A stretch of DNA of 64,000 nt, taken from Terrabacter sp. Root181. GTDB taxonomy: Bacteria; Actinomycetota; Actinomycetes; Actinomycetales; Dermatophilaceae. The notes under the pieces are model-generated. The model worked only from the letters and a program-made list of their open reading frames with translations, searched no databases and was not told the origin of the DNA. Each line of letters starts with the position of its first letter. Positions within the stretch are counted from its first letter, which is position 1. Positions 1 through 64,000 of this stretch are shown piece after piece. The stretch is taken from positions 890,891 through 954,890 of the forward strand of contig NZ_LMHU01000001.1 in NCBI RefSeq assembly GCF_001428505.1, written 5' to 3'. Made by a program: the position numbers and the translations under genes.

Positions 1-27
1 CAGCCCGAGGACGGGGTGGGTGCATGA
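1..27 (+). CDS. 3' end of an upstream gene, probably xanthine dehydrogenase small subunit (partial)
   Basis: Frame 1 reads QPEDGVGA and then a TGA at 25-27, overlapping the ATG of the next gene by four bases (ATGA). That overlap is the usual operon junction in this window. In xdh operons the FAD/2Fe-2S subunit (xdhA) normally precedes xdhB, so this is probably the xdhA tail. Only eight residues are visible, so the identity is inferred from position alone. Confidence 0.5.
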   Translation, partial: QPEDGVGA

Positions 28-2507
28 CGTCCCTGTCCCGCCGGCCTGCCGATCCCGTTGTCGGACAGTCGATCCCGCATGAGTCCGCCGCCCTTCACGT
101 CACGGGCACGGCGCTCTACACCGACGACCTCACGACGCGCACGCACGGTCTGCTCCACGCCCACCCCGTCCAGGCACCGCACGCCCACGCCCGCGTGACG
201 CGGCTGGACCCCGTCCCCGCGCTCGCCGTCCCGGGCGTCGTGCGCGTCCTCACCGCCGCCGACGTGCCCGGCGTCAACGATGCCGGCGTCAAGCACGACG
301 AGCCCCTCTTCCCGTCCGAGGTGATGTTCTTCGGGCACGCCGTGTGCTGGGTACTGGCCGACACCCTCGAGGCGGCCCGGCTCGGGGCGCTGGCCGTCGA
401 GGTGGACTACGAGCCGCTGCCCTCGGTCGTCACCGTCCGCGAGGCGATCGAGGCAGGCAGCTTCCAGGGCGGCCAGCCCAGGCTCGAGCGCGGTGATGTC
501 GACGAGGCCTTCGGCGCGGCCGAGCACGTGTTCAGCGGCGAGCTCGATCTCGCCGGCCAGGAGCACTTCTACCTCGAGACGCACTGCTCGCTCGCGCACG
601 TCGACGAGAGCGGACAGGTCTTCGTCCAGAGCAGCACCCAGCACCCGACGGAGACCCAGCAGATCGTGGCGCACGTGCTGGGTCTGGCGAGCCACGGCGT
701 CACGGTCCAGTGTCTGCGGATGGGAGGAGGCTTCGGTGGCAAGGAGATGCAGCCGCACGGCTACGCGGCCGTGGCCGCGCTGGGAGCCGTCCTGACCGGG
801 CGGCCGGTGCGTCTGCGCCTCACCCGGACCCAGGACCTGACGATGACGGGCAAGCGACACGGCTTCCACGCCCAGTGGCGCGCCGCCTTCGACGGCGATG
901 GCCGCATCCGCGCGCTCGACGCCACCCTGACCTCCGACGGCGGCTGGAGCCTCGACCTCTCCGAGCCCGTGCTGGCGCGGGCGCTCTGTCACGTCGACAA
1001 CGCATACTGGATCCCCCACCTGCGGGTCGACGGACGGATCGCCCGGACCCACAAGACGTCCCAGACGGCGTTCCGCGGGTTCGGCGGACCCCAGGGGATG
1101 CTCGTCATCGAGGACGTCCTCGGCCGCTGCGCACCGCTGCTCGGGATCGACCCCGTGGAGCTGCGGCGGCTCAACTTCTACGCAGAGGGTCAGGACACGC
1201 CATACGGTCAGGTCGTCCGTCACCCCGAGCGGGCCGTCGCGTGCTGGGAGCAGGTGCTGACCACCGGCGAGATCGCGGAGCGCTCCGCGGCGATCGCCGC
1301 GTACAACACGTCCCACGAGCACACGAAGCGGGCCCTGGCCGTCACGCCGGTGAAGTTCGGGATCTCCTTCAACTTCACCGCCTTCAACCAGGCCGGGGCG
1401 CTCGTGCACGTCTACAAGGACGGCTCGGTCCTCGTCACGCACGGTGGGACCGAGATGGGCCAGGGCCTGCACACGAAGATGCTGCAGGTGGCTGCCACGT
1501 CGCTAGCCGTCCCCCTGTCGCTCGTCCGGCTGGCACCGACGCGCACCGACAAGGTGCCCAACACGTCCGCGACCGCAGCGAGCTCGGGAGCCGACCTCAA
1601 CGGTGCAGCGGTCAAGGACGCCTGCGAGCAGATCCTGGGCCGGCTCCGCGCCGTGGCCGCTGCCCGGCTGGGCATCCCCGGCGAGGACGTGCGGTTCGAG
1701 GACGGGTGCGCGCGAGCGGCGCAGGGAGCGGCGTCGGAAGCGGGGTCGGGCGCAGCGGAGGTGGCTTGGGCCGATCTCGTGGGCGAGGCCTACTACCAAC
1801 GGGTCCAGCTCTGGGCGGCCGGTTTCTACCGCACCGAGGGACTCCACTGGGACTCGACGAGAATGCACGGCTCGCCGTTCAAGTACTTCTCCTACGGCGC
1901 TGCGGCGGCCGAGGTCGAGGTCGACGGCTTCACCGGTGCCTACCGGCTGCGCCGGGTCGACATCGTGCACGACGTGGGTGACTCGCTCTCCCCACTCGTC
2001 GACCTCGGCCAGATCGAGGGCGGCTTCGTGCAGGGTGCGGGCTGGCTCACCCTCGAGGACCTCCGGTGGGACGAGTCCTCCGGCCCGGCACGCGGCCGGC
2101 TCGCCACGGCGTCGGCGAGCACCTACAAGCTGCCGAGCTTCTCCGAGATGCCCGACGTCTTTAACGTCGCACTGCTCGAGCGCGCCACCGAGGACGGTGT
2201 CGTCTACGGGTCCAAGGCCGTCGGGGAGCCCCCGCTCATGCTCGCCATCTCCGTCCGCGAGGCCCTGCGCCAGGCGGCCGCTGCGTTCGGGGCCGCGGGC
2301 ACGCAGGTCGACCTCGCCTCGCCGGCGACACCCGAGGCGGTCTTCTGGGCCGTCCAGCAGGCGCGAGGAGCCGGCCAGCCACCGCACACGGTGGCGGTCG
2401 TACGGGGCGAGCTCCGGGGCGTGGGCGTCGCGCCCGAGCGTGCAGACCCCGCCGGGCACCCGCTGCGCCCGCACTCGGAGCAGGTCGCCGCCGGGAGGGG
2501 TGACTGA
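24..2507 (+). CDS. xdhB: Xanthine dehydrogenase, molybdopterin-binding subunit
   Basis: This is the large molybdenum-cofactor subunit of xanthine dehydrogenase, which oxidises hypoxanthine and xanthine to urate. At 827 residues it has the usual length of a separate XdhB subunit. The N-terminal third carries the aldehyde oxidase/xanthine dehydrogenase a/b hammerhead fold (TGTALYTDDL near residue 27). Cofactor-binding loops are visible as GGGFGGKE near residue 234 and FRGFGGPQG near 350, and the catalytic glutamate lies in KAVGEPP near 734. The start is coupled to the preceding frame by ATGA, and xdhC follows after one base. Family assignment is firm; substrate preference rests on the neighbouring xdhC and guanine deaminase genes. 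Confidence 0.93.
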   Translation: MTSLSRRPADPVVGQSIPHESAALHVTGTALYTDDLTTRTHGLLHAHPVQAPHAHARVTRLDPVPALAVPGVVRVLTAADVPGVNDAGVKHDEPLFPSEVMFFGHAVCWVLADTLEAARLGALAVEVDYEPLPSVVTVREAIEAGSFQGGQPRLERGDVDEAFGAAEHVFSGELDLAGQEHFYLETHCSLAHVDESGQVFVQSSTQHPTETQQIVAHVLGLASHGVTVQCLRMGGGFGGKEMQPHGYAAVAALGAVLTGRPVRLRLTRTQDLTMTGKRHGFHAQWRAAFDGDGRIRALDATLTSDGGWSLDLSEPVLARALCHVDNAYWIPHLRVDGRIARTHKTSQTAFRGFGGPQGMLVIEDVLGRCAPLLGIDPVELRRLNFYAEGQDTPYGQVVRHPERAVACWEQVLTTGEIAERSAAIAAYNTSHEHTKRALAVTPVKFGISFNFTAFNQAGALVHVYKDGSVLVTHGGTEMGQGLHTKMLQVAATSLAVPLSLVRLAPTRTDKVPNTSATAASSGADLNGAAVKDACEQILGRLRAVAAARLGIPGEDVRFEDGCARAAQGAASEAGSGAAEVAWADLVGEAYYQRVQLWAAGFYRTEGLHWDSTRMHGSPFKYFSYGAAAAEVEVDGFTGAYRLRRVDIVHDVGDSLSPLVDLGQIEGGFVQGAGWLTLEDLRWDESSGPARGRLATASASTYKLPSFSEMPDVFNVALLERATEDGVVYGSKAVGEPPLMLAISVREALRQAAAAFGAAGTQVDLASPATPEAVFWAVQQARGAGQPPHTVAVVRGELRGVGVAPERADPAGHPLRPHSEQVAAGRGD

Positions 2508-2508
2508 C

Positions 2509-3342
2509 GTGCACTGGCTCTCGGCAGCCCAGCGGCTGCGTGCGGACCGGGTCCCCGGCGTGCTCGTGACGGTCGCGGCCGTCCGCGGCCACGCCCCGCG
2601 CGAGCCCGGCGCCAAGATGGTCGTCTCGCCCGACGACACGTGGGGCAGCATCGGCGGTGGCAACCTCGAGGCGACGGCCGTCGAGCGCGCCCGCGCGATG
2701 CTCGGGCGGGGGGAGTTCGCCCCCGAGCAGCTCGACCTGGCGCTCAACGAGCGAGCACCCGTCGAGCACGGCCAGCAGTGCTGCGGCGGCGAGGTGTCGG
2801 TGCTGCTCGAGCCACTGCCCGTCGTGCCCTCCGTGGCGATCTTCGGGATGGGTCACGTCGGCCCCGAGCTCGCTCGCATCCTGAGCCGTCACGACCTCGA
2901 GCTGCACCTCGTCGACGGACGCGCCGACCGCGTGGCCCCAGGACGACTCGCGGGGCTCGCCGACGCCGTGGCCGGCGTGCACCTCCACCACGCGCCCGTT
3001 CCGGAGCTCGTCCTCGGGCAGGTCCCGCGCGGCACTCACGTGCTCGTCATGACCCACGACCATGCCGAGGACATCGCCCTGTGCGATGCCGCCCTGAGGT
3101 GCTCGCACCTGGGCTCGATCGGCCTCATCGGGTCGTCGGCCAAGTGGCGCCGGTTCGAGCAACGCCTTGCATCAGAGGGCCATTCGGCGCAGGAGCTGAG
3201 CAGGATCACGACGCCGATCGGGGTGCCCGGGCTCACCGGCAAGAGCCCGGCCACCATCGCCGTGGCGGTCGCGGCCGACCTGTTGGCGCTCTTCGAGCGG
3301 GAGCGGCAGCTCGAGCGCCCGACGCCGGGCACCCGTCCGTGA
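2509..3342 (+). CDS. xdhC: XdhC, molybdenum cofactor insertion chaperone of xanthine dehydrogenase
   Basis: XdhC-type proteins bind the molybdenum cofactor, help its sulfuration and deliver it to the xanthine dehydrogenase large subunit. The N-terminal XdhC/CoxI domain shows the conserved GHAPREPGAKM stretch near residue 24 and a paired-cysteine QCCGGEV motif near 90. A Rossmann-like domain starts at IFGMGHVG near residue 111. The GTG at 2509 follows the xdhB stop after one base, and no upstream start is possible without entering xdhB in another frame. The stop overlaps the guaD start in GTGA. The predicted protein is 277 residues, normal for the family. Confidence 0.9.
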   Translation: MHWLSAAQRLRADRVPGVLVTVAAVRGHAPREPGAKMVVSPDDTWGSIGGGNLEATAVERARAMLGRGEFAPEQLDLALNERAPVEHGQQCCGGEVSVLLEPLPVVPSVAIFGMGHVGPELARILSRHDLELHLVDGRADRVAPGRLAGLADAVAGVHLHHAPVPELVLGQVPRGTHVLVMTHDHAEDIALCDAALRCSHLGSIGLIGSSAKWRRFEQRLASEGHSAQELSRITTPIGVPGLTGKSPATIAVAVAADLLALFERERQLERPTPGTRP

Positions 3343-4649
3343 CGATCTTCCGGGCACGCGTGCTCGACACGCCGACGAGCCCCTTCGCGGGCGGAACGCT
3401 CCGGTCGCACGACGACTGCGGGCTGCTCGTCGAGGACGGCGTCATCACCGCGCGCGGCCCGTTCGACGTGGTGCGCGCGCAGTATCCCGACGCAACGGTC
3501 CTCGACCTGCGCGAGGGTCTGCTCCTCCCGGGGCTCGTCGACACGCACGTGCACTTCCCCCAGGTGCGCGTCATCGGTGGGCTCGGCCTGCCGCTGCTCG
3601 ACTGGCTCGACCGCTACGCCCTGCCGGAGGAGATGCGGCTCGCCGATGTCGACCACGCCCGTGGCGTGGCCCGTGACTTCGTGGCGGGGCTCGTCGACGC
3701 CGGGACGACGACCGCGCTCGTCTTCGGCGCCCATCAGGCCCCGGCCGTCGACGCGATGTTCGAGGCGGCCGACCACTGGGGCCTGCGGGTCACGACCGGC
3801 CTCGTGACCTCGGACCGGCTGCTGCCCGAGCCGCTGCTCACGACCGCCGAGCGCGCCCACGCCGAGTCGCGCGACCTCGCGGCCCGCTGGCACGGCAAGG
3901 GCCGGCTGCGCTACGCGGTCACACCGCGCTTCTCCCTCTCGGCGAGCGAGGCGATCCTCGAGGCCTGTGCCGCCACCTTCGCCGAGGTGCCCGGGTCGCT
4001 CTTCACGTCGCACCTCAACGAGAACCATCACGAGATCAGCGAGGTCGCCGCGCTCTTCGACGGGGCCTCGTACGTCGACACCTACGACCGCTTCGGCCTC
4101 GTCACGTCGAGGTCCGTGCTGGCGCACGACGTCCACCCGACCGATGCCGAGCTGAGGACGCTCGCCCAGCGCGGCGCCGCCGTGGCGCACTGCCCCACGA
4201 GCAACGCGGCGCTGGGCAGCGGGCTCTTCCCGCTCCGTCGGCACGTCGAGGCGGGGGTGCGCGTCGCCCTCGGCTCGGACGTCGGCGCCGGCACCGGCTT
4301 CTCGCTGTTCAAGGAGGGACTGCAGGCGTACTTCGTCCAGCAGCTCCTCGGCCTGGACGGGATGCTGCTGACCTCGGCGCACCTGCTCTGGCTGAGCACC
4401 GGGGCGGGCGCCGACGCGCTCGGGCTCGGTCACGACGTGGGTGACCTGTCGGTCGGCAAGCAGTTCGACGCCGTCTGGGTGCTGCCCGAGCCCGGCGACC
4501 CGCTCGCCGTGGGACTCGACAACGCGTCGTCCCCCGACGACGCGCTGTCCAAGGTCTTCGCGCTGGGGACGACGTCCGACGTCGGCGGCGTGTGGGTCGG
4601 GGGCGAGCAGATCGCCGCCGGCCGGTGGCGGAGCCCACACCCCCGTTGA
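3339..4649 (+). CDS. guaD: Guanine deaminase
   Basis: Guanine deaminase hydrolyses guanine to xanthine and ammonia, feeding the xanthine dehydrogenase encoded just upstream. The 436-residue protein is an amidohydrolase-superfamily barrel: metal-binding HVHFPQ near residue 70, HLNENHHE near 225 carrying the metal and substrate histidines, HDVHPTD near 263, and the conserved SDVGAGTG aspartate near 314. The GTG at 3339 overlaps the xdhC stop (GTGA), giving a tightly coupled xdhB-xdhC-guaD operon. The SVGK-type spacing near the C-terminus (SVGKQFDAVWV) is typical of the family. An alternative would be another aminohydrolase, but the operon strongly favours guanine. Confidence 0.9.
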   Translation: MTIFRARVLDTPTSPFAGGTLRSHDDCGLLVEDGVITARGPFDVVRAQYPDATVLDLREGLLLPGLVDTHVHFPQVRVIGGLGLPLLDWLDRYALPEEMRLADVDHARGVARDFVAGLVDAGTTTALVFGAHQAPAVDAMFEAADHWGLRVTTGLVTSDRLLPEPLLTTAERAHAESRDLAARWHGKGRLRYAVTPRFSLSASEAILEACAATFAEVPGSLFTSHLNENHHEISEVAALFDGASYVDTYDRFGLVTSRSVLAHDVHPTDAELRTLAQRGAAVAHCPTSNAALGSGLFPLRRHVEAGVRVALGSDVGAGTGFSLFKEGLQAYFVQQLLGLDGMLLTSAHLLWLSTGAGADALGLGHDVGDLSVGKQFDAVWVLPEPGDPLAVGLDNASSPDDALSKVFALGTTSDVGGVWVGGEQIAAGRWRSPHPR

Positions 4650-4680
4650 CGTGCTCCCGCCCGACCGAGGGCGTATGCCG
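4646..4680 (+). repeat. Dispersed intergenic repeat, copy 1
   Basis: The 17-mer ACCGAGGGCGTATGCCG occupies 4664-4680, and the preceding bases (CGTTGACGTGCTCCCGCCCG) also align, with small gaps, to the copy near 48569-48603. It lies between the convergent guaD and glycosyltransferase genes. Related copies are at 29918-29934 and 40158-40173 on the minus strand. A role as a terminator stem or a REP-like element is inference. Confidence 0.7.
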
Positions 4681-4721
4681 CCGCTCACCTTCCGGGTCGA
4701 CGTCCCCACCCGCGGGGAGGC

Positions 4722-6062
4722 TCAGACCGTCGCAGGGCCGCTCCCGTCGGCGGGCGCCGTCTGCTGCATCAGCGCGTCGCGGGCCCGTCGGGGTCCCGGA
4801 TGCTCGCGCAGCGACACACCCATCCGGTGCAGCCCCGTGCGGTCCACGACGTCCGCGGAGCCCATGAGGCGTTCGGCGGCCGAGCGGATCGCAACGGCGT
4901 CGGCGCGGTTGGGGTCGAGCACCTCGCCCAGCCGCTGCTCCTCGACGGCGGCGGCGCCGGCGAACTGGTCGGTGGAGAGGGGGAGCAGCAGCAGGGGGAC
5001 ACCGGCCGTGAGTGACTCGGTGACGCTGTTGTTTCCGCCGTGCGAGACGGCCACGCAAGCGTGACCGAGCAGGGTCACCTGCGGGAGCATCTCGCGTACG
5101 AGCCACGACTCGGGGAGTGCACCCAGCAGGGCACGCGGCGTCGACCCGTGGGCCAGGGCGACGCGGACGTCGAGCGGGCGCAGCGCCTCGACGATCGTCG
5201 CGATCAGGTCCGACCGGGCGGAGAGGAAGCTGCCGAGGCTGACGTAGACGACCGGCTCGTCGCTGCGGCCGAGCCACTCCTCGACCTGCTCGTCCGGGGC
5301 CTCGGCCCGCACCGCGGAGCCGAGGAAGGTGTGGCGCGGGAGCAGCGAGGTGCGGTGGGGGTCGTGCAGCTCCGCGGGGTAGTTGAGCATCAGGACGTCG
5401 CCGGTCTCGGCGAAGGCGTCCACGCTCGGCGGGGCCCCGTGCGACAGCTGCGCCAGTGCGGTGTTCCACTGCGCCGTGAAGTCGTCGCGCACCCGCTCCG
5501 AGAGCCGCCGAAGCTCGGCGAGGGCGTCCGATCCGGGCGTGAAGGCACGGGGCCAGGCGGGTGGGTAGCCGTACACCTCGTCGCCGACGGTGAGGGCGGA
5601 CGGGTGTCCCAGCACGACGTCGGCGTGGCTGGTGCCCCCGCTGGCGAGACCGAGTCGGGCACCGAAGGCGAGGTGGTCGACGATGACCGTGTCGGGGCGC
5701 ACCCGGTCGACGACGTCGTGCACGGCCCGGGCCACGCCTACGGCGTTCCAGAGCAGGTCGTCCCCGCGCGCCCGCGCCTGGTAGGCGAGCGTCTCGACGG
5801 CGCCGAGCCTCGTCGCCTCGAAGAACCCGCGGAGCGAGTCGTCCTCGCCGGCCGGCTGCTCCTCGGCCCGGATGACGCCCGGGTTCGAGCCGCGCCCCAG
5901 CTGCAGGTGCTCGCGCTCGTAGCCGAAGGCGGTGACGAGGGCGTCGGTGGCCTTGCCTGTGGCGACGACGACGCGCTCACCCGCGTCACGCCAGGCCGTG
6001 GCGAGGGTGGCGAGCGGGTAGAGGTGGGAGGCGTAGTCGGGGCTGATGACGAGGAGCGTCAC
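4722..6062 (-). CDS. GT1-family (UDP-glycosyltransferase/MGT-like) glycosyltransferase
   Basis: The 446-residue protein is a GT-B fold glycosyltransferase of the macrolide/flavonoid type (GT1), transferring a sugar from an NDP donor to a small molecule or lipid. The N-terminus has the acceptor-domain start LLVISPDYASHLYPLATLA. The C-terminal donor signature is clear near residues 335-365: HACVAVSHGGNNSVTESL, then AGVPLLLLPLSTDQ. The GTG start at 6062 overlaps the stop of the upstream HEAT-GT4 gene by four bases, so the two are co-translated and probably decorate the same product. The acceptor is not known. The usual PSPG His-Gly-Gly is present but the plant-type tail is not. Confidence 0.82.
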   Translation of the reverse strand: MTLLVISPDYASHLYPLATLATAWRDAGERVVVATGKATDALVTAFGYEREHLQLGRGSNPGVIRAEEQPAGEDDSLRGFFEATRLGAVETLAYQARARGDDLLWNAVGVARAVHDVVDRVRPDTVIVDHLAFGARLGLASGGTSHADVVLGHPSALTVGDEVYGYPPAWPRAFTPGSDALAELRRLSERVRDDFTAQWNTALAQLSHGAPPSVDAFAETGDVLMLNYPAELHDPHRTSLLPRHTFLGSAVRAEAPDEQVEEWLGRSDEPVVYVSLGSFLSARSDLIATIVEALRPLDVRVALAHGSTPRALLGALPESWLVREMLPQVTLLGHACVAVSHGGNNSVTESLTAGVPLLLLPLSTDQFAGAAAVEEQRLGEVLDPNRADAVAIRSAAERLMGSADVVDRTGLHRMGVSLREHPGPRRARDALMQQTAPADGSGPATV

Positions 6063-8254
6063 GAGGCTCCCTCCACGGCGTCGGACAGGCGCGGCCCATC
6101 CGCTCGCTGTGGCGCCACCTGACGGTAGACCGCGGCGAGCGACGCGGCCATCGTGTCGATGCCGAACCTCGTGCGCACCATGTCCCGGGCCTGCGCCATC
6201 CGGGCGTCGGCGTCCGGTGCCGCGGCGAGGTCGAGTGCGGCGTGGGTCGCGTTTGCGAGGGCGGCGGCGGTGGACGTGTCGGCGAGGATGCCCGTCTCCC
6301 CGTGGGCGACGTAGGTCGCCGGGCCCCCGCCGTCGGGCGCGACGACGACGAGCCCGACGGCCATCGCCTCGAGGATCGCGATGCCGAACTCCTCCTTGAG
6401 GCTCGCGCTGACGTAGACCCCGGGCGGCGCCGTTTCGCCCGGCCGTCCGCGCAGTCGCGCGAGCCACGCGATGGTCGTCGCGTTGGGGCGGTGGCCGGCC
6501 AGGAGCAGCCCCTGGTCGGCCGCCTCGCCGGGCGGCACGACGGCGTCGATGCGGGCCAGCTCGGCGCCCTCCTCGGCGCTCGGGTGGTCGAGGTCGCCGC
6601 CCACGACGAGCAGGTTGCAACGCTCGCGCAGCAGGGCGTCGTCGCGCCAGGCCTGCACGAGGGTCGCCATCCCCTTGACGGGGTTGAGCCGACCGACCGA
6701 CACGACGGTCGGCAGGGCCCGGCGGTCGTCGGGGAGGGTGCGGAGGAGGGCGTCGAGCTCGTCGAGTGCGGTGGCGACGCCGGACCCGCGGCGTCGTCCG
6801 GACCTGTCCAGGGCCTCGCCGACGATGCGGTCGACACCCGCCACGTCGATGCCCTCGCCGACGACGCCGAGGCGCTCTCGCTGCACCTCGATGTCGATCC
6901 CGAGGTAGCGCCGCAGGTCGTCGCCGACCTGTGGGCGCGGGAAGAGCACGAGGTGGGAGGCGCGCGCAGCGAGGTCGCGGAGCAGCTGGTCGCGGAACCA
7001 CAGGTGCTCCGCGAGATCAGCCTCGCCGAACCCGGCACGGGTCAGCGTCCCGGTGCGGTCCCGCGCGTCGATGAGGGCCTGGGGGTCGGGCGCGACGGTC
7101 AGCACGACGGGGATGCCGAGCTCGTCCGCCACCTCGGCGGCGGCCATGGACCCGACGTCGGCCATCCGCAGGTGGATCGCGTCGACGCGGCCCGCAGCCC
7201 GGAGGACCCGGCGGATTCCGCGGCGCGCCGCGACCCGCGCCGGCCACGCCCGGCCCACTCCCACAGGACCTGACAGCGGCACCCTGGCGTAGTGGTGGCC
7301 CGGAGCGAGCAGCGAGGAGCCGACGTGGCCTCCGGGCGCGGCGGACGGACGCCCGGAGGGGAACTGGGCCGGGTCGGGGCTGCCGCCCGACACGGTGATG
7401 ACCCGAGCCACGGCGGGATCGCCCCGCAGCAGGGCGTCCCCGAGGTGCACGAGCAGCGTGGCGATGCCACCGGTGTCGCCCCGGCCGGAGTGGTGCAGCC
7501 GCCCGTCGATGTCGGAGTGGAGGAAGAGCTGCACGACGGTCAGCCCGTCAGGGACGCACGGCACCGGCACCGGCGCCGGACGGAGGTCGAAGAGGGCGAG
7601 CCGGGCGGTCTGGGCCAGGGGGCCGACAGTGCGGGCCAACGACACGAGGAGCGCCTCGGCGCTGTGGCCGGCCGCAGGTCCGTCGCCGAGGGCGGCCGTC
7701 GCTGCCGCGCGCACCGGGAGCACCTCGGTGTCGTCTGCCGCGAGAGTGATGAGCGCAGTCGTGGTCGCCGCTCCGGGCACCAGCCCCAGCGTCTCGGCCA
7801 GTCGCGCGCGGCCGTCGTGGTCGGCTGCTGCCAGACCGGTCAGCAGGGCCCCGCGCACCCGGTCCGGCTGCTGGGCCGCCCAGCTCTCGAGGGTGCGCTG
7901 GGCCAGCATTCCGGTGAAGCCGCCGTCGCGGCTCGCGCCGACGAGGTGGGGCAGCGCGTCGTCGACGGGAGTCGTGTGCCGCAGCGCGTCGAGCGCGTGC
8001 TCCGCCACATGGCGCCGCTCGTCACGCACCAGCTGTGCGAGAAGCGATGCCGCGGCGGGGTCGTCGCATACGCCGAGCGCGTGGACGGCGGCAAGGGCGG
8101 TCAGGGGATCGTCGGAGAGCGTCGCCGAGGTCAGGTCACCGACGACGTCACCGACCGACTGGCTGGTGACGTCGGCGAGCGCCGAGGCGGCCCGCATGGC
8201 TTTGAGGAGGGTGGGAGCGGTACGGACCGCCTCGAGTGCGGAGCGGGGGTCCAT
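6059..8254 (-). CDS. HEAT-repeat/GT4 fusion glycosyltransferase
   Basis: This 731-residue protein joins two parts. Residues 1-230 are regularly spaced alpha-helical pairs (for example DPLTALAAVHALGVCDDPAA and LARTVGPLAQTARLALFDL), the pattern of HEAT/armadillo repeats. From about residue 238 a GT-B glycosyltransferase of family GT4 begins with LTVVQLFLHSDIDG and a GDTGGIATLLVHLG donor-fold loop; SVGRLNPVKGMATL near 530 starts the C-terminal Rossmann domain and KEEFGIAILEAMAVG near 635 contains the EX7E catalytic motif. It has no signal peptide or membrane segment. It is translationally coupled to the GT1 gene downstream. The helical domain may bind a partner or acceptor; that is inference. 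Confidence 0.8.
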   Translation of the reverse strand: MDPRSALEAVRTAPTLLKAMRAASALADVTSQSVGDVVGDLTSATLSDDPLTALAAVHALGVCDDPAAASLLAQLVRDERRHVAEHALDALRHTTPVDDALPHLVGASRDGGFTGMLAQRTLESWAAQQPDRVRGALLTGLAAADHDGRARLAETLGLVPGAATTTALITLAADDTEVLPVRAAATAALGDGPAAGHSAEALLVSLARTVGPLAQTARLALFDLRPAPVPVPCVPDGLTVVQLFLHSDIDGRLHHSGRGDTGGIATLLVHLGDALLRGDPAVARVITVSGGSPDPAQFPSGRPSAAPGGHVGSSLLAPGHHYARVPLSGPVGVGRAWPARVAARRGIRRVLRAAGRVDAIHLRMADVGSMAAAEVADELGIPVVLTVAPDPQALIDARDRTGTLTRAGFGEADLAEHLWFRDQLLRDLAARASHLVLFPRPQVGDDLRRYLGIDIEVQRERLGVVGEGIDVAGVDRIVGEALDRSGRRRGSGVATALDELDALLRTLPDDRRALPTVVSVGRLNPVKGMATLVQAWRDDALLRERCNLLVVGGDLDHPSAEEGAELARIDAVVPPGEAADQGLLLAGHRPNATTIAWLARLRGRPGETAPPGVYVSASLKEEFGIAILEAMAVGLVVVAPDGGGPATYVAHGETGILADTSTAAALANATHAALDLAAAPDADARMAQARDMVRTRFGIDTMAASLAAVYRQVAPQRADGPRLSDAVEGAS

Positions 8255-8299
8255 GGTGCCGACCTTAGGCGTCCGATCGCGAAGATGTACAACCCTTGT

Positions 8300-8309
8300 C
8301 TAACGTTAG
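8300..8309. promoter_or_regulatory. Palindrome CTAACGTTAG upstream of the glycosyltransferase pair
   Basis: A perfect 10-bp palindrome sits in the 81-bp gap between the end of the TrmB/LuxR-type regulator gene and the start of the HEAT-GT4 gene, about 45 bp upstream of that start. The local AT content is high for this window, so a promoter or operator here is plausible. No convincing -35/-10 pair could be fixed by eye. Confidence 0.35.
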
Positions 8310-8335
8310 GCGGCACGGTGACGGCCACTGTTGAG

Positions 8336-9322
8336 CTACGGTCGCCGGAGCCAGCCCTTTTCGTGTGCCGCCCAACCCAGCTGGATGCGGCTGTTGGCGC
8401 CGGTGGCATCCATGAGCGAACGGACGCGGCGCTGGACCGTGCGCAGCCCGACGTCGAGCTGTCTCGCGACCAGGACGTCGGAGGCGCCGGCGATGAGCAA
8501 CGACAGCACCTGGAGGTCGGTCTCGTCCGGTCCCGGGGCCGTCTCCACGAGCTCGTCGCTCTCCGGAGACGCGAAGTTGAGCGGCCAGGCTTCGCGCCAG
8601 ACGAAGTCGAAGAGCGACAGGAGGGACTGGACGAGCCCGGTCGAGTGGATGACGAGGGCCGCCGGCTCCGGGGAGTCGGCATCGAGGGGCACCATCGCGG
8701 TGCGACGGTCGGCGATGACGAGCTTGGTCGGGACACGGTCGCTGATCCGCACCTCCTCGTCGCGGCGTATCACCGCCACGAGCTCGGTCTGCGACGTCTG
8801 CTCCAGCACGTCGCGCTCGAGCACGACCCGGTACCGGACGCCGCGGGCCGCCGCGATGTCCTCGGCCTGGTTCTCCGCCGCGGTGACGGCCGTCGGGGTG
8901 TCGGTGACGAGGACGCAGACCTCCTCGACGGCTCCCAGCTGCAGCTGGTGGAACCGCTGTCCGACCGCGCCGGCCCCGACGACCACCTCGACGAGATCGT
9001 GAACACTCCCCGCAGCATCGGTGCGATGCGACTCCGCCAGCCGCGCGGCCACGAGCTCGGCCTGGTCGAGCTCGTGACGGCGGTCGTTGAGGAGGGCACG
9101 CAGCGCGATGCCCGGTGGTGCCGCCACCCAGCGGCCGGGAGTGGCGGCCGCCTGTGCCACCAGTCCCTTGCCCTCCAGACCGACGAGGCCGTCCTCGACC
9201 TCCGCGCTCGAGAGCTGGCACCGATGGGCCAGGTCGTCGACGCCGGTCCCACCCAGACCGACCAGCGTGCGGTAGAGCGTCGCCTCTCCGCGACCGAGAC
9301 CCAGCGCTGCGAGCGCTTCCAC
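8336..9322 (-). CDS. TrmB-like/LuxR-type hybrid transcriptional regulator
   Basis: The 328-residue protein begins with a TrmB-like winged helix (LGLGRGEATLYRTLVGLGG, then DDLAHRCQLSSAEVEDGLVGL) and ends with a LuxR/GerE-type helix-turn-helix (LLIAGASDVLVARQLDVG, then RTVQRRVRSLMDATGANSR). This layout is typical of actinobacterial regulators found next to secreted subtilisin-like peptidases, and such a peptidase gene is directly divergent. The start chosen is the GTG at 9322, because AAGGAG lies seven bases upstream; longer ATG starts at up to 9415 would put coding sequence in the divergent promoter. It probably controls the protease gene. The central region (residues 90-250) probably senses a signal that cannot be named from sequence. 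Confidence 0.8.
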   Translation of the reverse strand: MEALAALGLGRGEATLYRTLVGLGGTGVDDLAHRCQLSSAEVEDGLVGLEGKGLVAQAAATPGRWVAAPPGIALRALLNDRRHELDQAELVAARLAESHRTDAAGSVHDLVEVVVGAGAVGQRFHQLQLGAVEEVCVLVTDTPTAVTAAENQAEDIAAARGVRYRVVLERDVLEQTSQTELVAVIRRDEEVRISDRVPTKLVIADRRTAMVPLDADSPEPAALVIHSTGLVQSLLSLFDFVWREAWPLNFASPESDELVETAPGPDETDLQVLSLLIAGASDVLVARQLDVGLRTVQRRVRSLMDATGANSRIQLGWAAHEKGWLRRP

Positions 9323-9526
9323 CCTCGCTCCTTCCGGTCGCCCTGTCACTCTCCCGGGCGGGTGGCGCACCTGCGCCATGACACATAACCGCCGCACACA
9401 CATTCTTCCCGACAAACCGGCTCCTCGGGCACTGTGGCTCGCGGCGGAGGAGTCCCACCCCTTGCGCCACCCTCACGCAGCGTGACCCGAACAGCGGGCT
9501 CGCGCCCCATCCCCCGGAGGACCAGC
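9323..9526. promoter_or_regulatory. Divergent promoter region of regulator and subtilase genes
   Basis: These 204 bases separate the divergent regulator and protease genes and must hold both promoters. Ribosome binding sites are clear on both sides: GGAGG at 9516-9520 for the protease and AAGGAG before the regulator GTG. An AT-richer stretch near 9382-9410 is the most promoter-like part. No definite hexamers or long palindrome were found. Confidence 0.4.
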
Positions 9527-12500
9527 ATGCGCCCCATCTGGCGTCACACCCTAGGGGTGGCAACGGTTGCCATCGTTGCCGCCACCGCGGCCGCCCCCAC
9601 CTCGGCCTTCGGCCAGGACTCAGGTGCCACACCCCGTCCGATCGTCGGATCGTCCGCTGCCCAGGCGGCGAGCCACGCCCCCAAGACCGTCACCCTGATC
9701 ACGGGTGACAAGGTCCTCGTCACCGGGGCCGGCACCAACGCGCCGATCGTCACCGTGCTGCCGCGCGAGGACGGCACCGTGCCTTCTGTCGAGACGCGCC
9801 GGGTCGGCAAGGACGTCTACGTCTATCCCGCCGATGCCGTGGACGCCCTGGCCTCGGGCAAGGTGGACGAGGAGCTCTTCAACGTGACCGGGCTCGTCGC
9901 CATGGGCTACGACGACGCCAGCACCGACAGCGTGCCGGTCATCGCGCGCTACACCACTGACCTCAGCCGGGCCCGCTCGGCACCGGTCACCCCGAAGGGC
10001 GCGGCGAAGGGCCAGACGCTGCACTCGATCGACGGCGTCGCGCTCAAGGCCGGCAAGGCGCAGGCCGCGCACTTCTTCGCCGACGCGACGGACCCGTCCA
10101 CCGCGGCGGGTGCCAAGATCGAGAAGATCTGGCTCGACGCCAAGGCGTACGCCACCCTCGACCAGTCGACCAAGCAGGTCAACGCCGACAAGGCCTGGGC
10201 AGAGGGCCTCAAGGGAGCCGGCACCAAGGTCGCCGTCCTCGACACGGGCGCCGACGCCGAGCACCCTGACCTGCAGGGTCGGATCGTGGCGTCCAAGGAC
10301 TTCACCGGCTCAGCGGGTGGAGCGCTGTCGGACGTGCACGGTCACGGCACGCACACGGCCTCCACCGTCGGCGGGTCCGGGGCGGCGAGCGATGGCCTCG
10401 AGAAGGGCGTCGCCCCCGAGACGCAGCTGCTCATCGGCAAGGTGCTCGGTGACAACGGTGGTGGTTCCGACTCGATGATCATCGGCGGCATGGAGTGGGC
10501 GGTCTCGCAGGGCGCCGACGTCGTGTCCATGAGCCTGGGGAGCAATGGGGCACCTGCCGCCTGCAACGACCCGATGTCGTCCGCCGCGCAGGAGCTCGCC
10601 ACCACGAGCTCCACCCTCTTCGTCATCGCGGCGGGCAACACGGGCTCGGCGAACAACACGGTCTCGGCTCCCGGCTGCGCTCCCGCGGTGCTGACGGTGG
10701 GCGCGGTGGACCGTCAGGACGTGCCGGCGTGGTTCTCCAGCCGCGGGCCCACAGCGGTCGACCACACCCTCAAGCCGGAGATCTCGGCGCCCGGCGTCGG
10801 CATCACCGCGGCGCGCTCAGGCGGGCGGGGCGACAACGCGTACGTCGCGATGTCGGGCACGTCGATGGCGACGCCGCACGTCGCCGGTGCCGCCGCCATC
10901 GTCAAGCAGACGCACCCGACCTGGACCGGGCAGCAGCTCAAGGCGGCCCTCGTGTCGTCGGCGAAGTCCGATGTTCCCGGTGACGTCCGCGCGCAGGGCG
11001 CGGGTCGACTGGATGTGATCGCCGCGGCGAAGGCCCCGGTGACCACCATGCCCGTGCAGGCCGGGACGTTCGCGTGGCCGCACACGAGCTCCCAGATCAC
11101 GACCATCGACCTTCCCTACACCAACGTCACCGACCAGCCGGTCACCCTGCAGCTGTCCGTCGCCGGTGTCACCGGTGACGACGGTTCGGCCGTCAAGTCG
11201 GCGCCGGTCGTGCTCGGAGCGTCGTCGGTGACCGTCCCCGCGGGTGCGACCGTCAAGGTCCCCGTCAAGGTCGACCCGACCGCGAAGCTCGACGCCGCGC
11301 AGTACGGAGACGTCACCGGCCGCATCGTCGCCACCGGCGGCGCCAACGTGTCGACGCCGTTCTCGCTCTTCGTCACTCCCGAGACGGTGCAGCTCACGGT
11401 CCGGATGAAGGACCGCCTCGGCAACCCGGCCAACCTGGGTTCGAGCGTCGATGTGGTCAACATCGACTCCATCAAGGCGCAGCGCGCCTTCAACAACGGC
11501 GCTGCGGAGCAGAAGTTCCAGGTGCGCCCGGGCACGTACTTCCTGTCGAGCTTCGTCAGGACGGCGGACCCCACCTACCTGACGGCGGGCACGGTCGGCT
11601 CCATCGCCTACTTCGGCCGACCGGAGATCAAGGTCACCGGCGACACGACCGTCGACTTCGACGCGACCAAGGCGCACCTGCTGTCGGTCAAGACGGACCG
11701 GCCCAGCGAGGCCAAGGCCTCGGTCCTCTCGTTCTCCCGCACGTGGGACGACACGTGGATCCACGCCGGCTCCCTCAGCACTGGCCCGACGACGACCGCC
11801 GTGTATGCCGACGTGCAGGGCAACCCCCAGCAGGGCACCTGGGAGTTCGGTGACTGGTCGCGCCGCTACGCGCCTGCCGTCGATTCGATGTCGGTCCTCG
11901 GAGGACCAGTGCTGCACCCGATCGCGGCGCCGAACGCGGCGCCCGGCCTCGACGGCGTCAGCACCGCGGGTCTCGTCGACGGCGGCACCGGCTCGATCTT
12001 CGACCCCGCCCGCGTGGGTGGCAAGGTCGTGCTCGTCAAGGTGAGCACCAGCGGCATCTCGCCGGCGATGGTCAACCGGGCCCGCGCAGCCGGTGCCAAG
12101 GCCCTGCTCGCGTACGCTCCGGCTCCCGGAAAGTGGCTGCCCGTGGCCGGCTTCGCGCCGCTCAGCGTGGCGACCTACTCCCTTCCGATGGCCGAGGGCG
12201 ACCAGCTCCAGGCGCTCCTTGCCACCGCCCCCGGAGGTGAGCTGACGCTCTCCTGGAAGGCGACGGCCAGCAGCCCGTACGTCTACAACCTCGGCTTCAC
12301 CCAGTCGACTCCGGTGACCGACGACAAGACGTTCGTCGTGCAGGACAAGAAGCTCGGCCGCACGGAGGCGGACTACAAGGGCATGGGCGTCGACACTCCG
12401 CTCCTGGACTTCGTCTACGCCGGCCGTGACAACGGTGTCACCTTCGGTGTCTCCGCCTACGAAGCCGTGCAGGTGGCGACGAAGCGCACGGAGTTCTACA

Positions 12501-13303
12501 CCGACGGCGGCACGAAGTGGCTGCACTACCTCACGTCGAGCTTCCCCTTCGGAGAGGCGATGACCGAGGCCTGGCGCACCTACCCGGCCGGCAGCGTCCG
12601 CACCGACAGCTGGTACGGCGGCATCGTCGCCCCGGCTGCGATCAAGAACGACCAGGGCGTCGAGCAGCTGACGGCCGAGCGTCAGGGCGGCCTCATGGGC
12701 TTCGCCCCCCAGATGTGGGGCGATGACTTCGGGCACGTGGCCAACCCCGGCAGCTTCGGTGACGAGGGCAACCTCACGCTGCGCCGCAACGGCGAGGAGA
12801 TCGGCTACAGCTACTACCCCAACGGCGTCTTCGAGGTGCCGGCCGAGGACTCGGCCTACGAGCTCGAGATGAACACCGGCAAGTTCGGGGGCCCGGCGAG
12901 GCAGTGGGCCCGTTCCACCGAGGTCAAGACGACGTGGGGCTTCCGTTCCGCGCTCGACCCCGACACGTTCTCGGTCGGTCTCCCGCTGCTCTTCCCGCGG
13001 GTCGGCCTGCCCGAGGAAGGCAGCAAGACCCTCGCCGCCTCGGCCGGACAGGTGCTCCCGATCCGGGTCACCGGTCACGGTGGCTACGCCCCCGGTGACA
13101 TCGTCTCTGCGAAGTTCGCCTTCTCCTACGACGGCGGCACGACGTGGACGGACGCAGCCGTGTCCAGCGACGGCGGTGTCTGGAGTGCGGCCGTCGACCA
13201 CACGGGTGCCAGCGGCAAGACGGTCACCACGCGGGTCGAGGTGACCGACAGCAAGGGCGCCTCGGTGACGCAGGTCGTCAAGGCCGCCTACGCGGTGCGC
13301 TGA
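9527..13303 (+). CDS. Secreted subtilisin-like (S8) serine protease, large form with PA domain
   Basis: A 1258-residue secreted protease. The ATG at 9527 follows GGAGG by six bases and opens a Sec signal peptide (RPIWRHTLGVATVAIVAATA, then Ala-rich to FGQ). After a propeptide, the S8 triad is visible: Asp in VAVLDTGAD near 240, His in HGHGTHTAS near 273 and Ser in SGTSMATPHVAG near 446. Beyond the catalytic domain lie beta-rich regions, a PA-like stretch (GKVVLVKVSTSGISP then AGAKALLAYAP) and a C-terminal beta domain ending at VVKAAYAVR. No LPXTG sorting signal is seen, so it is probably released. The GC3 pattern matches its neighbours. The divergent TrmB/LuxR-type gene probably regulates it. 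Confidence 0.92.
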   Translation: MRPIWRHTLGVATVAIVAATAAAPTSAFGQDSGATPRPIVGSSAAQAASHAPKTVTLITGDKVLVTGAGTNAPIVTVLPREDGTVPSVETRRVGKDVYVYPADAVDALASGKVDEELFNVTGLVAMGYDDASTDSVPVIARYTTDLSRARSAPVTPKGAAKGQTLHSIDGVALKAGKAQAAHFFADATDPSTAAGAKIEKIWLDAKAYATLDQSTKQVNADKAWAEGLKGAGTKVAVLDTGADAEHPDLQGRIVASKDFTGSAGGALSDVHGHGTHTASTVGGSGAASDGLEKGVAPETQLLIGKVLGDNGGGSDSMIIGGMEWAVSQGADVVSMSLGSNGAPAACNDPMSSAAQELATTSSTLFVIAAGNTGSANNTVSAPGCAPAVLTVGAVDRQDVPAWFSSRGPTAVDHTLKPEISAPGVGITAARSGGRGDNAYVAMSGTSMATPHVAGAAAIVKQTHPTWTGQQLKAALVSSAKSDVPGDVRAQGAGRLDVIAAAKAPVTTMPVQAGTFAWPHTSSQITTIDLPYTNVTDQPVTLQLSVAGVTGDDGSAVKSAPVVLGASSVTVPAGATVKVPVKVDPTAKLDAAQYGDVTGRIVATGGANVSTPFSLFVTPETVQLTVRMKDRLGNPANLGSSVDVVNIDSIKAQRAFNNGAAEQKFQVRPGTYFLSSFVRTADPTYLTAGTVGSIAYFGRPEIKVTGDTTVDFDATKAHLLSVKTDRPSEAKASVLSFSRTWDDTWIHAGSLSTGPTTTAVYADVQGNPQQGTWEFGDWSRRYAPAVDSMSVLGGPVLHPIAAPNAAPGLDGVSTAGLVDGGTGSIFDPARVGGKVVLVKVSTSGISPAMVNRARAAGAKALLAYAPAPGKWLPVAGFAPLSVATYSLPMAEGDQLQALLATAPGGELTLSWKATASSPYVYNLGFTQSTPVTDDKTFVVQDKKLGRTEADYKGMGVDTPLLDFVYAGRDNGVTFGVSAYEAVQVATKRTEFYTDGGTKWLHYLTSSFPFGEAMTEAWRTYPAGSVRTDSWYGGIVAPAAIKNDQGVEQLTAERQGGLMGFAPQMWGDDFGHVANPGSFGDEGNLTLRRNGEEIGYSYYPNGVFEVPAEDSAYELEMNTGKFGGPARQWARSTEVKTTWGFRSALDPDTFSVGLPLLFPRVGLPEEGSKTLAASAGQVLPIRVTGHGGYAPGDIVSAKFAFSYDGGTTWTDAAVSSDGGVWSAAVDHTGASGKTVTTRVEVTDSKGASVTQVVKAAYAVR

Positions 13304-13330
13304 GCGGCGTCCGAAAGAGCTGCCAGCGGC

Positions 13331-13366
13331 GCAGGCCGCCCACCTCACCGGAGGTGGGCGGCCTGC
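13331..13366 (+). terminator. Strong hairpin terminator after the subtilase gene
   Basis: A perfect 16-bp inverted repeat (13331-13346 and 13351-13366) with a four-base loop starts 28 bases after the protease stop. There is no T tract, as is common in high-GC actinobacteria. Confidence 0.8.
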
Positions 13367-13537
13367 GGTCCGGTGCGGCCCAGGCGTTCCCCCGTGGGAC
13401 CTGGCGCGGCGCGCCGCAGGCTGCCTCTTGTCGGCAAGCCGCTGCCCGTCCCTTCTCAGGAGTAGTGTCCGAAAGCACACTGGCGCGACCGGTACACGTC
13501 AAGCCGGCGGCGCCCACCCTTGAACCAGGAGGCGTCG

Positions 13538-14173
13538 ATGTCCGAAGTCCCGAACACACCCGATGAGACCGATGTGACGATGTCCGGTGGGGCGGTGTAC
13601 GACGGCGCGTACACCCTGCTGATCGCTGACTTCTCGGACACCGGAACGGCGCAGGACGCCTACGAGGCACTCAAGTCGGTCGAGGATGGCCGGCACGTCC
13701 AGATCGAGGGTGTCATCGTCGTCAAGCGGGCGGCAGACGGGCAGCTGGAGATCCAGAAGGCCACCGACCACACCACCCGACGCGGCCTCAAGTGGGGCGT
13801 GGTCGGCGGAGCCGTCCTCGGTCTCATCTTCCCGCCGACGATTCTCGCAAGCGCCGCGGTGCTCGGCGCTGCGGGGGCCGCGGCCGGCAAGGTGGGCCAG
13901 CTCCATCACCGCAGCGAGCTGTCTGACGAGCTGGAGTCCGCGGTCGAGCCCGGCCACTCTGCCATCGTCGCCCTGGTCTCCGACCCAGCCGTCGTCGAGC
14001 TGCGGCGGGCGCTCGCGATGGCCGACGCCATCGTGGAGTCCGCTGTCGACCACGTCGTCGCGCAGGACGTCAAGGCTGCGGCCAAGGAGGCCGAGGAGGC
14101 CGAGGAGGCGGCAGCGGGCGCGAGTGCTGACGGGTCCGAGAAGCAGGGCGAGCCGGAGCGGACCGACACGTAG
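13538..14173 (+). CDS. DUF1269-like membrane-associated stress protein
   Basis: The 211-residue protein resembles the DUF1269 family of predicted membrane or general-stress proteins; the biochemical role is unknown. The N-terminal half has the family start (YTLLIADFSDTGTAQDAYEAL) followed by IEGVIVVKRAADGQLEIQKA. A glycine/alanine-rich hydrophobic segment (WGVVGGAVLGLIFPPTILAS and on to AAGAAAGKVG) at residues 88-120 may insert in the membrane. The C-terminus is a charged EEAEEAEEAAAG tail. The ATG at 13538 was chosen because AGGAGG lies five bases upstream; an ATG 18 bases earlier lacks such a site. It is the first of several small stress-type genes here. Confidence 0.72.
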   Translation: MSEVPNTPDETDVTMSGGAVYDGAYTLLIADFSDTGTAQDAYEALKSVEDGRHVQIEGVIVVKRAADGQLEIQKATDHTTRRGLKWGVVGGAVLGLIFPPTILASAAVLGAAGAAAGKVGQLHHRSELSDELESAVEPGHSAIVALVSDPAVVELRRALAMADAIVESAVDHVVAQDVKAAAKEAEEAEEAAAGASADGSEKQGEPERTDT

Positions 14174-14284
14174 CCGAGTCTGCAGCCCGGCTGGTACGCC
14201 GCGCTGGCGCAGTTCGTCGCGATCAACACACTGTTGTTCGATGGCCTGGCCATCGCCCAGCTCCTGCCGGCACGGCAGCAATGA
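14174..14284 (+). pseudogene. Possible remnant of a small hydrophobic protein
   Basis: Directly after the TAG of the DUF1269 gene, the same frame stays open for 36 codons and reads like real protein: WYAALAQFVAINTLLFDGLA, then IAQLLPARQQ and a TGA. It has no ATG or GTG start; only an internal TTG. It could be a decayed gene or the tail of a once longer protein. No family is recognised. Confidence 0.3.
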
Positions 14285-14396
14285 GCCGCCCGCCGAATCG
14301 GTCTGGGGAAACGCATCGCCGCAGCTGGGAAGGCACTTGAGGGCGCTCGACTTGTACCAATGCCTGAATCGGCTTTCCCGTCCAGCCATGGGGGTG

Positions 14397-15332
14397 TCAT
14401 GGGGGAGGGATTCGGGCTGCGGGCGAGGCGCCCGGATGGCGCGCAGAGATCCTGACCCGCAGCGCAGCCGGACGGACGACGAACTCGAGTGGAGCAACGA
14501 GTTCGACGGCCTCGCCATCGATGCCGGCGTGCACGGTCGCCGGGGCCTGGACCTCGAGGTGGGGAGCGCTCCAGGCTCGCCCCGGATGGTGCTGCCTCTC
14601 CTCTGGTGTGTCGAGCACCAGGATCCCCAGCTGACCGCTGGCGAGCGTTGGTCGGGTGCCCAGCCCAGGACCGTTCAACGCATACGGGTTGTTGGACACC
14701 AGCAGCACAGCGAGCCGGGCATGCTCTCGTCCGGTGTCGTCGACCAGGCGCAGCGCTGGCACCGGCCCACTGGGGCCAAGCACCCGGCGCGCCGTCTCCG
14801 CCAGGGTGCGGAGCTTCGAGTCGCGATAGCCGGCCTCCTGAACAGCCTCTCCGTAGATGCCGAGGGAGACGTTGTTCAAGAAGATCCGGCCGTTGACGTG
14901 GCCCACATCGATCAGGCGCTCCACCCCGTCAGTGAACGCGTCCATGGCCCCGGGCACGTCGTGCCGGTCCACGCCGAGGTCCAGCGCAAAGTGGTTGCGT
15001 GTCCCGACCGGGATGCAGACGAAGGGCAACCCGCGTGCGGCAGCGACTGCCGCCACGGCCGCAAGCGACCCGTCGCCGCCCGCCATTCCGAGCGCATCGG
15101 CACCATCGGCCACAACCTCCGAGACGCGGGTCCTCAGATCGTCGTCCGAGCCGAGGACCACCGCTTCGACTCCGCGCTCACGTGCCAGCTCAACCACGCC
15201 GTGGCGGGTCGCTGCGCCGTCACCAGACCTGGGGTTGACGAACAGCACCGGCCGTCGAGGAGGCACGACCGGCCGCCAGCCACGAGTGAGCGGCGTCGAG
15301 AGCTCGGTCGCGGGCTGCCGTGGCTGGATCAT
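14397..15332 (-). CDS. Diacylglycerol/lipid kinase family protein
   Basis: A soluble lipid kinase of the DgkB/YegS type, which phosphorylates diacylglycerol or a related lipid with ATP. The N-terminal nucleotide domain starts PVLFVNPRSGDG near residue 28 and contains the diagnostic GMAGGDGSLAAVA near 83, followed by IPVGTRNHFALDLG near 106, matching the GGDGT and GTxNDFA signatures of the family. The beta-sandwich C-terminal half includes LLVSNNPYALNGPG. The ATG at 15332 was preferred to one at 15377 because a purine-rich GGGAAAGG lies upstream. The protein is 311 residues, typical for the family. It lies convergent to the DUF1269 gene. Confidence 0.85.
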   Translation of the reverse strand: MIQPRQPATELSTPLTRGWRPVVPPRRPVLFVNPRSGDGAATRHGVVELARERGVEAVVLGSDDDLRTRVSEVVADGADALGMAGGDGSLAAVAAVAAARGLPFVCIPVGTRNHFALDLGVDRHDVPGAMDAFTDGVERLIDVGHVNGRIFLNNVSLGIYGEAVQEAGYRDSKLRTLAETARRVLGPSGPVPALRLVDDTGREHARLAVLLVSNNPYALNGPGLGTRPTLASGQLGILVLDTPEERQHHPGRAWSAPHLEVQAPATVHAGIDGEAVELVAPLEFVVRPAALRVRISARHPGASPAARIPPP

Positions 15333-15434
15333 GTCGCTGCCTTTCCCTGGCGGCTGCCAGGTCGTTCTCCGTGTCAACCGCTGAGTGTCAACCGCTGACG
15401 GCAGCGGTTGACGACCCGGAGGGCTTGCTGGTCT

Positions 15435-15863
15435 TCACTGAGCTCTGGGGCGACTCGCCGGAGTGGCTGAAGCGCTCGCCGCGTGGATCTCCTGGGTGAG
15501 CTCGAGGATCTCCTGGGACAGGCGCAGCAGCCTCTCGTTCTGGTCGCTCTCGTCCTGGACCGTCCGCCAGGCCTCGTCCGCGATCACGTGGCGCTTCTCG
15601 TCGGCGCGGTTCTCGCTGATCATGACAAAGGTCGACAGGAAGATGGCCTCGAGCGACACGATCATCGTCAGGAGTCCGAACGGGTAGTCCTCGACGCCGA
15701 GGCCGATCCACAGGCTGAACCAGATGACGTGGATGTAGACGAACTTCATCGAACCAGCGAACCGCGTGATCCGGTCCGCGATCCGGTTCTCCCGGCGCCT
15801 GCCGCGCTCGCGAAGGTGCTGCATCAGAGCGGGGCTGCCGGGTTCCGGGTGAGTGGTTTTCAC
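15435..15863 (-). CDS. DUF1003 membrane protein
   Basis: A 142-residue DUF1003 protein of unknown function. Two transmembrane helices are visible: FVYIHVIWFSLWIGLG near residues 41-56 and FGLLTMIVSLEAIFLSTFVM near 62-81, followed by the conserved SENRADEKRHVIADE motif of the family and a cytoplasmic coiled region (RLLRLSQEILELTQEIHAAS). The GTG at 15863 has AAGGAG eight bases upstream and overlaps the stop of a 35-codon frame in GTGA. DUF1003 genes often occur beside transporters or stress genes, but nothing here fixes its job. Confidence 0.82.
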   Translation of the reverse strand: MKTTHPEPGSPALMQHLRERGRRRENRIADRITRFAGSMKFVYIHVIWFSLWIGLGVEDYPFGLLTMIVSLEAIFLSTFVMISENRADEKRHVIADEAWRTVQDESDQNERLLRLSQEILELTQEIHAASASATPASRPRAQ

Positions 15864-15967
15864 TTCGGCTCCTTTGCTTTGCGCCGCCCGGCGGGATGCC
15901 AGACGGGCGGCTGATCGGCTTGCTCGCCGAACTGGCGCAGGGTGATGCCGGCGTAGATCTCCGCCAC
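15860..15967 (-). CDS. Small ORF coupled to the DUF1003 gene (35 aa), possibly a gene remnant
   Basis: A 35-codon frame beginning at the GTG of GVAEIY and reading VAEIYAGITLRQFGEQADQP and then a basic tail ends in a TGA that overlaps the DUF1003 GTG by four bases. That overlap is the common operon junction in this window and suggests the frame is, or once was, translated. No good ribosome binding site precedes the GTG, and a stop lies 14 codons farther upstream, so it may be the surviving tail of a longer gene. No family is recognised. Confidence 0.35.
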   Translation of the reverse strand: MAEIYAGITLRQFGEQADQPPVWHPAGRRKAKEPK

Positions 15968-16053
15968 CCCGCGACCGGCCCGGATGACATTTTGCTGAGC
16001 GGCTCAGTGGCCTTCAACGCGGGTGTCATTGCGCACTTCCCCCGGTGATGCCG

Positions 16054-16085
16054 CGCGGGCAGGGCGTTGACCACCCCTGCCCGCG
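16054..16085 (-). terminator. Hairpin downstream of the phasin-like gene
   Basis: An 11-bp perfect inverted repeat (16054-16064 and 16075-16085, arms CGCGGGCAGGG and its complement) with a ten-base loop begins about 54 bases past the stop of the minus-strand phasin-like gene. It lacks a T tract. Confidence 0.6.
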
Positions 16086-16138
16086 TCGGCGCAACTGTGA
16101 GAAGAACCAGGCCTCCTGACGTCCGGTCCGGTCGGGGA

Positions 16139-16582
16139 CTACCTGGCGTCGGCGGCCGTGAGCGTGTCGGCGTAGGCGCGGGCGTGGATGGCGTCGAGGA
16201 TCGACAGCTGCGCGTTCCCGACCGCCCAGTCGGCGAAGTCGAGGGCCTCGGCCGCATCAGCCTCTGCCCAGTCCGCGTCGGTCGTGGCCACCTTGGCGTC
16301 CATGTGGAGGGCCCGCTTGTCCATGTTGGCCTTGACGTCGCTCCTCTTCGCCGCAGCGTCAGCCTTCAGCTGTGCCCACTTGGCCCGAGCACCGTCGGCG
16401 GCCTCGGAGACGTCCTGCCGGGCGTCCTGGACGGACTGGTCCAGGACAGCCTGGGCCTGGTCGATCCGCTCCTTGAGCTGCGACTCGGACTCGGTCGCGG
16501 CCGTCTGCACCGCGGACCTGGCCGTCCCGACCCGCTGCTGCAGATCGTCCAGCCGCTCAGAGAAGTTCGTGTGCTGTGTCAT
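16139..16582 (-). CDS. Alanine-rich helical protein, phasin-like candidate
   Basis: A 147-residue, almost wholly alpha-helical protein rich in Ala, Asp, Glu and Lys, with amphipathic heptad-like stretches (for example FSERLDDLQQRVGTARSAVQ and KERIDQAQAVLDQSVQDARQ) and KADAAAKRSDVKAN in the middle. It has no signal peptide. The ATG at 16582 has a GAAGGTGG ribosome site; an upstream ATG at 16741 would run through the operator. The operator 52-81 bases upstream matches those of the nearby phaC and aromatic genes. Phasins coat PHA granules and have this composition, so a granule-associated role is inferred from context; similar helical proteins of unknown role also exist in actinobacteria. Confidence 0.6.
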   Translation of the reverse strand: MTQHTNFSERLDDLQQRVGTARSAVQTAATESESQLKERIDQAQAVLDQSVQDARQDVSEAADGARAKWAQLKADAAAKRSDVKANMDKRALHMDAKVATTDADWAEADAAEALDFADWAVGNAQLSILDAIHARAYADTLTAADAR

Positions 16583-16633
16583 GGGTACCACCTTCACTAG
16601 ATTCCGGCCCACTAGGGCCTCTTGTTCATTTCC

Positions 16634-16663
16634 TGCACTATTGACGATATCGTCAGTAGTGCA
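16634..16663. promoter_or_regulatory. TetR-type operator A, upstream of the phasin-like gene
   Basis: A 30-bp palindrome with one mismatched pair, core TGACGATATCGTCA at 16642-16655 and outer arms TGCACTA/TAGTGCA. The core matches sites B, C and D around phaC and tetR, so the adjacent TetR protein is the likely binder. Confidence 0.75.
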
Positions 16664-16787
16664 GATTGGCAAGTGCGCGGAGGCCCATGTGACGTAGGCC
16701 TCAGTTCGCTCAGGAGACTTCGTCGGATGGAAGCGAGGCACCTGAGGGTCTCCCGGCTCGACCTCGGCAGAACGGGGTAGGCGGGCG

Positions 16788-17618
16788 TCAGTCGCCGGAC
16801 CAGGCGTCCTCGTCTCCCTGTGAGGTCAGGAAGCTCGAGACGAGCGGGCCGAGCTCGTCGGCGGCGGTGAGGAGCCCGAGGTGGCCGTCGTCGAAGACGT
16901 GGATCGAGGCATGGGGCAGCAGGGTGAGCATCAGCCGCGCATTGACCAGTGGAATCATCGGGTCGTCTGTCCCGGCGAGGATCAAGGTGCGCTGCCGGAT
17001 CAGTGGCAGGGCCGGAAGGCTCGACCAACCCACGCCCGCGAGGAGCTGGAGGACGTAGCCGGTTGAAGAGCCTGAGCGCTCGGGCTCATACGCCACAGGC
17101 CTGACTTCGTCGGGCCGCCCACGCATCCGGCCGCCGTACAGCTCCGCCGCGATGGACCGGGCATATGCCGGGTCGCGATAGCGCCGGGGCGTCAGCATCT
17201 TGCTGAGCAGGGTGAGGCGTCCTGGCACCATCAACATGCCGGTTCCGGTGCTGACCAGCACCAGCCGACGGCAGCGTCGCGGGAACTGGAAGGCGAGCTG
17301 TTGGGCGAGGCCCCCGCCCCAAGAGATGCCGAGGGTGTCGAACCGGTCGTAGCCGAGCCGGTCGAGCAGCGTCCCCACGAAGCACGCCAGCAGGGCGAAG
17401 TTGTACGGCACCCTCGGCGTCGGGGAGCCACCCACGCCAGGTACGTCGAACCGAACCACCTCGATCCGTGGGTCGACCTCGTCGACAAAGGGCTGGAGCA
17501 GGTCGAGGCTGGCGCCGATACCGTTGCAGAGCACCAGCGGTGGGCCTGGTGCCGTGCCCGGCCGGACTGACACCCGGACGTCGTGGCCGAGGACACGGAG
17601 CCGCTGGGACTCGGTCAT
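16788..17618 (-). CDS. phaZ: Intracellular PHA depolymerase (alpha/beta hydrolase)
   Basis: This 276-residue alpha/beta hydrolase closely follows the layout of the medium-chain PHA depolymerase PhaZ. The nucleophile elbow is GISWGGGLAQQLAF with Ser99; the acid is in LAGTDDPMIP near 218 and the catalytic histidine is FDDGHLG, His246. After the elbow the protein reads RLVLVSTGTGMLMVPG and then LTPRRYRDPAYA, the PhaZ-specific segment. It would hydrolyse stored polyhydroxyalkanoate to monomers. The ATG at 17618 overlaps the restored phaC stop by four bases (ATGA), so the pair is translationally coupled. Because of the phaC frameshift, the uncorrected reading runs phaC straight into this gene. Confidence 0.8.
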   Translation of the reverse strand: MTESQRLRVLGHDVRVSVRPGTAPGPPLVLCNGIGASLDLLQPFVDEVDPRIEVVRFDVPGVGGSPTPRVPYNFALLACFVGTLLDRLGYDRFDTLGISWGGGLAQQLAFQFPRRCRRLVLVSTGTGMLMVPGRLTLLSKMLTPRRYRDPAYARSIAAELYGGRMRGRPDEVRPVAYEPERSGSSTGYVLQLLAGVGWSSLPALPLIRQRTLILAGTDDPMIPLVNARLMLTLLPHASIHVFDDGHLGLLTAADELGPLVSSFLTSQGDEDAWSGD

Positions 17619-19277
17619 CGGTCGAAGACGTAGGTGCCGGGCGCCTCCACCAGCAGGCTCAGGCTGTGCGACCCGAGCGTCTCGGGTGCTGGACGGAGCT
17701 GGCCACAGCGCTCGTCCAGCCACAGTCCGAGATCGGTCCACCAGCTGCCCGGCTGGAGATCGGAGCCCCCCCAGCCACACCGCGGCGTCGGATGTCATGT
17801 CGTCGTTGGTGTGGAAGGACGCCTTCGGGTTGCCGGGCGGGTTGACCAGGGCAGCGATATGACCACTGGTCGACAGCACGAAGCGGGTTCTCCCGCCCAC
17901 GTGCTGAGCGCTTCGGTAGCAGTTCTCCCACGGGGTGATGTGGTCGGCGATGCCGGCCACCACATAGGTGTCAACGGTGATCGTGTGAAGGTCGATCGGC
18001 ACGCCGAGGACGGTGAGGGCCCCAGATCGTGCGAGCGAATGGTCCATCGCCAGGTCGACGAAGTCAGCGTGCAGTGCGGCGGTCATCCGGGTGGTGTCGG
18101 AGTTCCAGAACAGGATGTCGAACGCCGGGGGCCGCCTCCCCATCAGGTAGTTGTTCACCCAGTAGTTCCACACCAGGTCCCCGGGCCTCAGCCATGCGAA
18201 CACCTCGGCCAGCGCCCGCCCATCCAGGTATCCCTTGCGTGCCGATGTCGCCTTAGCGTGGCTCGCCAACCGCTCGTCGACGAGGGCGGACACCGTCTCG
18301 GCGTCCCGGCTGTCGAAGGCCGTCACCGCCAGGCAGAGCGCGGCCAGCCGGTCCTGCTGGCCGATACCGGTCAGGTAGGCCGCCGTCATGCTGGCGAGGA
18401 TGCCGCCTGAACAGACACCCCCGAGCACCGTCTGCGCGTTCCCCGTGATCTCCTCAACTGCCCCCAGAGCTTCGAGGATGGCGTCGACATAGGTGTCGAA
18501 GTTCCAGAATGCATGCGCCGGGTCCGGGTTGCGCCAGGAGATCACGAACACCTGCCTGCCCTGCCGGACCCCGAACTCGACGAGGCTCCTCGTCGGGGCG
18601 AGGTCGATCGCGTAGAACTTGTTGATCGTGGGCGGGACCACGAGCGTCGGCACCTCGTAGACCTCGTCGGTCTGCGGGGTGTACTGGATCAGCTCCAGCA
18701 CCTCGCTGCGGAAGACGACCCCGCCGCCGGTCGCGGCGATGTTGTCGCCCACGACGAAGCTGGCGCTGTCGACCATCTCCGGCAGGCGCGGGGCCGAGGC
18801 CATGTCCTTGACCAGCTGCCTGCCCCCGCGGACCAGGCTCAACCCTGCTGTGTCGATGGCCGCCTTGGCCGAAGCAGGGTTGACGAGGGGGACGTTGCTG
18901 GGGGCGACCGCCTCGGCGACGTTGTCGAGGAAGAACCGCGCGCGCGCACGGTCGCGTGGGTCCAGGTCGGCTTCGATCAGGAGCTGCTCGGCGGTGTGGC
19001 GGCCGGCCAGGTAGAGCTGGACCAGGCGTCTCAGCAACGGGTTCTCGATCCAGGCGACGTCGGTGAACCGGCGGTCCGCGCGGTGCGGCGCGAGCGTCGA
19101 GGTCCCGCTGAGGATGCGTCCTGCCTCGGCACCCAGCTCGCCCAGTCGTCGAGCAGCTCTCCCCGGAGTGCGCGCGAGAGAGACTCCCCACTTCGCCGTG
19201 GACCTGTCCGGAAGGAAGCGGTTCAGGGGGCCAAGGGCGGCGTCGACGAGAAGGGCGTCGAAGGTCGGGGTGCTCAT
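17615..19277 (-). CDS. phaC: Class I-type polyhydroxyalkanoate synthase, frameshifted near its 3' end
   Basis: PHA synthase polymerises hydroxyacyl-CoA into storage polyester. The start ATG at 19277 has GAGGAG eight bases upstream. The triad is complete: the lipase-like box GGVCSGG with Cys289, Asp445 in VAGIADHITPW, and His473 in STSGHIAALVNPP. Near residue 504 a run of seven G (complement of 17766-17772) breaks the frame. With six G the frame reads GGSDLQPGSWWTDLGLWLDE and continues to EAPGTYVFDR and a TGA at 17615, the standard PhaC ending, for a total of 553 residues. As written, the frame loses this end and fuses into phaZ. It may be a sequencing error, a true mutation or slippery decoding. 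Confidence 0.85.
17766..17772 (-). other. Frameshift at a G7 homopolymer in phaC
   Basis: The plus strand carries seven C here, seven G in the coding strand. Removing one base restores the conserved PhaC C-terminus and a stop coupled to phaZ by ATGA. Before the run the frame is PhaC-like (DAAVWLGG); after it, the written frame loses all PhaC similarity. Confidence 0.8.
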
Positions 19278-19348
19278 CGGAGAGTCTCCTCAGCGTCTTC
19301 AGGCGGCCATGGGGAGGGCCACCGCTGGACTGAAGAATACCTCGTTAG

Positions 19349-19362
19349 TGATGATTTCGTCA
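19349..19362. promoter_or_regulatory. TetR-type operator B, upstream of phaC
   Basis: The core TGATGATTTCGTCA differs from the site A core at two positions and is flanked, as at site A, by a TAG-type arm on each side (CGTTAG before, GTAGCG after). It lies about 72 bases upstream of the phaC start and just beyond the 3' end of tetR. Confidence 0.65.
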
Positions 19363-19409
19363 GTAGCGTTCGAAGAGACTGTTGTCGTCGATGGCGGGAG
19401 GACCGGAGG

Positions 19410-20075
19410 TCAGGCCGCCGAGCCGTCGCCGGGTGCCGCGTCGAGGTCAGGCAGGGGCAGCGAGCAGATCCGCCGCGCCCGTTGCCGGGGCACACCGAAC
19501 ATGCGCAGCAGGTCCTCAGCCACTCGGTCGGTGGTCTCCTCGACGTCACGGGCCGGCTGGGCGTGCAGCAGGTGGCCGAGGCCGAGCAGGGCTCCGGCAC
19601 TCATCGTGACAGCCACGTCGAGGTCCTCGACGTCGAAGCGCCCGGCATCGACGGCTGCCGCGATGTCCCGGCGGACTCGTGGTGCCAGGCCATTGTCGGC
19701 GCTGAGCAGCCGGAACACGTTGTTGAGAAGCACCTGGCTGAGTTCCGGCTCCCGCCGGTGCAGTCGCCCGGTGAGCCGGAAGCTGCAGGCGAACACCTCT
19801 GCGGGGTCCTCTATGTCGGCGGTCAGGTTGTCGAGCAGCTCGCCGTAGGCGTCCATCACTGCTTCGACCGCGGCCTCGAACAGCTGCTCCTTGGTCTCGA
19901 AGTGGTTGTAGAAGGACCCCATCCCGACGTCAGCTGCCTGAGTGATCTCCAGGATCGGCACGTTCGTCCTGCCCTCGGCAATGAGCGTCTGCGCGGCCCG
20001 GATGAGAGCCGCTCGCGTCCGGGCCTTGCGACGGTCCAGTCGGTTGCTCTGCTGCTGCGCTGGGACGTTGCTCAC
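19410..20075 (-). CDS. TetR-family repressor of the PHA/aromatic gene region
   Basis: A 221-residue TetR-family regulator. The DNA-binding helix-turn-helix is in residues 12-60 (ALIRAAQTLIAEGRTNVPIL, then ITQAADVGMGSFYNHFETKE), the FYNHF signature being diagnostic; the rest is the helical ligand and dimer domain. The GTG at 20075 was chosen because GAGGAG lies five bases upstream; the longer ATG start at 20108 lies almost on top of the best -10 element. It stands divergent from the aromatic operon and follows phaC on the opposite side, with matching operators in all three control regions. The inducer is unknown; an aromatic acid or its CoA ester is a reasonable guess. Confidence 0.82.
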   Translation of the reverse strand: MSNVPAQQQSNRLDRRKARTRAALIRAAQTLIAEGRTNVPILEITQAADVGMGSFYNHFETKEQLFEAAVEAVMDAYGELLDNLTADIEDPAEVFACSFRLTGRLHRREPELSQVLLNNVFRLLSADNGLAPRVRRDIAAAVDAGRFDVEDLDVAVTMSAGALLGLGHLLHAQPARDVEETTDRVAEDLLRMFGVPRQRARRICSLPLPDLDAAPGDGSAA

Positions 20076-20133
20076 GGCCGCTCCTCTTGTCTGGGTCTCG
20101 TTGTGCATCCACCCTAGCGCGTCCAGTCAGGAA

Positions 20134-20147
20134 TGACGATTACCTCA
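20134..20147. promoter_or_regulatory. TetR-type operator C, over the tetR promoter
   Basis: Core TGACGATTACCTCA, one base from the site D core; the match extends over GAATGACGATTAC. It is 44 bp (about four helical turns) from site D. Reading the minus strand, it covers the expected -35 position for a TAGGGT -10 element at 20116-20111, consistent with autoregulation of tetR. Confidence 0.7.
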
Positions 20148-20154
20148 GAAACCC

Positions 20155-20184
20155 TTGACTGAGCATGTGGTCATGAATGACGAT
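20155..20184 (+). promoter_or_regulatory. Probable promoter of the aromatic operon
   Basis: TTGACT at 20155-20160 is a good -35 element. With an 18-base spacer, GACGAT at 20179-20184 is the best -10 candidate and falls inside operator D, so repressor binding would block it. The assignment is by eye. Confidence 0.45.
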
Positions 20185-20191
20185 TACGTCA
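20178..20191. promoter_or_regulatory. TetR-type operator D, upstream of the aromatic operon
   Basis: Core TGACGATTACGTCA, a near-perfect palindrome, sits 22 bases before the ATG of the extradiol dioxygenase gene and overlaps the predicted -10. It shares GAATGACGATTAC with site C. Confidence 0.75.
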
Positions 20192-20213
20192 GAAGATCAA
20201 CGGAGGAGCGGCA

Positions 20214-21347
20214 ATGACCAGTCACCACGGAACCCACACCGACCTGCACTGCGAGCAGGGTGCGCTGCCTGCTGAGCACCCGGGACGCGCAAGGAACCCC
20301 GTCATCAAGGTGCTCGACCTGGCCTGGCTCGAGTTCGTCAAGCCCGACCTCGTTGCCTCGGAGCGCTTCGCGCACGCGTTCGGGTTCACCACGGTGAGCA
20401 GGACGGTGGACGAGCTGCAGCTGAGAGGCAACGACCCGGGCGCGCCCTGTGTGATCGTACGACGCGGGCCACGTTCGAGGTACCTCGGAGCGGCCTTCCG
20501 CGCCGCGGAGACCGTCGACCTGGTGCGGCTGGCCGGGGCCACCTGCACGAACGTCGAGACGCTTCCGGAGAGCATCGGCGGGCTCACCGTGGACCTGACC
20601 GACCCGAGTGGTGGCATGGTCCGGGTTGTCGCCGACACCCACGAGCTGGCAGCCCTTCCGCCCCAGCCGACACAGCAGTTCAACTTCGGGCACGACGTCC
20701 GACGCGCCAACACCACGCAGCGGCCGCCACGTGCACCCGCGACGATCCAGCGACTGGGCCACGTCGTGCTCCAGACCACGAAGTACATCGAGTCGCTGAA
20801 CTGGTACCTCCAGCACCTGGGTCTCATCGTCAGCGACTTCAAGTATTACGAGGGGCAGCGTGAGCGCGGCCCGACGATGAGCTTCATCCGGTGTGACCGA
20901 GGCACGACCCCGAGCGACCACCACACGCTGGCGATGATGCTCGGGCCCAGTAACCGGTACGTGCACTCGGCGTACCAGGTGGGAGACCTCGACGCGTTGG
21001 CCGCCGGCGGGGAGTATCTCCGCGAGCTCGGCTTCAACCGCTCGTGGGGAATTGGTCGCCACATCGAGGGCAGCCAGATCTTCGACTACTGGCGCGACCC
21101 CGACGGGCTCCTGGTCGAGCACTTCGCGGACGGTGACCTGTTCGACTGCACGTTGGAGCCTGGCTGGTCGCCGATGACCGCATCCGGGCTGGCTCAGTGG
21201 GGACCACGGGCCACCAAGGACTTCCTCGGTCTCACGCCAGGACGAGACCTGGCGCACGAGCTTGTCTCGATGGCTCGCTCACTGCGCGACAACAACGAGT
21301 TCGACCTGACCCGCCTCCGCGGCATGCTGAAAGTGACGAGCTCATGA
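20214..21347 (+). CDS. Type I extradiol (meta-cleavage) dioxygenase, VOC superfamily
   Basis: A two-domain vicinal-oxygen-chelate dioxygenase of 377 residues that should open a catechol-type ring next to its hydroxyls using Fe(II). The three metal ligands of the catalytic C-terminal domain are visible: His183 in RLGHVVLQT, one of His236/His237 in SDHHTLAMM, and Glu302 in DGLLVEHF. The second-shell residues His251, His283 and Tyr292 (DYWRDPDG) also match the family. GGAGG precedes the ATG at 20214. It heads a five-gene operon under the operator pair C/D. The exact catechol is unknown; the MhpA-like hydroxylase downstream suggests a dihydroxyphenyl-alkanoate. Confidence 0.83.
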   Translation: MTSHHGTHTDLHCEQGALPAEHPGRARNPVIKVLDLAWLEFVKPDLVASERFAHAFGFTTVSRTVDELQLRGNDPGAPCVIVRRGPRSRYLGAAFRAAETVDLVRLAGATCTNVETLPESIGGLTVDLTDPSGGMVRVVADTHELAALPPQPTQQFNFGHDVRRANTTQRPPRAPATIQRLGHVVLQTTKYIESLNWYLQHLGLIVSDFKYYEGQRERGPTMSFIRCDRGTTPSDHHTLAMMLGPSNRYVHSAYQVGDLDALAAGGEYLRELGFNRSWGIGRHIEGSQIFDYWRDPDGLLVEHFADGDLFDCTLEPGWSPMTASGLAQWGPRATKDFLGLTPGRDLAHELVSMARSLRDNNEFDLTRLRGMLKVTSS

Positions 21348-22282
21348 GCACCACGATCCTCCGCACGACGGACTCCTGGTGGGTCCGCACTCCCGGCGGC
21401 GCCGCCCGCATCGACACCGACGCCACGACCACCCGCGGGCTGCTCGCCGGGCCCACGCGGATCGACGCCGCCCGGGGCACCACGACGACCGTCGACCCGG
21501 CCACCCTCGATGTGGTGTCCCCGGTGACGGCACCCTGCCGGGTCGTGGCGCAGATGACGAACTTCACCAGCCATGTGAAGGACGCAGGTCTCAACCCCGA
21601 CACCATCCCGCTGACGTTCTTCCGCAAGACGTCGGGCTCGATCAGCGGCCCGTTCGACGACATCATCCGCCCCGACCACGTGCGCTTCCTCGACTACGAG
21701 GTCGAGATCGGCCTGGTCATCGGTCAGGCAATCCCAGTGGGCACGCAGGTCACCGCCGACAACTGGACCACGTTCGTGGCCGGCCTCGTCGTGACCAACG
21801 ACGTCTCGGCCCGCGACGTGCAGCTGCCGAAGACCCAGTTCTTCGAGTCCAAGTCGTACCCGACCTTCACGCCCGTCGGCCCGGCGCTGGTCCTGCTCGA
21901 CGACCATGAGCTCAAGCGGTTCGGCGACCTACGCCTGCGCCTGTGGGTCAACGGCCAGCTGCGCCAGGACTCGGTGGTCGACGGCGACATGGTCTTCTCC
22001 CCGCTCGAGGCGCTGCAGGCGCTGAGCCGGTTCCAACGCCTCGACCCGGGTGACCTGCTCCTCACCGGGACCCCGGAGGGGACCGCCCTGAGCGCACCCC
22101 CGAAGCCAGTCGAGATCATTGCCGCGTTCCTGCCGCCCGCCCTGAAGTGGAAGGTCTTCTTCAAGCGGCAGGCCCAGAACCCCAAGTACCTCAAGCACGG
22201 CGACGTCGTCGAAGTCTCCATCGGCAGCGACGACGGGGCCATTGACCTCGGTCGTCAGCGCACTGTCGTGAGGACAGCATGA
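21344..22282 (+). CDS. Fumarylacetoacetate hydrolase-family protein
   Basis: A 312-residue protein of the FAH superfamily, whose members hydrolyse, hydrate or decarboxylate ring-cleavage products. The metal-binding pair is in FLDYEVEIGLVIG near residue 108 with the third acid in VTNDVSARDVQ near 151, and the substrate loop FFESKSYPTFTPVGP follows. The C-terminal TGTPEGTALSAPP is the family GTP-type loop. It overlaps the dioxygenase stop (ATGA), so it probably acts on the meta-cleavage product. Whether it is a hydrolase or a 2-hydroxypentadienoate-type hydratase cannot be told from sequence. Confidence 0.82.
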   Translation: MSTTILRTTDSWWVRTPGGAARIDTDATTTRGLLAGPTRIDAARGTTTTVDPATLDVVSPVTAPCRVVAQMTNFTSHVKDAGLNPDTIPLTFFRKTSGSISGPFDDIIRPDHVRFLDYEVEIGLVIGQAIPVGTQVTADNWTTFVAGLVVTNDVSARDVQLPKTQFFESKSYPTFTPVGPALVLLDDHELKRFGDLRLRLWVNGQLRQDSVVDGDMVFSPLEALQALSRFQRLDPGDLLLTGTPEGTALSAPPKPVEIIAAFLPPALKWKVFFKRQAQNPKYLKHGDVVEVSIGSDDGAIDLGRQRTVVRTA

Positions 22283-24165
22283 TGGGCGACCTGCTCTCGC
22301 CGACGTACGACGGGCCTGGCGATCTTGCTGCCATCGAGGCCATACCGCTGACTGACCGTGGCCTGCCGGGCACGACGTACGAGCTCCTCGTCCGGGCCGC
22401 CGGTCTCTGGCCGGACCGCGTCGCCCTGTCCGTGCTCCCGGACGGCGAAGGGTGGGAGCAACCGGCGGAGCGCACCCATGCCCAGCTCCTGATGGACGTG
22501 CATCGCTACGCCAACGTGCTCCACACGCTCGGCGTGCGCCGCACCGACGCGGTCGCACTCCTCGCCCCGAACTGCGACGAGCTCGTCACCGCAACGCTCG
22601 CTGCCCAGCTCGCCGGCATCGCCGCGCCGATCAACAGCGGGCTCTCCGAGGACCACATCGCCGAGCTGCTGCGCAGGTCGGGCGCCCGAATCCTCGTGGC
22701 CGCCGGCCCCGACCTCGCGCCCGAGGTCTGGGAGCGTGCCCGCGAGCTCGCCGCCGACGCCGGGATCGAGGCCGTCCTGGCCCTGAGCGCGACGGGCGCG
22801 GGCCCGGTTGAGGCAGAGCTGTGCGCTATCGACGGCATCCGGGTCGGGCACCTATCCGCCCTCGCGGCAGGACAGCCACACGATGCCTTCGTGGGTGAAC
22901 CGCCCTCGGCCGCCGACCTCGCCGCTCTCTTCCACACGGGCGGCACGACGGGCCTGCCGAAACTCGCAGCGCACACCCACGCCAACGAGGTCAGCGACGC
23001 CTGGATGATCTCTGTCACCGGCATGCTGCACGACGACGCGGTGATCTTCGCGGCCTTGCCGCTCTTCCACGTCAACGCACTCCTTGTCACCGTTCTTGGC
23101 CCGCTGTTCAGAGGACTCCACGTCATCTGGGCCGGCCCTCAGGGCTACCGCGACCACGCGCTCCTCTCAAACTTCTGGAAGCTCGTCGAGCGTTATCGGG
23201 TCACCACGATGAGCGCCGTGCCCACCGTGTACTCCGTCCTCGCTGGCCATCCCCTGGACGCCGACATCAGCAGTCTCCGCTTCGCCGTCGTCGGCGCATC
23301 CCCCCTGCCCCTGGCGGTGCGGGACGGCTTTGAGGCCGCCACCGGCATCCAACTGGTCGAGGGCTACGGCCTCACCGAGGCCACGTGCGTGAGCGCACTG
23401 AGCTTTCCTCACCACCCACGTCGGGAATCCGTCGGCCAGCGGCTGCCGTACCAGCAGGTGAAGACCGTCAAGGTCACCGACGACGGTGAGTGGGTCGACC
23501 TGCCGGCCGGTCAAGTCGGCGTCCTCGCCATCAGCGGACCGACCGTGTTTCCCGGCTACGTCAGCGGCCGAAGTCCCGACGGGCCCGGGCTGGACGGGCT
23601 GGGCAAGCTGCGCGACGGCTGGCTGGACACCGGAGACCTGGCCTGGGTCGACCCGGACGGCTTCATCCACCTCGCCGGCCGAGCCAAGGACCTCATCATC
23701 CGCGGCGGTCACAACATCGACCCGGCGGTCATCGAGAACGTGCTGCTGGCACACCCGGCGGTCACGGCTGCGCAGGCGGTGGGCCGTCCGGACCTGCACG
23801 CCGGCGAGGTGCCGGTCGCGTTCGTCACCGTCGCATCCGAAGCCAACCCGACCCCCGAGGAACTGCGGGCCTGGGCCGCCGACCACGTCCCCGAGCAGGC
23901 GGCAGCACCCAAGACCGTCACCGTGCTGGACGCGCTCCCGGTCACTCGGGTGGGCAAACACTTCAAACCGGCCCTGCGCGCCGAGGCCACCCGAGAGGCC
24001 GTCGCAGACGCCCTGCGCGACATCGCCTCGGTCACGTCCGTCCGAGGGGCCGTCGAGGACGGTGCTGTCGTCGCCGTCGTCACTCTGGCCCGCGGCGCCG
24101 ACCAGACCCCGGTCAGGGAAACACTCGACCGCTTTGCCATCACCTGGAGATTGGAACTGTCATGA
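22279..24165 (+). CDS. AMP-forming acyl-CoA synthetase
   Basis: A 628-residue member of the ANL superfamily that activates a carboxylic acid to its CoA thioester through an acyl-adenylate. The P-loop-like signature FHTGGTTGLPKLAAHTHANE is near residues 216-235, EGYGLTEATCVSALS near 363, the hinge WLDTGDLAWVDPDGF and GRAKDLIIRGGHNID near 450-482, and the catalytic lysine is probably in RVGKHFKPALR near 558. The start is ATGA-coupled to the FAH gene; a second ATG follows immediately. In this operon it may activate the side chain of a phenylalkanoate or its cleavage product, supplying CoA esters for beta-oxidation or PHA; this is inference. Confidence 0.88.
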   Translation: MMGDLLSPTYDGPGDLAAIEAIPLTDRGLPGTTYELLVRAAGLWPDRVALSVLPDGEGWEQPAERTHAQLLMDVHRYANVLHTLGVRRTDAVALLAPNCDELVTATLAAQLAGIAAPINSGLSEDHIAELLRRSGARILVAAGPDLAPEVWERARELAADAGIEAVLALSATGAGPVEAELCAIDGIRVGHLSALAAGQPHDAFVGEPPSAADLAALFHTGGTTGLPKLAAHTHANEVSDAWMISVTGMLHDDAVIFAALPLFHVNALLVTVLGPLFRGLHVIWAGPQGYRDHALLSNFWKLVERYRVTTMSAVPTVYSVLAGHPLDADISSLRFAVVGASPLPLAVRDGFEAATGIQLVEGYGLTEATCVSALSFPHHPRRESVGQRLPYQQVKTVKVTDDGEWVDLPAGQVGVLAISGPTVFPGYVSGRSPDGPGLDGLGKLRDGWLDTGDLAWVDPDGFIHLAGRAKDLIIRGGHNIDPAVIENVLLAHPAVTAAQAVGRPDLHAGEVPVAFVTVASEANPTPEELRAWAADHVPEQAAAPKTVTVLDALPVTRVGKHFKPALRAEATREAVADALRDIASVTSVRGAVEDGAVVAVVTLARGADQTPVRETLDRFAITWRLELS

Positions 24166-24515
24166 ACCCCACAACGATCCTTGCCGGCCTTCTGGTCGTG
24201 GCCTTCACAGCCGTCGGCACCGCCAAGCTCGCCGCCGTGCCAGCCATGCGCGCCAAAGCCGAACACGTCGGCTTCAGCGTCACCGCCTACCGACGGATCG
24301 GCCTCCTCGAGGTCCTCGGTGTCGTCGGCCTGCTCGTCGGCGCGTTCGTCCCGGTCATCGGCGGCCTGGCCGCCGCCGGACTCCTGATGCTCCTCGGAGG
24401 GGCAGTCGTGGCCCACGTCCGGGGCGGCGACGGCGTACGCGAGATCGCCCCGGCCATCGTCCTGGGTCTGGCGACCGTGAGCTACCTCCTTCTGGTGGTC
24501 GGTGACCTGCGATGA
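24162..24515 (+). CDS. DoxX-family membrane protein
   Basis: A 117-residue protein with four hydrophobic segments typical of DoxX-like proteins: ILAGLLVVAFTAVGTAKLA at the N-terminus, IGLLEVLGVVGLLVGAFV, GLAAAGLLMLLGGAVVAHV and IVLGLATVSYLLLVV. DoxX-like proteins often accompany quinone- or oxygen-dependent redox steps, but their mechanism is not settled. Both ends overlap neighbours by ATGA, so it is an integral part of the aromatic operon. Confidence 0.8.
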   Translation: MNPTTILAGLLVVAFTAVGTAKLAAVPAMRAKAEHVGFSVTAYRRIGLLEVLGVVGLLVGAFVPVIGGLAAAGLLMLLGGAVVAHVRGGDGVREIAPAIVLGLATVSYLLLVVGDLR

Positions 24516-26143
24516 ACCGTTCTCGGCAGACCCGCGACGACCCGATTCCCGTCGTCATCGTGGGGGCCGGGCCCGTCGGCGTCGCCGCCGCCACCCTTCT
24601 GGGCCAGTACGGAGTCGACTGCCTGGTGCTGGACCGCTGGGACGGCGTCTACCCCCAGCCGCGAGCCGTCCACCTCGACGACGAGACCTACCGGATCCTG
24701 GGACGGCTCGGGATCGGCGGGCAGTTCGCTGCCGTGTCCCGGCCCACGCGCGGGCTTCAGCTGGTCGACCGGAACCATCGGGTGTTGGCGGTGTTCGACC
24801 GGACCGGCGACCACGGCCGGCATGGGCACCCCGAGGCCAACATGTTCGACCAGCCCGAGCTCGAGCAGCTGATGCGCACCAACCTCGAGGGCCAGACCAC
24901 GGTCAACCTGCGCGGAAACGTGGACGTCACGGACATCGCCCAGGACGGCCAGGGCCGGGTCAGGGTGGACTTCACCGACCGGCTCACCGGCGAGCGGGAG
25001 TCCGTGCCGGCCACCTTCGTGCTGGGTTGCGACGGAGCCAACAGCGTGGTGCGCGCGGCGATCGGCTCGACGATGGCGGACCTCAAGTTCGACCAGCGCT
25101 GGCTCGTGATCGACGTGGCCAGCAGGGTCGAGCTCGACCAGTGGGAAGGCGTGCACCAGGTCTGCGACCCGGCGCGCGCCGCGACATACATGCGTATCGG
25201 GGACACCCGCTACCGCTGGGAGTTCCGGATGCTGCCGGGCGAGACCGCCGCCGACTTCCAGTCCATCGAAGCACTCCAGCCCCTCATCGGACCGTGGGTC
25301 AAGGGCGTCCCGTGCGACCAGCTCGAGCTGGGCCGCGTTGCGGAGTACACCTTCCGGGCCCAGCTGGCGGACCGCTGGCGAGACCGCAACGTGTTCCTCC
25401 TCGGCGACGCCGCCCACCTGACACCCCCCTTCGTCGGACAAGGGCTGTGCGCGGGACTCCGCGACTCCATGAACCTCAGCTGGAAGCTCGCCGGTGTCCT
25501 CTCCGGAGACCTGCCGGGGTCGGTGCTCGACACCTACGAGGTGGAGCGCAAACCACACGCTCGCGCGCTCATCCAGCTCGCCCGGCTCATCGGTGTCGCC
25601 ATGACGCAGGGCGGCAGGGCCGGTGACCTGCTCCGTGGGGCCATCGCCCCACGGCTGCACTGGGTCCCCGGTCTGCGCGACCGCCTCCTCGACAGCGAGA
25701 CCCCGCCGCTGAGCCGGTCCGCACTGGTGGATGGGGCCGGACGTCGCAGGTCCTTGGCAGGGCGGATGTGCCCGAACGCGCCCCTGACGGAGGACCTCCG
25801 ATATGACGACGTGACACGTGGCGGGTTCGTGGTCGTCAGCGCCGTGCCCCTCTCGCCCGGCCAGCGGGATCTGCTGGCGGGCCGCGGGACCGAGGTGCTC
25901 GAGGTGAAACCAGGCTCGGCGTTGTCCACGTGGCTCGCAGACGGCAAGGCTGTGGCCGCACTGGTGCGACCGGACTTCACCGTGCTGCGCGTCGGTCGCG
26001 ACGTGGCAACGCTCTGCGAGGGAGCACCGACGTTCCTGCAGCGACAGGACCCTCTCGCCCATGCCGTCCCAGGCCACCTGCTTTCCCCGGGTGACCCCGC
26101 CACGTACGGCGGCAACGACGACACTTCTCGCTCGGCATGCTGA
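24512..26143 (+). CDS. FAD-dependent aromatic hydroxylase, MhpA-like
   Basis: A 543-residue group A flavoprotein monooxygenase, closest in layout to 3-(3-hydroxyphenyl)propionate hydroxylase (MhpA). It has the N-terminal GxGxxG dinucleotide fold (IVGAGPVGVAAATLL near residue 16), the DG motif in LGCDGANSVVRAAIG near 171, and the FAD ribityl-binding GDAAHLTPPFVGQG near 298. The thioredoxin-like C-terminal domain of larger family members is present. It would add a second ring hydroxyl using NAD(P)H and O2, providing the catechol for the dioxygenase encoded first in the operon. It is the last gene of the operon; a 289-bp gap follows. Confidence 0.83.
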   Translation: MNRSRQTRDDPIPVVIVGAGPVGVAAATLLGQYGVDCLVLDRWDGVYPQPRAVHLDDETYRILGRLGIGGQFAAVSRPTRGLQLVDRNHRVLAVFDRTGDHGRHGHPEANMFDQPELEQLMRTNLEGQTTVNLRGNVDVTDIAQDGQGRVRVDFTDRLTGERESVPATFVLGCDGANSVVRAAIGSTMADLKFDQRWLVIDVASRVELDQWEGVHQVCDPARAATYMRIGDTRYRWEFRMLPGETAADFQSIEALQPLIGPWVKGVPCDQLELGRVAEYTFRAQLADRWRDRNVFLLGDAAHLTPPFVGQGLCAGLRDSMNLSWKLAGVLSGDLPGSVLDTYEVERKPHARALIQLARLIGVAMTQGGRAGDLLRGAIAPRLHWVPGLRDRLLDSETPPLSRSALVDGAGRRRSLAGRMCPNAPLTEDLRYDDVTRGGFVVVSAVPLSPGQRDLLAGRGTEVLEVKPGSALSTWLADGKAVAALVRPDFTVLRVGRDVATLCEGAPTFLQRQDPLAHAVPGHLLSPGDPATYGGNDDTSRSAC

Positions 26144-26331
26144 CGCCGATACAGTGCGACGTGCGAACGCCGATCACCGTGGCCTGAGAATCCGCCCCAC
26201 CGACTCCACGAGACGCGGAACGGGACACGCTGTGACCTGCCTACCCTGACATCCGTGCGTCTGCAGGTGTGAGCACCTGACACCTCGGTTTCGTCGCCAT
26301 CCCGCCGTTGCTCAGCACGAGAAGGATCACC

Positions 26332-26436
26332 ATGACACCGCAGCTGTTCACCGCAACCAGCCGCCCGGCGCCCGAGCAGGCCTCCTCCAGCTCGGACCGC
26401 CAGGCCGTGAGCTCCCGTCCCGGGAGGGGCCTGTGA
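26332..26436 (+). CDS. Leader ORF (34 aa) overlapping the RNase J start
   Basis: A short frame starts at ATG 26332, nine bases after GAAGGAT, and encodes MTPQLFTATSRPAPEQASSS and then a polar tail. Its TGA overlaps the GTG of the RNase J gene by four bases, so translation of the two would be coupled. The sequence is Ser/Arg/Pro-rich with no known domain. It may be a regulatory leader peptide or a small protein; RNase J genes are often controlled in cis, but that is not shown here. Confidence 0.45.
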   Translation: MTPQLFTATSRPAPEQASSSSDRQAVSSRPGRGL

Positions 26437-28160
26437 GCGCGGGTGGCGGTCGCCGGCCTCAGTCCCGTGGGCGTGGACGCGGCTCCCGACGGTCGTCCCA
26501 GGACATCCCCACGCTGCCGCGCAACGGCCTTCGGATCGTTCCCCTGGGTGGACTGGGCGAGATCGGCCGCAACATGACGGTCTTCGAGCACGCCGGGCGG
26601 CTGCTCGTCGTCGACTGCGGCGTCCTCTTCCCCGAGGAGCACCAGCCGGGCGTCGACGTGATCCTGCCGGACTTCTCCTGGATCCGGGACCGTCTCGACA
26701 AGGTCGACGCGATCGTGCTCACGCACGGTCATGAGGACCACATCGGCGGCGTGCCCTACCTGCTGCGCGAGCGACCGGACATTCCCGTTGTCGGCTCACG
26801 CCTCACGCTCGCGTTCCTCGAGGCGAAGCTCCAGGAGCATCGCATCACCCCGGTCTCCGTGCAGGTGAGCGAGGACGACCGCCGCTCCTTCGGCCCCTTC
26901 GACTGCGAGTTCGTGGCCGTCAACCACTCGATCCCCGACGGGCTCGCCGTCGCGATCCGCACCGCAGCGGGCCTCGTCCTGCACACCGGCGACTTCAAGA
27001 TGGACCAGTTCCCCCTCGACGGTCGGGTAACCGACCTACGCGCCTTCGCCCGCCTCGGCGAAGAGGGCGTCGACCTCTTCCTCGTCGACTCGACGAACGC
27101 GGAGGTTCCGGGCTTCACGGTGTCGGAGGGCGAGCTGTCGCCCGCGATCGAAGCGGTGTTCCGGACCACAACGGGACGGGTCATCGTGTCGAGCTTCGCC
27201 AGCCACGTGCACCGCATCCAGCAGGTGCTCAACGCGGCCCGCGACCACGGACGGAAGGTGTCCTTCGTCGGCCGGTCGATGGTCCGCAACATGGGCATCG
27301 CCGCCGACCTCGGCTACCTGGACATCCCCCAGGGCCTGGTCGTCGACCTCAAGCAGCTCGAGCGCCGGCCCGCGAACGAGATTGCCCTGATCTGCACGGG
27401 GTCGCAGGGCGAGCCCCTGGCCGCCCTGTCGAGGATGGCCAGGCGAGACCATCCCATCCGCGTCGCCGAAGGTGACACCGTGCTGCTCGCCAGCTCCCTC
27501 ATCCCGGGCAACGAGAACGCCATCTACCGCGTCATCAACGAGCTCACCCGCTGGGGTGCCAACGTCGTTCACAAGGGCAACGCCAAGGTGCACGTCTCCG
27601 GCCACGCCAGCGCCGGCGAGCTCGCCTACTGCTACAACATCGTCCAGCCCTCCAGCGTGCTGCCCGTCCACGGGGAGTGGCGCCACCTGCGAGCAAACGC
27701 CGACATCGCCATCCGCACCGGCGTCGACCCCAAGCGCGCCCTCATCGCCCACGACGGCGCCGTCATCGACCTCGTCGACGGCCAGGCGACGATCACCGGC
27801 ACAGTCCCCGCCGGCCTCGTCTACGTCGACGCCATGACGGTCGGCGGAGCGACCGAGGAGTCCCTGCACGTGCGCCGCACCCTCGCCGAGGAAGGGGTCA
27901 TCACCATCGTCTGCATCGTCGATCCCGACACCGGCAAGCTCACCGAGGAGCCCGACTACCTCGCCCACGGGTTCGAGCACGAGCCCGGCGACTTCGCCAA
28001 GGCCACACCGGCCATCCAGAAGGCGCTCACGACCGCCACCAAGGAGGGCATCGAGGACATCGAGCAGGTCGAGGAGCTCGTCCGCCAAGCCATGTCCACC
28101 TGGGTCCACCGACAGGCGCGCCGCAGCCCCCTCATCATCCCCGTCATCGTCGACGCCTGA
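26433..28160 (+). CDS. rnj: Ribonuclease J
   Basis: RNase J is a metallo-beta-lactamase-fold ribonuclease with 5'-exonuclease and endonuclease activity, acting in mRNA turnover and rRNA processing. The 575-residue protein has the metal motif LTHGHEDHIGGVPY near residue 96, the DSTNAEVPG stretch near 221, the beta-CASP domain (IVSSFASHVHRIQQVLNAA near 251, ICTGSQGEP near 317, VHVSGHASAGELAYCY near 388) and HGEWRHLRAN near 409. The basic N-terminal extension rich in Arg and Gly is common in actinobacterial RNase J. GTG 26433 follows GGGAGGGG and overlaps a leader ORF. Confidence 0.93.
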   Translation: MSAGGGRRPQSRGRGRGSRRSSQDIPTLPRNGLRIVPLGGLGEIGRNMTVFEHAGRLLVVDCGVLFPEEHQPGVDVILPDFSWIRDRLDKVDAIVLTHGHEDHIGGVPYLLRERPDIPVVGSRLTLAFLEAKLQEHRITPVSVQVSEDDRRSFGPFDCEFVAVNHSIPDGLAVAIRTAAGLVLHTGDFKMDQFPLDGRVTDLRAFARLGEEGVDLFLVDSTNAEVPGFTVSEGELSPAIEAVFRTTTGRVIVSSFASHVHRIQQVLNAARDHGRKVSFVGRSMVRNMGIAADLGYLDIPQGLVVDLKQLERRPANEIALICTGSQGEPLAALSRMARRDHPIRVAEGDTVLLASSLIPGNENAIYRVINELTRWGANVVHKGNAKVHVSGHASAGELAYCYNIVQPSSVLPVHGEWRHLRANADIAIRTGVDPKRALIAHDGAVIDLVDGQATITGTVPAGLVYVDAMTVGGATEESLHVRRTLAEEGVITIVCIVDPDTGKLTEEPDYLAHGFEHEPGDFAKATPAIQKALTTATKEGIEDIEQVEELVRQAMSTWVHRQARRSPLIIPVIVDA

Positions 28161-28318
28161 GCCTCCCTCAGGCAGGGCGCGGGACCGATCACTCCTGCAC
28201 GCACCGGAGCCACGCGAAGGAACCACGCCCTCAACCGGGCCGCGACAGGACAGCATGCGCCGGTCCCAAGGGCAGCAACTGCGCCTGGACCATTGCTCTT
28301 GCCGCTCCGCGGCCACGA

Positions 28319-28357
28319 CGAAGCCGCAGGTCAGAGGGATCTGAACCTGCGGCTTCG
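28319..28357. terminator. Hairpin between rnj and tRNA-Phe
   Basis: A 13-bp perfect inverted repeat (28319-28331 and 28345-28357) with a 13-base loop lies just 3' of the minus-strand tRNA-Phe and about 160 bp after the rnj stop. It may end transcription from either side. No other feature was seen between 28161 and 28318. Confidence 0.65.
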
Positions 28358-28363
28358 GGGTTG

Positions 28364-28437
28364 TGGCCAGGGGCGGGGTCGAACCGCCGACCTTCCGATT
28401 TTCAGTCGGACGCTCGTACCAACTGAGCTACCTGGCC
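28364..28437 (-). tRNA. tRNA-Phe (GAA)
   Basis: A full 74-nt cloverleaf on the minus strand: acceptor GGCCAGG pairs with CCTGGCC, the D arm is intact, the anticodon loop is CTGAAAA (anticodon GAA) and the T loop is TTCGACC. CCA is not encoded. A hairpin terminator follows. The remaining 236 bases up to the YceI gene hold only its promoter region, with no further gene seen. Confidence 0.95.
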
Positions 28438-28673
28438 GGGACAACGAGTGGAACTATAGCCGACCCCTCGGGGCTTCCTGCAAACCGCCCACGGGTGGCG
28501 CAGGAGCGCACGTGAGGGATCGTCGGCGGGTATGGGGAGGTCAGCCGTCGGGGGCGAGCGCCGGGGTCCCGTGCCCATAACTTGCCAACGAACGAGGCAG
28601 TAGTGAAAGATTCAAGCACCCTGGGTCGTGAGAGGATGCCGCGACTCATTCTTCGAACCGCAGGGGAGAGACC

Positions 28674-29240
28674 ATGACCGACCACGGATCCGCGTTGAGC
28701 GGGGACTGGGATTTCGACCCGGCCCACACCCGTATCGGCTTCTCGGCGCGGCACGCGATGGTGACGACGGTGCGCGGCTCGTTCAACGACGTGACCGGCC
28801 GCCTCTACGCCGACGTCGACGACATGGACAAGTCGTACGCCGAGGTGGTCCTCAAGGCCGCCAGCGTCGACACGCGCAACCAGCAGCGTGACGACCACCT
28901 TCGCAGCGCCGACTTCTTCGACGCCGAGAAGTGGCCCGACATCCGCTTCGAGAGCACGCAGATCGAGGAGGTCGAGGAGAACGCCTACATGGTCTCCGGC
29001 AACCTGACGATCCGCGACATCACCAAGCCCGTCACCATCCCGATCGAGCTCATCGGCGTGCAGACCGACGCCTTCGGCGCGCTGCGCGCCGGCTTCGAGG
29101 GCTCGCGCCGGATCAACCGCCGCGACTTCGGCCTCGAGTGGAACATGCCCCTCGACGCCGGCGGCGTGCTCGTCTCGGAGAAGATCTCGCTCGAGTTCGA
29201 GATCTCCGCCGTCAAGCGCGGGAGCGACCAGCAGGACTGA
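28674..29240 (+). CDS. YceI-family polyisoprenoid-binding protein
   Basis: A 188-residue YceI-family lipocalin-like protein. It shows the conserved opening WDFDPAHTRIGFSARHAMVT near residue 12, then VRGSFNDVTGRLYAD, the DDHLRSADFFDAEKWPDIRF block near 77, LTIRDITKPVTIPIE near 110 and INRRDFGLEWN near 144. Family members bind isoprenoid-like lipids and are often induced by stress. There is no signal peptide, so it is cytoplasmic. GGGGAGAG precedes the ATG. It stands alone between tRNA-Phe and a convergent gene. Confidence 0.9.
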   Translation: MTDHGSALSGDWDFDPAHTRIGFSARHAMVTTVRGSFNDVTGRLYADVDDMDKSYAEVVLKAASVDTRNQQRDDHLRSADFFDAEKWPDIRFESTQIEEVEENAYMVSGNLTIRDITKPVTIPIELIGVQTDAFGALRAGFEGSRRINRRDFGLEWNMPLDAGGVLVSEKISLEFEISAVKRGSDQQD

Positions 29241-29250
29241 CCCGCCGGAG

Positions 29251-29294
29251 GTCGAGGTGTGCCGTCGCGCCGGGCGGCGCGTGGACACCTCGAC
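29251..29294. terminator. Inverted repeat between convergent genes
   Basis: Arms GTCGAGGTGT (29251-29260) and its complement (29285-29294) with a 24-base GC-rich loop, directly after the YceI stop and before the convergent gene end. It could serve as a shared terminator. Confidence 0.45.
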
Positions 29295-29306
29295 CGGACG
29301 GGTCGG

Positions 29307-29828
29307 TCAGGCCCCGGGGCCCTTGGTGCGCACGTCGGCGACGTGCGACATGGCCTCACGCAGCTCGCCGAGCCAGTCGCTCTCGTGCTGGGCGACGAGC
29401 TTGACGCACCAGGCCAGCGCCTCGGCGCGTGACCGGGCCACCCCGGCGTCGACGAGCGTGTCGAGCACGAGCCGCTCGGGCTGGCGCAGCCGTGTCATCG
29501 CCGGCGCTGCCACGTGCGTGAACAGCTCGGTGTGGTCGCCGACGCGCACGGCCCACGACACCTTCCGCTCGAAGCGGTGCTCGGCCTCGCGGGCGATCTC
29601 GATGCGACGGCCGCGGGTGTCCTCGCGGAACGCCTTGGCTCGACCGGCGCGCGCCTCGTCGCGCTCGGCGGCGCTCGACCCGTCGGGCAGGTCGACGTCG
29701 GCGACGGTGAGGACGACGGTGATCTCCTCGCGGTCGACGGTGATCTCGGGTGGCGTGCTGCGCCACTCCTCGGGCAGGCGGCCGACGAACCAGCCGCGCA
29801 CTCGCTCCAGTGCTTCGTTCGTAATCAT
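29307..29828 (-). CDS. Unrecognised protein with a ribbon-helix-helix-like C-terminus
   Basis: This 173-residue protein matches no family that I recognise. It is rich in Arg and Glu, and the C-terminal 60 residues (LVLDTLVDAGVARSRAEALA, then WCVKLVAQHESDWLGELREA) have the strand-helix-helix pattern with SRAEAL that is typical of ribbon-helix-helix DNA-binding or AbrB-like dimer proteins. The N-terminal part has WFVGRLPEEW and acid-rich strands. A four-half-site palindrome spans the start codon (29820-29851), suggesting autoregulation. There is no clear ribosome site at normal spacing before the ATG at 29828, so the mRNA may be leaderless or the start may lie downstream. Confidence 0.6.
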   Translation of the reverse strand: MITNEALERVRGWFVGRLPEEWRSTPPEITVDREEITVVLTVADVDLPDGSSAAERDEARAGRAKAFREDTRGRRIEIAREAEHRFERKVSWAVRVGDHTELFTHVAAPAMTRLRQPERLVLDTLVDAGVARSRAEALAWCVKLVAQHESDWLGELREAMSHVADVRTKGPGA

Positions 29829-29851
29829 GTAATCAGGATTACTCCATTACG
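29820..29851. promoter_or_regulatory. Nested palindrome with four GTAAT half-sites over a start codon
   Basis: Inner palindrome GTAATC-AG-GATTAC (29829-29842) is framed symmetrically by CGTAAT (29820-29825) and ATTACG (29846-29851), all centred at 29835.5. It covers the start codon of the preceding minus-strand gene and its upstream bases. The AT content is strikingly high for this genome. Confidence 0.6.
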
Positions 29852-29886
29852 CGAGAGCGTCAACGCCTTACCCCGGAGGCAGAGAG

Positions 29887-29932
29887 CGAGGGCGCATGCC
29901 GTCGGGTGGCGAGCGGACGGCATACGCCCTCG
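29887..29932 (-). terminator. Hairpin terminator formed by dispersed repeat copy 2
   Basis: Arms at 29887-29903 and 29916-29932 form a 17-bp stem with one mismatch and a 12-base loop, 31 bases past the stop of the minus-strand metzincin gene. The right arm contains the repeat ACCGAGGGCGTATGCCG (minus strand, 29918-29934). Confidence 0.7.
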
Positions 29933-29962
29933 GTGGAGGGTCCTGGGAGGGGAGCGCGAGCG

Positions 29963-30985
29963 TCAGCGGCGGCGCGCCCGGATCGAGTAGGTGCCGGTCC
30001 CACTCGGTCGGTAGTGGCGCACCTGGGCGACGTAGCGACCGGGGGTGAGCCCGGCACGCACGCGCGCGTTGACGCCGTAGCCGCTGTCGTCGTCCTCGCC
30101 AACGAGGTCGGTGTCGCTGTCGGGCCCGAAGAGGGAGAGGTAGACGTCGGTCGACCCGCGTGTCGACACCTCGTAGAGCCCGTCGCTCGCGACGTCGAAG
30201 GCGTAGAGGTCCTCCTCGCCGGCAGCTCCGATCGAGGCCTCGACCTTCGGGCCGTCGATCGTGAGGGTCGCCGCGTCGGTGACGACCGGGGCGCCCTTGG
30301 GATACATGGCCGCTCCCGCGACGAAGGCCTGGTCGAGCGCCGAGAGGTCGTCGTTGGCGTGCGTGGCGACACCGTTGAGCGTCCACGTCGCCGGGAAGGC
30401 GTAGAGCATGATCGAGTCGGGGTCGAACTGCGTCCCCTTGATCTGGTCGACGGCGTACTTCATGAAGACGTTGTGGCGGACCTTGGCCTCGTCCCAGCGG
30501 TTCGGTGGTCCGGCGAGGGCCGCGATGACGACCGGCTCGTTCCATTCGATGCCGCCCTGCGGGTTCGAGTGCTCGTGCGCGAGCCCGATGGCGTGGCCGA
30601 ACTCGTGGCCCGCCGTGCCGCCGTCGAGGAAGCCGAGGTTCATCGTCGCCTCGTTGCTCGGGATGCCCTTGTTGTCGGTGCCGACGTAGGACCACGCGCC
30701 GTCGGTGGGGTCGAACGAGACCCGGAGGTCGGCGTTCGGGTGGTTGCCGAAGTCGAAGGAGATGTTGCACGCGGCCTGCCACCACGCGGCCTGCTCGCGC
30801 GCCTTGGCCTGCTGGGCGGGCGTGCCCTCGAGGAAGCGGACCTTCAGCGTCGTGCCGTTCATCCACGCCTTGCCGATGGGCGAGATCGCGCGGTCCGCAC
30901 CGTCCGGGCCCCGCTCGCGCCGGTGAGGGCGCATCAGGTCCTTGGGAAGGATCCGGTCGAAGCACACGTGCGGTGCATCCGTCAT
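29963..30985 (-). CDS. Metzincin-type zinc metalloprotease with C-terminal pre-peptidase-like domain
   Basis: A 340-residue zinc protease. The catalytic motif GHEFGHAIGLAHEH holds the HExxHxxxxxH ligands His127, His131 and His137, with a Met-turn candidate in SIMLYAFP near 200. Residues 255-340 form a beta domain (AAGEEDLYAFDVASDGLYEV, GRYVAQVRHYRPSGTGTYSI) like the PPC domain of secreted proteases. There is no signal peptide at the chosen ATG (30985, preceded by GGGGGAA), so either it uses another export route or acts inside the cell. An open frame extends to 31195 but lacks a secretion signal and would cover the promoter. It stands divergent from the reductase gene. Confidence 0.8.
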   Translation of the reverse strand: MTDAPHVCFDRILPKDLMRPHRRERGPDGADRAISPIGKAWMNGTTLKVRFLEGTPAQQAKAREQAAWWQAACNISFDFGNHPNADLRVSFDPTDGAWSYVGTDNKGIPSNEATMNLGFLDGGTAGHEFGHAIGLAHEHSNPQGGIEWNEPVVIAALAGPPNRWDEAKVRHNVFMKYAVDQIKGTQFDPDSIMLYAFPATWTLNGVATHANDDLSALDQAFVAGAAMYPKGAPVVTDAATLTIDGPKVEASIGAAGEEDLYAFDVASDGLYEVSTRGSTDVYLSLFGPDSDTDLVGEDDDSGYGVNARVRAGLTPGRYVAQVRHYRPSGTGTYSIRARRR

Positions 30986-31068
30986 GGCGTTCCCCCAATC
31001 ATTCCGGGGCGCAGTCGCGTCCACCGTCCATCGTCCTACCGCCGGCGGTCGCGCACAGCCGAATCGGC

Positions 31069-31085
31069 CGTATGCCGTGTGGTGG
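31069..31085 (+). repeat. Short relative of the dispersed GTATGCC repeat
   Basis: CCGTATGCCGTGTGGTG, in the divergent region before the metzincin and reductase genes. It shares GTATGCCGTGTGGTG with 44134-44148. Confidence 0.55.
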
Positions 31086-31178
31086 CGCTCGTGGGCCGCT
31101 GCGGGCTGGTTGACTCCTGCCCGAGCGACAGCCATCGATGGATGATTTGGGGGCACCCCGAAGCAGAGGAGAAGCGCC

Positions 31179-31760
31179 GTGGGCACGGTGGTCATGTACG
31201 GCTCGGTGTCGGTGGACGGCTTCGTCGCGGACGAGAACGACCAGCCCGGACCGCTGTTCGACTGGTTGTCCGACGGTGACGTCCCGTTGGACGAGAGTGG
31301 CGAGCTGCTGGTGTCGCAGACGTCCTACGACTACATCCGGCCGTACTGGGACCAGATCGGGGTGACACTCGTCGGCCGCCACGTCTTCGACCTGACGGAC
31401 GGCTGGGACGGGAAGCCTCCGAGCGGCATCGACCACGTGGTCGTCGTGACGCACCGGCCGCCGCCCGACGGCTGGGACCCCGAGGCGCCGTTTCACTTCG
31501 TCGACGGCGTCGAGGCAGCCATGGCCCAGGCGCAGGAGCTTGCGGGTGACCGCATCGTCGAGGTCGCCGCTGGTGACGTCGGGGGCCAGATGCTCGCCGC
31601 GGGCCTCGTCGACGAGGTGCGCATGGACGTCGTACCCGTCGTGCTCGGGTCCGGCAAGCGCTACTTCGGGTCGGTCCACGCCCAGCACCTGCTGGAGGAT
31701 CCCGACGTGGTGATCCGGGGCGACCGGGTGCTGCACCTGCGCTACCGAGTGCGCCGTTGA
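31179..31760 (+). CDS. Dihydrofolate reductase-like (RibD C-terminal) reductase
   Basis: A 193-residue protein of the RibD C-terminal/DHFR-like fold, which binds NADPH. It starts VVMYGSVSVDGFVADEND, the standard opening, and has the glycine loop VGRHVFDLTDGWDG near residue 69, DRIVEVAAGDVGGQML near 122 and LVDEVRMDVVPVVLGSGKRYF near 142. Such stand-alone proteins are common in actinobacteria and their substrates are mostly unknown. GTG 31179 follows GAGGAG by seven bases. The gene is convergent with the MMPL gene. Confidence 0.83.
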   Translation: MGTVVMYGSVSVDGFVADENDQPGPLFDWLSDGDVPLDESGELLVSQTSYDYIRPYWDQIGVTLVGRHVFDLTDGWDGKPPSGIDHVVVVTHRPPPDGWDPEAPFHFVDGVEAAMAQAQELAGDRIVEVAAGDVGGQMLAAGLVDEVRMDVVPVVLGSGKRYFGSVHAQHLLEDPDVVIRGDRVLHLRYRVRR

Positions 31761-31828
31761 CCGATCCGAGCGGGTGACACCAGATCGGGGCTCCGGCTGC
31801 ATCTGCGCGTCGCTGCCCGGGCCCGACG

Positions 31829-31851
31829 CGCCGGCCGACATCCAGCCGGCG
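31829..31851. terminator. Weak hairpin between reductase and MMPL genes
   Basis: Arms CGCCGGC and GCCGGCG with a nine-base loop lie between two convergent stops. It is short and may be chance in GC-rich DNA. Confidence 0.35.
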
Positions 31852-31860
31852 ACGACCCCC

Positions 31861-35635
<3,775 letters not shown>

Positions 35636-35708
35636 CGCCGGCGCCCGACGGCGGCCCGTGTCAGCGGCGGACGATCGGCGCGAGACCTGCCGGATGATCC
35701 GCCGTCCA

Positions 35709-35726
35709 GTGGGGTGATCACCCCAC
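35709..35726. terminator. Perfect 18-bp palindrome between convergent genes
   Basis: GTGGGGTGATCACCCCAC has no loop. It lies between the guaB1 stop and the HAD gene stop. It may be a bidirectional terminator stem or a protein-binding site. Confidence 0.4.
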
Positions 35727-35777
35727 CGAAGCGCAGACCATCACGCGGTCACCCTCGGGAGGCGACGGCATACGCGA

Positions 35778-36479
35778 TCAGTGGCGCTTGCGGCCGACCT
35801 CGACGACGCGCCAACCGCGCTCGCGGGCGAGCTCGCGCAGCTCGCCGTCGGGGTTGACGGCCACGGCCTCACCCACCCGCTCCATCATCGGGAGGTCGCT
35901 GATCGAGTCGCTGTAGGCGGCGCACCGGGACAGGTCGTAGCCGCGCTCGGCGGCGAGCTTCTCGATCTCGATGACCTTGCCTGCGCCGTAACAGAACTCG
36001 CCCGTGAGCTGGCCGGTGTAGCGGCCCTGCTCGTCGAGCTCGCTTCGGGTCGCGACGGCACCCTCGAGCCCGAGCGCCGTCGCGATGCGGCTGACGAGCT
36101 CGATGGGCGAGGCCGACACGACGATGCGGTCGTGCCCGCGCTGGCGGGCCTCCGACAGCAGCGCCATCGACGCCGGGATCGCCTTGCGCACGATGCCCGG
36201 CACGATCGCGTCGGTCAGGTGGATGATGTCGGACTGCGGGATGCCGGCCACCGCCCGGAGGATGCGCTCACGCAGCGCCTCCGACCCTTCGTCGGTGGAG
36301 CCCTTGCGGTGGAAGGAGATCGCGTTGACGGTGTCCTTGACGAGGTCCTTCCACGGCACGTGACCGCCCCGGAAGGCGGCGATCGCGAGCGGGTAGTTGG
36401 CGGACCCCCGGATCAGCGTGCGGTCGAGGTCGAAGAAGGCGGCCGTCGGCACCGGTCGTGCTCCCGCCTCAGCCGACAC
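35778..36479 (-). CDS. HAD-IB (SerB-like) phosphatase
   Basis: A 233-residue haloacid dehalogenase-superfamily hydrolase of subclass IB. Motif I is AAFFDLDRTLI near residue 15, motif II is IVVSASPIELVSRI near 119 and motif IV is AAYSDSISDLPMMERVG near 187. In actinobacteria this group includes phosphoserine- and lipid-phosphate phosphatases. It begins 11 bases inside the end of the desaturase gene on the same strand, so it is cotranscribed and may act on a lipid phosphate; the substrate is inference. Confidence 0.82.
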   Translation of the reverse strand: MSAEAGARPVPTAAFFDLDRTLIRGSANYPLAIAAFRGGHVPWKDLVKDTVNAISFHRKGSTDEGSEALRERILRAVAGIPQSDIIHLTDAIVPGIVRKAIPASMALLSEARQRGHDRIVVSASPIELVSRIATALGLEGAVATRSELDEQGRYTGQLTGEFCYGAGKVIEIEKLAAERGYDLSRCAAYSDSISDLPMMERVGEAVAVNPDGELRELARERGWRVVEVGRKRH

Positions 36480-37755
36480 GGGCCACCATCGGCAGGGCGG
36501 AGCGCCGCGGCGGGACCGGGGCGTTGACGGCGTGGGCGGCGTTCTTCGGCAGGGGTCGCGGGCGGTTGGGCAGGGCGAGGCGGAACACCTTGGCCCACGC
36601 CTGGTAGACCTGCTTGGGCAGCGGGCCGGTCGTGTACGGCAGTCCGTAGCGCTGGCAGATCTCGCGCACCTCGACGGCGACCTCGTGGTAGCGGTTGCTC
36701 GGCAGGTCGGGGAAGCAGTGGTGCTCGATCTGGTGGCTGAGGTTGCCGGTCATGATGTGCATGAGCTTGCTGCCCGAGATGTTGGCCGAGCCGAGCATCT
36801 GGCGGATGTACCAGTCGCCGCGGGTCTCGCCCTCGATCTCCTCCTCGGTGAACGTGTCGACGCCGTCGGGGAAGTGGCCGCAGAAGATGACGGAGTGCGC
36901 CCAGACGTTGCGGATGGCGTTGGCCGTGAAGGTGCCGATGAGAGCCTGCTTGCCCGAGCCGAAGGGGACGGCGGCGAGCGGGGTGGCGGCGTAGTCCTTG
37001 GTGAACTGGCGGACGACCTTGCGGCCCATGGCCTTGAGGTCCTTTTTGAGGTCGTCCTTGGACTTCTCGCCGTCCTTGACGGCCTCGAGCTCGAGGTCGT
37101 AGATCGCGATGCCCCACTCGAAGAAGGGCGCGAGGATCATGTTGTAGAGCGGGTTGCCGAGGTTGCCCGGGTGCCAGGGCTGGTCCTCGTCCATGCGCAG
37201 GATGGAGTAGCCCACGTCCTTGTCCTTGCCCAGCACGTTGGTCCACGTGTGGTGCAGGTCGTTGTGCGTGTGCTTCCACGCGGCCGCCGGCGTGACGAAG
37301 TCCCACTCCCACGTGGTCGAGTGGATGTCGGGGTCGCGCATCCAGTCCCACTGGCCGTGCAGGACGTTGTGGCCGATCTCCATGTTCTCGAGGATCTTCG
37401 CGACCGAGAGCATCGCGGTGCCGGCGACGAACGCCGTCTTCTTCTTCGAGAAGAGCAGGGTGGCGCGGCCGGCGACCTCGAGGGTGCGCTGGATGCGGAT
37501 GACCCTGCGGATGTAGGCCGCGTCGGCCGCGCCACGCGTCGCGATGACGCGGTCGCGCAGGGCGTCGAGCTCCTTGCCGAGCTGCTCGACGTCGGCGTCG
37601 GTGAGGTGGGCGGCGGCGCTGGGGCGCTTCGCGGGTCCGCCGGACGCGGCGAGGATCGGCTTGCGGGGCCGGGGCGTCGTGGCGGTGCCGTCAACGACAC
37701 CGGTGGCGGCGTCCCCGAGGGGCGTCGTCGTCGGTCGGTTCGTGGTGGCAGTCAT
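36469..37755 (-). CDS. Membrane acyl-CoA/lipid desaturase
   Basis: A 428-residue integral-membrane fatty acid desaturase with the three histidine boxes of the di-iron site: GHNVLHGQWDW, HTHNDLHHTWTN and HQIEHHCFPDLP. Hydrophobic helices lie between the boxes. It inserts a double bond into an acyl chain using O2 and electrons from a ferredoxin-type partner, which is encoded directly upstream, matching the DesA3 / Rv3230c pairing of mycobacteria. The ATG at 37755 follows AAGGGA. Chain position of desaturation cannot be read from sequence. Confidence 0.88.
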   Translation of the reverse strand: MTATTNRPTTTPLGDAATGVVDGTATTPRPRKPILAASGGPAKRPSAAAHLTDADVEQLGKELDALRDRVIATRGAADAAYIRRVIRIQRTLEVAGRATLLFSKKKTAFVAGTAMLSVAKILENMEIGHNVLHGQWDWMRDPDIHSTTWEWDFVTPAAAWKHTHNDLHHTWTNVLGKDKDVGYSILRMDEDQPWHPGNLGNPLYNMILAPFFEWGIAIYDLELEAVKDGEKSKDDLKKDLKAMGRKVVRQFTKDYAATPLAAVPFGSGKQALIGTFTANAIRNVWAHSVIFCGHFPDGVDTFTEEEIEGETRGDWYIRQMLGSANISGSKLMHIMTGNLSHQIEHHCFPDLPSNRYHEVAVEVREICQRYGLPYTTGPLPKQVYQAWAKVFRLALPNRPRPLPKNAAHAVNAPVPPRRSALPMVARVG

Positions 37756-37768
37756 GGTGGTTCCCTTC

Positions 37769-38839
37769 TCAGATGTCCAGGTGGACGGGTCCGGCGGCCG
37801 CGTTGACACAGGTCTGGATGAGCTCGCCCTCGTCACCGTGGACCTCACCGGTGCGCAGGTCGCGAACCTTGCCGGCGACCAGGGGGACGAGGCAGCTGCG
37901 GCAGATGCCCATGCGGCACCCGCTCGGCATGACGACGCCGCAGTCCTCGCCGGCCTCGAGGAGGGGGACGTCGCCGCCCGCCTCCACCTCCTTGTCGGAC
38001 TTCTCGAACGTCAGCAGGCCGCCCTCGCCGCCGGACCCTTCCAGCAGGACGGGTGCGAAGCGCTCGATGGTGAGGTTCGTGTGGGTGGCGTCGTCGCCGT
38101 CACGCAGCCACAGGTCGGTGGCCGCGTCGAGGAAGTCGGTGGGACCGCAAGCGTATGCCGCCCGCTCGCGCCAGTCGGGACAGAGCGTCTCGAGGTCGGT
38201 GACGTCCGAGAGGTCGAGGCGGCGCGAGCCCTCCTCACGGGTGAACCAGTGGCGGACCGTGAGGCCGGGGAACTGGTCGGCGAGCTCGAGCAGCTCGTCG
38301 TGGAAGAGGGCGTCGTCGCGGGTGCGCGCCGAGTGGACGAGCACGACGTCGGCGTCGGGTCGGCGCGGGACGAGCGTGCGGATCATCGACATGACCGGCG
38401 TCAGGCCGCTGCCGGCGGTCAGCATGAACAGCGGGCGCGGGTGCTCGGGGAGCACGAAGTCGCCCTGCGGGGTGTCGAGGAAGAGGATGTCGCCCACCTT
38501 GGTGCTGCGGGCGAGGGCCGTCGACACGAAGCCGATCGCGGTCACCGTGATGGCCGGGTCGTGCCCGACGGCGGCCGACAGGGAGTAGCTGCGCCACTGC
38601 CGCACACCGTCGATCTCGACGCCGATGCGGGCCCACTGGCCGGCGGCGTGGGGGTTCCAGCCGCGGCCGGGACGGAAGTGGATCGTCGTCGAGTCGGGGG
38701 TCTCGCGGACCACCTTCGTGACGACGCCCCGCAGCTGGCGCGCCGAGGCCAGCGGGTTGACCAGATTGATGATGTCCTCGGGAGCGAGAGGGGTCGTCAG
38801 GAGCGACGCCACCCGCCGGAGAGCTCTGATCTGGGTCAT
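37769..38839 (-). CDS. Ferredoxin reductase-type electron donor (FNR fold plus 2Fe-2S)
   Basis: A 356-residue flavoprotein that passes electrons from NAD(P)H through FAD to a C-terminal 2Fe-2S ferredoxin domain. The FAD motif is WRSYSLSAAVG near residue 90, the NAD(P) site is MLTAGSGLTPVMSMI near 146 and ACGPTDFLDAA near 230, and the plant-type iron-sulfur ligands are in SGCRMGICRSCLVPL with a later LIQTCVNAAAG. It lies 13 bases upstream of the desaturase gene, so it is its likely donor. The ATG at 38839 abuts AGGAGG with almost no spacer; translation may start at this ATG on a short or leaderless message. Confidence 0.88.
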   Translation of the reverse strand: MTQIRALRRVASLLTTPLAPEDIINLVNPLASARQLRGVVTKVVRETPDSTTIHFRPGRGWNPHAAGQWARIGVEIDGVRQWRSYSLSAAVGHDPAITVTAIGFVSTALARSTKVGDILFLDTPQGDFVLPEHPRPLFMLTAGSGLTPVMSMIRTLVPRRPDADVVLVHSARTRDDALFHDELLELADQFPGLTVRHWFTREEGSRRLDLSDVTDLETLCPDWRERAAYACGPTDFLDAATDLWLRDGDDATHTNLTIERFAPVLLEGSGGEGGLLTFEKSDKEVEAGGDVPLLEAGEDCGVVMPSGCRMGICRSCLVPLVAGKVRDLRTGEVHGDEGELIQTCVNAAAGPVHLDI

Positions 38840-38855
38840 CCTCCTATGGTCGTCG

Positions 38856-38878
38856 CCCAAGCCCCTCGGGATCTTGGG
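38856..38878. promoter_or_regulatory. Inverted repeat in the divergent desaturase/PucR promoter region
   Basis: CCCAAG (38856-38861) and CTTGGG (38873-38878) form a spaced inverted repeat in the 99-bp region between the ferredoxin reductase and PucR starts. It is a candidate operator for the regulator; no defined promoter hexamers were found. Confidence 0.35.
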
Positions 38879-38938
38879 GTGGCGCGTACTCTTTGGAGTG
38901 AGAAACTGTTGCACGACGACAAAATGCAGGAGGTCGAA

Positions 38939-40129
38939 GTGGCGCAGGACACGTCTGACCCGCCGTGGTTGTCTCTGCCAGCCGAAGTGACGACCGTTCT
39001 GCGGCCCGTCGTCGGCGACATCGTCGAGGCCATCATCGAGGGCATACCCCGTGACGTGCCGGTCTATGCGATGCCGATGGAGGGCCGCTTCGGCCAAGGC
39101 GTCCGTCGGGGCGTGACGGTGGCGCTCAACCGCTTCCTCGACCTGCCGGGCACCCGCTTGCCGGCCCTGTCGGAGGACGGCAAGTGGGTCTACGAGAACC
39201 TCGGTCGCGGGGAGGTCCGCTCGGGCCGGAGCCTCGAGTCGCTGCTCGCCGCCTACCGCTACGGCGCCCGCGTCACCTTCCGCGCCATCTCGCGCACCGT
39301 CGACGTGTCGCAGCTGCCGCCCGACGTGCTGCTCTCGCTCGGGGAGTCGCTCTTCGCCTACATCGACGAGCTGTCGGCGGCGAGCGCGCAGGGCTACGCG
39401 CAGGAGCAGTCCGAGCGCGCCGGCGAGCAGCTGCGCCTGCGCGGTGAGCTGCTCGAGATGATCCTGCGCGGCGACTCCAGCGACGGTGGCGTGGCACGCC
39501 TCGCCGCGGCCGTCGGCTGGACCCTGCCCGAGGTCGTCGTCGTCGCGCTCGTGCCCTTCCCGCACGTCGACGGGCTGCGCGGCGCGCTCGGACCCGACGG
39601 TCTCGTCGCCGAGCGAGGCACGGACGTCGTCGTCGTCTTCCCGTTCGTCAGCCGCAAGCCGCGTCGACGCGACCTCGAGCGGGCCCTGCGCGGGCGCCGC
39701 GCGATCGTCGGACCGGCACGTCCGTGGCAGCAGGCGAGCGAGTCGCTGCACCTGGCGACGTCGGCGGGGGCCCACGGCGTGGCGCCGGGACCGGACCGGC
39801 CGCACGGCGACGCCGCCCCCGTGTGGGTCGAGGACCACCTCGCCGAGCTCGTCGTGCTCGCCGAGCCGCTCGCCACCGACGACCTCGCCCGCACGCGGCT
39901 CGCGCCGCTCGACAGCCTGCGGCCCGCCGTGCGCGAGCGCCTGACCGAGACGCTCCTGTCGTGGCTGCGCCACCAGGGGCAGCGCGCGCCGATCGCCGCC
40001 GAGCTCTTCGTCCACCAGCAGACGGTGGGCTACCGGGTCGCCCAGCTCAAGGAGCTCTTCGGCGAGGCCCTCGACGACCCGGAGGTGCGCTTCGAGCTCG
40101 AGCTCGTCCTGCGCGCCGGCCACCGCTGA
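38939..40129 (+). CDS. PucR/CdaR-type transcriptional regulator
   Basis: A 396-residue regulator with an N-terminal RsbRD-like sensory region (residues 15-150), a central GGDEF-like degenerate domain near 180-285 and a C-terminal PucR helix-turn-helix (LLSWLRHQGQRAPIAAELFV, then HQQTVGYRVAQLKELFGEAL). The GTG at 38939 is chosen because AGGAGG lies five bases upstream; an ATG at 38924 has no such site. It stands divergent from the desaturase operon and probably regulates it, perhaps in response to a membrane-lipid or fatty acid cue. Confidence 0.8.
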   Translation: MAQDTSDPPWLSLPAEVTTVLRPVVGDIVEAIIEGIPRDVPVYAMPMEGRFGQGVRRGVTVALNRFLDLPGTRLPALSEDGKWVYENLGRGEVRSGRSLESLLAAYRYGARVTFRAISRTVDVSQLPPDVLLSLGESLFAYIDELSAASAQGYAQEQSERAGEQLRLRGELLEMILRGDSSDGGVARLAAAVGWTLPEVVVVALVPFPHVDGLRGALGPDGLVAERGTDVVVVFPFVSRKPRRRDLERALRGRRAIVGPARPWQQASESLHLATSAGAHGVAPGPDRPHGDAAPVWVEDHLAELVVLAEPLATDDLARTRLAPLDSLRPAVRERLTETLLSWLRHQGQRAPIAAELFVHQQTVGYRVAQLKELFGEALDDPEVRFELELVLRAGHR

Positions 40130-40157
40130 GGTCACGTCACGGGCGGGGCCGGGCGCA

Positions 40158-40173
40158 CGGCATACGCCCTCGG
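40158..40173 (-). repeat. Dispersed intergenic repeat, copy 3
   Basis: On the minus strand this reads CCGAGGGCGTATGCCG within CCCACCCGAGGGCGTATGCC. It lies between the convergent PucR and hydroxyacid dehydrogenase genes, about 57 bases past the latter's stop. Confidence 0.7.
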
Positions 40174-40229
40174 GTGGGCAGGTCGGGCGCCAGGACGCGG
40201 CGAACGCGCGACCTCGCGCCCGACGATGG

Positions 40230-41186
40230 TCAGAGCGCTCGGATCGGGGAGCCGTCGAGGTATGCCGTCACGTCCTCGACGACGCCGCTGAAGAACGTCG
40301 CGTAGACGTCGCGCGTCACGTAGCCGAGGTGCGGCGTCAGCAGCGTGCGCGGCGCGGTGCGCAGGGGGTGGTCGACGGGCAGGGGCTCCACGTCGAAGAC
40401 GTCGAGTCCGACGCCTCCGAGGTGGCCACGGTCGAGAGCCGCCAGGAGGGCGCGCTCGTCGACGATCGGGCCCCGGGAGGTGTTGACGAGCATCGCGTCG
40501 GGTCGCATGAGCGCCAGCTCGCGCTCGCCGACGAGGCCGCGGGTGCCCTCGGCGAGGACGAGGTGGATCGAGACGACGTCTGAGCCGGACAGCACGTCGT
40601 CGAGCGGGGCCGATCGGACGCCCGCCTGCGCCGCCCGCTCGGGGGTGAGGCTGCGGCTCCACGCGACGACGTCCATCCCGAACGCGCGGCCGACCGCGGC
40701 GACCTGCGTGCCGATGCGACCGAGGCCGAGCAGGCCGAGCGTGTGGCCCGCGAGGTCGCGACCGACGGTCGTCTGCCAGCCGCCGTCGTGCACGGCCGTG
40801 GACTCGGGGACGAGGTGTCGCACCAGCCCGAGGACGAGGGCCCAGGTGAGCTCGGCCGGTGCCGTCGCCAGGCTCTCGGTGCCGCAGACGGTGATGCCGG
40901 CCGCGGTGGCGGCCGCGACGTCGATGCTCGGGTTGCGGCGGCCGGTCGTGACGACGAGCCGCAGCCGGGGGAGCGAGGCCAGGACCGCGGCCGGCAGCGG
41001 GGTGCGCTCGCGCATGACGACGACGGCGTCGTAGGGCGCGAGCCGCTCGACGAGCGCTCCTGCCTCGCTGACGTGGTCCCGGAACACCTCGACCGAGCAG
41101 GGGGAGCCCGGGTGGTCGGTGACCGGCGACCAGTCGGCGCTGGACAGGGCCACGCCCTGGTAGTCGTCGAGCACCGCGATCCGCAC
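40230..41186 (-). CDS. D-isomer-specific 2-hydroxyacid dehydrogenase
   Basis: A 318-residue NAD(P)-dependent dehydrogenase acting on D-2-hydroxyacids. The cofactor motif is LGLLGLGRIGTQVAAVG near residue 150. The active-site Arg is in NTSRGPIVDERALLAAL near 236, the acid in GLDVFDVEPLP near 260, and the catalytic His in TPHLGYVTRD near 283. Family members include phosphoglycerate, glycerate and formate dehydrogenases; the substrate here cannot be told. It is a single gene beside the tRNA pair, with a GTG start at 41186. Confidence 0.85.
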   Translation of the reverse strand: MRIAVLDDYQGVALSSADWSPVTDHPGSPCSVEVFRDHVSEAGALVERLAPYDAVVVMRERTPLPAAVLASLPRLRLVVTTGRRNPSIDVAAATAAGITVCGTESLATAPAELTWALVLGLVRHLVPESTAVHDGGWQTTVGRDLAGHTLGLLGLGRIGTQVAAVGRAFGMDVVAWSRSLTPERAAQAGVRSAPLDDVLSGSDVVSIHLVLAEGTRGLVGERELALMRPDAMLVNTSRGPIVDERALLAALDRGHLGGVGLDVFDVEPLPVDHPLRTAPRTLLTPHLGYVTRDVYATFFSGVVEDVTAYLDGSPIRAL

Positions 41187-41217
41187 AGGGCACAGCCTAC
41201 GAGGACCCCCACATGCG

Positions 41218-41251
41218 AGAAGCGCCGCTCTCTGATGAGAGCGGCGCTTCT
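41218..41251 (-). terminator. Terminator of the tRNA-Glu/tRNA-Asp unit
   Basis: A perfect 15-bp stem (41218-41232, 41237-41251; arms AGAAGCGCCGCTCTC) with loop TGAT starts ten bases after tRNA-Asp on the minus strand. Confidence 0.85.
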
Positions 41252-41260
41252 GGTGTCTTG

Positions 41261-41334
41261 CGACCCCGACCGGGCTCGAACCGGCGACCTCCGCCGTGAC
41301 AGGGCGGCGCGCTAACCAACTGCGCTACGGGGCC
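41261..41334 (-). tRNA. tRNA-Asp (GTC)
   Basis: A 74-nt cloverleaf: acceptor GGCCCCG pairs with CGGGGTC (one G-T pair), anticodon loop CTGTCAC with anticodon GTC, T loop TTCGAGC. CCA is not encoded. It follows tRNA-Glu by 32 bases and shares its terminator. Confidence 0.95.
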
Positions 41335-41366
41335 TTACTGGGTGGTGCGTGTCGAACTGTACTGCG

Positions 41367-41439
41367 TATCCCCAACGGGATTCGAACCCGTGCTGCCGCC
41401 GTGAAAGGGCGGAGTCCTAGGCCGCTAGACGATGGGGAC
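41367..41439 (-). tRNA. tRNA-Glu (TTC)
   Basis: A 73-nt cloverleaf starting GTCCCCATCGTCTAGCGG. The anticodon loop is CTTTCAC with anticodon TTC, and the T loop is TTCGAAT. It is the first gene of a two-tRNA unit on the minus strand. AT-richer bases at 41466-41482 upstream may carry the promoter. Confidence 0.95.
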
Positions 41440-41543
41440 CTGCCCGACCTATCCGTTGGGACGTCGAAACTATATGGGAGATTCCGGCACCGTCCAAATC
41501 GCCTCCGAACGGCCGTCCGGAGCCCCTTCGGCAACCCCTCCGG

Positions 41544-42590
41544 TCACCCCTTCGCCCAGGCCCGGACCTCGTCGACGGGCCACGTCGTGACGATGCGTTC
41601 GGCGGGGATGCCGAGGCGCTCGGCGCGCTCACAGCCGAGAGACTTCATGTCGAGCTGTCCGGGTGCGTGCGCGTCGGAGTCGATGGTGAAGAGGCAGCCG
41701 AGGTCGCGGGCCAGCTCGATGAGCTCGTCGGGCGGGTCACACCGCTCCGGACGCGAGTTGATCTCGACGGCGACGTCGTGCTCGAGGCAGGCCCGGAAGA
41801 CCTTCTCGGCGTCGAACTGCGACGGCGGACGCTTGCCGCGGTTGCCCGTCACGAGCTGGCCGGTGCAGTGGGCGAGCACGTTGGTGTGCGGGTTGCGCAC
41901 GGCGGCCACCATGCGGGGCGTCATCTCGAACGAGGGCTGCCGCAGCTTGGAGTGGATCGAGGCGGTGACGACGTCGAGCTGGTCGAGCATGTCGTCGTCC
42001 TGGTCGAGCGTGCCGTCGAGGTGGATGTCGACCTCGATGCCCCTGAGGAGCGTGAACGCGTCGCCAAGGCTCGCGTTGATCGCGTCGACACGCTTCAGCT
42101 GGTCGGCGAGGCGGGCCCGGCTCAGGCCGTTGGCGACGGTGAGGCGCGGCGAGTGGTCGGTCAGCGCCATCCACTCCTGCCCGAGCTCGACGGCGGCGAG
42201 CACCATCTCCTCGATCGGGCTGCCGCCGTCGCTCCAGTTGGAGTGGGCGTGCAGGTCTCCGCGGAGGGCGGCGTAGAGGTCGGCGCCGCCGGTGGTGAGC
42301 GGCGCGCCGTGCTTCTCTTCCGCCGAGACCAGGTAGGCCGGCAGGACGCCGCGCACCGCCTGGCCGATGATCGCGGCGCTCGAGTCGCCGATTCCCTTGA
42401 TCTGCTTGAGGGTTCCGGCCTCGACGCGCTCCTTCAGCTCATCGTCGCTGATGAGCGTGATCGCCTCGATGGTCTTGCGGAACGCGTCGACGCGGTAGCT
42501 GCTCTCGCGCCCCCGCTCGAGGAGGAAGCAGATGCGGCGCAGCGCGTCGAGCGGGCTGATCGGTGCCTGCGGAGGGGTCGGCTGCTCCAT
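41544..42590 (-). CDS. PHP-domain hydrolase with N-terminal helix-hairpin-helix region
   Basis: A 348-residue protein with two parts. Residues 1-100 form helices ending with the helix-hairpin-helix-like LKQIKGIGDSSAAIIGQAV, as in the N-terminus of PolX-type DNA polymerases. From about residue 108 there is a PHP phosphoesterase domain with metal ligands in RGDLHAHSNWSDGGSPI, ALTDHSPR, GIEVDI, TASIHSK, HCTGQL and FTIDSDAHAP. The polymerase core itself is absent. Such proteins are often annotated as PHP hydrolases; a DNA repair role is possible but unproven. Confidence 0.82.
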   Translation of the reverse strand: MEQPTPPQAPISPLDALRRICFLLERGRESSYRVDAFRKTIEAITLISDDELKERVEAGTLKQIKGIGDSSAAIIGQAVRGVLPAYLVSAEEKHGAPLTTGGADLYAALRGDLHAHSNWSDGGSPIEEMVLAAVELGQEWMALTDHSPRLTVANGLSRARLADQLKRVDAINASLGDAFTLLRGIEVDIHLDGTLDQDDDMLDQLDVVTASIHSKLRQPSFEMTPRMVAAVRNPHTNVLAHCTGQLVTGNRGKRPPSQFDAEKVFRACLEHDVAVEINSRPERCDPPDELIELARDLGCLFTIDSDAHAPGQLDMKSLGCERAERLGIPAERIVTTWPVDEVRAWAKG

Positions 42591-42629
42591 GCCGAGCAGC
42601 CTAACCGCGGCACCCGACGCCGTGCCCGC

Positions 42630-43511
42630 CTACTGCTGCAGGGTCGGCAGCGTGCTGCCGTCCGGCAGCTTGCCGGGCGCCGTCTGGGTCGACGGGACCA
42701 CGCGCACGATGTCGCCGTACTGCTGGGCGATGAGCCCGGGCGACGAGCCCTCGTCGGCCATGACGACGACCTGGTCGCCGCGGGCGTCCTGCGTCACGGC
42801 GATGATCTCGATCCCCTTGGAGCGCCACAGCATCCGCTGGTCGAGGATCTCCTTCGCGACCTTCTCCTTCTCGGCCAGGGAATGGCTCATGACGACGAAC
42901 TCCACATCGGTCGGTGACGGCATCGCGGCGGCCACGAAGGCCTCGAGGCCGGGGTCGTGCCGGGTGACCACGACGGCCACGCGGGCACCTGCGGGGTCGG
43001 CGGCATACGCCCCCGAGAAGACGTCGGGCCAGCGCGCGGCCACGGTGGGCTCGACGGCGTCGAACGCGTTGGTCTGCGGCGTCGAGAGCGTGCCGAACCA
43101 CCGGGTCGTGTCGCGAGCAGGTGGGGCGGACGGGACGAGGTCGACGCCCGTGGGCGCCTCGCTGCCGGTGAGGGTCTGGGGCGATCGGGCGCCGTTGTCC
43201 GCGCCGGCGCTCCCCGTCGCGTCCTTCATGACCTCGGGCGCCGAGCCCGCGCTGGCGCTGCTCGACGACGCGCCGTGGTCGCCGAGCGCCCAGGTGCCGC
43301 CGACGGCGCCGACCACGACGACGGCGGCTGCCGCGCCGAGCAGCGCTGACCGGCGGCGGGAGGTGCGGGCCCGCCCGCGCATCAGGGCGCGCTGGGCGAA
43401 GAGGTCGTCGCGGGGTGGTTCGAGGTCGTTCATGGTGGACAGCGCCTTTCGCAGCTGGAGCTCGCCCTCCTCCGGCGCGGCGCCGGGCCCGCGTGTCGTG
43501 TCGTCGCTCAT
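42630..43511 (-). CDS. Membrane-anchored protein paired with a SigE-type sigma factor
   Basis: A 293-residue protein with a short cytoplasmic N-terminus (LEPPRDDLFAQRALMRGRAR), one transmembrane helix (SALLGAAAAVVVVGAVGGTW near residue 54) and an extracytoplasmic domain of about 210 residues with no family that I recognise. Its ATG overlaps the sigma factor stop in ATGA. Position and topology suggest an anti-sigma factor or sigma-controlled sensor, although the N-terminus lacks the HxxxCxxC zinc motif of ZAS-type anti-sigma proteins. Confidence 0.65.
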   Translation of the reverse strand: MSDDTTRGPGAAPEEGELQLRKALSTMNDLEPPRDDLFAQRALMRGRARTSRRRSALLGAAAAVVVVGAVGGTWALGDHGASSSSASAGSAPEVMKDATGSAGADNGARSPQTLTGSEAPTGVDLVPSAPPARDTTRWFGTLSTPQTNAFDAVEPTVAARWPDVFSGAYAADPAGARVAVVVTRHDPGLEAFVAAAMPSPTDVEFVVMSHSLAEKEKVAKEILDQRMLWRSKGIEIIAVTQDARGDQVVVMADEGSSPGLIAQQYGDIVRVVPSTQTAPGKLPDGSTLPTLQQ

Positions 43512-44074
43512 GGGAAAGCTCCCGCCCCGGTCAGTGGTGGTTCGGCCAGCCGGTCGCGCAGGGCGGCGAGCCCGCGCGAGATCTGGCTCTTGATGGTGCC
43601 CTCGGCCACGCCCGTGCACTCGGCGATCTGGGGCACCGTGAGGTCCTCCCAGAAGCGGAGGACGAGGACGGCGCGCTGCTTCTCAGGGAGGTCGCGCAGC
43701 AGGTCGGTGAGGGTCATCGCGAGCTCGCGGTCGTGGTCGGTGGTCGCCGGCTCGGGTGCCTGGTCGGTGAGCACCTCGCGACGTCGTTTGCGCTGGTCGT
43801 TGAGGTAGAGGTTCATCATCGTGCGTCTCGTGTAGGCCGTCTCGGCGCCGGTGGCGATCCGCGGCCACGCGACGTAGACGCGGGCGAGCGCCTCCTGGAC
43901 GAGCTCGTCGCCGTCGGCCCAGTTGCCGCAGAGCAGGTAGGCGCGTCGGCGCAGCATCGTCTGCCGCTCCTCCACGAAGCTGCGGAACGCCGCCTCGTCC
44001 CTGCGTCTCATGTGCTCCCGCCGGTCCCGGTCGTCGTCGGTGGTGCCGATCGTCTGGCTGTCAGTGTCGTACAC
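43508..44074 (-). CDS. SigE-family ECF RNA polymerase sigma factor
   Basis: A 188-residue ECF sigma factor of the actinobacterial SigE-like group. Region 2 is FRSFVEERQTMLRRRAYLLC then WADGDELVQEALARVYVAWP, and region 4 is LRDLPEKQRAVLVLRFWEDL then VAEGTIKSQISRGLAALRDR. The GTG at 44074 adds about 20 residues beyond the usual family start (MRRRDEAAF), so an ATG at residue 22 is a possible alternative. It is coupled to the membrane protein gene downstream and likely forms a sigma/anti-sigma pair. Confidence 0.85.
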   Translation of the reverse strand: MYDTDSQTIGTTDDDRDRREHMRRRDEAAFRSFVEERQTMLRRRAYLLCGNWADGDELVQEALARVYVAWPRIATGAETAYTRRTMMNLYLNDQRKRRREVLTDQAPEPATTDHDRELAMTLTDLLRDLPEKQRAVLVLRFWEDLTVPQIAECTGVAEGTIKSQISRGLAALRDRLAEPPLTGAGAFP

Positions 44075-44130
44075 CCCCTAGGACACGGCGGCGCGTCGAA
44101 CCGTTGCACCCGGGCCGGGATTCGCGAGAT

Positions 44131-44148
44131 GGCGTATGCCGTGTGGTG
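44131..44148 (+). repeat. Short relative of the dispersed GTATGCC repeat
   Basis: GGCGTATGCCGTGTGGTG, between the Nudix gene end and the sigma gene start; it shares 15 bases with the copy near 31071. Confidence 0.55.
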
Positions 44149-44197
44149 CGGTCGTCGTCGTGCGGTCGGCCCTGGCTCGGGCTCGCGACGCCCGGCG

Positions 44198-44746
44198 TCA
44201 GGACACTCGGTCGAGCGCCACGAGGGCGAGCATCAGCGCGGCGATCGTCTCGCCGTCGGTGATGGCGCCGTCGCGGACGAGCCCGAGGACGTCGCGGACC
44301 GGGGCGCGGCGGACCTCACGGATCCCCTCCTCGGCGCGGGCGTTGGTGTCGGCGGCGCCCGGGGCCGGCTCGAGCCCGCGCGCGAGGAAGACGACCTCCG
44401 GTGCGCGGCACACGCCGTTGAGGGCGTTCATGGTGCCGACCTGACGCCAGTCCCGAGCGACGAGCCCGGTCTCCTCGACGAGCTCGCGGCGGGCGGCCGC
44501 GAGCGGGTCCTCGCCGTCGGTGCCTCCTGCCGGGACCTCGACGGAGGTGCCGACCGTGTGCCGGTCGAGCGTCACGAGGACCACCTCGTCGTCGTCGGTG
44601 AGGGCCACGACGAAGACGGCCGGCCGCTGCAGCTCGACGACGCCGTAGATGCCATCGGTGCCGTCGGGTCGGGTCACGACGTCCTCGCGCACGCGGATCC
44701 ACGGGTTCTCGTAGACGACCTCGGTCGCACGCACGGGCCAGCTCAC
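44198..44746 (-). CDS. Nudix hydrolase, ADP-ribose pyrophosphatase-like
   Basis: A 182-residue Nudix hydrolase. The Nudix box GGTDGEDPLAAARRELVEET is complete (near residues 74-93), giving the Mg-binding glutamates. The upstream WIRVREDVVTRPDG and later APEVVFLARGLEP segments match ADP-ribose/ADP-sugar pyrophosphatases. It would cleave a nucleoside diphosphate linked to another moiety. GTG 44746 is the start. Paired CACTCGAGTG-type repeats lie directly upstream. Confidence 0.85.
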   Translation of the reverse strand: MSWPVRATEVVYENPWIRVREDVVTRPDGTDGIYGVVELQRPAVFVVALTDDDEVVLVTLDRHTVGTSVEVPAGGTDGEDPLAAARRELVEETGLVARDWRQVGTMNALNGVCRAPEVVFLARGLEPAPGAADTNARAEEGIREVRRAPVRDVLGLVRDGAITDGETIAALMLALVALDRVS

Positions 44747-44787
44747 GACGGATCTCCGGGACGCATGCCCCCGATCGTCCCACCCGT

Positions 44788-44823
44788 CACTCGAGTGAGC
44801 GTCCCGTCCCAGTCGAGTGAGCG
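44788..44823. repeat. Tandem TCGAGTGAGCG repeats, pair 1
   Basis: CACTCGAGTG at 44788-44797 and the degenerate AGTCGAGTGA at 44811-44820, both continuing GAGCG; the shared TCGAGTGAGCG copies are 22 bp apart. The pair lies between the nitroreductase-like gene's stop and the Nudix start. Confidence 0.7.
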
Positions 44824-44851
44824 CCCCGTCCCAGCGGCCGGGGTCGGTGGG

Positions 44852-45331
44852 TCAGTCGAGGAGGGTGATGAGCACCAGGGCGCGGCCGGCCGTTCCGGCG
44901 CGCACCTCGTCGAGGGTCGGCGGACGGTCGACGTTGACCTTGAGGGCCACCCGGTTGGCCCGCTTGGGTCCGAGCCGCTCGAGGAGCCGGTCGAAGACCT
45001 CCGCGACGCGGTCGGGATCCTCCTCGAGGACCGCGTGCGCACGGCGTCGCCGTCCGTCGACCGTCACCTCGAGGTCGGCCCCGCCCCGGAGGTTGGCCCG
45101 CCAGGCGCCGCCCCCGTAGGTCATGAGCTGCCCGTCGAGCTCGTGGCGGCCGACCGGGACGTCGTAGACGCGGCCCGTGCGCCGCCCGGTCACGTGCAGG
45201 ACCAGCAGGCCCTTGCTCGCGATGCCGTGCAGGGGCGACGACAGCACCCACCGCATGACGGGGTTGACGAGCTTGACCAGGGCGGCGGGCGCCAGGGCCT
45301 CCTCGACCGCGGGCTTCGTCGTGTCGGTCAC
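44852..45331 (-). CDS. DDN-like (F420-dependent) nitroreductase-family protein
   Basis: A 159-residue protein of the deazaflavin-dependent nitroreductase (DDN/FDOR) family. Characteristic strands are LLVLHVTGRRTGRVYDVPVG near residue 40 and MTYGGGAWRANLRGG near 70, which bind the F420 phosphate and ring in known members. GTG 45331 has GAGG close upstream; an ORF extension to 45436 lacks family sequence and crosses the repeats. It probably reduces quinones or other substrates with reduced F420. Paired CACTCGAGTG-type repeats flank it on both sides, which is unusual. Confidence 0.78.
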   Translation of the reverse strand: MTDTTKPAVEEALAPAALVKLVNPVMRWVLSSPLHGIASKGLLVLHVTGRRTGRVYDVPVGRHELDGQLMTYGGGAWRANLRGGADLEVTVDGRRRRAHAVLEEDPDRVAEVFDRLLERLGPKRANRVALKVNVDRPPTLDEVRAGTAGRALVLITLLD

Positions 45332-45392
45332 CGCCTCAGCATGGCACCGCGGCAGGGCCGCGGAGGGCGATCGCCGATCCCGCCCCCCGTCC

Positions 45393-45423
45393 CACTCGAG
45401 TGAGGTCCCGTCCCACTCGAGTG
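45393..45423. repeat. Tandem CACTCGAGTG repeats, pair 2
   Basis: Two perfect CACTCGAGTG palindromes at 45393-45402 and 45414-45423, each preceded by GTCC and followed by AG, 21 bp apart. They lie upstream of the nitroreductase-like gene start. Confidence 0.72.
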
Positions 45424-45448
45424 AGCACCCGGTCACGGCAGCTGCGGG

Positions 45449-46057
45449 TCAGGCGGCGCGCTCGAGGGCGAGGAGGCGCTTCTTCGTGGGGAGACCGCCG
45501 AGGTAGCCGCCGAGGGAGCCGTCCGAACGGACGACGCGGTGGCACGGGACGATGATCGGCAGCGGGTTCGTCGCGCACGCCGACCCGACGGCCCGCACGG
45601 CCCGCGGGCTGCCGGACGCCACGGCGACCTCGCCGTAGCTCTCGGTCGAGCCGTACGGGATCTCGCCCAGGTGCCGCAGCACGGTGAGCCGGAAACCGCG
45701 GGCCAGCCGCAGGTCGAGCGGGACGTCGAATCCCTGCCGGCGCCCGGCGAAGTAGTCGTCGAGCTCGCGCGCCAGCGGGTCGAGGCGGACACCCCCGCGG
45801 AGGATCCGCGATCCGACCGACGACCCGAGCGACTCGAGAACGCGGTCGTGGTCCTCGATCTCGAAGGCGACGCGTACGACCCCGTTCTCGGTCGCTGCGA
45901 GCAGGAGCGGTCCGACCGGCGAGTCGAGGAGGCGGTAGGTCACGTCGAGGGAGGACTCCGCCGAAGCGCGGGTGACCAGGGCGGCGTGGAGGGCGGCGAG
46001 GCGCTCGTCCTCGCCGGAGGCGGGCTCCGTCAGGAGCTGGATCGGGTTGTCAGACAT
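45449..46057 (-). CDS. ogt: Methylated-DNA-protein-cysteine methyltransferase (first of two)
   Basis: A 202-residue O6-alkylguanine-DNA alkyltransferase that transfers methyl groups from DNA to its own cysteine. The active-site motif IIVPCHRVVRSDGSLGGYLG lies near residue 166-185, and EIPYGSTESYGEVA near 130 is the preceding family block. The N-terminal 40 residues are an extension. Its start overlaps the end of the ECF sigma factor gene by eight bases, so sigma factor and repair enzyme are co-expressed. A second alkyltransferase gene lies 0.6 kb upstream. Confidence 0.9.
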   Translation of the reverse strand: MSDNPIQLLTEPASGEDERLAALHAALVTRASAESSLDVTYRLLDSPVGPLLLAATENGVVRVAFEIEDHDRVLESLGSSVGSRILRGGVRLDPLARELDDYFAGRRQGFDVPLDLRLARGFRLTVLRHLGEIPYGSTESYGEVAVASGSPRAVRAVGSACATNPLPIIVPCHRVVRSDGSLGGYLGGLPTKKRLLALERAA

Positions 46058-46550
46058 GGGTGCTCACCCTTCCGTGGGGGGCGTAGGTGGACCGGAGCCG
46101 CGCGATGCCGTCGGCTGCCGCACGGCGTGCTGCCGCGGGCGTTCCGCCGACGATGCGGGCGACCTCGGGGTGGGGCAGCCCGGCGACGTGGTGGTAGGCC
46201 ACGCAGAGGCGCTGCTTCTCGGGGAGGGCGGCGACCGCCGTCCAGAGGTCCCCGTCGGGCAGGGCCTCCTCCGGCTGGTCGGCGCGAGGGGCTGTGGCAT
46301 CGGGCACCACCGCGACCGGCACGGCCCGACGGGCGCCGGCGCGGGCGACGTCGACGGCCTTGCGGTGCGCGATGGTGACGAGCCAGGCCCGGACGTTCGC
46401 GTCGTCGGGCAGGTCGGGCCAGGCCCGCAGGGCCGAGAGGAAGGTCTCGGACCATGCGTCGTCGGCCTCGGTCGGGCCGAGCACGGCGCGGCAGACGCGC
46501 AGCACCACGGCCCCGTGCTCGGTGACGGCCTGCTCGAACGGTCGCTTCAT
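46050..46550 (-). CDS. ECF-type RNA polymerase sigma factor
   Basis: A 166-residue sigma-70-family protein. Region 2 is RVCRAVLGPTEADDAWSETF, with RAWLVTIAHRKAVDVARAG, and region 4 is AALPEKQRLCVAYHHVAGLP then VARIVGGTPAAARRAAADGI. The recognition helix is unusual, with AAARRAAADG in place of the common GTVKSRLHRA pattern, so promoter recognition may differ. The ATG at 46550 is the first in frame. It is coupled to the downstream ogt gene, a pairing that suggests control of alkylation repair. Confidence 0.82.
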   Translation of the reverse strand: MKRPFEQAVTEHGAVVLRVCRAVLGPTEADDAWSETFLSALRAWPDLPDDANVRAWLVTIAHRKAVDVARAGARRAVPVAVVPDATAPRADQPEEALPDGDLWTAVAALPEKQRLCVAYHHVAGLPHPEVARIVGGTPAAARRAAADGIARLRSTYAPHGRVSTHV

Positions 46551-46616
46551 GCCCTGTAGACGCTCCGGCCTCCGGAAGTGTGAGGTCACCCAGTGTGACG
46601 GACGGGGCGGACCGCC

Positions 46617-46626
46617 CACTCGAGTG
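46617..46626. repeat. Single CACTCGAGTG palindrome
   Basis: A perfect copy of the palindrome seen in pairs at 44788 and 45393, here between the second alkyltransferase stop and the ECF sigma gene start. Confidence 0.6.
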
Positions 46627-46639
46627 CGGCTGGGCGCTG

Positions 46640-47152
46640 TCAGAAGAGGCGGCCGGAGGTGGCGGCGGGGGGCTCCTCGAGCGCGAGGAGGAAACGCTTG
46701 CGGTCCAGCCCACCGGCGTACCCCACGAGCGAACCGTCGGCGCCGATGACGCGGTGGCACGGGACGACGACGGCGATCGGGTTGCGGCCGTTGGCCGTGC
46801 CGACCGCCTGGGCGAGGTTGCGGTCGCCGAGCGCCCGCGCCAGGTCGCCGTAGCTGCGCGTCTCGCCGTAGGGGATCTCGCGCAGCAGCGCCCACACCTT
46901 CTGGTGGAAGGCGTCGCCCCGAGGTGCGAGCGGGAGGTCGAACTCGGTCAGCGCGCCGGTGAAGTACGCGGCGAGCTGCACGCCGGCGGCCGCGAACGGC
47001 TCGTCGGCCGGGTCGCCGACCTCGCCGAGGACCGCGGGGTCCTCGGGGCGGTACTTCGCGGCATCCATGAGCACGTGGGTGATGGCGCCCTCCTCGGCGA
47101 CGACGGTCAGCTCGCCGATGGGCGAGGGCAGGACGACGTGCGCGCGGCTCAT
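46640..47152 (-). CDS. Methylated-DNA-protein-cysteine methyltransferase (second copy)
   Basis: A 170-residue alkyltransferase, shorter at the N-terminus than the neighbouring one. The active site is VVVPCHRVIGADGSLVGYAG near residue 128-147, with REIPYGETRSYGDLARAL near 98. The two copies are only moderately alike outside the active site, so they are not a recent tandem duplication. The ATG overlaps the end of the CDF transporter gene (ATGA). Two alkyltransferases so close together may have different alkyl or substrate preferences. Confidence 0.88.
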   Translation of the reverse strand: MSRAHVVLPSPIGELTVVAEEGAITHVLMDAAKYRPEDPAVLGEVGDPADEPFAAAGVQLAAYFTGALTEFDLPLAPRGDAFHQKVWALLREIPYGETRSYGDLARALGDRNLAQAVGTANGRNPIAVVVPCHRVIGADGSLVGYAGGLDRKRFLLALEEPPAATSGRLF

Positions 47153-48180
47153 GCCGGGTCGTCGCGCCGCGGTGTCGACCCGTGCGCAGCGACGATGTCG
47201 TCGTGCGTCGGGATGGGGAACTCGGCCGCGTAGTCGCCGTAGGCCCGGGGGTCCTCGGAGGGCTCGAGGTGGCAGGTCAGGGCGATCTCGCCGAACTCGC
47301 GGTGCACGGCCTCCTCGACCTCCTCCATGAGGTCGTGCCCCTGCTGCACCGTCCACGCGCCGGGCACGAGGACGTGCACCTCGGCGAAGCGGTGGTGGCC
47401 CGAGACGCGGGTGCGCAGCGCGTGGAAGTGGACCTCGCGCGTGACGAAGCGCGCCAGGATCTCGGCGATCGCGCTGTTGTCCTCCTTGGGCATCGAGATG
47501 TCCATGAGGCCCTCGGTCGACTCGCGGATGAGCTTCCACCCGGTCCAGACGATGTTGATGCCGACGAGGAAGGCGATGACGGGGTCGAGACGGGCGATGC
47601 CGGTGAGGCCGACGAGGAGGACGCCGACGACGACGCCTGCGGACGTCCACACGTCGGTCATGAGGTGCTTGCCGTCCGCGGTGAGCGTGAGCGAGCGGTG
47701 CTGGCGCCCGGCGCGCAGCAGGACCACCGCGACGGCGCCGTTGACGGCCGACGCGACGACGGAGATGGCCAGGCCGATGCCGACGTTCTCGATCGGCTGC
47801 GGGTGCAGGAAGCGCTCGACCGCGGTGTACATGATCACGAGGGCGGCGACGAAGATCATCATCCCCTCGACCGCCGCCGAGAAGTACTCGGCCTTGGTGT
47901 GCCCGTAGTGGTGGTTCTTGTCGGCGGGCATCGCCGCGACCTTGAGCGCGATGAGCACGGCGACGGCGGCGACGAGGTTGACGACCGACTCGGCCGCGTC
48001 GGAGAGCAGGCCCACCGAGCCGGTGATGCGCCATGCGATGACCTTGAGCGTGATGGTGACGACCGCCGCAGCGATGGAGAGGTAGGCGAACCGGCTCAGG
48101 TCGCGGGTCTGGGGCGCACGACCGGATGACGCGGGCGCTTCGGGCTGGTCCGGCGCGGGACCCGGGATCGCTGACACCAC
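47149..48180 (-). CDS. Cation diffusion facilitator family transporter
   Basis: A 343-residue CDF metal exporter with six predicted helices. Metal-site residues appear in VGLLSDAAESVVNL near residue 55 and in KHLMTDVWTSAGVVVG near 175; KNHHYGHTKAEYFSAAVEG near 90 is the conserved loop between helices 2 and 3. The cytoplasmic C-terminal domain (VHFHALRTRVSGHHRFAEVH) has the His-rich dimer surface. Two adjacent GTG codons at 48180 and 48177 could start it; no ATG exists in frame upstream. It probably exports Zn, Fe or Mn. Confidence 0.85.
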   Translation of the reverse strand: MVSAIPGPAPDQPEAPASSGRAPQTRDLSRFAYLSIAAAVVTITLKVIAWRITGSVGLLSDAAESVVNLVAAVAVLIALKVAAMPADKNHHYGHTKAEYFSAAVEGMMIFVAALVIMYTAVERFLHPQPIENVGIGLAISVVASAVNGAVAVVLLRAGRQHRSLTLTADGKHLMTDVWTSAGVVVGVLLVGLTGIARLDPVIAFLVGINIVWTGWKLIRESTEGLMDISMPKEDNSAIAEILARFVTREVHFHALRTRVSGHHRFAEVHVLVPGAWTVQQGHDLMEEVEEAVHREFGEIALTCHLEPSEDPRAYGDYAAEFPIPTHDDIVAAHGSTPRRDDPA

Positions 48181-48312
48181 CCCAGTGTCGCAAACGCCAC
48201 CGACGCCGATGACCTGCGACTCCTCTGCGGACGCGGTGACCGCCTCTGGTGAGGATCGTCCGGGACCGGGTAGGGGGAGTGGTATCCGAGCGAAGGCGAA
48301 AGGAGCCCCGAC

Positions 48313-48507
48313 ATGGGTACCGAGGACAAGGCCAAGAACATGGGTGAAGACCTGAAGGGCAAGGCCAAGGAAGCCACCGGAAAGGTCACCGACAACGAGC
48401 GACTCGAGGCCGAGGGCAAGCGTGACCAGGCCTCGGCAGACCTCAAGCAGCGGGGCGAGCAGCTCAAGGACGCGGGCGACGACGTCAAGGACGCCTTCAA
48501 CCGCTGA
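48313..48507 (+). CDS. CsbD-family stress protein
   Basis: A 64-residue CsbD-like protein, a small hydrophilic stress-induced protein of unknown action. The family pattern is visible: KAKNMGEDLKGKAKEATGKV then a short repeat (LEAEGKRDQASADLKQRGEQ). In Bacillus its relative is controlled by sigma-B. AAAGGAG precedes the ATG, and a strong hairpin follows the stop. Confidence 0.9.
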   Translation: MGTEDKAKNMGEDLKGKAKEATGKVTDNERLEAEGKRDQASADLKQRGEQLKDAGDDVKDAFNR

Positions 48508-48521
48508 CCTTCCGGAGTGGG

Positions 48522-48551
48522 GTGGGCCGGTCCCGACGGGGACCGGCCCAC
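48522..48551 (+). terminator. Terminator after the CsbD gene
   Basis: A 13-bp perfect stem (48522-48534 and 48539-48551) with loop GACG begins 15 bases after the stop. Confidence 0.8.
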
Positions 48552-48568
48552 TGCCGTCCCCGGGCCCG

Positions 48569-48603
48569 TTCGACGCTCCCACCCGCACCGAGGGCGTATG
48601 CCG
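48569..48603 (+). repeat. Dispersed intergenic repeat, copy 4
   Basis: The 17-mer ACCGAGGGCGTATGCCG is at 48587-48603, with CGTTCGACGCTCCCACCCGC before it matching copy 1 with small gaps. It lies between CsbD and phosphoketolase. Confidence 0.72.
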
Positions 48604-48703
48604 TCCGGCCGGCTGGCCGGTTCAGGGACCTTCGTCCCCTTGTCAGCGGGGCGTCCGTCGGTGAGGCTCGACGGGACGATCTCTTCCCTCGAGAGGCCCT
48701 GCT

Positions 48704-51124
48704 GTGACGACATCGACGACCGCCACGACCACCGAGCCAGCCCCGATCGCGGTGCCGGCCCCGACCGCCGACGAGATCGCGTCGATGGACGCGTGGTGGC
48801 GGGCCGACAACTACCTGACGATCGGGCAGATCTACCTGCAGGACAACCCCCTGCTGCGGCGCCCGCTCGTGCCGGACGACATCAAGCCGCGGCTGCTCGG
48901 CCACTGGGGCACCAGCCCCGGGCTGTCGTTCGTCTACACCCACATGTCGAGGGTCATCCGCCACACCGGCCAGCAGACGATCTACCTCACGGGACCCGGC
49001 CACGGCGGCCCCGCCCTCGTTGCCGCGGGCTACCTCGAGGGCACGTACTCCGAGATCTACCCGGCCGTGACGTGCGACGAGGACGGCGTGAGGCGGCTCT
49101 TCCGCCAGTTCTCGGCACCCGGCGGCATCCCGAGCCACGTGTCCGTGACGACGCCGGGCTCGATCCACGAGGGCGGCGAGCTCGGCTACGTGCTCGTCCA
49201 CGCCTTCGGCGCCGTCATGGACAACCCCGACCTGCTGGCCCTCGCCGTCGTCGGTGACGGCGAGGCCGAGACCGGCCCGCTCGAGGGCTCGTGGAAGGGC
49301 ATCTCCTTCCTCAACCCGCGCCGCGACGGGGCGGTGCTGCCCGTGCTGCACCTCAACGGCCACAAGATCGCCGGCCCGACGGTGCTCGGCCGCAAGGACC
49401 CCGCGGAGGTGCGCAGCCTGCTCGAGGGCCACGGCTACGACGTGCTCGAGGTCGAGGGTGACGACGTGCCGGGCATGCACGAGCGCTTCGCGGAGACGCT
49501 GGCGACGGCATACGGCCGGATCCGCGCCATCCAGCAGGAGGCCCGCGCCGACGGGTGGGTCATGGGGGAGCGGCCGCGGTGGCCCCTGATCGTGCTGCGC
49601 ACGCCGAAGGGGTGGACCGGTCCCGAGGAGGTCGACGGGATCCCGGTGACCGGCTCGTGGCGCTCGCACCAGGTGCCGCTGTCCGGCGTCAAGGACAACC
49701 CCGAGCACCTCGCCGTCCTCGAGACATGGCTGCGCTCCTACCGGCCCGACGAGCTCTTCGACGCGTCGGGAAGGCCGACCGACCTCGTGCTGCAGGCCAA
49801 CCCGGAGGGCACCCTGCGGATGAGCGCCTCGCCGCACGCGAACGGCGGCGCGCTGACGACCGACCTCGACATCCCCGACTTCCGCGACTTCGCGCGCGAC
49901 GTGCCGACGCCCGCGACCGTCCGGGAGGAGTCCACGCGCGCCATCGGCGAGATGATGCGCGAGCTCTACGTCCGCAACCCGACGACCTTCCGCCTGTTCA
50001 GCCCCGACGAGACGAACAGCAACCGGGTCGGCGCCGTCTTCGACGTGTCAGACCGGATGACGGCCGAGCGGGTCACGGACGACGACCTCAAGCTCTCGCA
50101 CGAGGGCCGGGTCATGGAGGTGCTCTCCGAGCACTCGTGCCACGGCTGGCTTGAGGGCTACACGCTGACCGGTCGGCACGGCCTCTTCGCGACGTACGAG
50201 GCGTTCGCGATGGTGAGCGCCTCGATGACCGTGCAGCACAGCAAGTGGCTCCAGGAGGCCAACAAGCTCGACTGGCGGGCCGAGGTGCCGAGCCTCAACA
50301 TCCTGCTGACCTCGACGGCGTGGCGCAACGACCACAACGGCTTCTCGCACCAGGGCCCGGGACTCATCCAGACCGTCCTCAACGCGCGGGGCGACGTCTC
50401 GCGCATCTACCTGCCGCCGGACGCGAACTGCCTTCTGTCCGTTGCCGACCACTGTTTCAGGTCGAGGAACTACGTCAACCTCATCGTCATCGACAAGCAG
50501 CCCCAGCCGCAGTGGCTGACGATGGACGAGGCGATCGCGCACAGCGCGGCCGGCGCCGGCATCTGGGACTGGGCGGGCAGCGACGACGGCGACCGCGACC
50601 CCGACGTCGTGCTCGGCTGCGCGGGGGACGTCGTGACGATGGAGGTCGTCGCAGCGGCCCAGATCCTCAAGGAGAAGCTGCCGCAGCTGCGCGTCCGCGT
50701 CGTCAACGTCGTCGACCTCATGACACTGCCGCGGGCGCGCAGCCACCCCCACGGCATGGACGACGTGCGGTTCGGCGAGCTCTTCACCGACCACGTCGAC
50801 GTCGTCTTCGCCTTCCACGGCTACCCCGGGGCGATCCACCAGCTCGTCCATGGCCGACCCGACGCCGACCGCTTCCACGTGCGCGGGTTCAGCGAGGAGG
50901 GCACGACCACGACACCGTTCGACATGGTCGTGCGCAACGGCGTCGACCGCTACTCGCTCGTCATGGACGCCATCAACAACGCCGGTCGGCAGGTGCGCGG
51001 GTCGAGCGAGGTCAAGGCGTGGTGCGAGGCGCAGCTCGCGAAGCACCACGACTACATCGTCGAGCACCTCGAGGACATGCCGCAGGTGCGCGACTGGGTC
51101 ATGACGACCCCGCTCGAGGACTGA
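48704..51124 (+). CDS. xfp: Phosphoketolase (xylulose-5-phosphate/fructose-6-phosphate)
   Basis: An 806-residue thiamine-diphosphate enzyme that splits xylulose-5-P or fructose-6-P with phosphate into acetyl-P and a triose or tetrose phosphate. It has the family blocks LLGHWGTSPGLSFVYTHMSR near residue 65, TGPGHGGPALVAAGYLEGTY near 96, SIHEGGELGYVLVHAFGAVM near 153, and the TPP motif GDGEAETGPLEGSWKG near 185. The C-terminal half has TGRHGLFATYEAF near 490 and NDHNGFSHQGPGL near 546. GTG 48704 follows GAGAGG. Its stop is one base from the convergent deoR stop. Confidence 0.94.
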   Translation: MTTSTTATTTEPAPIAVPAPTADEIASMDAWWRADNYLTIGQIYLQDNPLLRRPLVPDDIKPRLLGHWGTSPGLSFVYTHMSRVIRHTGQQTIYLTGPGHGGPALVAAGYLEGTYSEIYPAVTCDEDGVRRLFRQFSAPGGIPSHVSVTTPGSIHEGGELGYVLVHAFGAVMDNPDLLALAVVGDGEAETGPLEGSWKGISFLNPRRDGAVLPVLHLNGHKIAGPTVLGRKDPAEVRSLLEGHGYDVLEVEGDDVPGMHERFAETLATAYGRIRAIQQEARADGWVMGERPRWPLIVLRTPKGWTGPEEVDGIPVTGSWRSHQVPLSGVKDNPEHLAVLETWLRSYRPDELFDASGRPTDLVLQANPEGTLRMSASPHANGGALTTDLDIPDFRDFARDVPTPATVREESTRAIGEMMRELYVRNPTTFRLFSPDETNSNRVGAVFDVSDRMTAERVTDDDLKLSHEGRVMEVLSEHSCHGWLEGYTLTGRHGLFATYEAFAMVSASMTVQHSKWLQEANKLDWRAEVPSLNILLTSTAWRNDHNGFSHQGPGLIQTVLNARGDVSRIYLPPDANCLLSVADHCFRSRNYVNLIVIDKQPQPQWLTMDEAIAHSAAGAGIWDWAGSDDGDRDPDVVLGCAGDVVTMEVVAAAQILKEKLPQLRVRVVNVVDLMTLPRARSHPHGMDDVRFGELFTDHVDVVFAFHGYPGAIHQLVHGRPDADRFHVRGFSEEGTTTTPFDMVVRNGVDRYSLVMDAINNAGRQVRGSSEVKAWCEAQLAKHHDYIVEHLEDMPQVRDWVMTTPLED

Positions 51125-51125
51125 C

Positions 51126-51923
51126 TCAGTCGCGGCGCGGTGCGATGACGACCTCGATGCCGTTGTCGCGGAAGGCCTGCAGCGCAAGGGGATCGGCAGA
51201 CTCGTCGGTGACGAGGGTCCACGTGCGCGGCATCACGGCCCACGCGTGGAAGGGTGACTGGCCGAGCTTGTCGGCGTGGGCGAGGACGTAGGTGTGCTCG
51301 GCCCGGCTCATCATGAGCTCCTTGAGCCGGGTCTGCTCGAGGTCGGCCTCGCAGATGCCGCGCTCGGCGTGCACGCTGTCGGCACCCATGAAAGCGCGGT
51401 CGAAGGAGAGCCGCTGCACGGCGGCCTCGGCGAGCGGCCCGACGAAGGCCTGGCTGAGCGGCCGCAGCCGGCCGCCGAGGGCGATGACGTCGATGCCGAC
51501 GCTGTCGGCGAGGGTGCCCATGGCGCTGATGCCGGCCGTGACGACGGTCAGCTCGGTCAGCTCGGGGGTCTTGGTGATGGCGTCGGCGAGCGCGCCCATC
51601 GTCGAGCCGGCATCGAGCAGCACGGTCTCACCGGGCTCGATCTGGTCGGCGGCCCAGCGCGCGATGTCGCGCTTGGCGGCGTGCGCCTCACCCAGCCGCT
51701 GGCGCAACGAGGCCTCGGGGTGGTGGGCGAGGCTCATGACGCCGCCGTAGGTGCGGGCCAGCTTGCCCTGCGCCGTCAGCTTGGCGAGGTCGCGGCGGAT
51801 CGTCGACGCGGTCACGCCGAGCTGGTCGGAGAGCTCCTCCACGCTCGCGAGCCCACTGGTGGTGGCGAGGCGGACGATCTCGCCCCGACGCGTCTGTGCG
51901 GTGTGCTTCGCCACGCTGGGCAC
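51126..51923 (-). CDS. DeoR/GlpR-family transcriptional regulator
   Basis: A 265-residue sugar-type repressor. The DeoR helix-turn-helix is at residues 12-60 (SVEELSDQLGVTASTIRRDL then LTAQGKLARTYGGV), and the phosphosugar-sensing domain follows with VLLDAGSTMGALADAI near 101 and FMGADSVHAERGI near 183. It is the last gene of the kinase-pdxA2-deoR operon (one base after pdxA2) and probably binds the palindrome at 54487-54503 in the divergent region, responding to a phosphorylated sugar acid. Starts at 51923 and 51914 are both possible. Confidence 0.88.
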   Translation of the reverse strand: MPSVAKHTAQTRRGEIVRLATTSGLASVEELSDQLGVTASTIRRDLAKLTAQGKLARTYGGVMSLAHHPEASLRQRLGEAHAAKRDIARWAADQIEPGETVLLDAGSTMGALADAITKTPELTELTVVTAGISAMGTLADSVGIDVIALGGRLRPLSQAFVGPLAEAAVQRLSFDRAFMGADSVHAERGICEADLEQTRLKELMMSRAEHTYVLAHADKLGQSPFHAWAVMPRTWTLVTDESADPLALQAFRDNGIEVVIAPRRD

Positions 51924-51924
51924 C

Positions 51925-52932
51925 CTAGGCGTCCACGGGCCGCGGCGCCATCTCCGCGCCCAGACGCAGCGCCTCGATCATCGAGCGGTGGTCGGCGATG
52001 CCAGTCCCGGCGATGTCGAAAGCCGTGCCGTGGTCGACGGACGTCCGGATGACGGGGAGGCCGATCGTGACGTTGACACCGGCCTCGAGGCCGAGCACCT
52101 TGACCGGACCGTGGCCCTGGTCGTGGTACATCGCGACGACGAGGTCGTAGTCGCCGCGGCCGGCGAGGAAGAAGAGGGTGTCGGCCGGCAGGGCGCCGTG
52201 GACGTCGATGCCGTCGGCCCGGCAGACCTCGACCGCGGGGTTGATCTTCGACGCCTCCTCGCCGTAGCCGAAGAGGCCGTTCTCGCCGGCGTGCGGGTTG
52301 ATGCCGCACACGCCGATCTTCGGGTTCGGGGTGCCGGCGTCGACGAGGGCCTTGTGGCCGCGGCGGATGACGCGCTCGACGAGCCCCGGCTCGATGCGGT
52401 TGACGGCGTCGATGAGGCCGATGTGGGTCGTCACGTGGATGACCTTGACCCGCTCGGTCGACAGCATCATCGAGACCTCGGGAGTGCCGGTGAGGTGGGC
52501 GAGCAGCTCGGTGTGCCCGGGGAAGACGTGGCCGCCGGCGTGCAGCGCCTCCTTGTTGAGCGGGGCCGTGCAGATCGCCTGGACCTTGCCCGCCATCGCG
52601 AGCTCGGAGGCGACCCGGATGTAGTGGTAGGCCGCATCGCCGGCGACGGCGGACAGCCGGCCGAACGGCAGGTCCTCGGGCAGCAGGGCGAGGTCGATGA
52701 CGTTGATGCGGCCGGGGATCTCGCTCGCCTCCTCGACGTCGTCGATCGTGACGATGTCGACGGGGACGCCCGCGATGTCGGCGGCCTGCTTGAGGCGCAT
52801 CGCGTCACCCACGACGACGACGCGCGCCATGGTGGCGACGTGCGGGTCGGCCAGGGCCTTGACGATGATCTCGGGGCCGATGCCGGCGCCGTCGCCCATG
52901 GTCACGGCGATGCGGGGAAGGGCGGCGCTCAT
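51925..52932 (-). CDS. pdxA2: PdxA2-like 4-phospho-sugar-acid 3-dehydrogenase
   Basis: A 335-residue protein of the PdxA family of metal- and NAD-dependent oxidative decarboxylases. TMGDGAGIGPEI opens the fold; metal and substrate residues appear in FPGHTELLAHL near 138, NPHAGENGLFGYGEEASKIN near 211 and AMYHDQGHGPVKVLGLE near 264. Here it overlaps a four-carbon-acid-sugar kinase gene (ATGA), the arrangement of PdxA2 in threonate/erythronate catabolism, where it oxidises the 4-phosphate product to dihydroxyacetone phosphate. A B6-biosynthesis role is unlikely in this context. Confidence 0.85.
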   Translation of the reverse strand: MSAALPRIAVTMGDGAGIGPEIIVKALADPHVATMARVVVVGDAMRLKQAADIAGVPVDIVTIDDVEEASEIPGRINVIDLALLPEDLPFGRLSAVAGDAAYHYIRVASELAMAGKVQAICTAPLNKEALHAGGHVFPGHTELLAHLTGTPEVSMMLSTERVKVIHVTTHIGLIDAVNRIEPGLVERVIRRGHKALVDAGTPNPKIGVCGINPHAGENGLFGYGEEASKINPAVEVCRADGIDVHGALPADTLFFLAGRGDYDLVVAMYHDQGHGPVKVLGLEAGVNVTIGLPVIRTSVDHGTAFDIAGTGIADHRSMIEALRLGAEMAPRPVDA

Positions 52933-54332
52933 GAGTTCTCCTCGGTGGTCGCGCCGGGGGTGGCGCGGGTTGCGGTGTGAGTTGGCGTGGTGTCGGGGGG
53001 TGCGGCGCCGAGCAGGTGCGTGGCGACGCGGGCGAGCGAGGTCGGGTCGCCGAAGCTGCCCGGGCGGGTGACGACGAGGCCCCCACCGGGAAGGCGGCTC
53101 ACGACGGTGCCGGTCTCGACCTCCTCGACGACCTCGAGGGAGTGCACGTCGAGCCGGTCGAGGACGGCACGGGCCGTCTCGCCGCCGGAGAGGAACACGC
53201 CGTCGTACTCGTCGAGCAGCGGCGCCACCGCGGTGGCGAGGGCCTCGGTCAGGGCACGCGACCGGGTCGGGTCGGCGGGGGCGGCCGGGTCGAGCGCCAC
53301 CACGACGACACTGCCGCGGCCTCGGGCGGCCAGCTCGGCGCGTACGACCCCGGGGTCGGCGAGCAGCCGGCCCGGCTGGACGAGGACCATGTGCGTGGTC
53401 CGCGCGGCACAGAGCTGCTCGAGCTGCGCCGAGACGCCGGGGGCGCGCGTGCCCAGCACGAAGAGCACGGACCGGACGGGCCCGACGGACGGTGCGGACC
53501 GCATCGCACCCGCCGTTTCGGCGCCGCGGCCCTCAAATGGTGCGTTGTCGGGCTCCGGGCCCGCAATTCGGGGGCCGCGGCGCTGCTCTGGCGGTAGGGC
53601 ACGCACGGCGGCGTCGGCCAGCGCTCCCGAGCCGACGAGGAGGGTGCCACGCCCACGGGCGGCGCTCGCGGCCACGGCGGCCGCGTGGACGACGTCGAGG
53701 TCGGCGTCGGTCACGGCGTCGCAGACGGCGACCAGTCCGGCGTCGGCGGCGGCCGCCAGAGCCTCGGCCACGGCCGCGACGCCACGGCTGACCACCGAGT
53801 GGGGCACGAGGACCGTCGCGAGCGGGTGCAGGGCTGTGGCCACCCGGTCGGGCGCCGCGGTCGCCTCGACGGCCCACAGGTCGGTGCGGTGCAGGGGCGT
53901 GCCACCGACGTGGAGCACGCCGTCGACCACGACCCGCTCGAGAGCCGGGTTGGCGACGGCGACGACCGGCGTGCGCTGCAGCTCCTCGGCCAGTGCGGAC
54001 ACCTCGGCGGCGACGTGTCCTCGCAGCAGCGAGTCGACCTTCTTGACGACGACGGGTGCGCCGGCGACGAGACCGGCGGCTGCGCGGACCGCGCCCTGGG
54101 CCTCCTGCTCGGTGAGTCGACGCGAGTCGGTGTCGACGGTGACCACCGCGAGGGGCTCGTCCTCGGTGCCGCCGGCGCCCGTGCAGGGTGCGTCAGGATG
54201 CACGATGGTGGCATCCGCGTCCCGGCCCGCCAGGACCACAATGCTGCGCGAAACACGCATAAGTGCGTGCGATGCGCACTCGGCGGCGCCGCTCAGGTCG
54301 TCAGCGACGATGCCCAGGGACGGTGCAGTCAT
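52929..54332 (-). CDS. Four-carbon acid sugar kinase family protein
   Basis: A 467-residue kinase of the DUF1537/OtnK family, which phosphorylates four-carbon sugar acids such as threonate or erythronate. LGIVADDLSGAAECASHALM is the substrate-binding start, KKVDSLLRGHVAAEVSAL near 97 is the conserved KxDSxLRG block, and the C-terminal nucleotide domain includes GVFLSGGETARAVLDRL near 385 and PGGGLVVTRPGSFGD near 420. The ATG at 54332 has GAGGAGGAG upstream. It heads the kinase-pdxA2-deoR operon. The exact acid (D-threonate, D- or L-erythronate, L-threonate) is open. Confidence 0.87.
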   Translation of the reverse strand: MTAPSLGIVADDLSGAAECASHALMRVSRSIVVLAGRDADATIVHPDAPCTGAGGTEDEPLAVVTVDTDSRRLTEQEAQGAVRAAAGLVAGAPVVVKKVDSLLRGHVAAEVSALAEELQRTPVVAVANPALERVVVDGVLHVGGTPLHRTDLWAVEATAAPDRVATALHPLATVLVPHSVVSRGVAAVAEALAAAADAGLVAVCDAVTDADLDVVHAAAVAASAARGRGTLLVGSGALADAAVRALPPEQRRGPRIAGPEPDNAPFEGRGAETAGAMRSAPSVGPVRSVLFVLGTRAPGVSAQLEQLCAARTTHMVLVQPGRLLADPGVVRAELAARGRGSVVVVALDPAAPADPTRSRALTEALATAVAPLLDEYDGVFLSGGETARAVLDRLDVHSLEVVEEVETGTVVSRLPGGGLVVTRPGSFGDPTSLARVATHLLGAAPPDTTPTHTATRATPGATTEENS

Positions 54333-54486
54333 GGTCTCCTCCTCACGGCGCTCAGGGCGTGTCTTGGGCTGTGCAGCAAGGAGATTGGCGTCCTTGCCGG
54401 TGGGGGCGAAGGGTTGGTCAGCGTGCTCCGGGAGTGCTCCGGACGGCATACGACCAACCGTCTCTTCACAAAAAACGCTACAGGTA

Positions 54487-54503
54487 TTGCGCGAATCGCG
54501 CAA
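54487..54503. promoter_or_regulatory. Palindromic operator in the sugar-acid divergent region
   Basis: TTGCGCGA-A-TCGCGCAA is a perfect 17-bp palindrome in the 248-bp region between the kinase and substrate-binding protein starts, 78 bases before the latter. An AT-rich run (CACAAAAAACG) lies just upstream of it, with TTCACA at 54465-54470 a possible -35. It is the best candidate site for the DeoR-family regulator. Confidence 0.6.
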
Positions 54504-54580
54504 CGGTGCGAAGGTGGTCCAACCCGAGGGGCGCATCGTGCGCCGCCGACGGGGAGGCCACCGCTCAACGAGGAGTCCCG

Positions 54581-56209
54581 ATGCCCCAGCAGCCTGCACT
54601 GCTTCCCATGTCTGACCAGTCGACGCGCGAGGTCTCGCGTCGCTCGATTCTCAAGTTCGCCTCGCTGGCCGGCGCCGGAGCACTCTTCGCTCCCGCGCTC
54701 GCGGCCTGCGCCGGGCCCAAGTCCGCCACCACCGCGAGCACTGCCGGGGCAGGCGCTGCGGGGGGCACACTGAGCATCGTGCTCAACCGCAACCTGGTCA
54801 GCCTCGACAACAAGCTGAACCAGTACGACGCGGCCGTCACCGTCCAGCGCGCCGTGCGCGAGGCCCTGACGAAGATCGGCGACAAGCTCACCCCCGAGCT
54901 CATGCTCGCCGAGTCGTTCGAGCAGACCAAGCCCACCGAGTGGACCGTCAAGCTGCGCGACGACATCCACTACTCCGACAAGTCGAAGGTCACGGTCGAG
55001 GACGTCGAGACGGCGCTCCGGCTCTACTTCGAGGTCAAGGCCGGCTACGTCGCCTCGCAGTTCCCCGAGCAGCCCACCTTCGCCAAGATCGACGACCGGA
55101 CCTTCACCCTGACGACGAAGAGTCCCGTCGTCTCGCTCAACTCGCTGATGTCCAACATCCTGATCACCCCGGCCAAGGACAACAAGGCCGAGGAGCTCGA
55201 CTCCGGGCTCGGCACCGGCCCCTTCACCGTCGCGAGCTCCGACTCCGGCACCGGCACCTACCGACTCGTGCGCAACGACAACTACTGGGGCACGCCGGCC
55301 AAGCTCGACACGGTCAACGTCGGCTACCAGGAGGAGGAGGGCGCGCGCGTCATCGCGATCACCTCGGGCCAGACCGACGTCATCGACACGATCACGCCCG
55401 AGTCCGCGACGTCCCTCAAGACCAACTCGGACATCGACGTCATCGAGACGCCCGGCACGCGCCTCATCCACCTCTTCTACAACTTCCGCAAGCCGGCGGG
55501 TAGCCCGCTCGCCAACCCGAAGGTGCGCGAGGCGCTCACCTACGCGATCGACCACGAGTCGCTCATCAAGGCGCTCATGAACGGCCAGGTCACCTCGGCC
55601 GAAGGTGTCGTGCCCACGACCCTGGCCGGGTTCGCCAAGACGGGTGAGTACACCTACGACGTGGCCAAGGCCAAGCAGATGCTCGCCGACAACGGCGGCT
55701 CCGGCCTCAAGGTGCGGATCATCTGGGAGGACTCCGAGTTCGCCGGTGCGTCACGCGTCCTCGAGGCCGTTTCGCAGATGCTCGCCGCCGTCGGTGTCAC
55801 GGCCGAGCTGAAGATGATCCCCAAGGGCGGCGAGATCAACGCCTGGCGTCGCGGCGAGGCCGGCGACTGGGACATCCTGGCCAACGGCTACGGCAACCAG
55901 ACGGGGCTCGCGCTGACGAACCTCCAGGGCCAGTACGGCGGCACGGCGGAGAAGGAGAAGACGCGCGACACCTACCACGGCTTCGTCGTCCCCGAGATCA
56001 CCGCGCTGCTCGACCAGGCCGCTGCCGAGTCCGACGAGGCCAAGCGCAACGACCTGCTCAAGCAGGCGCAGGACAAGATCTGGGCGGAGTGGCCGGCCGT
56101 GTGGGCCTGGACGCCGAACAACGTCCTCGCCAAGCGCAAGCGGGTCCAGAACCTCAACCTCCGGGCGACGAACTCCTACGACCTCGCCGCCGTGACCGTC
56201 TCCGCCTGA
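54581..56209 (+). CDS. ABC transporter substrate-binding lipoprotein (Dpp/Opp type)
   Basis: A 542-residue extracellular solute-binding protein of family 5. The N-terminus has a twin-arginine and lipobox signal: SRRSILKFASLAGAGALF, then LAACAGP with the lipid-anchor Cys at residue 43. The mature domain includes FEQTKPTEWTVKLRDDIHYS near 107 and LIHLFYNFRKPAGSPLANPK near 297, the family core. AGGAG lies six bases before the ATG. It heads a nine-gene operon with sugar-acid-type enzymes, so despite its Dpp-type family the ligand may be a sugar acid or oligosaccharide rather than a peptide. Confidence 0.88.
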   Translation: MPQQPALLPMSDQSTREVSRRSILKFASLAGAGALFAPALAACAGPKSATTASTAGAGAAGGTLSIVLNRNLVSLDNKLNQYDAAVTVQRAVREALTKIGDKLTPELMLAESFEQTKPTEWTVKLRDDIHYSDKSKVTVEDVETALRLYFEVKAGYVASQFPEQPTFAKIDDRTFTLTTKSPVVSLNSLMSNILITPAKDNKAEELDSGLGTGPFTVASSDSGTGTYRLVRNDNYWGTPAKLDTVNVGYQEEEGARVIAITSGQTDVIDTITPESATSLKTNSDIDVIETPGTRLIHLFYNFRKPAGSPLANPKVREALTYAIDHESLIKALMNGQVTSAEGVVPTTLAGFAKTGEYTYDVAKAKQMLADNGGSGLKVRIIWEDSEFAGASRVLEAVSQMLAAVGVTAELKMIPKGGEINAWRRGEAGDWDILANGYGNQTGLALTNLQGQYGGTAEKEKTRDTYHGFVVPEITALLDQAAAESDEAKRNDLLKQAQDKIWAEWPAVWAWTPNNVLAKRKRVQNLNLRATNSYDLAAVTVSA

Positions 56210-56238
56210 CTCACAGGCGACCAGACCAAGGTGATCCC

Positions 56239-57171
56239 ATGCTCAAGTACGTCCTCAAACGGGTCGGCCAGACGATCCTGACGGCCTTCCTCGCCGTCGC
56301 GACCGTGTTCGTCCTGCTCCGCATGGCCCCGGGGGACCCCGCCGCCAACTACGCGCCGCCGAACCCGAGCTCGGAGCAGCTCGAGGCGATCCGCCAGCAG
56401 TTCGGGCTCGACCAGCCGGTCCCCGTGCAGTTCTGGACGTTCCTGCAGCACCTGTTCCAGGGCGACGTCGGCACGTCGTTCTTCTTCAAGCGCCCCGCGC
56501 TCGACGTCGTCCTGGAACGCCTGCCCTACACGATCACCCTCGCGGTCGCGGCGATCATCGTCACCTCGGCCGTCGCGATCCCGCTGGGCGTGTGGATGGC
56601 GCGCCGCAGCAACACGGCTCCGGAGCTGGGAGCCAACATCGGCACCATCGCCGGTCAGTCGATGCCCGACTTCTGGATCGGCTTCGTGCTGCTCATCCTC
56701 TTCGCGGTCAACCTTCACTGGTTCGCGCCCTCGGGCTTCGACTCTGCGGCCTCGATCATCCTGCCCACCGTGACGATCGCGATCCTGCAGATCGCGCTCA
56801 TCTCGCGGCTCGTGCGCCGCGAGATGGTCGTCAACCTCGCGTCGCCCTACCTGACGGTCGCACGGTCGCGCGGGGTGTCGGAGCGTGCGCTGACCTGGCG
56901 CTACGCCTTCTCCAACGCCGCGCTGCCGGTCGTCACGGCGCTGGGCACCCGCTTCGCGGCCATGCTCAACGGCGTCGTCATCGTCGAGGTCGTCTTCAAC
57001 TGGCCCGGCGTCGGTGAGCTCGTCGTCAACGCGCTCAAGCAGCGCGACTTCCCGCTCATCCAGGCGACCGTCCTCGTCACCGTGGTGCTGGCGCTCGTCG
57101 TCCAGCTGCTCGTCGACCTGCTCTACCCGCTCATGGACCCGCGGGTCCGACTCGGAGAGGCCAGCTCATGA
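56239..57171 (+). CDS. ABC transporter permease (DppB type)
   Basis: A 310-residue inner-membrane permease. It has the family start MLKYVLKRVGQTILTAFLA, a periplasmic segment with LEAIRQQFGLDQPVPVQFW, and six helices. The EAA loop that contacts the ATPase reads YLTVARSRGVSERALTWRYA near residue 206, and FNWPGVGELVVNALKQRDFP near 255 is also typical. It follows the binding-protein gene by 29 bases and overlaps the next permease (ATGA). Confidence 0.9.
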   Translation: MLKYVLKRVGQTILTAFLAVATVFVLLRMAPGDPAANYAPPNPSSEQLEAIRQQFGLDQPVPVQFWTFLQHLFQGDVGTSFFFKRPALDVVLERLPYTITLAVAAIIVTSAVAIPLGVWMARRSNTAPELGANIGTIAGQSMPDFWIGFVLLILFAVNLHWFAPSGFDSAASIILPTVTIAILQIALISRLVRREMVVNLASPYLTVARSRGVSERALTWRYAFSNAALPVVTALGTRFAAMLNGVVIVEVVFNWPGVGELVVNALKQRDFPLIQATVLVTVVLALVVQLLVDLLYPLMDPRVRLGEASS

Positions 57172-58121
57172 CCACCTCGACGAACCTGCCCGGCCACCCG
57201 CAGGTCCCGAACCTCGCCGAGGTGCCCGGCTCCATCCTCGGTCGCGAGTCGGCCGTGACGAAGGTGCTGCTGCGCCGCTCGGCCGCCGCGCGACGGGCCC
57301 GCTACAGCACCGTCAAGATCTGGGTCGGTGCGATCTGCGCCGGTGTCGTCGTCATCCCGGTCGTGCTGGCGGGAGTCCTCCCGCTGCCCGACCCGATCGT
57401 CGGCGCCCTGTCCGAGTCGTCGCTGCCCCCGTTCAGCGCGGGGCACCTGCTCGGCACCGACCCCAACGGACGCGACCTGCTCTCGCGCATCCTCCACGGC
57501 GGCCAGACGTCCCTCGTCATCGGCTTCCTCGCGATCTTCGTCTCGGGCCTCTTCGGCATCGTCGCGGGTGCCGCCGCCGGCTACTTCGGCGGCTGGGTCG
57601 ACACGATCATCTCCCGGCTGCTCGAGGCGCAGATGGCCCTCCCGCTGCTGCTCATGCTGCTGCTCGTCGTGGCCCTCTTCGGCCCGTCGATCCCCGTCAT
57701 CACGCTCGTCATCGCCTTCGCCCAGTGGCCCGAGCCGGCGCGCATCACCCGCGCGCTCGTGCTCGTCGAGCGGGAGAAGCCGTACGTCGCGGCGGCGCGC
57801 GTGCTCGGACTGCCGAAGTTCTCGATCCTCAGCCGGCACGTCGTCCCCAACATCCTCCAGCAGGTGCTCGTCGTCGTGCTCCTGCTGCTGGCCCAGGCCG
57901 TGCTGCTCGAGAGCGCGCTGTCGTTCCTCGGAGCCGGCGTCCAGCGGCCCTACCCGACGTGGGGCGGCATCATCTCCGACGGGCGCGAGCTCTTCGTCAC
58001 GGGCAAGCCCTGGCTCGTCACCGTGCCGGGCCTGGCCATCGCGCTGCTCGTCGTCGGCGTCAACCTCGTCGGAGACGGCCTACGCGACCGGGTGCGACGC
58101 GCGAAGGGAGACCAGACATGA
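57168..58121 (+). CDS. ABC transporter permease (DppC type)
   Basis: A 317-residue permease partner. The long cytoplasmic N-terminus leads into a first helix (WVGAICAGVVVIPVVLAGVL near residue 49), then the DppC signature HLLGTDPNGRDLLSRILHGG near 92 and five more helices. The EAA loop is EKPYVAAARVLGLPKFSILS near 203, ending RHVVPNI. Both ends overlap neighbouring genes by ATGA. Confidence 0.9.
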   Translation: MTTSTNLPGHPQVPNLAEVPGSILGRESAVTKVLLRRSAAARRARYSTVKIWVGAICAGVVVIPVVLAGVLPLPDPIVGALSESSLPPFSAGHLLGTDPNGRDLLSRILHGGQTSLVIGFLAIFVSGLFGIVAGAAAGYFGGWVDTIISRLLEAQMALPLLLMLLLVVALFGPSIPVITLVIAFAQWPEPARITRALVLVEREKPYVAAARVLGLPKFSILSRHVVPNILQQVLVVVLLLLAQAVLLESALSFLGAGVQRPYPTWGGIISDGRELFVTGKPWLVTVPGLAIALLVVGVNLVGDGLRDRVRRAKGDQT

Positions 58122-58957
58122 GAGTCCTCGAGGTCACGGACCTGCAGGTCGAGCTGCTCACCGGCACCAGCGTCGTGCGCGCCGTCGACGGCGTCAGCTT
58201 CCACATCGACGAGGGCGAGACGGTGACGATCATCGGCGAGTCCGGCTCGGGCAAGTCGACGACGGCGATGGCCATCCTGCGCCTGCTGCCCGACGACCTC
58301 GCGGTCATCTCCGGCGAGGCCCGCATCGGCGGCCAGGACGTCACCGGGAGCCGCAAGGTCATCGACAAGCTCCGCGGACGAGCCGTCGCGCTCATCCCGC
58401 AGGACCCGATGACGGCCCTCAACCCCATCCGCACCATCGGCCGGCAGATGACCGAGGCCGTGCGCATCAAGTACCCCGACCTCGGCAAGGCCGAGGCGAA
58501 GGCGCGGGCCCTGTCGCTCATGGAGCAGGTGCACATCCGCAACCCCGCGAAGCAGTTCGACGCCTACCCGCACCAGCTCTCGGGCGGGATGCTCCAGCGC
58601 GTGCTCATCGCGATGGCGGTCTCGACCGACGCCGACCTCATCGTCGCCGACGAGCCGACGAGCGCACTCGACGTCACGGTGCAGGCCGGCATCCTCGACC
58701 TGCTCCTCGAGCTGCAGGAGCAGACCGGGATCGCGCTGCTGCTCATCACGCACGACCTCGGCGTGGCGCGCCTCATGAGCGACCGCGTCCACGTCATGAA
58801 GTCGGGCGCCTTCGTCGAGGGCGGCCCGGTGACCGACGTCGTCGACCACCCCCAGCACCCCTACACCCAGAAGCTGCTCGGTGCGATCCCCGAGCTGGGC
58901 CCCTGGGAGGACCCGGGCGTCACGCCGCCGCTCGTCAAGGAGGCCAGCCATGGCTGA
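58118..58957 (+). CDS. ABC transporter ATPase (DppD type)
   Basis: A 279-residue ATP-binding subunit. Walker A is IIGESGSGKSTTAMA near residue 39, the Q-loop is VALIPQDPMTALNP near 91, the signature is QLSGGMLQRVLIAMA near 153 and Walker B is LIVADEPTSALDVT near 171, with the switch His in LLITHDLG. The C-terminal HPQHPYTQKLLGAIPE is the oligopeptide-family tail. It ends eight bases into the second ATPase gene. Confidence 0.92.
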   Translation: MRVLEVTDLQVELLTGTSVVRAVDGVSFHIDEGETVTIIGESGSGKSTTAMAILRLLPDDLAVISGEARIGGQDVTGSRKVIDKLRGRAVALIPQDPMTALNPIRTIGRQMTEAVRIKYPDLGKAEAKARALSLMEQVHIRNPAKQFDAYPHQLSGGMLQRVLIAMAVSTDADLIVADEPTSALDVTVQAGILDLLLELQEQTGIALLLITHDLGVARLMSDRVHVMKSGAFVEGGPVTDVVDHPQHPYTQKLLGAIPELGPWEDPGVTPPLVKEASHG

Positions 58958-59798
58958 GGACCTGCTCACCGTCAGCAACCTCGTCGTCGAGTACGGCAGC
59001 GGCAAGGACGCCTTCCGGGCCGTCGACGACGTGTCCTTCAGCGTGCCGCGCGGCGGCACCCTGGCAATCGTGGGGGAGTCGGGCTGCGGCAAGTCGACGA
59101 TCGCCAAGGCGCTCGTTCGCCTGCTGACGCCGACGTCCGGTGTCATCGACCTCGACGGCACCGACCTCGTCCAGCTCACCGAGAAGCAGCTGCGCCCGAT
59201 GCGCCACCGGGTGCAGATGGTCTTCCAGGACCCGTACGGCTCGCTCGACCCGCACCTGACCGCCCAGGAGATCGTTGCCGAGCCGGTCCGGGTCCGCGGG
59301 GAGAAGTCGCGCAAGGTCCAGCGCGACCGGGCCGCCGAGCTCATCGACCGGGTCGGGCTGCCGCGCACCGCCCTCGACCGCAAGCCGCCGGAGTTCTCCG
59401 GCGGACAGCGTCAGCGCATCGGCATCGCCCGGGCGCTCGCCTCCGACCCGGAGCTGCTCGTCTGCGACGAGGCGACCAGTGCGCTCGACGTCTCCGTCCA
59501 GGCGCAGGTGCTCGAGCTGCTCGCCGACATCCAGGCCGAGACCGGGCTGACCTACCTCTTCATCTCGCACAACCTCGGCGTGGTCCGCGCCATCGCGCAG
59601 GACACGGTCGTCATGCGCGCGGGCCGGATCGTCGAGAGCGGCCGCACCGACGACCTCCTCTCGCGCCCGCAGGCGGAGTACACCCAGCGCCTGCGCCGCT
59701 CGGCGCTCGAGCCCGGCCTCATGACCGGCATCAAGCCGCGACACCTCATCCGCCACATCGCCGCCTCCCGCACGGCCGAGACCGAGAAGGCCTCATGA
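58950..59798 (+). CDS. ABC transporter ATPase (DppF type)
   Basis: A 282-residue second ATP-binding subunit, forming a heterodimer with the first. Walker A is IVGESGCGKSTIAKA near residue 40, the Q-loop is VQMVFQDPYGSLDPH near 89, the signature is EFSGGQRQRIGIARA near 149 and Walker B is LLVCDEATSALDVS near 169. The ATG at 58950 overlaps the previous gene by eight bases and has AAGGAGG upstream. The aldo/keto reductase gene follows by ATGA overlap. Confidence 0.92.
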   Translation: MAEDLLTVSNLVVEYGSGKDAFRAVDDVSFSVPRGGTLAIVGESGCGKSTIAKALVRLLTPTSGVIDLDGTDLVQLTEKQLRPMRHRVQMVFQDPYGSLDPHLTAQEIVAEPVRVRGEKSRKVQRDRAAELIDRVGLPRTALDRKPPEFSGGQRQRIGIARALASDPELLVCDEATSALDVSVQAQVLELLADIQAETGLTYLFISHNLGVVRAIAQDTVVMRAGRIVESGRTDDLLSRPQAEYTQRLRRSALEPGLMTGIKPRHLIRHIAASRTAETEKAS

Positions 59799-60787
59799 CC
59801 ACTGCTGCCCTGCCCACGCTCGACCTGCCCGGCCTCGACCGACCGCTCTCGCGGCTCGTGCTCGGGACCATGACCTTCGGCGACACGGTCGACCTCGACA
59901 CGGCCCGCAGCATGGTCGACACCGCGCTCGACGCGGGCATCACCTCGATCGACACCGCCAACGGGTATGCCGCCGGGCGCAGCGAAGAGATGCTGGCCGA
60001 GATCCTCGTCGGCCGGCGCGACGCCGCGACGATCGCGACCAAGGCCGGCATCCACCCGGGTGACGCCGGGGGCGCCCCGCTGCTCTCGGCCGCGGGACTC
60101 CGCTCGTCGCTCGAGGCGAGCCTCCGCCGGCTGCGCACCGACCACGTCGACGTCTACTACCTGCACCAGCCCGACCGGTCCGTCCCGATCGACGAGACCG
60201 TCTCCGCCCTGGGCGAGTTCGTCAAGGAGGGCACGGTCCGCGCCATCGGCGTCTCGAACTTCTCGGCATGGCAGATCGGCGACGTCTTCGCGGCGTGCGA
60301 CGCGCTCGGTACGCCGAGGCCGATCCTCGCGCAGCAGCTCTACAACCTCGTCGCACGCCGCATCGAGGCGGAGTACTCCGAGTTCGCCACGACGAAGGGC
60401 CTCGCGACCATCGTCTACAACCCGCTCGGCGGCGGCCTGCTCACCGGACGCCACTCCTTCACGGAGACGCCCGGCGAGGGACGCTTCGGCTCGTCGGCGC
60501 TCGCCACCATGTACAGGGACCGCTACTGGAACGCCGAGACGTTCGCGGTCATCGAGGCCCTGGGCGCCATCGCGTCCGAGGCCGGAGTCACCCTCCCCGA
60601 GCTGTCGCTGCGTTGGCTGCTGAGCAAGCCGGTCGTCTCGTCGGTGCTGCTCGGGGGATCCAAACCACACCAGCTGGAGGCCAACATCACTGCTGCACAA
60701 GCCGGTCCGCTCCACGACGACGTCGTCGCCGCGTGCGACGAGGCAGGCCTGGCGATCGCCGGGTCGATGCCGGGGTACAACCGATGA
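59795..60787 (+). CDS. Aldo/keto reductase
   Basis: A 330-residue NADPH-dependent aldo/keto reductase with a TIM-barrel. The catalytic Tyr is in DTANGYAAGRSEEML near residue 53, the Lys in IATKAGIHPG near 82 and the active-site His in YYLHQPDRSVP near 125. The cofactor loop near the C-terminus reads SSVLLGGSKPHQLEANI. It is inside the transporter operon, overlapping both neighbours, and likely reduces or oxidises a sugar or keto-acid intermediate. Confidence 0.87.
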   Translation: MTTAALPTLDLPGLDRPLSRLVLGTMTFGDTVDLDTARSMVDTALDAGITSIDTANGYAAGRSEEMLAEILVGRRDAATIATKAGIHPGDAGGAPLLSAAGLRSSLEASLRRLRTDHVDVYYLHQPDRSVPIDETVSALGEFVKEGTVRAIGVSNFSAWQIGDVFAACDALGTPRPILAQQLYNLVARRIEAEYSEFATTKGLATIVYNPLGGGLLTGRHSFTETPGEGRFGSSALATMYRDRYWNAETFAVIEALGAIASEAGVTLPELSLRWLLSKPVVSSVLLGGSKPHQLEANITAAQAGPLHDDVVAACDEAGLAIAGSMPGYNR

Positions 60788-61578
60788 GCACGGCGATGGA
60801 GCGCAGCCGCGAGCGCGTGCTCGACTACGCGCGGCGGCTCCGGGCCCGCGAGACGATCCTCGGCTACTGGGTCATCATCGACTCTCCCGTGTCGACGGAA
60901 CGGCTCGCCCGGCTCGGCTACGACTACGTCTGCTTCGACGCCCAGCACGGCCTGCTCGACTACAAGGGCATCCTTGCGGGCATGACGGCCGTCGACGCCG
61001 GTGGCGAGTCGGTCGGCATGGTCCGGGTCGGCGCCAACGACCCGTTCCTCATCGGGCAGGCCCTCGACTCGGGTGCGGCCGGCATCATCGTGCCGCTCGT
61101 CAACACCGCCGAGGACGCGGCCGCCGCGGTGTCGTTCGCGAAGTACCCGCCGCTCGGCATCCGCTCCTACGGGCCCATGAGGTCGCAGCTGCGCATCGGC
61201 CCCAACCCGGCCGACTCCAACGACGCGACGGTCGTCCTCGCGATGATCGAGACGCCCCAGGGGCTCGAGAACGTCGAGGCCATCGCGGCGACGCCCGGCA
61301 TCGACGGGCTCTACATCGGTCCGTCCGACCTGCGCATCGCCGTCGGCGGCGCGACGTCGTCCGACACCGCCGTCGACGAGGCCTTCGAGTCCGCCGTCGA
61401 GCGGATCCTGGCCGCTGCCGAGGCGGCCGGCATCGCGGCCGGGTTCCACACTCCCAGTGGGGAGGTCGCGGCCAAGCGCCTCGCCCAGGGCTTCACGCTC
61501 GCGACCGTCTCGTCCGACCTCATCCACCTCGAGCAGGCCGCGACGGCCCACCTCAAGGCGGCGCGGGGCGAGTCGTGA
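60784..61578 (+). CDS. HpcH/HpaI-family class II aldolase
   Basis: A 264-residue metal-dependent pyruvate aldolase. Substrate and metal residues appear as DYVCFDAQHGLLDY near residue 43, GAAGIIVPLVNTAEDA near 98, the base pair AMIETPQGLENVEAI near 153 with the metal Glu, and GLYIGPSDLRIA near 177 with the metal Asp. Family members cleave 2-keto-3-deoxy sugar acids or 4-hydroxy-2-keto acids to pyruvate and an aldehyde. In this operon it probably handles a sugar-acid intermediate. Coupled to both neighbours by overlaps. Confidence 0.87.
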   Translation: MSTAMERSRERVLDYARRLRARETILGYWVIIDSPVSTERLARLGYDYVCFDAQHGLLDYKGILAGMTAVDAGGESVGMVRVGANDPFLIGQALDSGAAGIIVPLVNTAEDAAAAVSFAKYPPLGIRSYGPMRSQLRIGPNPADSNDATVVLAMIETPQGLENVEAIAATPGIDGLYIGPSDLRIAVGGATSSDTAVDEAFESAVERILAAAEAAGIAAGFHTPSGEVAAKRLAQGFTLATVSSDLIHLEQAATAHLKAARGES

Positions 61579-62816
61579 GCGTCGCCGGGGCATCCGCCGT
61601 GGGGCTCCCGACCGACGGCGCCCTGCGCCCGCGCGACGGAGGCGGCCACACGGCATACCTCCCCACCCCGACGGTGCAGTGCCACGCGGCCAACCTCGCG
61701 TGGCTGCCGAACGGCGACCTCGCATGCGTGTGGTTCGGTGGCACCCAGGAGGGTGTCAGCGACATCACCGCCTACCTCTCGCGTATGCCGTCCGGCGCGG
61801 ACACGTGGCTCGACCCCGTGCCGCTCAGCGACGACCCGACCAGGTCGGAGCAGAACCCGGTCCTCTTCACGGCGCCCGACGGTGCCGTCTGGCTGCTCTA
61901 CACGGCCCAGCTCGCCGGCAACCAGGACACGTCCGAGGTGCGGCGCCGGGTGTCCCGCGACGGCGGGCAGACGTGGGCGGCGCCGACGGTGCTGCTGCCC
62001 GCCACGGACGCCGGCGGCGTCTTCGTGCGCCAGCCGCCCGTCGTGACCGCGAGCGGCCGCATCCTGCTGCCCGTCTTCAACTGCGTGACGGTGCCCGGCG
62101 AGAAGTGGGTCGGCAACGAGGACACGTCGAGCGTGTGGTGGAGCGACGACGGCGGCGACACGTGGACCGAGGCGCAGGTGCCGGGATCGCTCGGCTGCGT
62201 GCACATGAACGTCATCGTCCGCGAGGACTCCTCGCTCTGGGCGTGTTTCCGCAGCCGGTGGGCCGACCACGTCTGGGAGACGACCTCGACCGACGACGGC
62301 CTGACGTGGGCCGACCCCACCCCGACCGCGCTGCCCAACAACAACTCCTCGATCCAGGCCGTGGCGACCGGTGGGGGAGAGGTCGCGCTCGTCTTCAACC
62401 GCAGCTCGGCGCTGGACGCCACGGAACGCAGGGTCTCGCTCTACGACGAGATCGACGACGAGGGTGTCGTGGACGGCCTGGACGGTCCCGTCGTCGCCGA
62501 GCCGTCGCCGGAGGAGGCGGAGGCCGCGGGGCGCCGCACGGCGTTCTGGGGAGCGCCACGGGCGCCGATGACCCTCGGCCTCAGCCCTGACGAGGGCCGG
62601 TCGTGGCCGGTCCAGGTCGACCTCGAGACCGGCGACGGCTACTGCATGTCCAACAACTCGCGCGACGGTCTCAACCGCGAGCTGTCCTACCCCTCGGTGC
62701 TGCCCGGCCCGGACGGCGACCTGCACGTCGCCTACACCTACCACCGCCGCGCCATCAAGCACGTGCACCTTCCCGCCGACGTCGTCGACCGCCTGCGCCG
62801 GAGCCCATCCCGGTGA
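61575..62816 (+). CDS. Sialidase-like (BNR/Asp-box) six-bladed propeller protein
   Basis: A 413-residue protein with at least four Asp-box motifs: SRDGGQTW near residue 131, SDDGGDTW near 191, TDDGLTW near 241 and SPDEGRSW near 337, marking a sialidase-type beta-propeller. The start ANLAWLPNGDLACVWFGGTQ and the NPVLFTAPDGAVWLLYTA stretch match the predicted-neuraminidase group. It lacks a signal peptide, so it would act on an imported sugar or sugar acid. GTG start overlaps the aldolase stop. Its true substrate is unlikely to be sialic acid, because no sialate lyase or kinase is present. Confidence 0.8.
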   Translation: MSVAGASAVGLPTDGALRPRDGGGHTAYLPTPTVQCHAANLAWLPNGDLACVWFGGTQEGVSDITAYLSRMPSGADTWLDPVPLSDDPTRSEQNPVLFTAPDGAVWLLYTAQLAGNQDTSEVRRRVSRDGGQTWAAPTVLLPATDAGGVFVRQPPVVTASGRILLPVFNCVTVPGEKWVGNEDTSSVWWSDDGGDTWTEAQVPGSLGCVHMNVIVREDSSLWACFRSRWADHVWETTSTDDGLTWADPTPTALPNNNSSIQAVATGGGEVALVFNRSSALDATERRVSLYDEIDDEGVVDGLDGPVVAEPSPEEAEAAGRRTAFWGAPRAPMTLGLSPDEGRSWPVQVDLETGDGYCMSNNSRDGLNRELSYPSVLPGPDGDLHVAYTYHRRAIKHVHLPADVVDRLRRSPSR

Positions 62817-63508
62817 GTGCGGCGACGCGGCCCGGGCCGGCCCCCACCCCACATGCCGAGCGCGCGACACGCAGCGCGGTCGTCACGGGGGCCAGCTCGG
62901 GCATCGGTCTCGCCATCGCCCACGACCTCGTCGGTGCCGGGTGGCACGTCCTCGGGCTCAGCCGCTCCCGCGGCGCGCTGTCGGACGCCGCCACGTGGGT
63001 GCCGTGCGACCTGGCCGACGTGATCTCGGCCGACGAGGCCGTCCGTGTGGTGCGTGGGACCGCGGCCGGCGTCGGCGAGCTGCTCCCCGAGCAGGGCGAG
63101 CGGATGTGGGCCGTGCACGTGCGCGGCGCGGAGCTCGTCGTGGGCGGCCTCGTCGGGTCGCTCGTCGACGGCGGTCGTGTCGTCCTCGTCGGCAGTCGCA
63201 CCATGACGGGGGTGCCCGGCAAGAGCCAGTACGCCGCCACAAAGGCCGCGCTCACCGCGATGGCCCGTTCGTGGGCCGCGGAGCTCGCACCGCGCGGGAT
63301 CACCGTCAACGTCGTCGCTCCGGGACCGACCCGCACGGCGATGCTCGACGACCCCAACCGTGCGTCGGTGCCACCGGTCGTGCCGCCACTCGGCCGGCTC
63401 GTCGAGCCGTCGGAGGTCGCGGCGCTGACCCGCTTCCTGGTCGAACCGACCGGCGCGATGGTGACGGGTCAGACCATCGTCATGTGCGGCGGCGCGTCCC
63501 TGCCCTGA
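62813..63508 (+). CDS. Short-chain dehydrogenase/reductase, unusually compact
   Basis: A 231-residue SDR. The cofactor motif TGASSGIGLAIA is near residue 25, the catalytic Ser in VGSRTMTG near 128, and YAATKAAL with Tyr140 and Lys144. The C-terminal PGPTRTAMLDD and TGQTIVMCGGASLP are typical. The distance from the glycine motif to the Tyr is about 20-25 residues shorter than in classical SDRs and the usual NNAG block is reduced to TAAGVGELL, so a small internal deletion is likely. GTG start overlaps the preceding stop. It closes the operon. Confidence 0.78.
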   Translation: MSAATRPGPAPTPHAERATRSAVVTGASSGIGLAIAHDLVGAGWHVLGLSRSRGALSDAATWVPCDLADVISADEAVRVVRGTAAGVGELLPEQGERMWAVHVRGAELVVGGLVGSLVDGGRVVLVGSRTMTGVPGKSQYAATKAALTAMARSWAAELAPRGITVNVVAPGPTRTAMLDDPNRASVPPVVPPLGRLVEPSEVAALTRFLVEPTGAMVTGQTIVMCGGASLP

Positions 63509-63640
63509 CGGCGTGCGCCCGGGGGGCGGCCGGCATGCGCTCGCCTGCGCCGATCGACACACGTCCGGGTCAGCCGCACCCGGTGCGCGGTGTGCAACCG
63601 GCCCGCACGTGCGTAGGTGTGTCTCGCGGCGGCGGACCGG

Positions 63641-63739
63641 TCAGGCGGTGACCTTCTCAAGGACGACGGGGAGCCCCTCGCCGACGCCGATGCGGATGCA
63701 GATGCAGGCGACGCCCCAGCACCCCCGGAGTGCTGCAGG
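63641..63739 (-). pseudogene. Remnant resembling a thiolase C-terminal tail
   Basis: On the minus strand 32 codons read ACICIRIGVGEGLPVVLEKV within GCWGVACICIRIG and end VTA then TGA. The pattern CIxxGVGxGxxxVLEKV matches the last strand and helix of thiolases (CIGVGQG...ERV). Upstream sequence is not coding in this frame and no start codon is present. It appears to be a decayed 3' fragment, near a tRNA-like site. Confidence 0.4.
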
Positions 63740-63788
63740 TCGCGCGCCAGGCCAACGGGGCTGACAGTGCCTGACCTGCGTAAACGTG

Positions 63789-63851
63789 TGGTGGGCCCCG
63801 TCGGGCTCGAACCGACGACCGGCGGATTAAAAGTCCGATGTCACGGAGCCC
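63789..63851 (-). tRNA. tRNA-Lys-like sequence lacking a D arm (pseudo or attachment site)
   Basis: From the anticodon stem to an encoded CCA (63837 to 63789), this is a good tRNA-Lys: loop CTTTTAA with anticodon TTT, T arm GTCGG-TTCGAGC-CCGAC and acceptor GGGGCCC with A and CCA. Upstream, GGGCTCC at 63851-63845 could pair as the 5' acceptor strand, but only seven bases lie between it and the anticodon stem, so no D arm can form, and the first anticodon-stem pair is broken. It may be a 3' tRNA fragment made by integrase-mediated insertion, or a tRNA gene with an internal deletion. It is not expected to work as a tRNA. Confidence 0.55.
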
Positions 63852-63966
63852 TTGAACACTAGTCTACATGGCCCGGCGACCAGCGGAGACGCGCGAATCG
63901 TCCTGCGACGATTGACAATCAGCAAATCGGCTGTGGCGCACCCCGACGCATCGGGGCCGACCTCGG

Positions 63967-64000
63967 CGGAGCCCTACCGGAGCCCGTACGGAGCCCCTTG
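63967..64000. repeat. Three CGGAGCCC direct repeats with 11-bp period, cut by the window end
   Basis: CGGAGCCC recurs at 63967, 63978 and 63989, exactly 11 bp apart, and a further copy is at 63844 inside the tRNA-like region. The last repeat plus CTTG resembles the bases after the 63844 copy (CGGAGCCCTTG). Regular helical spacing suggests protein-binding sites, such as integrase arm sites; this is inference. Confidence 0.55.

Follow-up and report, generated by a model that had tools for sequence, protein, structure and literature searches.

The window analysed is a 64,000-nt stretch of contig NZ_LMHU01000001.1 (assembly GCF_001428505.1) of Terrabacter sp. Root181, and all coordinates below are positions in this window. 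The locus at 16139-26143 comprises genes for a phasin-like protein, PhaC, PhaZ and a TetR regulator on the minus strand and a divergent ring-cleavage operon on the plus strand, in the order dioxygenase, FAH-family hydrolase, acyl-CoA synthetase, DoxX-like protein and MhpA-like hydroxylase, with adjacent genes overlapping by 4 bases (Table 1). Every gene named in an earlier sequence-only reading of this DNA was found in its place; missing from that list were the TetR gene and the operators, which tie the two halves together.

Table 1. Features of the Root181 locus, in window coordinates
Feature	Position	Strand	Evidence
Phasin-like protein, 147 aa, Ala/Lys-rich, amphipathic	16139..16582	-	composition, place, shared operator
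Operator TGACGATATCGTCA, perfect palindrome, upstream of phasin-like gene	16642..16655		0 mismatches
PhaZ, intracellular mcl-PHA depolymerase family, alpha/beta hydrolase	16788..17618	-	TIGR02240 265.3 bits
PhaC, PHA synthase nearest class II	17615..19277	-	PF07167 8.9e-51
Run of seven G; PhaC frame lost, runs into PhaZ	17766..17772	-	three-frame translation
Operator TGATGATTTCGTCA, upstream of phaC	19349..19362		1 mismatch
TetR regulator (TetR_C_40)	19410..20108	-	PF21306 1.2e-27
Operator TGACGATTACCTCA, tetR side	20134..20147		1 mismatch
Operator TGACGATTACGTCA, ring-cleavage operon side	20178..20191		0 mismatches to search pattern
Type I extradiol dioxygenase (VOC fold), 377 aa	20214..21347	+	PF00903
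FAH-family hydrolase, 312 aa	21344..22282	+	PF01557 1.8e-47
Acyl-CoA synthetase, 628 aa	22279..24165	+	NF005714 (PRK07529) 734 bits, cut-off 632
DoxX-like membrane protein, 117 aa	24162..24515	+	PF13564 1.8e-21
Group A flavin hydroxylase, MhpA-like, 543 aa	24512..26143	+	NF004829, PF01494

The same PhaC or dioxygenase was found in none of the eight same-genus genomes drawn (one of them just 74% complete), and the third-position GC of the locus genes (0.83-0.88) is below that of most other listed genes; thus, the locus was probably acquired. The sole syntenic match to five same-genus stretches was the RNase J gene, from about 26279-26513 onward, and no left border was found. The host is described as a soil bacterium. 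Its genome has one type III polyketide synthase, which says nothing about the ring-cleavage/PHA locus.

Predicted enzymes of ring cleavage and polyester storage

The dioxygenase aligns to the solved structure 3b59 and carries His183, His237, His251, His283, Tyr292 and Glu302, all invariant among 11 sequences. Following BphC-type enzymes, we take His183, His251 and Glu302 to be the 2-His-1-Glu metal site and assume the same correspondence for the catalytic His/Tyr positions, with His237, His283 and Tyr292 also present. A structure prediction from the 11 sequences had a mean pLDDT of 57, too low for a fold search. The solved relatives of the FAH-family protein include 8gsr, 1gtt and the FAHD1 acylpyruvase, and it shows the motifs DYEVEIG and NDVSARD; we propose that it is an acylpyruvate (2,4-dioxoacid) hydrolase. 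The flavin hydroxylase passes the cut-off of subfamily NF004829 (610.7 bits against 390) and falls under all four cut-offs of the MhpA equivalog PRK06183 (330, 221, 211 and 192 bits against 546, 853, 966 and 1135, respectively). Scores against the hpa models are likewise below cut-off (HpaD, 37 against 321 bits; HpaG-C, 105 against 276 bits), and the mhp and hpa routes were rejected on these scores. The ring-cleavage operon contains no enzyme that forms a hydroxyacyl-CoA.

PhaC, the only PhaC_N match in the genome, has Cys289, Asp445 and His473, a triad that aligns with solved synthases (9knj, 2.7e-88; 5hz2, 7.6e-77, the latter included in the triad alignment). Its score against the class II model TIGR01839, 549 bits, is the best among classes I-III and is below the cut-off of 855. 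PhaZ exceeds the curated TIGR02240 cut-off of 250.6 bits, as does its Intrasporangium oryzae relative with 277.4 bits, and contains the motifs GISWGG, GTDDP and DDGH, whose Ser, Asp and His are presumably the catalytic residues. The sequence-only reading would have been contradicted by a PhaC that is no true polyester synthase; with its catalytic residues intact, this PhaC looks like a true one apart from a frame shift.

In the assembly, PhaC and PhaZ form a single 829-aa open frame (16788-19277), and its lack of any stop might suggest a genuine bifunctional synthase-depolymerase. Such a fusion is hardly credible, given that its linker is an out-of-frame reading of the PhaC tail: the last ~50 codons of PhaC are out of frame, and the conserved C-terminal stretch WW...APGTYV, in frame in relatives, is intact only in the +1 frame behind the run of seven G. 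None of the 22 other loci examined with both PhaC and PhaZ has a fused frame; the relatives encode the two proteins as separate genes. We thus rejected a fusion enzyme; judging from these comparisons, the single frame arose through either a frame shift or an error in sequencing. The sub-threshold class II score of PhaC and the loss of frame at its C-terminus mean that PHA synthesis in Root181 may be impaired.

The phasin-like gene, whose start we reset to the ATG that follows the operator, stands as predicted by the sequence-only reading. The phasin family does not: the protein has no phasin match in Pfam or NCBIfam, its only family match is a weak one to Apolipoprotein (5.5e-5, below the cut-off), and it was named for its composition, its position and the operator it shares. 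Copies were found in two Kribbella and Nocardioides ungokensis (76-80% identity), I. oryzae (80%) and Pseudonocardia acidicola (54%); there were none in three genomes with an unlinked phaC and none within reach in N. guangzhouensis.

Recurrent linkage and a shared operator

The dioxygenase and FAH genes occur together in all 138 distinct loci examined, and a TetR relative lies within the examined stretch in 129 of them. Besides the Root181 window, phaC is linked to this ring-cleavage module in 5 of the 138 and absent from the stretch in 133; on this distribution, PHA is outside the core ring-cleavage pathway. The linked loci belong to Intrasporangium, Kribbella and two Nocardioides, which form one clade, and separately to Pseudonocardia. 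In the PhaC tree the linked label needs two changes, most simply read as two gains.

The Root181 TetR is a single copy in its genome at E<=1e-10. All four transcripts (phasin-like gene, phaC, tetR, ring-cleavage operon) are preceded by the palindrome TGACGATATCGTCA or by a close variant of it, and on this basis the ring-cleavage and PHA halves look like one regulon. Genome-wide, both exact sites and four of the seven distinct sites with at most one mismatch fall in the locus. Upstream of related dioxygenase genes, the operator occurs with at most one mismatch in 68 of 80 regions, the remaining 12 having only sites with at least two, and several relatives also have a second site at a distance of 43-45 bp. 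These conserved sites beside tetR suggest that the operator is bound by TetR.

At the same tolerance of one mismatch, an operator precedes phaC in 4 of the 27 loci examined, all four linked (0-1 mismatch in the four linked relatives); the corresponding figure for random pieces is 104 of 3920. The fifth linked locus, L125, also has an operator before phaC. L166 has none, as would be expected if its phaC is read through from the operon. Upstream of the phasin-like gene, the identical palindrome is found in two Kribbella and in I. oryzae, where this gene is about 8 kb from phaZ, and a site with one mismatch in N. ungokensis.

A comparison of gene order across genomes had been proposed as a check, and it bears out the linkage in other genera, as a minority arrangement. 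Together with the shared operator and the intact PhaC and PhaZ residues, the linked gene set supports the earlier claim that ring cleavage is coupled to PHA. That reading also held that the arrangement may be undescribed, which agrees with the open-access literature: among the matches listed on PHA coupling, alkylresorcinol or orcinol clusters, no title or abstract beginning presented a matching arrangement.

Substrate of the ring-cleavage operon

In relatives, a molybdoenzyme of the pyrogallol-transhydroxylase family replaces or joins the hydroxylase. It matches the pyrogallol hydroxytransferase 4v4c (2.9e-274) and has an AhtL-like domain; according to an excerpt of PMC10100899, the family includes resorcinol hydroxylase. 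Genes for an FAH protein and an acyl-CoA synthetase are near the molybdoenzyme in seven of the eight plasmid records that carry it. Among the molybdoenzyme loci, that of Ensifer has two short VOC genes, that of Salipiger is without the synthetase, and those of Rhizobium and Sinorhizobium gave no dioxygenase match at threshold. P. hospita has both hydroxylases, so the molybdoenzyme may have a different intermediate as its substrate.

A second replacement concerns the CoA ligase. An acetoacetate-CoA ligase directly follows the hydroxylase in 13 of the 138 loci (the one scored reached 816 bits, cut-off 521), an acyl-CoA synthetase lies downstream in 70, no locus has both, and 55 have neither within 9 kb downstream, where some stretches end early. 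All 13 loci sit in one clade of 20 rows, so the swap may be one replacement. Additionally, OmpW or FadL-type porins, P450s and MMPL transporters near some loci hint at a hydrophobic substrate. No hydratase or aldolase is among the identified families that recur in at least 5 of 80 loci, and the HsaD/BphD-type hydrolase seen in 10 loci belongs to a separate set. The swaps of hydroxylase and CoA ligase suggest a resorcinol-type, orcinol-like substrate and a pathway yielding pyruvate and a 3-oxoacid. Estrogen/steroid cleavage (aed-type) was considered from the literature alone.

The sequence-only reading had guessed phenylpropionate, cinnamate or hydroxyphenylacetate as the substrate. A phenylalkanoate or hydroxyphenylalkanoate, degraded by an mhp- or hpa-like route under the same regulon, would fit the MhpA-like subfamily of the hydroxylase and the HpaG-type relatives of the FAH protein; with scores below the MhpA, HpaD and HpaG-C cut-offs, no hydratase or aldolase in the identified recurring families and replacements that would be unexpected for such a route, it is very unlikely, and the operon probably has a substrate other than a phenylalkanoate. 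Flavonoid and stilbenoid A-rings are of the resorcinol type. Under the same regulon, a flavonoid/stilbenoid A-ring (fde/ifc-like) or an acylphloroglucinol could be the ring, with PHA storing acetyl-CoA or the side chain. An excerpt of PMC11069340 describes this kind of attack on naringenin by the flavin monooxygenase FdeE and the glyoxalase-fold dioxygenase FdeC, and a resemblance of the Variovorax ifc cluster to them. A lipid agrees better with the fatty-acyl-type CoA synthetase and with the OmpW/FadL-type porins, P450s and MMPL transporters nearby, and we consider a flavonoid/stilbenoid or acylphloroglucinol ring unlikely.

Proposed pathway and comparison with known systems

We give about an even chance to a single TetR regulon in which polyester storage is tied to the meta-cleavage of a phenolic of the resorcinol type; 5-alkylresorcinols, whether orcinol homologues or resorcinolic lipids, are the most likely substrates. 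The flavin hydroxylase would add a third hydroxyl to the ring, the dioxygenase would open it to a 2,4,6-trioxoalkanoate, and the FAH hydrolase would split this into pyruvate and a 3-oxoalkanoate, which the acyl-CoA synthetase would convert to 3-oxoacyl-CoA. A putative reductase encoded elsewhere in the genome would then form (R)-3-hydroxyacyl-CoA for polymerisation by PhaC, with the phasin-like protein as granule coat and PhaZ remobilising the polymer. TetR would keep the four transcripts repressed via TGACGATATCGTCA and release them once the substrate or an intermediate appears. More tentatively, with the chances somewhat against it, we propose a 'phenolic lipid to bioplastic' regulon: the alkyl chain of a 5-alkylresorcinol would be freed as a 3-oxoacid and, after activation, end up in medium- or long-chain PHA. 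This would explain why a single repressor serves the genes for cleavage and storage and why these have been transferred jointly from one actinobacterial family to another.

The shared operator could also be real while PHA serves as a stress or carbon-overflow buffer: on exposure to hydrophobic phenols, PhaC would use any monomers available, and cleavage would not feed storage directly. The many module loci lacking phaC in the examined stretch and an operon without a monomer-supplying reductase are consistent with such a buffer. Nevertheless, a single reduction would turn the predicted synthetase product into a PHA monomer, so a direct route would be economical, and the PhaC tree, read most simply, has the linkage arising twice; we regard a buffer as rather unlikely. 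If the coupling of 5-alkylresorcinol cleavage to storage is true, it would provide a genetic basis for resorcinolic lipid breakdown in actinobacteria, explain the PHA synthase under the same operator in some carriers, and supply both an operator-repressor pair for direct use and a way of making polyesters from phenolic lipids, with side chains set by the substrate.

The mcl-PHA operon of Pseudomonas, phaC1-phaZ-phaC2-phaD with the phasins phaF and phaI, is fed by phenylalkanoates. The Root181 locus resembles it in a synthase nearest class II, a depolymerase over the TIGR02240 cut-off, a phasin-like gene and a predicted link between an aromatic growth substrate and PHA; it differs in its single PhaC, in the TetR operator shared by ring-cleavage and PHA genes, and in that the linked operon itself would cleave the ring. 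The orcinol meta pathway of Pseudomonas putida proceeds through 2,3,5-trihydroxytoluene and 2,4,6-trioxoheptanoate. The likeness to it lies in the predicted reaction order (hydroxylation, extradiol cleavage, acylpyruvate hydrolysis), to which the Root181 locus adds a CoA ligase and PHA genes. In 2,4-dinitrotoluene degradation, DntD and DntG cleave trihydroxytoluene and then, by an FAH-family enzyme, yield pyruvate; extradiol cleavage followed by an FAH-family step would be common to both, while the operon differs. The fde (naringenin) and ifc (isoflavone) systems, as described in the excerpt of PMC11069340, are similar in that a flavin monooxygenase and a glyoxalase-fold dioxygenase act on a resorcinol-type ring; they differ in that ifc includes proteins of the alpha/beta hydrolase and cupin types, and PHA genes are unmentioned for fde/ifc in that excerpt. 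Finally, pyrogallol transhydroxylase/resorcinol hydroxylase (PgtL/RhL; excerpt of PMC10100899) is the family of the molybdoenzyme beside the homologous proteobacterial operon, in place of which the Root181 operon has a flavin hydroxylase.

Gene content and the phaC-phaZ frame

All of the genes named in the sequence-only reading are present in the window (contig C1, 890891-954890; see the table), and adjacent genes of the ring-cleavage operon share four-base overlaps. The whole genome holds one PhaC_N match and a single copy of the locus-type TetR (E<=1e-10). The locus looks acquired, since its PhaC and dioxygenase were absent from all eight genomes sampled from the same genus, one of them just 74% complete, and the third-position GC of its genes is below that of most listed window genes.

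Features of the window and of two related loci
Feature	Coordinates	Strand	Remarks
Phasin-like gene		minus	147 aa
phaC/phaZ		minus	
tetR		minus	
Extradiol dioxygenase, FAH hydrolase, acyl-CoA synthetase, DoxX-like and MhpA-like hydroxylase genes			divergent from the minus-strand set
TGACGATATCGTCA or near variant	16642		before the phasin-like gene
TGACGATATCGTCA or near variant	19349		before phaC
TGACGATATCGTCA or near variant	20134		between tetR and the dioxygenase gene
TGACGATATCGTCA or near variant	20178		between tetR and the dioxygenase gene
Run of seven G	17766-17772		precedes the +1-frame synthase tail
RNase J gene	26433-28160		second genome copy 63% identical; both in 5/7 same-genus genomes searched
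Two long open frames	37544-40135	plus; minus	861 aa plus vs 788 aa minus, almost fully overlapping
Phosphoketolase (XFP) gene	48704-51124		
Second set in Intrasporangium oryzae	L032:15993-19786		flanked on one side by the linked cassette and on the other by its phasin-like gene: MhpA-like gene (34%), diverged dioxygenase match (29%), weak alpha/beta-hydrolase match, TetR (54%)
Second set in locus L163	L163:15660-19076		HsaD/BphD-like hydrolase, BphC-like dioxygenase and second MhpA-like gene, adjoining the FAH-type module

PhaC and PhaZ occupy a single 829-aa open frame in the window. Translation of the other frames recovered the conserved end of the synthase (GSWWTDLGLWLDERCG...APGTYVFDR), unbroken, from the +1 frame, and none of the 22 other loci compared has phaC and phaZ in one frame; the four closest have a phaC stop codon overlapping the start of phaZ, and in one of these, N. 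ungokensis, phaC itself is split. With the conserved tail intact and the relatives unfused, a PhaC-PhaZ fusion as a new enzyme was rejected; to judge from the translated frames, the fused frame is a frame shift or a sequencing error, and whether the strain makes PHA turns on that frame shift. PhaC keeps Cys289, Asp445 and His473 when aligned with solved synthases; class II is its best-scoring model, yet it stays below the class II cut-off, and PhaZ is above the mcl-PHA depolymerase cut-off. On the complete chromosome of N. ungokensis (L125), phaC, phaZ, the acyl-CoA synthetase and the hydroxylase each match as at least two pieces in different frames, suggesting sequencing errors or decay.

A palindrome before both gene sets

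Both exact genomic places of TGACGATATCGTCA are in this locus; when one mismatch is allowed, so are four of the seven distinct places. With up to two allowed, the genome has 177 matches against 23 for a reversed-pattern control, but two-mismatch matches mean little because in GC-rich DNA such a motif resembles codons; with up to three, the window has 37 against 21.6 expected. Among the dioxygenase loci with organism names (the best 80 of 546 confirmed relatives), 68 carry an exact or one-mismatch site upstream of the dioxygenase gene, often about 35 bases before it, and 12 have solely sites with two or more mismatches; at 11 of the 80, where no divergent tetR was found within 900 bases, a fixed 250 bases were scanned.

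In the 350 bases upstream of phaC, an exact or one-mismatch site is found at four of 27 loci, all linked to the dioxygenase genes (the window, I. oryzae, K. rubisoli and N. guangzhouensis), and is absent from the other 23, Pseudonocardia included; such a site occurs in 104 of 3920 random 350-base pieces of the loci. N. ungokensis also has such a site before phaC. Two Kribbella and I. oryzae have the exact palindrome before the phasin-like gene, which in I. oryzae is some 8 kb away from phaZ; N. ungokensis has a one-mismatch form before its own. By inspection, the window site before phaC overlaps a -35-like CTGACG, 17 bases from a GTATCC-like -10, and repression through it would be the simple reading. 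We hold it very probable that the ring-cleavage and PHA genes are coupled by one regulon, an arrangement of which no description was found in the literature searched, going by titles and abstract openings.

Linkage in relatives

At least five of the best 80 loci, those of K. rubisoli, N. ungokensis, N. guangzhouensis, I. oryzae and Pseudonocardia acidicola, have phaC within the distance covered, which was up to 10 kb and shorter where a contig ended. In Kribbella sp. VKM Ac-2568 that stretch includes the phasin-like gene and no phaC. An enlarged set of 144 loci with 138 distinct dioxygenases (the window uncounted, one 10-base filler locus excluded) added further genomes and five of 21 plasmid records, taking 20/43, 20/36 and 19/35 of the places found, two more of the last group being already included. 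Anywhere in the stretch, the 138 distinct loci carry FAH (138), MhpA-like (130), tetR (129), acyl-CoA synthetase (74), DoxX (58) and phaC genes (at least 5, a lower bound because of contig ends). All 17 unlinked phaC loci examined have phaZ nearby, with another acyl-CoA synthetase (31-37% identical) in 12 and none at threshold in five.

In the PhaC tree (27 rows, some outer ones on long branches, as the program warned), four linked synthases form one clade (100/100) and Pseudonocardia falls elsewhere; the linked label needs two changes, and two gains of linkage would be the simplest reading. In the dioxygenase tree, the five linked loci other than Pseudonocardia, which stands apart, join Kribbella sp. 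in a clade of six (FastTree support 94) covering Intrasporangiaceae (the family of the window and I. oryzae), Kribbellaceae and Nocardioidaceae, a pattern consistent with cassette transfer; the label test on this tree, which took just the labelled rows into its count, says little.

Ring-cleavage enzymes and substrate

BphC-type catalytic residues, whose roles we take from BphC-type enzymes, are kept in 11 dioxygenase sequences. Hydroxylase and ligase replacements in relatives are informative on the substrate. B. stagnalis and Paraburkholderia sp. PGU19 carry dioxygenase, FAH, acyl-CoA synthetase and OmpW genes, after which come molybdoenzyme and 4Fe-4S protein genes; the MhpA-like gene is absent from the stretch. 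Two B. multivorans records have the same dioxygenase-FAH-synthetase-OmpW operon with an MhpA-like gene, and the molybdoenzyme is absent from the stretch. The molybdoenzyme matches pyrogallol hydroxytransferase (2.9e-274), a member of a family that includes resorcinol hydroxylase according to PMC10100899. FAH and acyl-CoA synthetase genes are nearby in seven of eight plasmid records with the molybdoenzyme, Salipiger being without the synthetase; that of Ensifer has two short VOC genes, and those of Rhizobium and Sinorhizobium gave no dioxygenase match at threshold. On the P. hospita plasmid (L308), a flavin hydroxylase and a pyrogallol-transhydroxylase-like molybdoenzyme share one dioxygenase-bearing cluster.

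An acetoacetate-CoA ligase gene directly follows the hydroxylase gene at 13 of the 138 loci, which all fall within a single 20-row clade of the dioxygenase tree; the one ligase scored reached 816 bits against a cut-off of 521. Downstream, 70 loci have the acyl-CoA synthetase, none both ligases and 55 neither. Relatives of the BphC-like gene of L163 occur at eight of the 80 loci (L163 itself, L147, L157, L168, L180, L181, L187 and L192).

OmpW or FadL-type porins near the ring-cleavage genes in some relatives, together with neighbouring BM3-like P450s (11 loci), another P450 (20 loci) and MMPL transporters (13 loci), suggest a hydrophobic substrate. In orcinol chemistry, a 5-alkylresorcinol is hydroxylated and then opened by proximal extradiol cleavage to a 2,4,6-trioxoalkanoate, which acylpyruvate hydrolysis converts to pyruvate and a 3-oxoalkanoate. 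If the locus follows these steps, a 5-alkylresorcinol would be hydroxylated and opened to the trioxoalkanoate, hydrolysis would release pyruvate and the 3-oxoalkanoate, and the CoA ester of the latter would be one reduction short of a PHA monomer, which would account for the CoA ligases and PHA genes together. We consider a resorcinol-type ring likely; that an alkylresorcinol side chain feeds PHA directly is a tentative proposal, with the balance somewhat against it. Among known aromatic routes, the hydroxylase is MhpA-like but below the cut-offs of the MhpA equivalog models, and the locus proteins did not pass the hpa models; the fde/ifc pathways, as presented in PMC11069340, lie behind the main rival reading of the substrate, in which it would be flavonoid A-rings.
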